A program made the position numbers and the translations under genes. Shown in pieces: positions 1 to 40,264 of a DNA stretch of 40,264 nt; position 1 is the first letter of the stretch, and each line of letters begins with the position of its first letter. The notes beneath the pieces were generated by a model that was given only the letters and a program-made list of their open reading frames with translations, had not been told where the DNA came from and ran no database searches. The DNA is from Thomasclavelia sp. (GTDB taxonomy: Bacteria > Bacillota_I > Bacilli_A > Erysipelotrichales > Coprobacillaceae): assembly GCF_017889095.1 (NCBI RefSeq), contig NZ_JAGHEW010000376.1:1-40264 (forward strand), given 5' to 3'.

Positions 1-2
1 AT

Positions 3-224
3 ATAAAAGAGAAACTGCAAAAAGATATAGCGGATTATTCAGCAGAAATTCAAAATCTCAGAAGGGAGGTGAAGTTATATGAGGGTATAAAGGAACGGTC
101 TTTAAAGATGAAAGTAAAATTGGAAACCATTCAGAAAGAAGAAAAAGAAAAGGAGCGTGATCAAGATGAACGCAGGGGGCGAAACCGCAGATCAGTTCGT
201 GAGAATGAATTTACAGGGAATTGA
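3..224 (+). CDS. C-terminal fragment of a probable relaxase/mobilization protein (5' end outside window)
   Basis: Open frame from base 3 (IKEKLQKDIADYSAEIQNLRREVKLYEGIKERSLKMKVKLETIQKEEKEKERDQDERRGRNRRSVRENEFTGN*), a charged coiled-coil tail typical of ICE relaxases; overlaps the PcfB-like start. Confidence 0.6.
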   Translation: MKEKLQKDIADYSAEIQNLRREVKLYEGIKERSLKMKVKLETIQKEEKEKERDQDERRGRNRRSVRENEFTGN

Positions 225-879
225 AATAGCGGCTAATGTAGCATTGAAAGCTGGGGGTATGGCATCAAAGTCGCTTGCTGTTACATTGTATGCGATTCTT
301 ACTGACAGGAAAAAAGTCAAAGGAAAAGCAAGACTGAATACCATGCTTAAAAGCGGTAAGGAACTGAAAGTGTTTGCTATTCAGTATGATGATCTAAAAC
401 TGTTTGTAAAAGAGGCAAAGCGATATGGCGTGATGTACTGCGTATTAAAGGAAAAGCATAAGCGTAACGGTATTTGTGATATTTTAGTTAGGGCAGAAGA
501 TGCCGCTAAAATTACACGAATCATTGATAAGTTTGAACTGGCTACAGTGGATACCAAAACGTTAAATGATAAAACTGCTGAAATGATGAATCGGGAAAGC
601 ATGAGAGATGTTCCGCCTTTGGGTGATAAAGAACATGATGAAATGGTTCGTCAAATGATGGAATCGATGAAACAGGAAAAAGATGGTCAAAACCCCAGCA
701 AGGCTCGAACGAAGAAGGACGCAACTCAGTTCGGGCATACATCAACGAAAGCAAAAAAAAGATTCGATACTATTAAACCGGAGCGTCCATCAGTTCGTGA
801 TGAATTGAGAAAAATAAAGCATAGAAGAACCAGAAAGGCTCGATACAAAAATCAAAAACAAAAACAGAAAGCGAGGTAG
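166..879 (+). CDS. PcfB / DUF3801-family conjugation protein
   Basis: MNAGGETADQFVRMNLQGIEIAANVALKAGG...; directly upstream of an ArdC-like gene and VirD4. SD aaaggag fits ATG at 166 better than GTG at 157. Confidence 0.8.
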   Translation: MNAGGETADQFVRMNLQGIEIAANVALKAGGMASKSLAVTLYAILTDRKKVKGKARLNTMLKSGKELKVFAIQYDDLKLFVKEAKRYGVMYCVLKEKHKRNGICDILVRAEDAAKITRIIDKFELATVDTKTLNDKTAEMMNRESMRDVPPLGDKEHDEMVRQMMESMKQEKDGQNPSKARTKKDATQFGHTSTKAKKRFDTIKPERPSVRDELRKIKHRRTRKARYKNQKQKQKAR

Positions 880-885
880 AAGCAA

Positions 886-1785
886 ATGAAAGATATTTAT
901 TCAAGACTTATGGCATCACAAAACGCATCACCTAAACCTGCTAAAAAAATCAGCAGGGAAGAATACGCTAAACAGAAGCGTGAACAAAAAAATGAACTTT
1001 ATAAGATGGCGGACAGGCAGTTAAATAAAGTGATTTCGTCACCAGTACAGTATCTTGAATTTTTAAAACTTACAGCAAGATTAAATTATACCGTAACCAA
1101 TCTGCTATTAGTGATGGCTCAAAAACCAGATGCGGTATTCTTAAAAGATAGTGATTACTGGAAAGAAAAGAAACTGTATATCAGACAGGATGAAAAAGGC
1201 ATTCAAATTTTAAAACCAGATGGGGAATATGAAAAAAGCAACGGTTCTGCTGGCACAAATTACAGGGTAAAATATGTTTTCGATGCATCGCAAATTAACA
1301 CGAAAAAATCATTCTATAAAAAACCGGTAATGAATGTGGAAAATCTGATTACAGGTCTTACCTATGAATCACCTGTCAAACTGGAATTAACGCAAATGGA
1401 AAGTATCAAAGATGTTTATTATTCAAGTCAGAAGGAACGTATTTATTATGCTGATCAACTGGAGCCGGCGGTACTGATACATGGACTGTTGAGGGAATTC
1501 TCTGCGGTAGAATATGAACAGCAGGATCAGCATTCATTTGATGGTCATGAAAAGTTCTGTATGGACAGTGCTGCCTATATATTATGCAACAAATATGGTG
1601 TACCGGTAGATGATGTGGATTTTGCAAAAGATGTTGGCGAAGTCTTTTATGATAAAAAGCCGTATGAAATAAAAAAACAGCTTTATACGATACAGTCCAT
1701 AGTGAAAGATGTCAGTGATAGAATTGATAAAGGAATTTATATTTCTCAGCAGAACAGGGATAACAGGGACCAAATGGTTCGATGA
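886..1785 (+). CDS. ICE-associated protein, ArdC/LtrC-like
   Basis: 299 aa ORF in the conjugation operon; N-terminal half resembles the ssDNA-binding domain region of ArdC/LtrC-like proteins (YLEFLKLTARLNYTVTNLLLVMAQKPDAVFLKDSDYWKEKKLYIRQDEKGIQIL). Confidence 0.55.
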   Translation: MKDIYSRLMASQNASPKPAKKISREEYAKQKREQKNELYKMADRQLNKVISSPVQYLEFLKLTARLNYTVTNLLLVMAQKPDAVFLKDSDYWKEKKLYIRQDEKGIQILKPDGEYEKSNGSAGTNYRVKYVFDASQINTKKSFYKKPVMNVENLITGLTYESPVKLELTQMESIKDVYYSSQKERIYYADQLEPAVLIHGLLREFSAVEYEQQDQHSFDGHEKFCMDSAAYILCNKYGVPVDDVDFAKDVGEVFYDKKPYEIKKQLYTIQSIVKDVSDRIDKGIYISQQNRDNRDQMVR

Positions 1786-1798
1786 TTGGAAAGTAAAT

Positions 1799-3580
1799 AT
1801 GAAACACGAAGAGCATCATTATTTTATTCTGTTTATGCTAGGTTTTATTCCCATTGTATGGTTTGGACTGTTAATTGCTCCTTATATATCCGATGGATTG
1901 ATTTATGCGTTACCTGAAATGACAGTTGCAATCTATCATCCATTTCATGTTGTATGGTGTGAAAACAGCCTTAAAATGGTCGGTCTAATGACAGTGATTT
2001 ATATCTGTGTAGCGGGTATTGTATTATCCAGTAGAAGAAATTACCGAAGAAACGTAGAATACGGTTCAGCGAAATGGGGTGATACCAAAAAGGTCAATCA
2101 AAAGTATGCAAGCAAAGACTTTACTTCTAATAAGATACTAAGTCAAAATGTAAGAATAGGTTTAGACGGTAAGAAACATCGAAGAAATCTTAACACTATT
2201 ATTATTGGTGGTAGTGGTGCAGGTAAGACGAGGTTTTACTGTAAGCCTAATATTATGCAGTGTAATACCAGCTTTGTCTGTCTTGATCCCAAAGGTGAGA
2301 TTTTGAGAGATGTAGGAAATCTTCTTGAAAAAGAGGGATATGTGATCAAGGTCATTGATCTGATCAATATGCAAAAAAGTCACTGTTATAATCCTTTTAG
2401 ATATATTCAGGACGATAAAGATGTTTTAAAACTGATCACCAATCTTATTCGTAATACGACACCAAAAGGGAGTCAAAATCAGGATCCTTTTTGGGAAAAA
2501 TCGGAAACAGCACTTTTGGAGGCTTTATGCCTGTATCTTCTCCATGAAGCACCTGAAGAAGAACAGAATTTTACAATGGTCATGGAAATGATTGCAGCCG
2601 CTGAAGTAAGAGAAGATGACGAAGATTATCAAAGCCCATTAGATGAGTTATTTGAAAGACTCGAAATGAGGAATCCAGAAAGTCTTGCAGTAAAACAGTA
2701 TAAAATTTATAAACAGGCCGCTGGAAAAACAGCAAAATCTATTTTAGTGTCTGTTGGCGTTCGACTGGCTGCTTTTAACTTGGAAAGTATAGCAGGGATT
2801 ACTTCTACTGATGAATTGGAACTGGAACTCATGGGAGAAAGAAAGACCGCTCTGTTTGCAGTTATTCCCGATAATGACAGTACCTTTAATTTTCTTGTCG
2901 GTATGTTGTATACCCAGCTGTTTCAGATTTTATATTACAGTGCGGATATTATTCATGGTGGAGAGTTGCCGCTAGCTGTCCATTTTTTAATGGACGAATT
3001 TGCCAACGTCGCCTTACCGGACGAATTTGACAAACTGTTATCGACTATGCGTTCCAGAAAGATATTTGTTTCTATCATTCTTCAGAATCTTGCACAGATC
3101 AAAGCATTATATAAAGATGCTTGGGAAAGTATCGTCGGCAATTGTGACGAATTATACTATCTGGGTGGGAATGAACAGTCTACTCACAAGTTTATTAGCG
3201 AATATTTAGGCAAGGAAACACTGGATACAAATACCTATGGCAAATCCAGCGGAAAAAGCGGAAGCTACTCAACCAATTATCAGCAGGTTGGTCGAGAATT
3301 ATTAACACCTGATGAGGTACGATTGCTTAATAATGATTATGCGTTACTGTTTATTCGAGGTGAAAGACCTATTTTTGATAAGAAATACGATATTCTAAAA
3401 CATCCTAATGTTAAATATACAAAAGACGGAGGAACGAAACCTTACGAACATGGAAAAATAAAATATACTGTTGAAGAATGGGAAAATATCATACTTTCAG
3501 AAGATTATGAATTTTTCTCCGATGAAGATATTGAGGAATACTTTAACGATATTGATGATGATGTCACAGAAGAATATTAA
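1799..3580 (+). CDS. VirD4/TraG-type conjugal coupling ATPase
   Basis: Walker A GGSGAGKTRFYCKPN, CLDPKGEILRD, FLMDEFANVALPDEFDKLLSTMRSRKI. The ORF opens at 1709 but ATG 1799 at the end of the upstream gene is more plausible. Confidence 0.93.
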   Translation: MKHEEHHYFILFMLGFIPIVWFGLLIAPYISDGLIYALPEMTVAIYHPFHVVWCENSLKMVGLMTVIYICVAGIVLSSRRNYRRNVEYGSAKWGDTKKVNQKYASKDFTSNKILSQNVRIGLDGKKHRRNLNTIIIGGSGAGKTRFYCKPNIMQCNTSFVCLDPKGEILRDVGNLLEKEGYVIKVIDLINMQKSHCYNPFRYIQDDKDVLKLITNLIRNTTPKGSQNQDPFWEKSETALLEALCLYLLHEAPEEEQNFTMVMEMIAAAEVREDDEDYQSPLDELFERLEMRNPESLAVKQYKIYKQAAGKTAKSILVSVGVRLAAFNLESIAGITSTDELELELMGERKTALFAVIPDNDSTFNFLVGMLYTQLFQILYYSADIIHGGELPLAVHFLMDEFANVALPDEFDKLLSTMRSRKIFVSIILQNLAQIKALYKDAWESIVGNCDELYYLGGNEQSTHKFISEYLGKETLDTNTYGKSSGKSGSYSTNYQQVGRELLTPDEVRLLNNDYALLFIRGERPIFDKKYDILKHPNVKYTKDGGTKPYEHGKIKYTVEEWENIILSEDYEFFSDEDIEEYFNDIDDDVTEEY

Positions 3581-3659
3581 AAAGCTAAAGATGAAGCAGG
3601 TGGTCATGAAAACTGCCTGTTTTTTATTTTACAAAAATGATTTTATGGGGGTTATATAA

Positions 3660-3986
3660 ATGAAAGGAAATAAGCGTTTAATGCTGATAAAATTGAAAAG
3701 AATGTTGTGGATGTGCTATGTCATGAGTGTACTGATTCTAAATGTAGGAGCAGTACCTGTTTTTGCAGAGGGAGATCCCCTTACAGTGATCAACAATCTG
3801 TCAAATTTTATTTTCAGCCTAATTCGAGCTATTGGTATGATTTTGCTTGGTTTTGGTGTTGTTCAGGTGGGTCTGTCCTTAAAAAGCCATGATCCGAGTC
3901 AACGTGCCAATGGTTTTTTAACTGTTGCAGGCGGTATCGTCATTACGTTTGCAAAAGAAATTTTAAACACCATTGTAGGTGGATAA
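3660..3986 (+). CDS. Maff2/VirB2-like small membrane protein
   Basis: 108 aa, signal-like N-terminus plus two hydrophobic segments, located between VirD4 and a VirB6-like gene. Confidence 0.7.
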   Translation: MKGNKRLMLIKLKRMLWMCYVMSVLILNVGAVPVFAEGDPLTVINNLSNFIFSLIRAIGMILLGFGVVQVGLSLKSHDPSQRANGFLTVAGGIVITFAKEILNTIVGG

Positions 3987-4014
3987 ATGGCAGTAAGCAA
4001 AGGAGGTGGTTTTA

Positions 4015-4845
4015 TTGGGTGGAATTTTAGATAATCTAACCAATGCAATCAATACATGGAATGAAAAAATGTCGGAAATATGGCTTTTGCTGACGCAGAC
4101 ACCACAGACCTTTAAAGGCGGTCATATTTGGACTGTTATCGTTAAAATTCATAATGCTTTAACAGCAATAGGACTTGCACTGCTTGTTCTGTTTTTTGTG
4201 GTCGGCATGGTCAAAACGTGTACAAGCCTGACAGAAATAAAACGTCCTGAGCAGGCACTAAGACTGTTTTTGAGATTTGCCGTTGCCAGAGTGATTGTCA
4301 CTTATGGAATGACGATCATGACAAAAGTATTTGAAATTGTTCAGGGAATTACCAGCAAAATTATGACAACTGTCGGTGTGGGAAGTGCAACGACCACTAC
4401 GATTCCCAAAGTGATTGAAGAAGCAATCGATGATTGCGGTTTTTTAGAGTCTATTCCTTTATGGGCTGTTACTTTGCTGGGAGGAATATTTATTACTATT
4501 CTTTCTTTTGTTCTGATTCTAACAGTCTATAGCCGCTTTTTTAAACTTTATATGTATACTGCAATCAGCCCGATTCCTTTATCTGCTTCAGCAAGTGAAA
4601 GCACACAATCGGTGGCTGTTACCTTTATTAAAAGCTATATGGGAGTCTGCCTCGAAGGAGCGATTATCGTTCTGGCCTGTGTTATATTTTCTGCATTTGC
4701 ATCCTCCGCTCCGGCAATTGACGCTGAAGCGAGTGCTGTTTCAATGCTATGGACATATATAGGCGAAATTGTGTTTAATATGCTGGTGTTAGTCGGAACG
4801 GTCAAGATGAGCGATAGAATTGTAAAAGATATGATGGGATTATAA
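4015..4845 (+). CDS. VirB6/TrbL-like conjugal membrane protein
   Basis: Multi-TM protein. aggagg at 4001-4006 overlaps the GTG at 4006, so TTG at 4015 is the likely start. Confidence 0.75.
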   Translation: MGGILDNLTNAINTWNEKMSEIWLLLTQTPQTFKGGHIWTVIVKIHNALTAIGLALLVLFFVVGMVKTCTSLTEIKRPEQALRLFLRFAVARVIVTYGMTIMTKVFEIVQGITSKIMTTVGVGSATTTTIPKVIEEAIDDCGFLESIPLWAVTLLGGIFITILSFVLILTVYSRFFKLYMYTAISPIPLSASASESTQSVAVTFIKSYMGVCLEGAIIVLACVIFSAFASSAPAIDAEASAVSMLWTYIGEIVFNMLVLVGTVKMSDRIVKDMMGL

Positions 4846-4885
4846 TTAAATGGCTAAAAATATGCATATTATTCTCTAATTATGG

Positions 4886-4901
4886 TATAATATTGCCATA
4901 A
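4886..4901 (+). promoter_or_regulatory. Extended -10 promoter with operator-like dyad for the embedded TA pair
   Basis: TGgTATAAT at 4883-4891 lies between the arms of TTATGG (4880-4885) / CCATAA (4896-4901), just upstream of the antitoxin SD gaggagg. Confidence 0.5.
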
Positions 4902-4916
4902 GAGAGGAGGAGATGA

Positions 4917-5180
4917 ATGATGCCACGTATTATACCCATTAGTGAACTGAAAAATACTGCAGATATTTCCGACAAGTGCCACCAGCAGGACGAACCTATT
5001 TATATTACAAAAAATGGATATGGAGATATGGTCATTATGAGTATAGAAGTGTATGAAAAAATGATGAAAAAATTTGAAATTTACAAAGACATCGAAATCT
5101 CTGAAAAACAGATGAAAGAAGGAAAAGTCAGAGATGCAAGACAGTCATTAAACGAGATGAGAGCAAAATATGGGCTATAA
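4917..5180 (+). CDS. Phd/YefM-family antitoxin
   Basis: MMPRIIPISELKNTADISDKCHQQDEPIYITKNGYGDMVIMSIEVYEKMM; overlaps a RelE/ParE-like gene. Confidence 0.9.
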   Translation: MMPRIIPISELKNTADISDKCHQQDEPIYITKNGYGDMVIMSIEVYEKMMKKFEIYKDIEISEKQMKEGKVRDARQSLNEMRAKYGL

Positions 5181-5481
5181 ATTAGATATAACTGAACGTG
5201 CTGAAGAATTAACTACCCGACAGATCGATTATTTGCTCTACACTGTAAAAAGTGAAAGAGCAGCCAGACATCTTTTTGATGAAATAGATAAAATTTATAG
5301 CCGACTTGAAGAAAATCCTTATCAGTTTCCAATATGTAAAGATAGTTATCTTGCCAGAAAAGGTTATCACGAAGCTGTCTTATCTAATATGAATTATACT
5401 GTTATTTTTTCTATATCCGATATGACAGTCACTGTATTAGGGGTATTTCATCAGTTGGAAAACTATGCTCTAAAAGTTTAG
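5170..5481 (+). CDS. RelE/ParE-superfamily toxin
   Basis: ERAARHLFDEIDKIYSRLEENPYQFPICKDSYLARKGYHEAVLSNMNYTVIFSISDMTVTVLGVFHQ; paired with the upstream antitoxin. Confidence 0.88.
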   Translation: MGYKLDITERAEELTTRQIDYLLYTVKSERAARHLFDEIDKIYSRLEENPYQFPICKDSYLARKGYHEAVLSNMNYTVIFSISDMTVTVLGVFHQLENYALKV

Positions 5482-5571
5482 TCAGACAAATATTACAGAA
5501 TATAAAATACTAAGATAACCGGCATACTAATCAACGTGTGTCGGTTTTTAAGTATGATGAAAGGTGAAAAA

Positions 5572-6015
5572 ATGGAAATAAAAATTAATAAAGATATTAG
5601 AAAATATACGGAAAGCATTGTGTTAGGTTTATCCCTGAGACAGTGCTTTTTTTCTGTACTGGCATGTGTCATCGCCATTATCATTTATTTTTCTTTTATT
5701 AATAAACTGGGTTTAGAGATAACGAGCTGGATATGTATTATAGGGGCAGTCCCTTTTGCATCTTTAGGATTTGTCACTTATCAGGAAATGACGTTTGAAA
5801 AAATTATACTTCATGCCTGGAAATCACTCTGGCTTTCAGGAAAAAAATTAATTTTTAAACCCGTCAATTTATATTATGAAATATTAAGAAGTTTTATCGA
5901 TGTTAAGCGAAAGGAGTCGTTAGGCGTTAATGATAAAAAGTTACGAAAGATTAAAAAAACAGAACAGAGAAAAAATAAAAGTACCAAAATCCGCTCAGGA
6001 CGTGATCAATATTGA
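5572..6015 (+). CDS. PrgI-family T4SS membrane protein
   Basis: MEIKINKDIRKYTESIVLGLSLRQCFFSVLACVIAIIIYF directly upstream of VirB4; SD aaaggtg before ATG 5572. Confidence 0.85.
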   Translation: MEIKINKDIRKYTESIVLGLSLRQCFFSVLACVIAIIIYFSFINKLGLEITSWICIIGAVPFASLGFVTYQEMTFEKIILHAWKSLWLSGKKLIFKPVNLYYEILRSFIDVKRKESLGVNDKKLRKIKKTEQRKNKSTKIRSGRDQY

Positions 6016-8281
6016 TACGATCTATGCTGACGGTATTTTTTGTGTAGGAAAAAAGTATTCGAAAACGTATCGATTTAAAGATATTAATTATTCCATTGCA
6101 TCGAAAGAGGAAAAAGTGGGTTTATTTTTACATTACAGTGAACTGCTCAATTCTTTAGATAGCAGTGTGATGACCAAAATAACAATTAATAATCGAAAAA
6201 TAGATATTAAAAATTTTAAGGAAAATATACTTATTCCTTTAAAAGGTGATCATCTGGATAAGTACCGCAAGGAATATAACGATATGCTGTTAGAAAAAGT
6301 TGAACAGGCAGAATCTATAAGTCAGGAAAAATATATTACGGTCACTGTTTTTAAAAATTCTATTGAAGAGGCTAGAACCTTTTTCTCCAGAACCTTTACT
6401 GAATTGTCAGCACATTTTGCAAGACTTGGAAGTGAATTGGAGGAACTCGATGCTGTTGAACGACTTAAACTGTTGCATGATTTTTACCGCTGTGGTGAAG
6501 AGGGAAACTTTCAGTTTGATCTAAAGGACTTTATGCGTAAAGGTCATCACTTTAAAGATGCTATTTGTCCCCGTCAGCCGGAATTTCACCACAAATATTT
6601 TAAGCTTGGTGATAAATACGGACGAGTGATGTATCTGTCTAACTTTGCCACATATATCAAAGATTCTTTTGTCAGCGAACTGTGCTCTTTTAATAAAAAT
6701 CTGATGTACAGTATGGATATAATTGTCGTCCCAACCGATGAAGCGGTAAAAGAAGTTGAAAATCGACTTTTAGGGGTTGAAACAAACATTACGAACTGGC
6801 AAAGACGCCAGAATGCTAACAATAACTTTTCAGCAGTTATCCCGTATGATATGGAGGCTCAAAGGAAAGAGAGTAAGGAATTTTTAGATGATCTGATTGT
6901 CAGGGACCAGAGAATGATGCTGGGGTGCATGACACTGGTTCATTTAGCGGATTCAAAAGAAGAACTGGATAATGATACAGATACACTTATGAGCATTGCA
7001 AGAAAATATATGTGTGAACTCTCTGTTTTGGCTTTTGCCAGCAGACAGCTTGAGGGACTGATGAGTGTACTTCCAATTGAGGGGAATAAACTTGATATAG
7101 TGAGAACGCTTTTAACCGAAAGTATGGCAGTTTTTATGCCATTCAGGGCACAGGAAATTAGTGATGCAGGAGGAATATGGTTTGGGCAGAATGCCATTAC
7201 CAATAATTTAATATTATGCAATAAAGAAAAACTGATGAATCCCAATGCATTTCAGCTAGGTGTACCCGGCTCAGGTAAAAGTTTTTTAACCAAAGAGCAG
7301 ATTGTTTTTATTGCCCTGTCAACGGACGATGACATTATTATTTGCGATCCGGAATCGGAATACTCACTGCTGGTTAAGGAATTAGGGGGTGAGGTTATCC
7401 AGATTGCTGTAGGAAGTCCTAACCATATTAACGCTCTCGATATGAATGAGGGTTATGGAGATAGTGGCAATCCTGTAGGAGATAAATCTCAATTCATCAT
7501 GTCTTTATTCGAGCAGCTTGATCGTGACGGTATTAAACCGATTGACCGTTCCATTATTGATCGATGTGTTGCACTGGTTTATCAGGATTATTATAAAACC
7601 GGAAAAGTGCCAACATTGGTCACTTTAAGAAAAAAACTTTTAGAACAGCCGGAATTGGAAGCAAGGAGCCTGGCATTGAAACTGGAATTATTTACCGACG
7701 GTTCATTAGATGCTTTTGCCCATGAAACAAATGTCGATACATCAAGTCGCATTGTTTCCTATGACATTTTTAAGCTGGGTAAACAGCTCAAGACGATGGG
7801 ATTATTGGTTATCACCGATGCCATGATCAATCGTGTTAATGACAACTGGCGAAAAGGAAAAAGAACGCATATCATTATCGACGAGTTTCACGTTGTTTTT
7901 GAAAACGAAGAAAGTGCAAGTTTCTTTAATTCAGCGTGGCGACAGTTTAGAAAGCGTGATGGTTATCCCATCGGTATTACGCAGAATGTGGAATATTTGC
8001 TGGACAGTGTTCAGGCAAGTACAATGCTTTCAAACAGTGAGTTTGTTGTTATGCTGAATCAGGCTTATCAGGATCGTGAAAAACTGGCAACATTACTGAA
8101 TATCTCTGATGAACAGTTGAGCTATATTACAAATGCTCAGGCTGGTTGCGGACTGATCAAATACGGAGGAAATCTTGTTCCCTTTGTGAATCGATTCCCT
8201 AAAAATACTGAACTATATAAACTTATGACAACTAAACCGTCAGACAGAGAAAAAGGAGAGGATAATGAATGGAAGAAATGA
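5930..8281 (+). CDS. VirB4-type conjugal transfer ATPase
   Basis: 783 aa; Walker A GVPGSGKSFLTKEQ, Walker B THIIIDEFHVVFENEESA, GITQNVEYLLDS. Confidence 0.93.
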   Translation: MIKSYERLKKQNREKIKVPKSAQDVINIDTIYADGIFCVGKKYSKTYRFKDINYSIASKEEKVGLFLHYSELLNSLDSSVMTKITINNRKIDIKNFKENILIPLKGDHLDKYRKEYNDMLLEKVEQAESISQEKYITVTVFKNSIEEARTFFSRTFTELSAHFARLGSELEELDAVERLKLLHDFYRCGEEGNFQFDLKDFMRKGHHFKDAICPRQPEFHHKYFKLGDKYGRVMYLSNFATYIKDSFVSELCSFNKNLMYSMDIIVVPTDEAVKEVENRLLGVETNITNWQRRQNANNNFSAVIPYDMEAQRKESKEFLDDLIVRDQRMMLGCMTLVHLADSKEELDNDTDTLMSIARKYMCELSVLAFASRQLEGLMSVLPIEGNKLDIVRTLLTESMAVFMPFRAQEISDAGGIWFGQNAITNNLILCNKEKLMNPNAFQLGVPGSGKSFLTKEQIVFIALSTDDDIIICDPESEYSLLVKELGGEVIQIAVGSPNHINALDMNEGYGDSGNPVGDKSQFIMSLFEQLDRDGIKPIDRSIIDRCVALVYQDYYKTGKVPTLVTLRKKLLEQPELEARSLALKLELFTDGSLDAFAHETNVDTSSRIVSYDIFKLGKQLKTMGLLVITDAMINRVNDNWRKGKRTHIIIDEFHVVFENEESASFFNSAWRQFRKRDGYPIGITQNVEYLLDSVQASTMLSNSEFVVMLNQAYQDREKLATLLNISDEQLSYITNAQAGCGLIKYGGNLVPFVNRFPKNTELYKLMTTKPSDREKGEDNEWKK

Positions 8282-9015
8282 AAACAATAACTGAAGACGG
8301 AATTGTAATGCAATATTTAGATTTGCTTGAATCAAATGATAAGAAAGAAGAACTTAATGAAACCAGAGAACTGCTGGATTATATCAGCAGTCTTGAAAAA
8401 CAGTTTAATCAGGTGGTCAATGAACTTCATGATGTAAGAGAAGTGTTGGACAGTATGCAAAATCCTACAATGAAAGAACGATTAAATCATGTAGTGGATA
8501 AATTACAGGTAACGGTTAATGAAGGAATTAAAAGTTTGAATAGCATCAAGACTCAGCTGATTTCTTCTATGAAAGAATGTATTTCTTCTGTAAAGCAGAA
8601 AGGGAAGAACACTTTAGTGAAGACGGTCAATATTTTGCATATTAAAGATGGCTTGAAAAAATTGCAGAAGAGTTTTTATGCCGGAATGAAAAAAACAATG
8701 GAGTTAGACCATACAAGTCAGCAAATTTCGAGTGAACTGAGCAATGCTAAACGAAATGTAAAAAATGTTGTACGACTTCTAAGAGGAAAAAAGCCATTGG
8801 AAACGGTAAATGACAGCAAAAAAATAACGGTTGTCCAAAAAAGCAGTCGAGCTATGTTTAAAAGATTCAGAACAATGGCTATCAGTAATTCTAAGCTGAT
8901 TCGTAAATTAGATGAGCTGGATAAAAGCTCGGTAAAAAAAGATTTGAAACTTTTAAATCACAAAAGTAAAAATAATCCAAATATGATAATAAATAAAAAG
9001 GCTCCCGAACGTTAA
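8269..9015 (+). CDS. ICE-associated coiled-coil protein (DUF6674-like)
   Basis: MEEMKTITEDGIVMQYLDLLESNDKKEELNETRELLDYISSLEKQFNQVVNELHDVREVL; overlaps the virB4 end. Confidence 0.6.
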   Translation: MEEMKTITEDGIVMQYLDLLESNDKKEELNETRELLDYISSLEKQFNQVVNELHDVREVLDSMQNPTMKERLNHVVDKLQVTVNEGIKSLNSIKTQLISSMKECISSVKQKGKNTLVKTVNILHIKDGLKKLQKSFYAGMKKTMELDHTSQQISSELSNAKRNVKNVVRLLRGKKPLETVNDSKKITVVQKSSRAMFKRFRTMAISNSKLIRKLDELDKSSVKKDLKLLNHKSKNNPNMIINKKAPER

Positions 9016-9030
9016 CGGGAGTCTTTATTA
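9001..9030. terminator. Probable bidirectional terminator between convergent operons
   Basis: CTCCCG (9002-9007) / CGGGAG (9016-9021), A-rich on one side and T-rich on the other, between convergent genes. Confidence 0.7.
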
Positions 9031-9357
9031 TAATCTGTTATTTAAGTAATCGAAGAGTTCCTGATATTTATGTATTTTTTCTTTGTTCGCCATGAGTCCA
9101 ATGGATAATCCGGCAGTAAAAAAGTTAAGAAAATCGCGATATTCTTCATGAAAAAGGATTTGATTCTGCAGGTTCTGATATTTATCTGTCAGTTTTTTTA
9201 CCTCTTCTTTTGGTAAGCTTTTTCTTAGTAAACTGATAATTTCCTTTTCTGTTTCAACTAGTTCGTGAGCGGTTTTTTGATACATTAAATCATGACTGGT
9301 ATCATAGTGATCAAAACTGATCAGTTTTCTGTATATGTCAAGAACGATTTTATCCAT
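9028..9357 (-). CDS. Small conserved hypothetical protein (DUF6809-like), paralog of the next gene
   Basis: 109 aa; C-terminal motif EEYRDFLNFFTAGLSIGLMAN shared in weak form with the adjacent ORF. Confidence 0.6.
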   Translation of the reverse strand: MDKIVLDIYRKLISFDHYDTSHDLMYQKTAHELVETEKEIISLLRKSLPKEEVKKLTDKYQNLQNQILFHEEYRDFLNFFTAGLSIGLMANKEKIHKYQELFDYLNNRL

Positions 9358-9700
9358 TGTGGAATACCTCGCTTTTATTTATGTAGGTTAATATATTATT
9401 TATCATTGGTTCATTTTGATATGAATTTAGTTTTAATCCTAGTAGGATACCGATGGATAATACATTTTTAAAATCATCAAACCGCAGATTAGTTTCATGC
9501 AGGAAATATAGCTGTTCCATCTGATTAAAAATGGCAGCTTTTTCTTTTAATGTTAAGTTTTTATCGGGTTCATTCATCAATGTTTTTTGCAGATCATCGA
9601 TTTGTTTTTCAATCTTTAATATTTTTTTTGAATGCTGATGTGTATTAAACTCTTCTAGATAGTGATCAAATAACAGTTTATAAATATCTTCGTTTTGCAT
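9350..9700 (-). CDS. Small conserved hypothetical protein (DUF6809-like), diverged tandem paralog
   Basis: 116 aa; LRFDDFKNVLSIGILLGLKLN; overlaps the downstream gene by 8 bp; SD-like gggagg before the start. Confidence 0.6.
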   Translation of the reverse strand: MQNEDIYKLLFDHYLEEFNTHQHSKKILKIEKQIDDLQKTLMNEPDKNLTLKEKAAIFNQMEQLYFLHETNLRFDDFKNVLSIGILLGLKLNSYQNEPMINNILTYINKSEVFHNG

Positions 9701-9779
9701 TTGTCATCCTCCCTTCAGTATTTATTTTATAAAAAATGGTTGGAGATACAAATGTGCGATTTAACAGAAAGGATGCGTT

Positions 9780-11381
9780 ATGGTAAAAAAAATAAAAACA
9801 AAAGAATCATCAAAAACTGTCAAAACTTCTGATAAAAAAAGAAATTTACAGCATTTTGAAAAAAAGATCATTTTGTCACAGAAAGATATGGTCGTACCCA
9901 AAAACAGTAATGAAAAAGAACAGGATAATCAGTATGCAGTCAATAAAACTGTTGCAGTGGAGAAAAAAGCCTTCCAGACTGCTTTTAAAAAAAGAAGATT
10001 ATCAGTTAGAAAGAAAAAAGATCATAATAATCAGGTATTTGATACACTATCTTTAAAAAAAGATAGTGATGATTTGAATGAGGATAAATTAAATATAAAA
10101 AACAAAGAAAAAATTCAAACAAAAAAGATAAAAGATTTAAATTTTATCAGACAAAAAAAAGCGGATCAATACAGTCCGATAAAGTCAAAGGAAAATGAAA
10201 GTAAAACCATTATTAATCATTCTGATTCCTATACATCAAGAATGAAGAACTACTGGATAGCAGGATACAAAAATAAACTCAAGAACTTGAAAAACAGGAA
10301 TAAAACAGTAAATGTAGTATCATCATTAGGATCAGGGGTATTTCATGGCGGTACGTTCATATATAAAAAAGCGAAAAACGGTATTAATTTTTTGATCACT
10401 GCCGGAACAGGTCTGATTATTTTAATTGTTATTACTTTATTTATTGGTTTGTTTTCGGCACTGTCGGACGACACTACTACAGTCAATGCAGAAGCCTATG
10501 TGAGTGAAGAAGTATTGGCTTATACTGAGGTGATTGAAAAATATGCGGTTGAATATAATATAGCGGATTATGTTCCGCTGATTCAGGCTGTAATGATGCA
10601 GGAAAGCGGTGGGAAGGGAAAAGACCCAATGCAGTCCTCTGAGTGCGGTTTTAATGAAAAATATCCCAGAAAACCGGGAGGAATTACCGATCCTGATTAT
10701 TCTATTCAGGTAGGTATTCAAAATTTAGCAGACTGTCTAGATAAAGCTAAAGTTAAGGAAATAAGTGACATTGATAATATTTCTCTGGCTCTACAGGGTT
10801 ATAATTATGGTAATGGCTACATATCATGGGCAGTAAAAAATTTTGGCGGATATACAAAGGCAAATGCAAAAGTCTTTAGTGATCAGAAGAAAGCTGAACT
10901 GAAAACAGATGTATATGGAGATCCGGATTATGTACCTCATGTACTGCGTTATTATCATCCCGGACAGGGAGGTATTGTACTGGCTGCAAAATCACAGGTT
11001 GGAACCGCAGGTGGTAAAAAATACTGGGAATGGTATGGTCTTAATCAGAGGGTGAACTGGTGTGCAATATTTGTATCATGGTGTGCTTATGAAAGCGGGG
11101 ATATTGGAACGAATATTCCAAAATTTGCTGCTACTTATGATGGTATGGCATGGTTTACAAGACATAATAAATGGAAGGATAAAAGTTATACACCTGTACC
11201 GGGTGATATTATTTTCTTTGACTGGGAAGATAACAAACTTCCAGATCATGTAGGAATTGTTGTAAAAGTCGAGGATGGAAAAATATATACTGTGGAGGGA
11301 AACAGTAATGATGAGGTAAAAAGTAAAGAGTATGATAAAAATTATAAACATATATTAGGATATGGCATAAGATTGGGGTAA
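9780..11381 (+). CDS. Bifunctional lysozyme-like / CHAP-domain cell wall hydrolase (VirB1-like T4SS component)
   Basis: Basic N-terminus, TM segment, lysozyme-like region (YVPLIQAVMMQESGGKGKDPMQSSECGF), C-terminal CHAP (VNWCAIFVSWCAYESGD...LPDHVGIVVKVEDGKIYTVEGNS). Confidence 0.9.
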   Translation: MVKKIKTKESSKTVKTSDKKRNLQHFEKKIILSQKDMVVPKNSNEKEQDNQYAVNKTVAVEKKAFQTAFKKRRLSVRKKKDHNNQVFDTLSLKKDSDDLNEDKLNIKNKEKIQTKKIKDLNFIRQKKADQYSPIKSKENESKTIINHSDSYTSRMKNYWIAGYKNKLKNLKNRNKTVNVVSSLGSGVFHGGTFIYKKAKNGINFLITAGTGLIILIVITLFIGLFSALSDDTTTVNAEAYVSEEVLAYTEVIEKYAVEYNIADYVPLIQAVMMQESGGKGKDPMQSSECGFNEKYPRKPGGITDPDYSIQVGIQNLADCLDKAKVKEISDIDNISLALQGYNYGNGYISWAVKNFGGYTKANAKVFSDQKKAELKTDVYGDPDYVPHVLRYYHPGQGGIVLAAKSQVGTAGGKKYWEWYGLNQRVNWCAIFVSWCAYESGDIGTNIPKFAATYDGMAWFTRHNKWKDKSYTPVPGDIIFFDWEDNKLPDHVGIVVKVEDGKIYTVEGNSNDEVKSKEYDKNYKHILGYGIRLG

Positions 11382-11388
11382 GAATAAA

Positions 11389-11754
11389 ATGATGGATATA
11401 GGTAAACGTATAAAAATTTTAAGAAAAAGAAAGAATATGACTCAAAAAGAACTTGGCATTTTGCTTGGGTTTAAAGAAAGTACGGCTGTTGTTCGGATTA
11501 CACAGTATGAAAAAAACAGCAGAATGCCTAGAGATAATATTTTACAAAAAATAAGTAATATATTTGATGTAAAAAAAGAAGTGTTGACCAGCAGTACAGG
11601 TGATCCAGTTATCGATTTATGTATCGATATGTACTGGCTAAGCATGGAAGGCATTGCACCTTTGCTGGTCTTTAGTTTTTTTAAAAGTGTAAATGAGTTA
11701 TTTCCATTAAAATACGGAGAGTTTAATAATTTAGTTGGTAGATATATGATTTAA
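11389..11754 (+). CDS. XRE-family HTH regulator
   Basis: MDIGKRIKILRKRKNMTQKELGILLGFKESTAVVRITQYEKNSRMPRDNILQKISNIFDV. Confidence 0.85.
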   Translation: MMDIGKRIKILRKRKNMTQKELGILLGFKESTAVVRITQYEKNSRMPRDNILQKISNIFDVKKEVLTSSTGDPVIDLCIDMYWLSMEGIAPLLVFSFFKSVNELFPLKYGEFNNLVGRYMI

Positions 11755-11776
11755 CTGTCTTTTATTAAGAAATAAT

Positions 11777-12370
11777 CTAGTTGATTTCGGACTTGCTGTA
11801 GATAACCTTGCCTAAAATTTTTACAGGAAGTTCTTCTACTTCCTTAGCAGTGAAATAGCGATTATTGTAGTTGGGATTTGCTGCTTCTAAAATCAGCAGG
11901 TCCTTTTTTTTGATAACCCTTTTTACAGTAGCTTCTTCATCGATTAGAACAACAGCAATCGTTCCTGAAGGAACATCAGAACACTGTTTAACATAAATTA
12001 AATCATTATCATGAATATGAGCTCCGTCCATTGAATCACCGGTAACTCGCAAAAAGAAATCTCCTCTATAGAAATCTCTAGATGTTACCTCTTCATAGCT
12101 TTCTATGTTTTGATCAGCTAGAAGATTATATCCGGCTTTGACCGTTCCAATAATAGGTTTTTCATAAACTTCTTTTTCCTTTAATAGCTGCTCAACATCT
12201 ATTTTTAACATATAAGATAATCGTTCGATAACCTCCTGATTGACAGCTTTGGTATCTCCCTTTAACCAGCGGGTGATAGTGGAACGATTAACATTGAGTT
12301 GATCAGCAATTTGCTGGTGTGTCATACCGGTTTTTAATTTATATTCTTTTAAATAGTCTTTAAATTGCAT
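11777..12370 (-). CDS. XRE-S24 (LexA/CI-like) self-cleaving repressor
   Basis: N-terminal HTH; candidate Ala-Gly cleavage site IGTVKAGYN; catalytic Ser VTGDSMDG and Lys EEATVKRV. Confidence 0.92.
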   Translation of the reverse strand: MQFKDYLKEYKLKTGMTHQQIADQLNVNRSTITRWLKGDTKAVNQEVIERLSYMLKIDVEQLLKEKEVYEKPIIGTVKAGYNLLADQNIESYEEVTSRDFYRGDFFLRVTGDSMDGAHIHDNDLIYVKQCSDVPSGTIAVVLIDEEATVKRVIKKKDLLILEAANPNYNNRYFTAKEVEELPVKILGKVIYSKSEIN

Positions 12371-12390
12371 AAAACCACCTTCTTTACCAC

Positions 12391-12419
12391 ATTATAAGAC
12401 AGAAGTCAACATGTTGCAA
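12391..12419 (-). promoter_or_regulatory. Promoter of the S24 repressor overlapping an operator half-site
   Basis: On the minus strand: -35 TTGCAA (12414-12419), 17-nt spacer, -10 TATAAT (12391-12396). The -35 lies within TGTTGCAAT, resembling the arms of the downstream dyad. Confidence 0.6.
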
Positions 12420-12473
12420 TAAAAAAGAACAATAAATTAAAATGAATTCCAATATTTTGGAGTCTATTTCATT

Positions 12474-12517
12474 TTGTTGCATTTATAGTTGAATTATGCA
12501 ACAAAGATAAATATAAT
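12474..12517 (+). promoter_or_regulatory. Promoter and 9-bp inverted-repeat operator for the Y-family polymerase operon
   Basis: TTGTTGCAT (12474-12482), 13 nt, ATGCAACAA (12496-12504). -35 TTGAAT (12489-12494), 17-nt spacer, -10 TATAAT (12512-12517). The right arm lies in the promoter spacer. Confidence 0.75.
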
Positions 12518-12538
12518 GAAAATTGAAAGGAGGCAAAG

Positions 12539-13798
12539 ATGGACATGAATAAAATTTATTTCTGTATCGATCTTAAAAGTTTTTTCGCATCCGTAGAATG
12601 TAGTGAACGTCATTTAGATCCGTTTGAAGAAAATCTAGTTGTGGCTGATCCAACAAGAGGAAAAGGAGCATTATGTTTAGCAATTACACCCAAGATGAAG
12701 TCTATGGGAATAAAAAATAGATGTCGATTATTTGAAATCCCGGATAATGTAAAATATCATATTGCTACACCAAGAATGAAACTGTACATGGAATATTCCT
12801 CTACAATTTATTCTATTTATTTAAAATACGTTAGCACTAATGATATTCATGTTTATTCCATTGACGAGTGTTTCATTGATGCAACTGACTATCTTAAATA
12901 CTATAAAATGAAACCTAAAGAATTTGCAAAAATGATTATGCAGGATGTTTTTAACCAGACAAATATTACTGCTACATGTGGAATAGGTACAAATCTTTAC
13001 CTGGCTAAAGTGGCGTTGGATATTCTAGCTAAACATCAAAAAGATAATATTGGAATGCTAAATGAAAAGCTTTATCAGAAATATTTATGGCATTATCTCC
13101 CTTTAACTGATTTTTGGCATATTGGCAGAGGTATTTCAAATCATCTTAGTCAACTGGGAATTACCGATATGTATGATTTGGCACATTATAGAGAAGATGT
13201 GTTATATAAAGAGTTCGGAATTAATGCAGAATATATTATTGATCATGCGTGGGGAAAGGAACCCACCACAATTTCAGAGATAAAGCAGTATCAGCCTCAA
13301 AGCAATTCTATTTCACATTCGCAGGTACTGTTTGAAGATTATGAATATCAAGATGCCCTGCTCGTATTAAAAGAAATGGTGGAAGTAACGATATATCGAC
13401 TTGTTGAAAATCGTCTGGTAAGTGATCAGATTTCTTTAAGCATAGGATACTCTAACAATATTATTAAAGGTACAGGCGGTTCACGAAAAATTTCAGTTAG
13501 AACGAATTCACTTAAAATAATGACAGAAGAATTTGTTGATTTATTTATAAGAACAACCTGTAAAGAATATCCTATTCGTACTATTGCAATCGGATTTGGA
13601 AATTTGTTAGATGAATTCTATGAGAGTTATGATTTATTTACAGATTTTGAGGAACTTGACAGAGAAAAAAGACTTCAGGAAGCAATTATCCAGATAAAAC
13701 ACCGATATGGGAAAAATGCTGTTCTAAAAGGTATGAATAAACTAGAAAAAGCAACAACAGAAAAAAGGAACACGTTGATTGGTGGTCACAATGCCTGA
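12539..13798 (+). CDS. Y-family DNA polymerase (UmuC/DinB-like lesion-bypass polymerase)
   Basis: IYFCIDLKSFFASVECSERHLDPFEENLVVADPTRGKGALCLAITP, VYSIDECFIDATDY, ATCGIGTNLYLAKVALD; divergent from an S24 repressor. Confidence 0.95.
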   Translation: MDMNKIYFCIDLKSFFASVECSERHLDPFEENLVVADPTRGKGALCLAITPKMKSMGIKNRCRLFEIPDNVKYHIATPRMKLYMEYSSTIYSIYLKYVSTNDIHVYSIDECFIDATDYLKYYKMKPKEFAKMIMQDVFNQTNITATCGIGTNLYLAKVALDILAKHQKDNIGMLNEKLYQKYLWHYLPLTDFWHIGRGISNHLSQLGITDMYDLAHYREDVLYKEFGINAEYIIDHAWGKEPTTISEIKQYQPQSNSISHSQVLFEDYEYQDALLVLKEMVEVTIYRLVENRLVSDQISLSIGYSNNIIKGTGGSRKISVRTNSLKIMTEEFVDLFIRTTCKEYPIRTIAIGFGNLLDEFYESYDLFTDFEELDREKRLQEAIIQIKHRYGKNAVLKGMNKLEKATTEKRNTLIGGHNA

Positions 13799-14105
13799 TA
13801 AAAAACTTCAAAGAGCAAAATTATTCCTATCGTATGATGCTTTAAAAGGATTTACAGAACTGATCAGAGAGAAGGAAAAAAAGATAATACCAAAAAAGGA
13901 GTTATCTGCTGATGATTATGATGAGTTGAATTGGAAGATAAAGAGTCTGAAGTCAGGAATGTTGGTACAAATAACTTACTATGACCTTGATCAATATATT
14001 CAGAAAGAAGGAATGGTTGCTTTAGTAGACTTAAATAATAAAATAATTCGCATAGTAGATAAAGAAATTAAATTAAAAGATATTGTTAAAATAGAATTTA
14101 TGTAA
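13791..14105 (+). CDS. YolD-like family protein
   Basis: About 105 aa ORF overlapping the polymerase stop; C-terminal half (GMLVQITYYDLDQYIQKEGMVALVDLNNKIIRIVDKEIKLKDIVKIEF) fits YolD-like proteins, which commonly neighbour Y-family polymerases. Confidence 0.75.
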   Translation: MPDKKLQRAKLFLSYDALKGFTELIREKEKKIIPKKELSADDYDELNWKIKSLKSGMLVQITYYDLDQYIQKEGMVALVDLNNKIIRIVDKEIKLKDIVKIEFM

Positions 14106-14122
14106 ATGAAGTGGTGGCTATA

Positions 14123-14719
14123 ATGAAAGAAGTTATTATCAATAGCAGAAATCTCATTTATATGTTATGTGATCTCATGGAAATCAAAAGACCGGATATT
14201 TATTATTTTTGTAAGACAAAAGCAAATTTTAAACTGTATGATAGCCATTTAAATCTTATATCTTACGATCAGCGTGATTTAAATACAAGTGTAAAATATA
14301 TTAAATACATCTATGAGGAAAATACTGTTTATATAAATTTGAAAATTTTTTCAGATATTGTCAAAGCATATATCGTTATTATCAAACTATTAAGGGGAAT
14401 TTATCAGTATGAGCAGGCTCTAAGATATAGTAAAGATTTGCCATGCTGTAAAGATGCCCATAATTTTTACTATATTTATATTCAAACAGACAGTTATAAA
14501 CAGCATAAAGCATATATAAATTCAGCTGATGAATTAGATAAATTTGCCTTTGCATATATTATTATGCGATGTGTTTTTGATCATAATATTTATTTCAAAG
14601 GATTAGAACAAAACAGATATGCAGAAAAAGTTAATTGGTTAATACAGGAATACCCAGAAGATCAATTAATGCAGATGAAAGAAAAATATCAAATTATACC
14701 AATAAAATCTGATCAATAA
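14123..14719 (+). CDS. Hypothetical protein in the polymerase operon
   Basis: 198 aa from ATG 14123, same strand and 17 nt after the YolD-like gene, with an intrinsic terminator downstream; no family recognised. Confidence 0.7.
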   Translation: MKEVIINSRNLIYMLCDLMEIKRPDIYYFCKTKANFKLYDSHLNLISYDQRDLNTSVKYIKYIYEENTVYINLKIFSDIVKAYIVIIKLLRGIYQYEQALRYSKDLPCCKDAHNFYYIYIQTDSYKQHKAYINSADELDKFAFAYIIMRCVFDHNIYFKGLEQNRYAEKVNWLIQEYPEDQLMQMKEKYQIIPIKSDQ

Positions 14720-14763
14720 AAAAATAGAAGTTTCCTTCTATTTAAAATCAGATAATATAGAAC

Positions 14764-14792
14764 AATCGTACTCAAAAGGTACGATTTTTTTA
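14764..14792 (+). terminator. Intrinsic terminator of the SOS-like operon
   Basis: AATCGTAC (14764-14771) tcaaaag GTACGATT (14779-14786), then a T-rich tail. Confidence 0.85.
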
Positions 14793-14831
14793 TTTTGGAT
14801 TGTATGCTGTTTACGATATTACGAAGAAAAA

Positions 14832-14858
14832 GTCGTAGAATTAACTATTCTACGACCA
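14832..14858 (+). repeat. Left inverted repeat (IR-L) of a putative invertible segment
   Basis: GTCGTAGAATTAACTATTCTACGACCA; internal dyad GTCGTAGAAT-TAACT-ATTCTACGAC. Confidence 0.92.
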
Positions 14859-15009
14859 ATAATATAGCACATATGACTAAAAAGTTAAAGAAAAATATTT
14901 AATTTATGGCGTTTTTGTATTAATTAGTAAAGTTCTTGTACTAAACAACCATTTAGCCATTTTTAACTTATCTAATATGATATTTAGAAAAAGAAAAGGA
15001 GAACAGAAA

Positions 15010-15954
15010 ATGGAAAAAGAAATTTACATCAAAAAATTAGCAGAGGAGTGGCTAAATTATAAAGAATTGACAGTCAAATACTCTACACTAATGAGGTATC
15101 AGGAAATCATTGAGAATTATTTAGAAAACATGGATAAAGAAAAACCAATCAGCAGTTGGAATGAAGTGGACTTTGAAAAGTGGTATTACAACTTTTTAAA
15201 AAATAGCCAACTATCAAAAAGTACTCATAACATGATTAATGTTGTTTTAAAAGATATACTTAAATTTGGTATAAAAAGACATGGATTTGAAAAATGTGAT
15301 TTATCATTTATGAAAAAGCAGAAAGAGAAGAAAGAAATCCAAGTACTAACAAACGATGAATATCAGCGTTTGTTAAGTTATTGTAAGGAAAATATGAATT
15401 TTACTACAGTATCTGTTTATACATGTTTGCACACTGGACTAAGAATTGGTGAGATATGCGGTTTAAAATGGGAAGATATTCAATTAGAAAACCAGACTCT
15501 TTCTGTCAATAGAACAGTTCAAAGAATAAAAAACAAGGATTCTGATGGACCTAAAACGAAAATAATGATTTCATCTCCAAAATCCGATTCATCAGCTAGA
15601 GTTGTGGTTTTAGCTGATTTCTTAATTGACTATCTTAAAGTTTATAAATCAATCGTCCAGCCTAAAACAGAAAACTGTTTCTTGATAACAAATAACACAA
15701 ACACTCCGGATACAAGAAATATACAAAGAAATTTTAAAAGAATTTGTAACAAATTAAATATTTCACTAACTTTTCATGGATTAAGACATACATTTGCAAC
15801 TCACTGTGTTGAATGCTCAATGGATATTAAGACATTAAGTGAGCTTCTAGGACATTCTAGTGTAGCATTTACGATGGATATGTATGTTCACCCAAGCCTA
15901 AATTACATGAAAGAACAGATTAATAAAATATCTAAATTAATGGTCGTAGAATAG
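15010..15954 (+). CDS. Tyrosine site-specific recombinase (XerC/D-like invertase candidate)
   Basis: CLHTGLRIGEICGLKWEDI, LTFHGLRHTFATHCVECSMDIKTLSELLGHSSVAFTMDMYVHP. SD aaaggag before ATG 15010. The gene's 3' end lies inside IR-R. Confidence 0.93.
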   Translation: MEKEIYIKKLAEEWLNYKELTVKYSTLMRYQEIIENYLENMDKEKPISSWNEVDFEKWYYNFLKNSQLSKSTHNMINVVLKDILKFGIKRHGFEKCDLSFMKKQKEKKEIQVLTNDEYQRLLSYCKENMNFTTVSVYTCLHTGLRIGEICGLKWEDIQLENQTLSVNRTVQRIKNKDSDGPKTKIMISSPKSDSSARVVVLADFLIDYLKVYKSIVQPKTENCFLITNNTNTPDTRNIQRNFKRICNKLNISLTFHGLRHTFATHCVECSMDIKTLSELLGHSSVAFTMDMYVHPSLNYMKEQINKISKLMVVE

Positions 15955-15967
15955 TTAATTCTACGAC
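15941..15967 (-). repeat. Right inverted repeat (IR-R) of the putative invertible segment
   Basis: TGGTCGTAGAATAGTTAATTCTACGAC is the exact reverse complement of 14832-14858. Confidence 0.92.
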
Positions 15968-16012
15968 ATTTTATTAATTTCGTATGACCTAATTTTATAA
16001 GGAAGATGGTAG

Positions 16013-16516
16013 ATGTACTGGTATTTCATTAATGTTCAATCAAAGTATACAAAGAGAATTCTTAATTTTTTTAACAGTCAGAATGATACTTTAGCTTTTG
16101 TACCAAAAACAGAAAAATGGATTGGTGCTAAAAGTGTCAGAAGTTACATTGTAAAAGATTTATATCCTGATTACATATTTGTTAAATCAAATTTGAACGA
16201 GAATGAATTTATGGACAAGTATGAGAAGTTTTTCGAGAATATCAAAAATGTTGCCGTTCTAGTAAAACAGGGAAATTCATATTCAATGCAAAAAAGTATA
16301 CAGGATTTATTTGAAAAGCTGTTTGATCAATATGGAGTAATTCTTCATTCTACTGGTAATATCATTCGTTCAAAATTAAAGATTGATCAGGGACCATTAT
16401 GTGGTATGGAAGAATCTATTACTAAAATCAATAGACATCAGCGAACCGCTAAGTTTGATTTCAAAGAGAATAACTTGTCATTGATTGTTCCTTTGGAAAT
16501 CATCAGTAAGAGCTAA
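16013..16516 (+). CDS. NusG-family specialized paralog (LoaP/UpxY-like transcription antiterminator)
   Basis: MYWYFINVQSKYTKRILNFFNSQND..AFVPKTEKWI, DLYPDYIFVKSNL (NGN domain) and KOW-like IDQGPLCGMEESITKINRHQRTAKF. Confidence 0.85.
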   Translation: MYWYFINVQSKYTKRILNFFNSQNDTLAFVPKTEKWIGAKSVRSYIVKDLYPDYIFVKSNLNENEFMDKYEKFFENIKNVAVLVKQGNSYSMQKSIQDLFEKLFDQYGVILHSTGNIIRSKLKIDQGPLCGMEESITKINRHQRTAKFDFKENNLSLIVPLEIISKS

Positions 16517-16536
16517 TTAGGGAATTGTGAAAAACA

Positions 16537-17034
16537 ATGAACTATTATGTTTTATTTTGTCAGACAGTGAAGACAGAAAAAATATGTCAGAGATTGAATA
16601 ATTATGATGAAATACAAGTGTTTATACCAAAAATGGAAAGATATTTTCGATTAAAGAATATTATTGAATTACAGGTTATGTTTCCCGGATATCTATTCAT
16701 TAAAACAGAATTAAGTCAAATGGAATTTGATTCATTGTTACTTTCAATGAATGAACAAAGAGATGGTATCATCAAGGAACTGAAGAAAAAAGAAGTAACT
16801 GCTTTAACTGATGATGAAATCAATCTGTTGCATCGCTTATTAGATAAGGATGCCATATTGAGAATGTCAGAAGGTCATAAGGAAAAAGGAAAGACAGTAG
16901 TGACCAAAGGTCCCCTGATTTTTTTTCAAAAAGATATTATCGATTCTGACAAGAGAGATCAGTTGGCTGTTTTAAATATAAGGTTTCTTGATAGAAATAT
17001 CATTGCAGGTTTGTTATTTAAGCAAAACAAATAA
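16537..17034 (+). CDS. Second NusG-like protein with degenerate C-terminal KOW region
   Basis: MNYYVLFCQTVKTEKICQRLNNYDEIQVFIPKMERYFR, VMFPGYLFIKTEL; C-terminus VVTKGPLIFFQKDIIDSDKRDQLAVLNI lacks the usual G-x-x-G-x-I/V motif. Confidence 0.8.
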   Translation: MNYYVLFCQTVKTEKICQRLNNYDEIQVFIPKMERYFRLKNIIELQVMFPGYLFIKTELSQMEFDSLLLSMNEQRDGIIKELKKKEVTALTDDEINLLHRLLDKDAILRMSEGHKEKGKTVVTKGPLIFFQKDIIDSDKRDQLAVLNIRFLDRNIIAGLLFKQNK

Positions 17035-17085
17035 GATATTGCGTGTGGTGTCTCTGCCTTTATCTAGATTGTTTGAACATAATTT

Positions 17086-17125
17086 TTCCCAGTCTGATAT
17101 AAAGTATAACTTATCGGAATGGGAA
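17086..17125 (+). ncRNA. Leader RNA hairpin between the nusG-like genes and the glycan operon
   Basis: TCCCAGTCTGAT (17087-17098) / ATCGGAATGGGA (17113-17124): 10 Watson-Crick pairs, one wobble, one G-A mismatch, 14-nt loop. Confidence 0.6.
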
Positions 17126-17152
17126 GATACTATCTAAAATCGAATATGGAAT

Positions 17153-17188
17153 AAACCATATGTAGAAATATGTATGGTTTTTTATTTT
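17153..17188 (+). terminator. Intrinsic terminator-like hairpin in the glycan operon leader
   Basis: AAACCATA (17153-17160) / TATGGTTT (17173-17180) followed by ttttattttt-like tract, upstream of the TTG start at 17252. Confidence 0.7.
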
Positions 17189-17251
17189 GGAATGATAGGA
17201 ATTATAAATTTAAGCTTAAATAACATTGCGAAAAAAAGGGAGAGTGAGAAT

Positions 17252-17824
17252 TTGTATAAAAAATTATTAATTATTGGAGCAGGTGGTCATGGACAATGTT
17301 GTCAGGAAATTGCTTTGGATATGAAAATGTTTTCTCAGATTAATTTTCTTGATGATCATCCTAATGATAAGGTCAATGTTATTGGTACAATTGATGAAAT
17401 GAGCAGTTATTATCCAGAATATGAAAATATCTTTATTGCAATAGGTAACAACACTTTAAGATGCCGTTTAATGAATCAAGCTGAACAGATTGGTTACAGT
17501 CTAGTTTCTTTGATCAGTCCTTATAGTTTTGTTTCAAAATCGGCAATCATTGAAAAAGGTTCAGTAGTTTTTCCTCATGCTGTAATACAGTCCAATACTT
17601 TATTGAAACAAGGAGCTATCTTATCCTCTAATGCTTTGGTTGATCATGATGCTATTATTGGAAAATACTGTCATATCAATGGTGGAGCAATTATTCCATC
17701 TCTAAGTCATGTCAAAGACTTTACAAAAGTTAATTATGGGGAAGTATATGAAACTCTAGAAGAAGACAATAAATGGCAAGAAAAGTATCAACAGGATTTT
17801 GGTAGAGAACCAAGTTTCTTTTAA
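17252..17824 (+). CDS. NeuD/PglD-like sugar O-acyltransferase
   Basis: LYKKLLIIGAGGHGQCCQEIALDM, hexapeptide repeats. SD aaagggaga precedes TTG 17252; the ORF-track start at 17174 overlaps the terminator hairpin. Confidence 0.85.
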   Translation: MYKKLLIIGAGGHGQCCQEIALDMKMFSQINFLDDHPNDKVNVIGTIDEMSSYYPEYENIFIAIGNNTLRCRLMNQAEQIGYSLVSLISPYSFVSKSAIIEKGSVVFPHAVIQSNTLLKQGAILSSNALVDHDAIIGKYCHINGGAIIPSLSHVKDFTKVNYGEVYETLEEDNKWQEKYQQDFGREPSFF

Positions 17825-17836
17825 AAGGAGATAGAT

Positions 17837-18457
17837 ATGTATAGTAAAATATTAAAAAGATGGATTGATTTTGTTTTATCTTTATTGGGACTGATTTTAT
17901 TGAGTCCTGTTTTTATTATTTTATGTATCTGGATAAAGCTAGATTCTAAGGGACCAATATTGTTTAAACAAAAGCGAATAGGAATACATAAAAGACATTT
18001 TGATATCTATAAGTTTAGAACTATGTATGTGGATACCCCTAAAGATATGCCAACGCATATGTTAAGTAATCCCAATCAATATATTACTAAAGCAGGAAAG
18101 TTTTTAAGAAAAACATCCTTAGATGAATTGCCACAAATTATCAATATATTAAAAGGTGAAATGGCAATTATTGGGCCAAGACCGGCATTATGGAATCAAT
18201 ATGATTTAATTGAAGAAAGAGATAAATATAAGGCAAATGATGTCAGACCAGGATTAACAGGCTGGGCGCAGATCAATGGTAGAGATGAACTGGAAATACC
18301 AGTAAAAGCTAAACTAGATGGGGACTATGTCAAGCAAATTTCTTTTTTATTTGATCTAAAATGTTTCTTTGGAACGATTACATCAGTACTTAGAAGTGAT
18401 GGAGTGGTTGAAGGAGGAACAGGAGAAATGCATAAGAGGGATGGTGAAGTATCATGA
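17837..18457 (+). CDS. Polyprenyl-phosphate sugar-phosphate transferase (initiating, PglC/WcaJ-C-terminal-like)
   Basis: KFRTMYVDTP, LRKTSLDELPQIINILKGEMAIIGPRPALWNQYD, VRPGLTGWAQINGRDEL. Confidence 0.95.
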   Translation: MYSKILKRWIDFVLSLLGLILLSPVFIILCIWIKLDSKGPILFKQKRIGIHKRHFDIYKFRTMYVDTPKDMPTHMLSNPNQYITKAGKFLRKTSLDELPQIINILKGEMAIIGPRPALWNQYDLIEERDKYKANDVRPGLTGWAQINGRDELEIPVKAKLDGDYVKQISFLFDLKCFFGTITSVLRSDGVVEGGTGEMHKRDGEVS

Positions 18458-19236
18458 AAAAGATATTGATTACTGGAGCCAACAGTTACATCGGAACTTC
18501 ATTTGAAGACTATATGAAAGATTATTCAGAATATCAAATCGATACATTGGATATGAAAGACCCAAATTGGAACAAATATGACTTTTCAGGATATGATATT
18601 GTTTTCCATGTTGCAGGGATTGCACATCAAAAAGAAACAAAAGAAAATGCTTCTTTATATTATAAGATAAATCGAGATTTGGCGATAGAAGTTGCTACAA
18701 AAGCAAAACAATCCAATGTAAAGCAATTTATTTTTATGAGTAGTATGAGTGTTTATGGATTAGAATATTCAAATGAATTAATAACACTCAACACACCATT
18801 AAAACCTAAGACAAATTATGGAAAAAGTAAAATGGAGGCTGAGGAGCAAATTATGAAATTAGCTGATAAAGATTTTATTATATCCATTGTAAGACCACCA
18901 ATGGTTTATGGAGATGGTTGTCCCGGTAATTTAACTAAATTATTTAATGCAGTTAGGAAAATCCATATTTTTCCTACTATTAGAAATGAAAGAAGTTCTA
19001 TAACTGTAGAAAGATTAAGTGAAAAGATAAATGACATTATTGAGGAGAATAAAAGTGAGATTTATTTGCCACAGAATGATGAATACATGTGTACATATGA
19101 AATTGTAAAAGAACAAATGATAAAAGAAAAAGTAAAAGTATTATTTATTCCCATCTTTAATCCAATTATTAAAATAATGATTGGAAAAGTAAGGTTAATA
19201 ACAAAAGTATTTGGAGATTTGAAATATGAAAAATAA
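18454..19236 (+). CDS. NAD-dependent epimerase/dehydratase
   Basis: MKKILITGANSYIGTSF (Rossmann), FVHVAGIAHQK-type motif, SSMSVYG, TNYGKSKMEAE. Confidence 0.9.
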   Translation: MKKILITGANSYIGTSFEDYMKDYSEYQIDTLDMKDPNWNKYDFSGYDIVFHVAGIAHQKETKENASLYYKINRDLAIEVATKAKQSNVKQFIFMSSMSVYGLEYSNELITLNTPLKPKTNYGKSKMEAEEQIMKLADKDFIISIVRPPMVYGDGCPGNLTKLFNAVRKIHIFPTIRNERSSITVERLSEKINDIIEENKSEIYLPQNDEYMCTYEIVKEQMIKEKVKVLFIPIFNPIIKIMIGKVRLITKVFGDLKYEK

Positions 19237-20320
19237 AGTTTTAATTGTAACAACCACGCCATACATGATTAGACAATTTTTGATGAATGATATTAGTATT
19301 TTACAAGATTTAGACTATCAAGTTGAGGTTGCAACCAATTTTAAAAGCTTTAATGTGATTGATGATGAATCACTAGAACAATTTAGAAAGAAATTAAAAT
19401 CAATGAATATAACTATTCATCAAGTAAATTTTCCAAGAAGAGTTTTTTCAATCATAGAATTATTAAAATCTTATAAGGAAATGAAAAAATTATTATCTAA
19501 TAATTACAAATTAATGCATACACACACTCCTATTGCAAGTGTAATATCTAGATTAGCATCAAAAAAATTCAAAAGCCTAAAAGTGATTTATACTGCTCAT
19601 GGTTTTCATTTTTTTAAGGGTGCTCCTATTATTAATTGGATAACTTTTTATCCTATTGAAAAATGGCTTTCAAAATATACAGATGTTTTAATTACCATTA
19701 ATAGAGAAGATTATGAAATAGCAGAAAGAAATTTTAAAGCAAAAAAAGTAGAGTATGTTCCAGGAATAGGAATTGATATTGATGCAATAAAAAACATAAG
19801 AGTTAATAAGGAAGAAATTAAAAAGTCACTGAAAATACCATCAGAAAATAAAATACTTATTTCTGTTGGGGAATTAAGTAAAAGAAAAAACCATGAACTG
19901 GTGATTAAAGCACTAAAAAATAAGCCAAATATAACATATTTAATCTGTGGTCAAGGGAATTTAAAAGACTATTTAGAAAAAATAGCAGATGAAAATAATG
20001 TTGATTTAAGACTATTAGGATTTAGAAATGATAGGATAGAACTTATAAAAATAAGTGATATTTTCGTTTTTCCTTCATTACAAGAAGGGTTGCCTGTTGC
20101 ACTTATGGAAGCTATGGCTTGTGGGTGTGTGTGCGTTGTAAGTAAGATAAGAGGAAATGTTGATTTAATATCTAACAACTTATTTGATCCATTAGATATT
20201 GACGACTGTAGAAAATGTGTTTTTTCAGCTTCCAATGAATTGATCAATTTAGAACAAATGGAAAAATATTCGACAAATTATATTAAATCAATAGTTAAAG
20301 ATATATATGTTAAAATTTAG
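19226..20320 (+). CDS. GT4-family glycosyltransferase
   Basis: MHTHTPIASVISRLA, YTAHGFHFFKGAP, ISVGELSKRKNHE, FVFPSLQEGLPVALMEAMACG. Confidence 0.92.
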   Translation: MKNKVLIVTTTPYMIRQFLMNDISILQDLDYQVEVATNFKSFNVIDDESLEQFRKKLKSMNITIHQVNFPRRVFSIIELLKSYKEMKKLLSNNYKLMHTHTPIASVISRLASKKFKSLKVIYTAHGFHFFKGAPIINWITFYPIEKWLSKYTDVLITINREDYEIAERNFKAKKVEYVPGIGIDIDAIKNIRVNKEEIKKSLKIPSENKILISVGELSKRKNHELVIKALKNKPNITYLICGQGNLKDYLEKIADENNVDLRLLGFRNDRIELIKISDIFVFPSLQEGLPVALMEAMACGCVCVVSKIRGNVDLISNNLFDPLDIDDCRKCVFSASNELINLEQMEKYSTNYIKSIVKDIYVKI

Positions 20321-20333
20321 AAAGGAACATGGT

Positions 20334-21428
20334 ATGACAGATAAAACTACAATATCCATAATTATCAGTGGCTTGAAAAATGGAGGTGTAGAAAGATACT
20401 TACTGAATAATTTAGAAGGGAAGATTTTGGAAAAATTTAATTTTGTTTTGGTATACCAACATAATCCAGATCTAGAAATTCTAAATAAATTTAAAGAAAA
20501 AAAAATAAAGTGTATTAGAGTGCATTCTAAAGAAAAACATCTCATTAAACACATCATAGAACTTTATTCAATAATGAGAAAATATAATATAGAGATAGTG
20601 CATGCTCATCAAACAACTATGAATTTTATACCCTTATCTGTAGCTTCTTTTTGTGGTATAAAACATAGGATTAGTCATTCACATAATGCAAAAATTGTTT
20701 ATAAAAAAAGGATTTATAGTAAGTTAGATAAAATATTTATATTTCTTACTAATTTTTTTCTAACAGAAAGAATATCTTGTGGTGTCGCAGCTGGAAAATA
20801 TTTATATGGAAAAAAGAATTTTACTATATTTTATAATGCAATAGAATTAGATAAATTTACTTTTGATGAACAAAAAAGACGCATAATAAGAGAAGAATGT
20901 AATATAGATGATAATTGTATATTGTTAGGGAATATTGGTAGATTTACTATGCAAAAAAATCAGAAATTTTTAATAAATCTTATCAAAGAATTAAATGGAA
21001 ACTATAAATTAATGATTGTAGGTGATGGTCCGCTTAAAAATGAAGTGAAATCTTTATCTGAAAAACTAAAATGTAGCAATAAAATAATTTTCATTGAGCC
21101 TAATGATAAGATTGATTTTTATTATGCTGCTTTTGATATTTTTTTGCTTCCTAGTCTGTGGGAAGGACTTCCTTTTGTTCTTGTTGAAGCACAAGTTAAT
21201 GGACTTAAATGTATATGTTCTTCAAATGTAGACAGATCTGTACTAATTGATGATATTACCTTTTTAGATCCAAATAATGTGGACGAGTGGATTGATCAAA
21301 TAAAAATAATTGGGAAAGATTATGATAGAACAATACAATACAATAAATATGATAACTATAACTTATGCTTTTCTAGAAATAAATTAATAGAATTATATTG
21401 TTCTTTAATAAACAAAGATGTGAGGTGA
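20334..21428 (+). CDS. GT4-family glycosyltransferase
   Basis: ISGLKNGGVERYLLNNL, ISHSHNAK, GNIGRFTMQKNQKFLI, LLPSLWEGLPFVLVEAQ. ATG 20334 preceded by aaaggaac. Confidence 0.92.
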   Translation: MTDKTTISIIISGLKNGGVERYLLNNLEGKILEKFNFVLVYQHNPDLEILNKFKEKKIKCIRVHSKEKHLIKHIIELYSIMRKYNIEIVHAHQTTMNFIPLSVASFCGIKHRISHSHNAKIVYKKRIYSKLDKIFIFLTNFFLTERISCGVAAGKYLYGKKNFTIFYNAIELDKFTFDEQKRRIIREECNIDDNCILLGNIGRFTMQKNQKFLINLIKELNGNYKLMIVGDGPLKNEVKSLSEKLKCSNKIIFIEPNDKIDFYYAAFDIFLLPSLWEGLPFVLVEAQVNGLKCICSSNVDRSVLIDDITFLDPNNVDEWIDQIKIIGKDYDRTIQYNKYDNYNLCFSRNKLIELYCSLINKDVR

Positions 21429-21432
21429 TTTA

Positions 21433-22581
21433 ATGGAAAAAATTAAAGTATTGCATGTGTTTCAAAGAATGCGAACTGGTGGAGCAGAAACTTTAATTAT
21501 GAATATATTTAGAAAAATGGATCATGAAAGAATACAATTTGATTTTCTTTGTATGAGTAACGAACCCGGAGAATATGATGACGAAATTAAAGAAAACGGA
21601 GGTAATATTTTCATTATTGATTCTCCAAAAGAATGCGGTGCAATTAAGCATATATTGCAAATAATAAAAGTTATAAAATCAAATAATGGATATGACATAA
21701 TACATGTACCTACTATGTTTCACTCGGGTATAGTTTGTTTTGCTGCATTTTTAGCTGGCGTAAAAGTAAGAATTGTTCATTCACATAACGCGAGTGAATT
21801 TAATCGAAATACAATAAAAAGAAGAATTTATAGAACTCTTTCAAGATTAATGATTGCTCTTTTTTGTACCGATAAAATAGCTTGTGGATATAAAGCAAGG
21901 GACTATTTATTTGGTAACTCTAAAAAAATACAGCGTGAAACAATGATTTTATATAATGGTATAGATTTACATAAGTATAAATTTATTGATATTGATTTAG
22001 TAAGTGAATTAAAAAAGGAATTTGATATTTCTGATGAAATTATAATAGGTAACGTTGCAAGGTTTGAAGAACAAAAAAATCATATCTTTTTTATACGCTT
22101 TGCCCAATATTTAAAAGATAAGAAAATTCCTGCAAAAATAATTTTAGTAGGAGATGGAAAATTAAAACAAGAAATAGAAGCACAAGTGAAAAAAAATAGA
22201 TTGGAGTCTTACATTAATTTTGCTGGTGTTAGAACTAATATACCTGAATTTATGAATTTATTTGATGTATATATAATGCCATCACTATATGAAGGTTTCC
22301 CTTTGACGGTTGTTGAAGCTCTTGCTTCAGGCACTAATTGTGTATTATCTGATACCATTTCAAAAGAGGTGTCGATAATTGATGATGCAGTAAAGTTTGT
22401 TGGTTTAGATGATGATTTGTCCAAATGGTATAATGCAGTTATAACTTGTAATAATAAAAAAACAGATAGGAATAAATATATTGAAATATTAAAAGAAAAA
22501 GGTTTTTCTTCGGAATATACGACTAATAAATTAGTTAATTTTTATCTAAAAAAAGGTAGCGAAATTTATGAAAAAAAATAA
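21433..22581 (+). CDS. GT4-family glycosyltransferase (EpsF-like)
   Basis: VLHVFQRMRTGGAETLIMNIFRKMD, IVHSHNAS, GNVARFEEQKNH, IMPSLYEGFPLTVVEALASG. Confidence 0.93.
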   Translation: MEKIKVLHVFQRMRTGGAETLIMNIFRKMDHERIQFDFLCMSNEPGEYDDEIKENGGNIFIIDSPKECGAIKHILQIIKVIKSNNGYDIIHVPTMFHSGIVCFAAFLAGVKVRIVHSHNASEFNRNTIKRRIYRTLSRLMIALFCTDKIACGYKARDYLFGNSKKIQRETMILYNGIDLHKYKFIDIDLVSELKKEFDISDEIIIGNVARFEEQKNHIFFIRFAQYLKDKKIPAKIILVGDGKLKQEIEAQVKKNRLESYINFAGVRTNIPEFMNLFDVYIMPSLYEGFPLTVVEALASGTNCVLSDTISKEVSIIDDAVKFVGLDDDLSKWYNAVITCNNKKTDRNKYIEILKEKGFSSEYTTNKLVNFYLKKGSEIYEKK

Positions 22582-23995
22582 ATATCTATTATTGTTTTTA
22601 ATGCTAACTATTTTATCTTTATTGTTATCAGTTTCAATAGATTTATTTATCGGTAATTATAAATTATGGTTAGTATATTATTCTTGGTTAATAGTTGCAT
22701 ATTTTGTTTTAAGTTTATTCTTTTTTAAGTTTTTAAAAATAGATTTTATTGCAATATCATTTATGTTTGTAATATTTTATTTTATTTTTATATTTGGACA
22801 GGTAATCTGCCGATTTGGATTTAATTTTGTTGATTCAAATTCTTACGATTTCTTTGCTGATTTTACTTTAAAACAGATAGCTGACGGTGTAAGAATATCG
22901 TTTTATTGTTTTATAACATTGATTGTAGGAATTTTTATTTCTAAAATAATAAAATTTAAAACTAGTAATTCTACCAATAATAGTATCAAAAAAGAGAAAT
23001 CGCTTATAACACAAGATCAATTAAAAATTATAAGGATTGTAAGTTTTGCATTTATTTTTATTTCTTTTCCTTTTTTCTTAATAGAGTTTGTAACAGACTT
23101 CCAACTCTCATCAAATTACGGGTACACAGCTGTAGCTACTAATTATGGGGTAGGTCTAAATTCAATTGGTGAAAAAATAGCCCCTTATTTTAATGTAGCA
23201 ATGTTAATGTTGATGATATCATATAAACAAAACTTAAAAAAAGCAAAAATAATTGCCATAGTTTTTGCTTCATATAATTTAATTTCTATATTATTTGGTT
23301 CAAGAGGATTACCTTTATTAAATATTTTATTTTTGATAATTATTTGGAATAATCTGATTAAACCTTTAAAAAAAAGGCAGTTGATTAACTTTCTTTTGCT
23401 TTCAATACCATTGACAATTATGATCGCTTTTATGAGAATTGCAAGAGATTATTCTATTAATGAATGGATTTCTCATATTGATATAATTATGCTAGAAATC
23501 TTAAAGAATAATCCTATTTTTCTGGTTTTAAATGAAATGGGAATTGCAATATTTCCTACATCTGCTTCACTATGTATTTATCCCACAGCATCAAATTATA
23601 AATTTGGGACTACATACCTATATGGTTTATTATCTATAATTCCAAATTTTGGAAGTTCTTTAAGTATAGCCAAATTAAACGGTGATATCCAACTTGAAAT
23701 ATCTAAATTTTATGGACTAGCCTTTGGAGGATCCATTGTTGGTGATTTATATGCAAATTTTGGTTATTTAACTATTATTATTTTTTTAGTTATTGGCTTT
23801 TATCTATATAAATTAGATTTGATAATTAAATATGGTAATTCTGATATAAAAAAGGGTTTAATGTTAATTTATTGTATTCAGGTCATTTGGTCAATTAGAA
23901 ATAATATAAATCCTTTAATTCGTTATTTTGTATGGTATATATTGCCATTATACTTTTTGTATTTATTACTTTATAGGAAATATAGGAGGGAATGA
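22568..23995 (+). CDS. Wzy-like oligosaccharide repeat unit polymerase
   Basis: 475 aa, about 10+ TM segments, within a glycan cluster; ILFGSRGLPLLNILFLI. Confidence 0.8.
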   Translation: MKKNKYLLLFLMLTILSLLLSVSIDLFIGNYKLWLVYYSWLIVAYFVLSLFFFKFLKIDFIAISFMFVIFYFIFIFGQVICRFGFNFVDSNSYDFFADFTLKQIADGVRISFYCFITLIVGIFISKIIKFKTSNSTNNSIKKEKSLITQDQLKIIRIVSFAFIFISFPFFLIEFVTDFQLSSNYGYTAVATNYGVGLNSIGEKIAPYFNVAMLMLMISYKQNLKKAKIIAIVFASYNLISILFGSRGLPLLNILFLIIIWNNLIKPLKKRQLINFLLLSIPLTIMIAFMRIARDYSINEWISHIDIIMLEILKNNPIFLVLNEMGIAIFPTSASLCIYPTASNYKFGTTYLYGLLSIIPNFGSSLSIAKLNGDIQLEISKFYGLAFGGSIVGDLYANFGYLTIIIFLVIGFYLYKLDLIIKYGNSDIKKGLMLIYCIQVIWSIRNNINPLIRYFVWYILPLYFLYLLLYRKYRRE

Positions 23996-25041
23996 TGAAA
24001 AATAGGCCTAAAGTATCAATTATTGTTCCAATTTTTAATTGTGAAAAATATTTAAATAAATGCATTAATTCACTTTTGAGTCAAACAGAAAAAAACATAG
24101 AAGTAATATTGATTAATGATGGTTCGACTGACAACAGTTATGATATAGCTAGGAAATATGAATTAATAGATTCGAGGATAAAACTGATTAATCAAGAAAA
24201 CAATGGAGTTTCTTTTACAAGAAATAAAGGAATTAAAATTTCAAACGGTGAGTATATTATGTTTATTGATTCTGATGATTGGATAGAAGAAAATACATTG
24301 GAGATAATGTTAAACTCACTTAAAAAGTTTAAAAGTAATTATGTCAGGATTGCATGTACAAAAGATATAGTTGATATTAGGAAAAATTATGTATGTGATG
24401 TTATTTTTGATTATCCAGTTTATGTAAAAAGAGAATCTTTTAAATACGAAGTATTTAATGCTTTTTTAAACACTTATTCAATGAATTCTCCATGTCTATT
24501 TTTAGTGAAGAGAGAATTGTTAATAAAAAATAATATTTATTTTGATGTTAACAGGTTTTATGGAGAAGATTTATTATTTAATATAGAAATATTCAAATAT
24601 CTTGAAAATGCCATCTTTTTACCCAATCCTTGTTATCATTATGTATATAATACTAATAGCTTAACTACTAACAATTCTAAGGAAATAATAGAGAAAAAGA
24701 TTTACAATGTTATATTAAATTATTCTGCTTTATTTCAACTAGTTGATTTATTTGAAGTTACTGATTCTACAGTGAATGAAAAAATTAACAATAGAATTTT
24801 AAAAGAAGTAAATGATTGTATAATTAATATTTATTGTAATAATCTGATTATTCCAAAAAAAGATAGACTATTTTTAATTAATTTAGCAAATGATATGGTA
24901 AAAGAAAAATGTAATATAGAACTTTACCATGACATAAAAAAAATAGATAATAAGTTTTTTTTAAAGAAAAGAACAAGATATATTATAAAAAAGTATATAC
25001 GTAGACTTTTTGCTTATATTTATAGAAAGGGAACTAACTAG
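23992..25041 (+). CDS. GT2-family glycosyltransferase
   Basis: KVSIIVPIFNCEKYLNKCINSLLSQTEKNIEVILINDGSTDNS, GEYIMFIDSDDWIEENTL. Confidence 0.95.
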   Translation: MMKNRPKVSIIVPIFNCEKYLNKCINSLLSQTEKNIEVILINDGSTDNSYDIARKYELIDSRIKLINQENNGVSFTRNKGIKISNGEYIMFIDSDDWIEENTLEIMLNSLKKFKSNYVRIACTKDIVDIRKNYVCDVIFDYPVYVKRESFKYEVFNAFLNTYSMNSPCLFLVKRELLIKNNIYFDVNRFYGEDLLFNIEIFKYLENAIFLPNPCYHYVYNTNSLTTNNSKEIIEKKIYNVILNYSALFQLVDLFEVTDSTVNEKINNRILKEVNDCIINIYCNNLIIPKKDRLFLINLANDMVKEKCNIELYHDIKKIDNKFFLKKRTRYIIKKYIRRLFAYIYRKGTN

Positions 25042-25042
25042 T

Positions 25043-25685
25043 ATGAAATTAATAAAAATACTTTTTTATCCAGTAAAAAAAGTATATACAAACTGTAATT
25101 TTAAAATTTAAATTTTATGATTCCCAAATCAATACAAACAATATTCATAATAGTGAGGTTGGAAGTGATTGTAGTATTAATACAAATACAGTCGTTTTTA
25201 ATAGTGTGATTGGAGATTATTCATATTTAAATTATAATTCAATTGTAGAAAACTGTGTTATTGGAAAATTTGTAAGTATTGGATCATTTTGTGAAATAGG
25301 AGCTTATTGTCATCCTACTAATTATATTTCAACCTCTCCTAAGATTTATGGAAGTGGAAGTATTTTACCAATAAAAGATAAAAAGAGTGTTTCTGTTAGG
25401 GATAGGAAAACTATTATTGGCAATGATGTTTGGATTGGAAGTAATGTTGTAATTCTTGAAGGTGTAAAAATTGGAAATGGTGCAATTATTGCTGCAGGAG
25501 CAGTTGTCACAAAAGATGTGAATGATTTTGAGATTGTTGGTGGTATACCAGCAATTGTTTTAAAGAATAGATTTGATAAAAACATCGTTAAAAAGATTAA
25601 TAATCTAAAATGGTGGAATTTGAATTCAAAACAAGAATTAACAGAACTCGCAAATATGAAAGAAGATTTTTACAAATATCTATAA
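25043..25685 (+). pseudogene. Hexapeptide-repeat acetyltransferase interrupted by a frameshift
   Basis: ATG 25043 frame reads MKLIKILFYPVKKVYTNCNFKI* to TAA 25109; hexapeptide coding resumes in another frame (KFYDSQINTNIHNSEVGSDCSINTNTVVFNSVIGDYSY...). The called ORF starts only at an internal GTG 25206. Confidence 0.7.
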
Positions 25686-26036
25686 TAATATTTACGATTT
25701 ATATTCAATGTAAAATAAAATATTCATAAGAAAAGAATTAGTATCTTTATTTAACACAGGGTACCAATAATTAATATGGAATAGTTTTTGGAAAAATGTT
25801 TAGAATCGCTATAAAAACAGACATATTATAATCAATTTAAACTTTAAAAAAACAATTTCTCGTTATTATCAGAAAAAATATAGGAATTGAAGAAACAGAG
25901 TTTAATAGACAACATTTGTTGATTGATAATTATTAAAAAATAAGAATGAAATTATGAATAAATTATTATGCATAAATAAAAAGGGATATTATATTAATTA
26001 TTCAGAATATAAAACAAATGTTAATAGGAGGTATTT

Positions 26037-27152
26037 ATGAAAAAATACGCTATTTTTTTACCACAATTTCATGAAATTCCAGAAAATAATGAGTGGTGGG
26101 GGAAAGGTTTTACAGAATGGACTAATGTAAAAAAAGGTAGGCCTTTATTTAATGGACATATTCAACCAAAAAAACCATTAAATAATAATTATTATAATTT
26201 GTTAAAAAAAGAGACAATGATAAATCAAACTAATTTAATGAATAAGTATCATATAGATGGAATGGCATACTATCATTACTATTTTAAAGGAAAGAAATTA
26301 TTGGAGAAGCCTGTTGAAAATCTTCTAGAATGGACTGATATCCAGCAAAATTTCTTTTTTATTTGGGCTAATCATTCCTGGGTTAGAACTTGGGAAGGTA
26401 AAAGGGATGTTCTAGTAGAACAGGAATACGGAAATAAAGAGGATTGGGAAAATCATTTTTTATATTTAATAAAATTTTTTAAAGATGATAGGTATGAAAA
26501 GAAAAATAATAAGCCCATTTTTGGCATATTTAATCCTGATATTCCTAATAAAAATGAAATGTTTAAATATTTTGATTTTAGATGTCAACAAGAAGGCTTT
26601 TCAGGTATTTATATATTTGAATCTTATGCTTCGCAATCAAAAGAGAACTTTCCACAAAATTATAATAAATTTATAGAACAAACTAGTAAATATACAAAGG
26701 CAGTTGCCATTAGACAACCAGCTTTTTGTGAATATGATACTGTTATTGGTTTAAAAAAAATTATTTATGTTTATTATAGAATGTGGATGAGAAGTACAAA
26801 AAGAAAGAGCAAGAAACCCTTGGTTTTGAATGGTAATAAAATGATTGAAAAGTATTTAAAAATAAAATTTCCAGTATGCGAGAAAGATATTATTCCAGGA
26901 ATATTCTTTGAATGGGATAATACAGCAAGACATAAAAGTAGGGGATATGTCATAACTCCTTTAGATAAAAGGCATTTTTTTGCATTAATGAATCATGTGA
27001 AGAAATCAGAATATATATTGATTAATGCATGGAATGAATGGTGTGAAGGAATGATACTAGAACCAACTGAAGAAAGTGGATATAAATATTTAGAATGGAT
27101 TAAGGAATGGAGTGAAAAAAATGAAAATAGGATTAATGGGATTCGAATTTAG
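26037..27152 (+). CDS. WbsX-family (GH99-like) glycan biosynthesis protein
   Basis: MKKYAIFLPQFHEIPENNEWWGKGFTEWTNVKKGRPLFNGHIQPKKPL, FIWANHSWVRTWEG, INAWNEWCEGMILEPTEESGYKYLEW. Confidence 0.9.
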   Translation: MKKYAIFLPQFHEIPENNEWWGKGFTEWTNVKKGRPLFNGHIQPKKPLNNNYYNLLKKETMINQTNLMNKYHIDGMAYYHYYFKGKKLLEKPVENLLEWTDIQQNFFFIWANHSWVRTWEGKRDVLVEQEYGNKEDWENHFLYLIKFFKDDRYEKKNNKPIFGIFNPDIPNKNEMFKYFDFRCQQEGFSGIYIFESYASQSKENFPQNYNKFIEQTSKYTKAVAIRQPAFCEYDTVIGLKKIIYVYYRMWMRSTKRKSKKPLVLNGNKMIEKYLKIKFPVCEKDIIPGIFFEWDNTARHKSRGYVITPLDKRHFFALMNHVKKSEYILINAWNEWCEGMILEPTEESGYKYLEWIKEWSEKNENRINGIRI

Positions 27153-28284
27153 CTCAGCTAATAAAGGGTGTGAGGCATTGTCGTATTCTTTTTTAGAAAT
27201 ATTAAATGATATTTTTCAAGATAATGAATATCCAATTGAAATTTATAATTTTACAGAGTATGATTTAGGGCTTTTACCAGAATCTTATAATAAATTTGAT
27301 TTTTATCAAATTGTACCAAAATTAAAAGATTTTAGCTTTACTTATTTACGTATGCTAAAAAAATGTGATTTTATATTTGATATAACTATGGGTGATAGCT
27401 TTTCAGATATATATTCAATAAAATACTATAATTCATTAATGAGAAACAAGCGGATTGCAAGTATATTTGCAGGTAAGTACATATTATTACCTCAAACATA
27501 CGGACCATTTAATTTGGCAGAGTCTAGAAAAAAAGCTCAAAAAGTTTTGAAAAAGAGTAAAAAAATCTATTGTAGAGATGAACTATCTCAAAAACTTTTA
27601 GAAGAAAAATTTAATATTAATGATTCACAATTGGTTACAGATATTGCTTTTTTCTTGCCATATGATAAATCTTTGTACGAATTTAATACTAACAATACTA
27701 AAATTGGGATCAATGTATCAGGGTTGCTTTATAAAGGTGGATTTAACGAAAATAATCAATTCAATTTATCTATAGATTATAAACAATTTATAAACAATAT
27801 TCTAAAATATTTTGAAAAACTAGTATATGAAGGTTATGAAATTTACTTAATTCCACATGTAATTGATTTAAATAAAAATTCTAATGATGATGACTATAAA
27901 ATTAGTAAAGAATTGATAGAATTATACCCTTCACTCAAATTGGCACCAATATTTGAAAATCCAATCCAAGCTAAAAGTTTTATTAGTAATATGGATATAT
28001 TTATAGGATCTAGAATGCATTCTACGATTGCAGCATTTTCTTCTGGTGTTCTTACTATACCTATTTCTTATAGTAGAAAGTTTGAAGGATTATTTAATAG
28101 TTTTGATTATCCATATGTAATTAATGGTAGAACAGAAAGTACTTCTTCAGGCATAAATAAAGTCATAGAGTATATTAATAAAAAAGAAATATTACAGGGA
28201 AAACAAAAAAAATCTAAAGAAATTATAGACAGTTTAAGTAGTGAATTTAAAAATAGTATAAAAGAAATACTATTTAATATTTAA
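27121..28284 (+). CDS. Polysaccharide pyruvyl transferase family protein
   Basis: MKIGLMGFEFSSANKGCEALSYSFL, FIGSRMHSTIAAFSSGVLTIPISYSRKFEGLF. Confidence 0.88.
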   Translation: MKIGLMGFEFSSANKGCEALSYSFLEILNDIFQDNEYPIEIYNFTEYDLGLLPESYNKFDFYQIVPKLKDFSFTYLRMLKKCDFIFDITMGDSFSDIYSIKYYNSLMRNKRIASIFAGKYILLPQTYGPFNLAESRKKAQKVLKKSKKIYCRDELSQKLLEEKFNINDSQLVTDIAFFLPYDKSLYEFNTNNTKIGINVSGLLYKGGFNENNQFNLSIDYKQFINNILKYFEKLVYEGYEIYLIPHVIDLNKNSNDDDYKISKELIELYPSLKLAPIFENPIQAKSFISNMDIFIGSRMHSTIAAFSSGVLTIPISYSRKFEGLFNSFDYPYVINGRTESTSSGINKVIEYINKKEILQGKQKKSKEIIDSLSSEFKNSIKEILFNI

Positions 28285-28309
28285 ATATAGTAAAGAGGAG
28301 GTTAGAACA

Positions 28310-30034
28310 ATGAACTATACCAACAATGATAATATAGAAATTATCACTACTTTATTAAAAAAGCATAAAATTAAGGATATTATAATTAGTCCTGGAGGAA
28401 CAAATATTCCTTTAATAAAATCCTTACAAAAAGATGATTTTTTTACTTGTTATTCTATTGTTGATGAAAGAAGTGCTATATATTTTGCTATAGGAGTATA
28501 CCTTCAAACAGGTAACATTGTGGCGACTGTGTGCACTAGTGCACAAGCTACTAGAAATTATATTCCAGGTTTGACAGAAGCTTACTACAAGCATGTTCCT
28601 ATATTAGCTATTACAATGGAAAAGCATCCACGTTTTACTTATCAAGAGTATATGCAAGCCCCTGATCAAACATCATTACCAAATGATTCAGTAAAAAAAT
28701 CAGTAGAATTGCCTTATATAAGTGATAGTAATGATGTTTATCATAGCATAAGATGTGTCAATGAGGCTATCTTAGAGTTGAGTAGAGAGGGAATGGGACC
28801 AGTACAATTATGTGTACCCTGGCTAGATTTCCCATTAAAAAGCAATAACATCAAAATCAGATCCATAAATAGATTTAGTAAAGACGATATTAAAGACTTA
28901 GAAATAAAAGATAAGAGTATAATGCTAGTGATAGGGGAACATAGGCCATTTAATAAAGAACAAACAGAAATTATAAATCGCTTTTGTGAGAATTATAACG
29001 TAATGGTTTATGTAAACCATTTGTCTAATTTTAATAATAAATATTCAATAAATGCTAACCTTCTTTTATCTACAATGAAGGATGAAGAATTTAATAACTT
29101 AAAACCTGATGTTTTTATTACAATAGGTGGTCAAACAGGCGATTATCCTTTATTTTTGACATTATCAAACAATAATATTGATATTGAGCATTGGAGAATT
29201 TGTGAAGATGGAAAGATAGTGGATACATATGACAAATTAACTAGGATATATCAATGTAGCCTAGAAGAATTTTTTAGTAATGTTCAGGATGCAGAATGTA
29301 AAGAACATTCATATTACCGTAAATGGGAATTAGCAAGGAAAGAAAAAAATATAAATATAAATGTTCCATTTTCAAGTTTATCAATTGCACAGTACCTGCA
29401 TAATAAGATACCGAAATCATCTATTATACAATTTTCAATATTACACAGTTTGCGAATTTGGAATTTATTTGAATTAGATTCATCTATAGAATGTTATTCA
29501 AATGTCGGAGCATTTGGAATAGACGGTGGAATGTCTACTCTTATTGGTCAAAGTATTGTTACAGATAAGCTATCCTTTATTATTATAGGTGATTTAGCTT
29601 TTTACTATGATATGAATTCTTTAGGAATAAGAGATATAAAAAGCAATTTAAGAATATTGCTTATTAATAATAATGGTGGTGTAGAATTTAAATTACATGG
29701 TGGAAATAATAAAGAAATAAATGAGTATATAGCTGCCGGAAATCATTTTAATAATGCCGAAGGGTGGGCAAATACATGTGGATTTCTTTATTTATCAGCT
29801 CATTCCATGGATGAGTTTATAAAATATTCTGAAAAATTTTTATCTGAATCGGATTTACCTATTATATTAGAGGTTTTTGTTAGCGATGAAGATGAAAGTG
29901 AGGCATATAATAGAGTGCTTGAATTTAACAAAAATTTATCTGTAAGCGAACAGGTCAAAAAGACTGTGAAAAACTCAGTAAAAACAATATTAGGGAAAAA
30001 AGCAGTTGATAAAATTAGAGAGTTAAAGAGGTAA
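28310..30034 (+). CDS. Thiamine diphosphate-dependent enzyme (MenD-like)
   Basis: IISPGGTNIPL, DERSAIYFAIGVYLQTGNIVATVCTSAQATRNYIPGLTEAYY, C-terminal ThDP region IIGDLAFYYDMNSLG...LLINNNGG. Confidence 0.87.
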   Translation: MNYTNNDNIEIITTLLKKHKIKDIIISPGGTNIPLIKSLQKDDFFTCYSIVDERSAIYFAIGVYLQTGNIVATVCTSAQATRNYIPGLTEAYYKHVPILAITMEKHPRFTYQEYMQAPDQTSLPNDSVKKSVELPYISDSNDVYHSIRCVNEAILELSREGMGPVQLCVPWLDFPLKSNNIKIRSINRFSKDDIKDLEIKDKSIMLVIGEHRPFNKEQTEIINRFCENYNVMVYVNHLSNFNNKYSINANLLLSTMKDEEFNNLKPDVFITIGGQTGDYPLFLTLSNNNIDIEHWRICEDGKIVDTYDKLTRIYQCSLEEFFSNVQDAECKEHSYYRKWELARKEKNININVPFSSLSIAQYLHNKIPKSSIIQFSILHSLRIWNLFELDSSIECYSNVGAFGIDGGMSTLIGQSIVTDKLSFIIIGDLAFYYDMNSLGIRDIKSNLRILLINNNGGVEFKLHGGNNKEINEYIAAGNHFNNAEGWANTCGFLYLSAHSMDEFIKYSEKFLSESDLPIILEVFVSDEDESEAYNRVLEFNKNLSVSEQVKKTVKNSVKTILGKKAVDKIRELKR

Positions 30035-30037
30035 AAA

Positions 30038-30892
30038 ATGAGGACTTTAGAGTTGATATATAAAATTAAACAGAAATTAACAAAAATAGAAAAAGAAAAA
30101 GTTCTTATTCCTGTTTATAACGGGTGTTTATTAAAAGATAGAATAGCATTTATTACAGGAGGTTCTTCTGGAATAGGATATGCAATTGCTAGTTCATTTT
30201 TAAGAAATGGTGCAAAAGTAATTATTTCAGGAAGAAATATTGATAGATTAAATATTGCAAAAGATAAGTTGATTAAAGAAACTGATTGTAATGAGAGTGA
30301 TATAATATGTTTTGAATTAGATATTACTAGAATTAATTATAATGAAAATAAATTAAATTCATTTTTAGATCAATATAAGAATATTGATATTTTTGTTAAT
30401 AACGCAGGCATAAATAAAGGTGAATCATTTCCAAATACAGATTTAATTGATTATGAAAATGTTTTGGATACAAATTTAAAAGGAATGTATTTTTTTTCAC
30501 AATATATATTTAAATATATGATAAAGAATAAGATACATGGAAATATACTTATTATTAATTCTTCTTCTTCTCTTAGACCTGCTATAACACCATATATTGT
30601 TTCTAAATGGGGTGAAAGATCACTTACTTTAGGTATGGCAAAAAAAGCATTGCAATATGGAATTACTGTTAATGGATTAGCTCCAGGTTCAACTTTAACA
30701 CCTATGTTAGAAAAAGGAAATAAAACAGATCTTTCTTTAGATTATTCTCCAATTAAAAGATATATTGCACCAGAAGAAATTGGAAATATGGCTACATTTT
30801 TAGTTAGTGATATGGGAAAGACTATTATTGGAGATACAATATATATGACAGGAGGAGCAGGAGTTATTACATATGATGATATGCAGTATTAG
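30038..30892 (+). CDS. Short-chain dehydrogenase/reductase
   Basis: RIAFITGGSSGIGYAIASSFLRNGAKVIISGRN, VNNAGINKGE, catalytic S-Y-K region (SSSSLRPAITPYIVSKWG). Confidence 0.93.
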   Translation: MRTLELIYKIKQKLTKIEKEKVLIPVYNGCLLKDRIAFITGGSSGIGYAIASSFLRNGAKVIISGRNIDRLNIAKDKLIKETDCNESDIICFELDITRINYNENKLNSFLDQYKNIDIFVNNAGINKGESFPNTDLIDYENVLDTNLKGMYFFSQYIFKYMIKNKIHGNILIINSSSSLRPAITPYIVSKWGERSLTLGMAKKALQYGITVNGLAPGSTLTPMLEKGNKTDLSLDYSPIKRYIAPEEIGNMATFLVSDMGKTIIGDTIYMTGGAGVITYDDMQY

Positions 30893-30906
30893 GAAAGGGG
30901 AATATT

Positions 30907-32304
30907 ATGGTAAAGAGTAAATATAATACGCTTGTAAAAAATATTGGTTTGTTTACAATAGGAAGTTTTGGATCAAAAATAGTTTCTTTTTTAATGGTTC
31001 CATTATATACTGCAGTTTTAAGTACTTCAGATTATGGTATGGTAGATCTTGTTTCCTCAACTGCACAATTATTAATACCAATATTAATTTTAAGTATTCA
31101 AGATGCTACTTTACGCTTTAGTATGGATTCAAAGTATGAAAAAAGTGATGTTATATCTACAACTATCAACATAATAATAAAAGGTTCAATAATATTAATC
31201 TTCGGAGTTTTTATCGTAGAAATAATTGGATTATTTTCGTTGGAATTATCATATTATGTATTTTTGATACTGTTATTTATATTGGGATCTTTAAATAATT
31301 GCTTTAATTTATATTTGAAAGCGAAAAATAATGCATCTGCTATAGCAATCAGTGGTATTTTAACTACATTTATTACATGTGTTAGTAATATCCTTTTATT
31401 GATTGTATTTACGTTTGGTACTACTGGATATATGATAAGTAATGTAATCGGGTTAGCCTTATCAGTATTGTACCAGCTTTTTATTGGGAAGATTTATAAG
31501 GATTTACATTTAGTAAATTATAATAATTTATCAAAACCTATGACTAAATATAGTATTCCATTAATTTCTAATTCTATTGCATGGTGGATCAATTATACAA
31601 GTGATCGATATATACTTGCATATTTATGTGGAGTAGCTGCTAACGGTATATATTCAGTAGCTTATAAAATTCCAACAATATTAACTACCTTTCAGAGTAT
31701 TTTTTATAATGCATGGTCTATATCAGCTATTTCAGAATATGATAAAAATGATAAAGATGGATTTATTAGTAATAATTATACTTTATACAGTTGTGTTTCA
31801 ATTTTAGTATGTTCGTTTTTATTGATAATAAATGTCCCATTAGCATCTGTTTTATATTCCGGAGAATACTTTATAGCTTGGCGAAGTGTTCCATTCTTAC
31901 TGGTAGGAACTGTATTTAATGGAATAGCACAATTTGAAGGGTGCCTTTTTGCTGCAACAAAAAGGACTAAAATGGTCTCGTTTACTACTGTAATTGGAGC
32001 ACTTGTAAATATGATATGTAATTTTATATTCATATACTTTTTTGGAGCTATAGGTGCAGCGTTTTCAACAATGCTAGGATATGGGGTTACATGGTTATTA
32101 AGAACCATTTTTTTACAGACATTCATTAAAATGAAAGTAAATTGGTCTAAACATAGAATTATCCTATGTTTAATCATTATTCAGGCTATTCTTGCAACTT
32201 TAAATATATTTAATTTTCTGCAAATTATAATATTCATAGTAATAGTATTTATGCATAAAGAATATATTCAGAAGATTTTTAATTTAGTGATAAGTCATAC
32301 ATAA
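30907..32304 (+). CDS. Wzx-type oligosaccharide flippase
   Basis: LVKNIGLFTIGSFGSKIVSFLMVPLYTAVLSTSDYGMVDLVSS; 12-14 TM MATE-like flippase pattern. Confidence 0.93.
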   Translation: MVKSKYNTLVKNIGLFTIGSFGSKIVSFLMVPLYTAVLSTSDYGMVDLVSSTAQLLIPILILSIQDATLRFSMDSKYEKSDVISTTINIIIKGSIILIFGVFIVEIIGLFSLELSYYVFLILLFILGSLNNCFNLYLKAKNNASAIAISGILTTFITCVSNILLLIVFTFGTTGYMISNVIGLALSVLYQLFIGKIYKDLHLVNYNNLSKPMTKYSIPLISNSIAWWINYTSDRYILAYLCGVAANGIYSVAYKIPTILTTFQSIFYNAWSISAISEYDKNDKDGFISNNYTLYSCVSILVCSFLLIINVPLASVLYSGEYFIAWRSVPFLLVGTVFNGIAQFEGCLFAATKRTKMVSFTTVIGALVNMICNFIFIYFFGAIGAAFSTMLGYGVTWLLRTIFLQTFIKMKVNWSKHRIILCLIIIQAILATLNIFNFLQIIIFIVIVFMHKEYIQKIFNLVISHT

Positions 32305-32877
32305 TAGACTTGGTTTTATAATGAATATAGATAATGTATTGAAAGAAATCATTTTTGTGCAATTGAAAGGATGGAAAATATAGAATAAAATTGATTAAAC
32401 TCTAATAAAAATATAAAAAGCAAGCATTATTTTTTGAATATTACGTTTCTAATGGTAATAAACGGAAATCTAGCCATAGAATTAAATCTTTAAAACATTA
32501 GTCAATTTATATTTGAGTATCAAAGTATACTAAGTTATATTTTAAGGAATTTTTTATTGATCATTAATGTATGGTTCATTATATTAAAGAAGTATATTCA
32601 AAAACTTAGCATTATTCAAATTCATAGTATATTTACTAAAATAAATTTCCTTTATATATGACATGATTTGTATGGTAAATTGAATTTTGTTTTTGTAATG
32701 TGATAAAGTGGATATATCGAATATAAATAGTTATCAATTTAGAACTAAAGTGATGTTTAATATCAAAAAAGTATTAATATCGCTAAGTAAAGCATGTTAA
32801 AAGTATCGTTATGTGGATTCAACAAATATGAGAACACTATATCCCTAGGTTAATTAATTTACTAGTTGCTTACGGAA

Positions 32878-33031
32878 TGGTGGATAAAAATCTAAATGTG
32901 TACTTATCTTTCAATTTCCTACTGCATAAAGATAAAATAGATGTAGATATATTGACAATAAAAGAATATTCATTTTGTATAAATAGTAAAAAAGGTAGAA
33001 TGTTAATCCAAAATATTAATAAATTTATTTA
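32878..33031 (+). pseudogene. Possible decayed coding remnant in a ~1 kb gap
   Basis: About 50 codons without start context: VDKNLNVYLSFNFLLHKDKIDVDILTIKEYSFCINSKKGRMLIQNINKFI*; no family assigned. Confidence 0.25.
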
Positions 33032-33281
33032 AAAAAACTTGATTAACCATGAGACACAGAACATGTAATTAAAATTAGATAAATCCAGAAATATAAACAG
33101 ATTTATTTAGATTATAAGTACTGGCTTTATGATTTTTTTAAGAAAAAACTATACCCCTGTATGATGTGGTCAATCAAGTAAAAAATTATTTATTAAAATA
33201 AATAAAAAATATGTAATATAGGATTTAAAATTAATTAATAATGACTTTTTAAATACAGAGAGTAGTTAGAAGGAGTTTGAT

Positions 33282-34094
33282 ATGTATATTAATACAACAA
33301 GTAAAGAGGAAATAGAAAAATCACTATGTCAGGTACTCAATATAAATAGGGAAAAACTATATGAATTGATAGAGGAATGTTATAACTTATTTCAAAGAAA
33401 TCATCAAGTGTTTGTTATAGATGATCAGTTTGATTTCTTTTATAAGTTTGTAGAAAAACATCAGGTAGAAAATATTGATAAGGTATTACTAATACATTTA
33501 TCCAGACGATTGCAAAATGATGAAGATAATAATGGCTATAATTTTCTTGGCACATTAACATATAAAACTTCTTTATCAAACTTTTTGGGGAGATATGGTA
33601 TTACTTTTCAGTACGATGATCATATAAAAATGCTAGTCGATGATAAAGAAATTAATCTAGATAATGGAGATGAAAGCTATTCTTATTATTATTTAAAAAA
33701 TAGATTTGGATATCTTTATAAAGATTTTAATTTTAAAGGATATATGTTTGGTGATAACATAGAAAAAAGTGAAGTATATGAGATACATGAGGAAGGTCCA
33801 GAATTTTTTGGATACCTTTTTTTATTTACTGATGATAAATTTATAGATGATTTTTATGAACAGTCTGAATATTATAAATTTGAATATTTAGTACCTTTAG
33901 AAATGTTAAATTTTGAGGACTGTGAAACAATGTCTGATACTGATAAGCAAAGATATATTATTGTGAACTGTTTGCAAAGACTTTATAGATATGTTTTTGA
34001 TCCTGATATGAATATCTATGAAAACAGGGTCTTATGTATAGAAGATGATATTGCATTATCAGACAGCTATTTAATCAGTAAAACGAAAATATAG
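33282..34094 (+). CDS. Hypothetical protein, 270 aa
   Basis: Good SD (aaggag) and long ORF in an isolated unit followed by a terminator; no family recognised. Confidence 0.7.
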   Translation: MYINTTSKEEIEKSLCQVLNINREKLYELIEECYNLFQRNHQVFVIDDQFDFFYKFVEKHQVENIDKVLLIHLSRRLQNDEDNNGYNFLGTLTYKTSLSNFLGRYGITFQYDDHIKMLVDDKEINLDNGDESYSYYYLKNRFGYLYKDFNFKGYMFGDNIEKSEVYEIHEEGPEFFGYLFLFTDDKFIDDFYEQSEYYKFEYLVPLEMLNFEDCETMSDTDKQRYIIVNCLQRLYRYVFDPDMNIYENRVLCIEDDIALSDSYLISKTKI

Positions 34095-34178
34095 GTACTA
34101 ATATTTTAAGTAGCATTTCATTAGACTAATAAAAAACTATTTTATAGGTTATAAAAATTTAATATTGTTTACATTATG

Positions 34179-34212
34179 GGTCAGTGACTATATTTAGCAC
34201 TGACCTTTTTTG
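34179..34212 (+). terminator. Intrinsic terminator
   Basis: GGTCAGTG (34179-34186) / CACTGACC (34198-34205) followed by TTTTTT. Confidence 0.9.
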
Positions 34213-34444
34213 TTATATGTGGATATTAAGTTAAGTTTTCATATTATTTTGTTATGCTAATTGACCTCATTGCATGTAAAAAAGTTAATTTAATTGGTAT
34301 TTTTTTGTGATTGTTATTATTTAACAGTATTTGTTTGATATTATATTTCAACAATTCAATGTTGGGGAGAGAGCGATGAACAACACTATACGTGCACCAC
34401 CTATACTTTCATATATTTTATCAAAATATTATGGAGGTATAGTA

Positions 34445-34894
34445 ATGTATAAAAGTGATTATTCAAAGTATTGTTTTAGACAGATTAAAGATGAAAATGG
34501 AGATAAAAAGTATTATATAAAGATAAAAAAGGAATTTATAGAAGTACCTAAAGAAGTATATTCATTAATTATTAATAGTGTACATACAGAATCATATAGA
34601 AATAAAAGAAGAGCAGCGGTAACGATCCAATATTATGAAGGTGTGGAAAGTGAAGCTGCTCCTTTTTTTTGCAATTTTGCTGATGAGATCCACACTAAGT
34701 TTTTAGCAAAACAGGCTATAAAAGAAATAATGAAATTGCCTGTTAAGTACAGAGATATAGCCTACTGTATTTTTGTTTTGGAGTATACCCAAAGTGAAAC
34801 TGCCCGAATTCTAAATATCCCTTACAGCACAGTTCATGACAGAAAAATAAAAGCAATGAAAATTTTACAAAAAAAAATTAAAAAAAACCGTTAA
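34445..34894 (+). CDS. Sigma-70 region-4-like regulator (ICE sigma factor-like)
   Basis: KLPVKYRDIAYCIFVLEYTQSETARILNIPYSTVHDRKIKAMKILQKKIK; SD ggagg before ATG 34445. Confidence 0.75.
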   Translation: MYKSDYSKYCFRQIKDENGDKKYYIKIKKEFIEVPKEVYSLIINSVHTESYRNKRRAAVTIQYYEGVESEAAPFFCNFADEIHTKFLAKQAIKEIMKLPVKYRDIAYCIFVLEYTQSETARILNIPYSTVHDRKIKAMKILQKKIKKNR

Positions 34895-34959
34895 ATGATA
34901 TTCCAGCTTTGTCAGCAATAAGTGAAGGGTTAAACATCACTTAAACGGAGGAATTAAAG

Positions 34960-35280
34960 ATGAACAAATTAAACGCTTTTATTTATTGTCGAGTTCTAAC
35001 AGAAGAAGCTAGAAACTTACTGATGTATCAGGAAGAAATATTATCAAAAAAGGCAGTAGAAGATGGTTATGAAATATTTGGTAAAGTTTGTTTAGTTGAT
35101 ACTGGTAAGAGTTTTGGATCTTTTAAAATGCAGGCACTAATCGGATATATTCGAAAAGAAAAGATAAATGCAATTTATGTATATGATAGAACAAGATTAT
35201 GTATATATAAGGATTTATATATGGAATTTAAAATGTTATGTGATATGCATCATGTTGAGATTATATGTCTAAATTCATAA
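34960..35280 (+). CDS. Stand-alone serine recombinase N-terminal-like domain lacking the nucleophilic Ser
   Basis: MNKLNAFIYCRVLTEEARN (canonical YxRVST replaced by YCRVLT), INAIYVYDRTRLCIYKDLYMEFKMLCDMHHVEIICLN; no C-terminal DNA-binding domain. Confidence 0.65.
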   Translation: MNKLNAFIYCRVLTEEARNLLMYQEEILSKKAVEDGYEIFGKVCLVDTGKSFGSFKMQALIGYIRKEKINAIYVYDRTRLCIYKDLYMEFKMLCDMHHVEIICLNS

Positions 35281-35310
35281 TTGATTAATTAACAGTGTAT
35301 CGTAGTCGTG

Positions 35311-35350
35311 ATCCTCCTTTCTTTATTAAAGGAATAACAGGAAGGAGGAT
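35311..35350 (+). promoter_or_regulatory. Anti-Shine-Dalgarno hairpin upstream of a sigma-like gene
   Basis: ATCCTCCTT (35311-35319) is perfectly complementary to AAGGAGGAT (35342-35350), the SD of GTG 35356. Confidence 0.7.
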
Positions 35351-35355
35351 TTAAA

Positions 35356-35796
35356 GTGGGCTTTAATTATGCTAAGGAAAAAATCAAATGGGATAAATGG
35401 AAAGAAAAGGAAGAAGAACTGTTAAATTCGTTGGGTGTTGATCAAGAAATAATCAAACAGTTAAGAGATTATGATTGGGAAATGTTTAAAACAGAACGAA
35501 GAATACGCTCAAGACAAACTGTTTTTTCAAATCAGCTGTTTAATAACATTTCATTTTATGATAAAAAAGAAATTTCAACAGTAGAAGACTTATTGGATGA
35601 AATAGAGAATGAAGCCCTTCTTCATTATTTATCGCAGACCGATAAAGTAACAATGAATATTCTTTTATTAAAAATCAAAGGGTTTTCTACTAAGGAAATA
35701 TCCCAGATATTAAATATCAGTCATTCAGTAATCTATTCTAGAATACATCATTTAAAAGAAAAATTAAAAAAATTTCATAATGATGTCCAAAAATAG
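35356..35796 (+). CDS. Sigma-70 region-4-like regulator
   Basis: LSQTDKVTMNILLLKIKGFSTKEISQILNISHSVIYSRIHHLKEKLKKF. Confidence 0.7.
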   Translation: MGFNYAKEKIKWDKWKEKEEELLNSLGVDQEIIKQLRDYDWEMFKTERRIRSRQTVFSNQLFNNISFYDKKEISTVEDLLDEIENEALLHYLSQTDKVTMNILLLKIKGFSTKEISQILNISHSVIYSRIHHLKEKLKKFHNDVQK

Positions 35797-36187
35797 CGGT
35801 TTTAAATGCCTATATATTGAAGGGGTTAATAATACCTCGATATAGGACATTGGAAACTGAATAGCAAGACTGATAACGTTACTTATATTTAAGCCCGGCA
35901 AGAAGTACGCCACGACAACAGGATCAGGAGGTAAAACATTTAAAATTCTGATATAGCGGTAATACCGGATTGCAGTCATAATTTGCTGATATGATGGCGA
36001 TGAGGATATAAGAAGATAATGATACACATAGTGAGTCTAAGTCCGAGCATTGATCAAATGTCGCAGACAAGACACTATATAGGTGAGAGTCCTATGAGTT
36101 AGTTTATAACGCCTTAAAGATTATAAAGACTCGTGGAACTGCGTAGCAAAGCAGTCTATCAGAATTGCAGTATTTATAATCGTCAAT
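35797..36187 (+). ncRNA. Candidate structured non-coding RNA
   Basis: No plausible ORF on + strand; nested stems CCTATAT(35809)/ATATAGG(35840), ATAGG(36079)/CCTAT(36091), GATTATAAA(36119-36127)/TTTATAATC(36173-36181) enclosing ACTGC(36138)/GCAGT(36151). GC-richer than its neighbours. Confidence 0.5.
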
Positions 36188-36262
36188 GAATTATCTTTTA
36201 TGATTTTGAATAATTAAATCATTAATAAGATAATTCTTGATGTACATAAGAAGTGAGGTGAG

Positions 36263-36640
36263 ATGATGAATAGAACTTTAGAAAGAGGAGAAGTTTATCT
36301 AGCTGATTTGAATCCGGTAATTGGTAATGAACAGGGTGGAATTCGACCAGTACTTATTATTCAAAATGATGTTGGGAACATATTTAGTAATACAACTATT
36401 GTAGCTTCAATGACTTCTTATATAAGACATAAACCGAATTTGCCAACTCATGTATATATAAAAAATAGAGAGGGATTAAGTCATAATTCATTAGTGCTGT
36501 TGGAACAAATACGAACCATTGATAAAAAAAGACTTATTAGAAGATTATGTAAACTTAAATATAATGAGATGGAAAAGATTGACATATGTTTATTAGTCAG
36601 TATCGGTATAGAAAATACTGATCAATATCAGATGAATTAA
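36263..36640 (+). CDS. MazF/PemK-family toxin (no adjacent MazE-like gene)
   Basis: RGEVYLADLNPVIGNEQGGIRPVLIIQNDVGNIFSNTTIVASMTS. Confidence 0.92.
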   Translation: MMNRTLERGEVYLADLNPVIGNEQGGIRPVLIIQNDVGNIFSNTTIVASMTSYIRHKPNLPTHVYIKNREGLSHNSLVLLEQIRTIDKKRLIRRLCKLKYNEMEKIDICLLVSIGIENTDQYQMN

Positions 36641-36784
36641 ATATCAACTATACGATTTGAAATTTTGAACATTCGTCTTTTTATAATTAATCTTTTAGAC
36701 TAAAGATAGGATATGTAATAAAAACATATTCAAAGAGTAATAGCTCATAAATAAAAATATTTGGACAAGTATTGGAGGATTTGT

Positions 36785-37303
36785 ATGAAAACACAAGATA
36801 AGGAATTTGAAATTAAAGTCACTAAACTTTTGTTATTTTTAGTAGAGAATACAGGCTTTACATTAGAAGAATTGTTAGATGCTAAAGTCTATGATATGAC
36901 TATTAATCGACATTATCTGATAATTAAAGAACATGCTGAAGAGATCAATAAGCATATTTTTGAAACAGTTGAAGAATGGTTAGAAACTAATAAACATCCA
37001 AGTCTATTTTGTACATATGATGGAAAAGATTTAAATAACAAATTAGAAGAGGGTTGCATTAAAGAAACAGGAAAACAAAAGCTTTATATTGATATGCCTC
37101 ATTTTACAGGCAGAAATGTTCCAGTAACTGAAATTGCAAAAGCTTCAGGTAAAGATATTCAATATATTAGATATGGATTACAAAAAGGTTTTATGACTTT
37201 TGGATATGCCTATCAAAAGGGAAATAGTAGTGAATACAATTATTATTGTCCAGATAAAAAGGTTTGGGAAGAACTAGGTTATTACTCCGATGGAAAAGAT
37301 TAG
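36785..37303 (+). CDS. Excisionase-like DNA-binding protein
   Basis: C-terminal VPVTEIAKASGKDIQYIRYGLQKGFMTFGYAYQK immediately upstream of the integrase; SD ggagga before ATG 36785. Confidence 0.65.
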   Translation: MKTQDKEFEIKVTKLLLFLVENTGFTLEELLDAKVYDMTINRHYLIIKEHAEEINKHIFETVEEWLETNKHPSLFCTYDGKDLNNKLEEGCIKETGKQKLYIDMPHFTGRNVPVTEIAKASGKDIQYIRYGLQKGFMTFGYAYQKGNSSEYNYYCPDKKVWEELGYYSDGKD

Positions 37304-37315
37304 GAGGAAAAGAAA

Positions 37316-38386
37316 ATGGCAAAAATGAAAAGAAGTCCAAAAGGTTTTGGTTCTATTATTAAAATGAAAGGTAATCGACGACTTCCCTATATGGTCAGAA
37401 TTAAATTAGGTGATGTAGTAAATCATAAAACAGGGAAAATAACACCAAAATATTATATTCTTGGATATGCAAAAGATCGTAAAGAGGGTTTAATGATGTT
37501 AGCTGAGTATCATCAAAGACCGTTTGATTTAAAACATGCTGATTTAACCTTTGCAGACGTTTATGCTGATACGATGGAATATAAAGAAAAAAAACAAAAA
37601 ATAGGAAAATCTGCTAAACGAAGTTATAGTACAGCTTTTCAGGCATGTTCTTCATTGCATGGTGTTCCTTTTGTAAAACTAAAGGCAAAAGATTTACAGG
37701 AAGTGATTGATAAATGTAATAAAAATTATCCATCACTAAAAAATATTAAAGTTTTATATTCTCAAATGTATCAATATGCCATTAAACATGAAATATGCAA
37801 AGAAGATTATTCCAAACATGTTGATTTAATAGAATACACTGGAAAAAATCCTAATTCCATTGAACGTAAAAGATTTACATCTGATGAAATATTAGAGTTA
37901 TGGAAATACAAAGATGATAGACATTATCAAATTATTTTAATATTGATTTATACTGGAGTAAGAATAAGTGAATTATTAAATCTAAAGAAAGAAGATGTGC
38001 ATATCGATGAACAGTATTTTGAAGTAAAGAAAAGTAAAACTGAAAATGGAATAAGAGTTGTTCCAATTGCAGATAAAATAAAACCATTTTTTGTTGAATG
38101 GTTAGAATATTCAAAAATTGATTATGTATTCTGTACAAATGACCAAAAACAATTTTTATATAGGAATTTTTATGACAGTTATTTTATACCTATTATGGAT
38201 AATCGTAGATTTGACCATAGACCACATGATACTCGTCATACTTGTGCTTCTTTAATGGCTGAGGCATTTATTGATGAAAGAATTGTGAAAAAAATATTAG
38301 GGCATGCTCATAATATGTCTTTAACCGAAAGAGTTTATACTCATTATGAAATTAAGGTACTGGTTGATGAAATAAATAAAATTTAG
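37316..38386 (+). CDS. ICE tyrosine integrase
   Basis: ILIYTGVRISELLNLKKEDV, DHRPHDTRHTCASLMAEAFIDERIVKKILGHAHNMSLTERVYTHYE. Confidence 0.95.
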   Translation: MAKMKRSPKGFGSIIKMKGNRRLPYMVRIKLGDVVNHKTGKITPKYYILGYAKDRKEGLMMLAEYHQRPFDLKHADLTFADVYADTMEYKEKKQKIGKSAKRSYSTAFQACSSLHGVPFVKLKAKDLQEVIDKCNKNYPSLKNIKVLYSQMYQYAIKHEICKEDYSKHVDLIEYTGKNPNSIERKRFTSDEILELWKYKDDRHYQIILILIYTGVRISELLNLKKEDVHIDEQYFEVKKSKTENGIRVVPIADKIKPFFVEWLEYSKIDYVFCTNDQKQFLYRNFYDSYFIPIMDNRRFDHRPHDTRHTCASLMAEAFIDERIVKKILGHAHNMSLTERVYTHYEIKVLVDEINKI

Positions 38387-38430
38387 GATATATTATTTAG
38401 ACAGGCTGTATAGAGAAGTATCATTATATG

Positions 38431-38480
38431 AAAACTCAAATTAATGTATGATTTTTAGAATATTAATTTGAGTTTTTATT
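38431..38480 (+). terminator. Integrase terminator
   Basis: 15-bp perfect stem AAAACTCAAATTAAT (38431-38445) / ATTAATTTGAGTTTT (38462-38476) and T-rich tail. Confidence 0.85.
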
Positions 38481-38734
38481 TGTTTTATTATGGCATATAT
38501 AATGTTAGTTATAGATCAGACCACAATTAAATTTTTTGATTTTTATTTAATTGAAGTCACGGGATTTGCTTAGGATTTGACGATGTGAGTAGAAAGGGGA
38601 TGTTTTCAAATAAATAACAATAAGATAGCAAATGGGAAAAGTAATAGCTCAAACCACTTGAAAATTCGTGGTTTAATTGCTCTTGTGATGTTTCCAAAAC
38701 GTTAATTTATCGTTTATCAGAGAGAAATTCAAAG

Positions 38735-38790
38735 AAACTCAAATCGTCAAAAGCCTTTATTTATCGGCTAAAACTCGATTTGAGTTTTTT
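38735..38790 (+). repeat. 12-bp dyad sharing its arm motif with the integrase terminator
   Basis: AAACTCAAATCG (38735-38746) / CGATTTGAGTTT (38776-38787) then TTT; the loop contains AGCC/GGCT. Confidence 0.7.
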
Positions 38791-38813
38791 CTATTTTGTG
38801 AATTTAAAAACGG

Positions 38814-38866
38814 TATGCAACAGGTATGCAGCAATATTCTCACCTCAAATTCTCATATATGCAGCA
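38814..38866 (+). repeat. Short direct repeats downstream of int (candidate integrase arm/att region)
   Basis: TATGCAACA (38814-38822), TATGCAGCA (38825-38833), TATGCAGCA (38858-38866). Confidence 0.45.
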
Positions 38867-38880
38867 AATTGACAAAATAA

Positions 38881-38902
38881 AAATGACTCATAAAGGGTCA
38901 TT
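38881..38902 (-). terminator. Terminator of the toxN-like gene
   Basis: Minus strand: AATGAC...GTCATT with downstream TTTTTATTTT. Confidence 0.55.
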
Positions 38903-39452
38903 AATGCTGTGTTTCCCAATCCTTCATTTTATCTTCTAATAGATCATAGTTACAATAACCAAATTTAATCTCTTTGGTTTTCTTTTGGTGACGAATAATA
39001 CTAAGTATTTTATTAAAAATCGTATTTTTCTTTCTTTTACAGAATTCATACTCCTTAGCAAGTAAGTCTCTATCTTTATGATGTCTGATATCAATTTCAT
39101 GATAGCAACCTTCAGCGACAGGAATAGCTTTTCTTAAATCAACAACAGAAATCAATTTTTTGATAGTATCATTATCTAAACGTTTAATAATATCTTTCTC
39201 ATGTATTTCAGATACATCAATATTTTCATAAATAACTAAATAATCAATACCAGTATTCTTTAGTTTCAGATGTTTTGGTTTAGCCGAAGTTAAAGGAACA
39301 AAATAAGGAATTGTGTCATTGAAAATGATTGTACCAATATAAGGTTTGTTTTCATAATCATGTCTTTTTTTATTGAAATATACCTCTGTATCAAAAGAAT
39401 GTGGATACTTAATATAGTTAATATCAATTGTATAAAATTTCAATATTATCAC
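38901..39452 (-). CDS. ToxN/AbiQ-family type III toxin (endoribonuclease)
   Basis: LKFYTIDINYIKYPHSFDTEVYFNKKR...KPYIGTIIFNDTIPYFVPLTSAKPKHLKLKN...AIPV. The upstream ORF start (39494) would read through a terminator, so the start is placed at GTG 39452 (TTG 39443 also possible). Confidence 0.85.
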   Translation of the reverse strand: MIILKFYTIDINYIKYPHSFDTEVYFNKKRHDYENKPYIGTIIFNDTIPYFVPLTSAKPKHLKLKNTGIDYLVIYENIDVSEIHEKDIIKRLDNDTIKKLISVVDLRKAIPVAEGCYHEIDIRHHKDRDLLAKEYEFCKRKKNTIFNKILSIIRHQKKTKEIKFGYCNYDLLEDKMKDWETQH

Positions 39453-39475
39453 TATTCCTTTCTTTGTTATAAAAT

Positions 39476-39562
39476 AAAAGGAAGGATTATGCATCCTTCC
39501 ATACTTTAACGCCCTACACTTATGGCGGTAGGAGCCGTACTGTTAGCGGTATTTCTACCTTC
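39476..39562 (-). ncRNA. Candidate type III antitoxin RNA with terminator
   Basis: Minus strand: -35 TTGATA (39591-39596), 16 nt, -10 TATAAT (39569-39574); two degenerate units TACCGCTAACAGTACGGC and TACCGCCATAAGTGTAGGGC; then GGAAGGAT/ATCCTTCC hairpin (39480-39500) plus T-rich tail just before the toxin. Confidence 0.6.
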
Positions 39563-39738
39563 AAATATATTATACACAATTATGTGTATATATCAAGTTA
39601 TGTCAAGTCATTCAATGACATACCATGACAATTATAGTATATGTATAAAATATTTATTTATTCATAAATAATTAAAAATATTCAGCCCAATTCTCGTCCC
39701 ACTCTTGGGACTTCGAGACTCAACCAAAATGGTTTGTA

Positions 39739-39879
39739 TTTATCCATCTGTATATCGCCTTACTTATTCAACAGAAAGCAAGACAATTTCAAGGATAAAC
39801 ATGCTCACTTCGTTCGTCCTCAATATTGTCTTTTAGGCTTTCTGTTTTATTCTTTTTGGCGATATACGAAATGGATAAA
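39739..39879. repeat. 141-nt imperfect inverted repeat / long hairpin
   Basis: TTTATCCAT/ATGGATAAA, GTATATCGCC/GGCGATATAC, AACAGAAAGC/GCTTTCTGTT, AGACAAT/ATTGTCT, all co-linear and nested. Confidence 0.9.
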
Positions 39880-40120
39880 AAAGAACTATATCATAGACAT
39901 GGCTCATGAGATTTTAGTTTGAATGCTTCTTTAGTACCATCATCATAGTGAATCGTTACTTCGTTTTTATTGTAACTGATGATGGCATTTTTATTATGCA
40001 TATCTTTTATGAGTAGGCTATAAGGAATCATGAATGCTAATCGTTAGATAGTTTATATCAAAGTTCTTTTTAATCTATTGATATGCTTTATATTGTGCAA
40101 CAGTATCACATTTGAAGTGA

Positions 40121-40264
40121 TTATTCATGTTTAATGCTTTCTGGATAATAAATAGAATTAACTGCATTAATTAAATATTGCATATCAATATGAGTATAAA
40201 CTTTCTCGGTCATTGTCATTGCACCTTTGTGTCCTACGATCATCTTTGAATAAGTAGGTGATAC
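40121..40264 (-). CDS. C-terminal fragment of a second tyrosine recombinase (continues beyond window)
   Basis: Minus strand: VSPTYSKMIVGHKGAMTMTEKVYTHIDMQYLINAVNSIYYPESIKHE*. Confidence 0.75.
   Translation of the reverse strand, partial: VSPTYSKMIVGHKGAMTMTEKVYTHIDMQYLINAVNSIYYPESIKHE

Follow-up and report, generated by a model that had tools for sequence, protein, structure and literature searches.

Capsule promoters of Bacteroides precede UpxY-type antiterminators and are flipped by Mpi, a serine recombinase, or by an adjacent tyrosine invertase. Such switches place an antiterminator gene behind an invertible promoter, with the invertase encoded outside the segment (PMC8748976; PMC11892184). 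The Hin flagellar switch of Salmonella carries its invertase gene within an invertible segment of about 1 kb that bears the promoter of the neighboring operon (PMC9368917; PMC5903667 gives Hin as an example). In a 2025 inverton survey of a gut community, the median count for Bacillus-like Firmicutes was 0, and invertases close to invertons were generally not regulatable by them (PMC11892184); for this reason, self-flipping cassettes are probably under-recognised.

The locus described here lies in 40,264 nucleotides of Thomasclavelia sp. DNA (contig NZ_JAGHEW010000376.1), referred to throughout as the window. It contains a segment bearing a predicted promoter between inverted recombination sites (an inverton). 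As in the Bacteroides capsule switches, a small repeat-bounded promoter is followed by a NusG paralogue as the first gene of a capsule operon, several loci are found per genome, and some lie on integrative conjugative elements (ICEs) (PMC8748976; PMC11892184). The analogy to these promoters, drawn in a first-pass annotation of the sequence, is supported in function and in target layout. The two systems differ in the position of the invertase, which is elsewhere or beside the switch in Bacteroides and inside the segment in the window. They also differ in the promoter, which is of the TTTG/TANNTTTG type in Bacteroides and, as a predicted motif, of the sigma-70 TATAAT type in this Firmicutes host.

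The Hin switch shares with the window an invertase inside its own flipping segment of about 1 kb. However, Hin is a serine recombinase with Fis and an enhancer in hin, whereas the window has a tyrosine recombinase and a switched promoter that is divergent from the invertase gene. The RecV switches of Clostridioides difficile (cwpV, flg, and cmr) resemble the window in their Firmicutes host, tyrosine recombinase, and surface phase variation (PMC5903667). RecV acts on distant sites from outside the segments, and no self-flanked recombinase cassette is involved. No report of a tyrosine invertase inside the segment combined with Firmicutes LoaP-like capsule targets, and no description of an inversion switch followed by two LoaP-like genes, was found in the open-access literature searched.

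The region from 14832 to 15967 is best explained, with fairly high confidence, as a self-contained phase-variation cassette in which the inverted state would be ON and the assembled state OFF. Firmicutes gut commensals would thereby gain capsule phase variation of a kind best known so far from Bacteroides. The design is compact and would be portable, as promoter and invertase share one 1.1-kb flipping unit, and units of this kind precede genes for capsule, adhesins, and restriction-modification. The features are collected in Table 1.

Table 1. Features of the cassette and its neighborhood in the window, ordered by position.
Feature	Position	Strand	Description
Hairpin followed by a T run	14722-14743	-	Fold; would halt leftward transcription
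Intrinsic terminator of upstream operon	14764-14786	+	Predicted to insulate the segment
IR-L hairpin followed by TTTTCTTCGT	14831-14857	-	Predicted to terminate outward transcription when OFF
IR-L recombination site	14832-14858	.	GTCGTAGAAT-TAACT-ATTCTACGAC + CA; exact inverted copy of IR-R; site family shared with other loci of the genome
Invertible segment	14859-15940	.	Holds the recombinase, the recombinase's own candidate promoter, and the predicted outward promoter; homologous segments are inverted between L297 and L298
Predicted phase-variable outward promoter	14861-14888	-	TTAACT-N16-TATATT with TG extension; faces left, away from the capsule genes in the assembly
Weak candidate promoter of recombinase	14954-14981	+	TAGCCA-N16-TATGAT; putative; TATGATATT stretch also in the 78%-identical orthologue L287
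Tyrosine recombinase (invertase)	15010-15954	+	314 aa; PF00589, E 1.7e-31; residues invariant in alignment
IR-R recombination site	15941-15967	.	Exact reverse complement of IR-L; covers the recombinase stop codon
LoaP/NusG-like antiterminator 1 (LoaP1)	16013-16516	+	PF02357; NF033641 LoaP E 2e-22, under the curated cut-off; first gene of the putatively switched operon
LoaP/NusG-like antiterminator 2 (LoaP2)	16537-17034	+	PF02357 and LoaP model match under the cut-off
Capsule/EPS cluster, predicted target	17174-32304	+	ORFs; named from inspection and from homology among loci

Recombination Sites and Recombinase

The first-pass annotation had described perfect 27-bp inverted repeats (IRs) around a tyrosine recombinase, upstream of two NusG-like genes. 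Their coordinates and exact complementarity were confirmed, and with few mismatches the match stretches to 44 nucleotides at 91%. Each site has a 5-nucleotide asymmetric core within a 10-bp dyad, with the two cores opposed, and the recombinase stop codon (TAG) lies inside IR-R after a C-terminus of VVE, both as first described. The pattern GTCGTAGAATN5ATTCTACGAC occurs at two places in the whole window, even when three mismatches are allowed, and at none in 100 shuffles.

A search of the host genome for further copies of the site, which had been proposed at the outset, gave 13 places with three or fewer mismatches in a genome-wide pattern search. IR pairs of the window's kind recur at other loci and therefore represent a site family, not a chance palindrome. 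Eight site pairs were compared, seven from the genome of the window and one from its closest relative, L287. Mismatches between partners are confined to the arms; the core sequences, which vary from locus to locus, are identical within each pair. L287 is 78% identical to the window over 2.4 kb and has the same orientation. Its core differs from that of the window, and its two sites share one core with a single arm mismatch between them. Judging from these alignments, the core is under constraint, in the pattern that strand exchange between partners would require.

The recombinase has a catalytic domain with the R, K, H-x-x-R, H, and nucleophilic Y of tyrosine recombinases and does not belong to the serine resolvase/invertase family. 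Across 20 aligned relatives, residues R145, H256, R259, H282, and Y292 do not vary. Among solved structures, XerA is the closest in sequence. A 325-aa ORF beginning at 14977 represents an upstream alternative start. The gene lies inside the segment bounded by its sites, which is the Hin-type layout. The earlier proposal that an invertase placed there could be expressed in both orientations is supported.

Predicted Target Operon and Surrounding Element

A NusG paralogue is the first gene of the capsule operon behind the predicted invertible promoter. LoaP antiterminators are known from Bacillus velezensis, and the first two genes of the operon match the LoaP model (NF033641) at 79.9 and 90.9 bits, below the curated cut-off of 125, so that the proteins are LoaP-like only. 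With the UpxY model, whose cut-off is 100, the two NusG paralogues reach 31-33 bits. The capsule/EPS cluster encodes a sugar transferase, an epimerase, glycosyltransferases, and putative Wzy- and Wzx-like proteins. By inspection, it also contains a MenD-like thiamine-dependent enzyme (28310-30034), which is unusual in such a cluster.

Type IV secretion genes are located upstream of the cassette, and an integrase is encoded at 37316-38386. These conjugation genes and the integrase fit the ICE context first proposed. A RelB/RelE-like pair (4917-5481) and a PemK-like gene (36263-36640) were also recognized in the conjugative element by inspection.

Predicted Outward Promoter and Polarity

A second promoter is predicted at the 5' end of the recombinase gene. 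It is directed outward, divergent from the recombinase gene, and in a fixed register with the repeat. In the window this promoter is a motif match within AT-rich DNA, which gives many weak matches, and promoter-like sites in the window are fewer than in shuffles. Every LoaP-linked cassette examined has a sigma-70-type promoter directed outward at this end, usually with the -10 about 5 bases from the dyad. Promoter scores were compared across 47 loci, anchored on the dyad. The mean score is 10.2 for the outward direction at the recombinase 5' end, versus 7.9 for the same DNA read inward and 7.4 for the other segment end (Wilcoxon p ~2e-9). The outward promoter in this set is often a full TTGACA-N17-TATAAT. 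A TG-extended -10 in exact register with the site is present in seven loci: the window, its orthologue L287, C272, C325, and the recombinase-less C75, C76, and C103. The best argument that the outward promoter is the working part of the cassette is that cassettes without a recombinase keep it.

The outward promoter faces left in the window, and the assembled state is therefore predicted to be OFF for the capsule genes. For the ON state, the recombinase would have to be directed away from nusG, as it is in L298 and L056. The first-pass annotation had assigned the states the other way. It held that the recombinase transcript passes IR-R into nusG, so that the assembled state is ON and its inverse OFF. 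The recombinase is indeed co-directional with LoaP1, with 58 bp from its stop to the LoaP1 start, and ATTTTATTAA, which comes after the IR-R hairpin, is weaker as a terminator tail than the sequence at IR-L. This polarity is nevertheless unlikely in view of a conserved, well-placed promoter that is directed outward from the opposite end, is the only promoter retained in recombinase-less cassettes, and contrasts with near-background scores at the recombinase 3' end. Read-through from the recombinase promoter is probably the wrong source of transcription, as the conserved promoter is separate, on the minus strand (14888-14861), and the earlier polarity is probably reversed. The earlier idea that the LoaP/NusG-like genes and the capsule operon are under an ON/OFF switch is itself supported.

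In the preferred reading, the tyrosine recombinase would join the two inverted sites through their common asymmetric core and flip the segment together with its own gene. The recombinase would be made in both orientations from its own inward promoter. The second, stronger promoter, a few bases from the site, would read outward. In the ON state, with the segment inverted relative to the assembly, this promoter would face LoaP1 and LoaP2 and lead to transcription and antitermination of the capsule operon. In the OFF state, which is the assembled one, it would point left into a hairpin and terminators.

At the left end of the window's segment, the minus-strand IR hairpin runs into TTTTC, and further terminators follow. 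The IR hairpin with a T run was also considered as an OFF-side terminator for the family as a whole. It holds at the window and C325, fails in the L050-L053 group, and was rejected in this wider role.

Among sampled loci with one clear target side, 26 are in the putative OFF orientation and 6 in the ON orientation. This excess could also mean that the orientation labelled OFF is the functional one, or that flipping is rare.

Inversion between Related Loci

Both orientations of this locus type occur in nature between the same flanks. L297 (G083:C12) and L298 (G071:C13), which come from two sister species, have collinear flanks on both sides, with 95.7% and 96.2% identity. Between them, a 1.12-kb recombinase cassette bounded by identical 24-bp IRs is inverted, with 96.2% identity and breakpoints at the IRs. 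The order of these loci (cassette, LoaP1, LoaP2, sugar transferase, epimerase, glycosyltransferases) is the layout of the window, and the segment of L298 precedes LoaP-like genes of 172 aa and 162 aa. The window recombinase shares only about 34% identity with those of L297 and L298. A third relative, L290, has its cassette in the window's orientation. A second pair, L059 and L060, has opposite cassette orientations between common flanks (GmrSD-like restriction enzyme, 49% over 760 aa; D12 methylase, 48%). In Beduini massiliensis (L056/L082) and G002 (L057), the recombinase is directed away from LoaP1.

Site-specific inversion, the central claim of the first-pass annotation, is thus strongly supported by comparison, in relatives that flip at the repeats; for the window copy, no inverted or alternative junction was found in its own genome assembly when searched with the window locus. 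The cassette of the window very probably flips itself to turn the capsule operon on and off, as judged from these sequence comparisons. The absence of an inverted junction in the assembly would also fit a family that inverts and a window copy that is locked or inactive; stop codons interrupt one related recombinase, that of L057. A locked copy is quite improbable, however, as the recombinase of the window is intact with its conserved residues present, the sites are perfect over 27 bp, and the orthologue L287 retains a site pair with a common core.

The first 55 bp of contig L118 join the right flank to the left end of the segment. This is as expected if the reads held both orientations and would be an assembly-graph sign of a mixture. 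Two contigs of the window's own genome begin inside or exactly at a recombination site (L182, C224, 1-12; L007, C76, 1-25), which mixed-orientation reads could cause. In L057 (G002:C13), the outward promoter at the broken recombinase (8509-9441) faces LoaP1, and the switch may be locked ON.

Other Cassettes in the Same Genome

At least seven cassettes of this kind are present in the genome of the window. Site pairs with three or fewer mismatches are present at C135 (the window), C325, C75, C103, C76, and C372. In C272, the recombinase is followed by a second, degenerate site; in C237, a site lies between LoaP1 and what remains of a recombinase gene. A LoaP pair is present at each of C135, C75, C272, C237, C224, and C325.

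Cassettes C135, C272, and C325 contain a recombinase. The recombinase-less cassettes C75, C76, C103, and C372 are 170-350 bp in length and carry sites related to those of the recombinase cassettes. The outward promoter faces away from the target in C75 and C103. C372 has TTGAAA-N17-TATAAT directed at its LoaP-like gene and is predicted to be ON. The cassette of C103 (L008, 811-1005) is a putative invertible promoter of 170 bp before a GH25 lysozyme-like gene, directed away from it.

Neither these recombinase-less sister switches nor the wide Firmicutes distribution described below was foreseen in the first-pass annotation. Tentatively, the genome may contain a master-and-slave capsule network, in which the recombinases of C135, C272, and C325 would also flip C75, C76, C103, and C372 in trans, with the site core deciding which ends join. 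The capsule repertoire of a Firmicutes gut commensal would then be shuffled by a system that arose independently of the Bacteroides one and was spread by mobile elements.

Distribution of the Family

Homologues were found by an alignment-based search of genome contigs; a single-sequence search of these contigs with the window recombinase gave no match. A viral sequence search and a phage collection gave distant relatives only. Among homologues with enough flanking sequence, a recombinase was called self-flanked when an inverted repeat pair around it scored at least 20. This is the case for 42 of 79 Firmicutes-type (non-Bacteroidota) homologues, unlike those of Bacteroidota (0 of 24), and for 1 of 283 comparably long control ORFs from these loci. 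In the recombinase tree, the self-flanked label is clustered (23 changes vs 37 when shuffled) and does not form a single clade.

Among the hosts are Thomasclavelia, Beduini, Lachnospiraceae, Ruminococcus, Oscillospiraceae, and Enterococcus plasmids. A homologous locus is present in Thomasclavelia saccharogumia DSM 17460 (L085). No strain-level flips of self-flanked recombinases were found among near-identical Enterococcus plasmid records.

L101, L104, and L105 carry near-identical cassettes in DNA that is shared between genera and presumably mobile. Together with the homologues on Enterococcus plasmids and the frequency of element integration among tyrosine recombinases, this would fit an integron- or transposon-like mobile unit whose IRs are insertion ends and not part of an inversion switch. 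Such a unit is very unlikely, since in L297 and L298 the segment alone is inverted between collinear flanks, the position of cassettes is repeatedly the same, immediately upstream of LoaP or surface genes, recombinase-less cassettes keep both sites and the promoter, and the sites are inverted, not direct.

Self-flanked homologues are present on Enterococcus raffinosus megaplasmids and an E. faecalis plasmid (L265, L266, and L272), and another megaplasmid (L264) has a homologue upstream of accessory Sec genes. In L059 and L060, the genes next to the cassette encode a DNA methylase of the D12 class and a restriction enzyme resembling GmrSD. Layouts in L300, L301, and L302 are similar, and these five cassettes apparently represent phase-variable restriction-modification. 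In L080 (G004:C21, 7184-8289), a self-flanked cassette lies between divergent giant surface-protein genes, with Cna_B repeats on the left and FctA/VWA on the right, and is possibly an either/or adhesin switch. In four loci of gut Clostridia (L103, L126, L148, and L152), cassettes are located before a LytTR response regulator-like gene or its neighbors.
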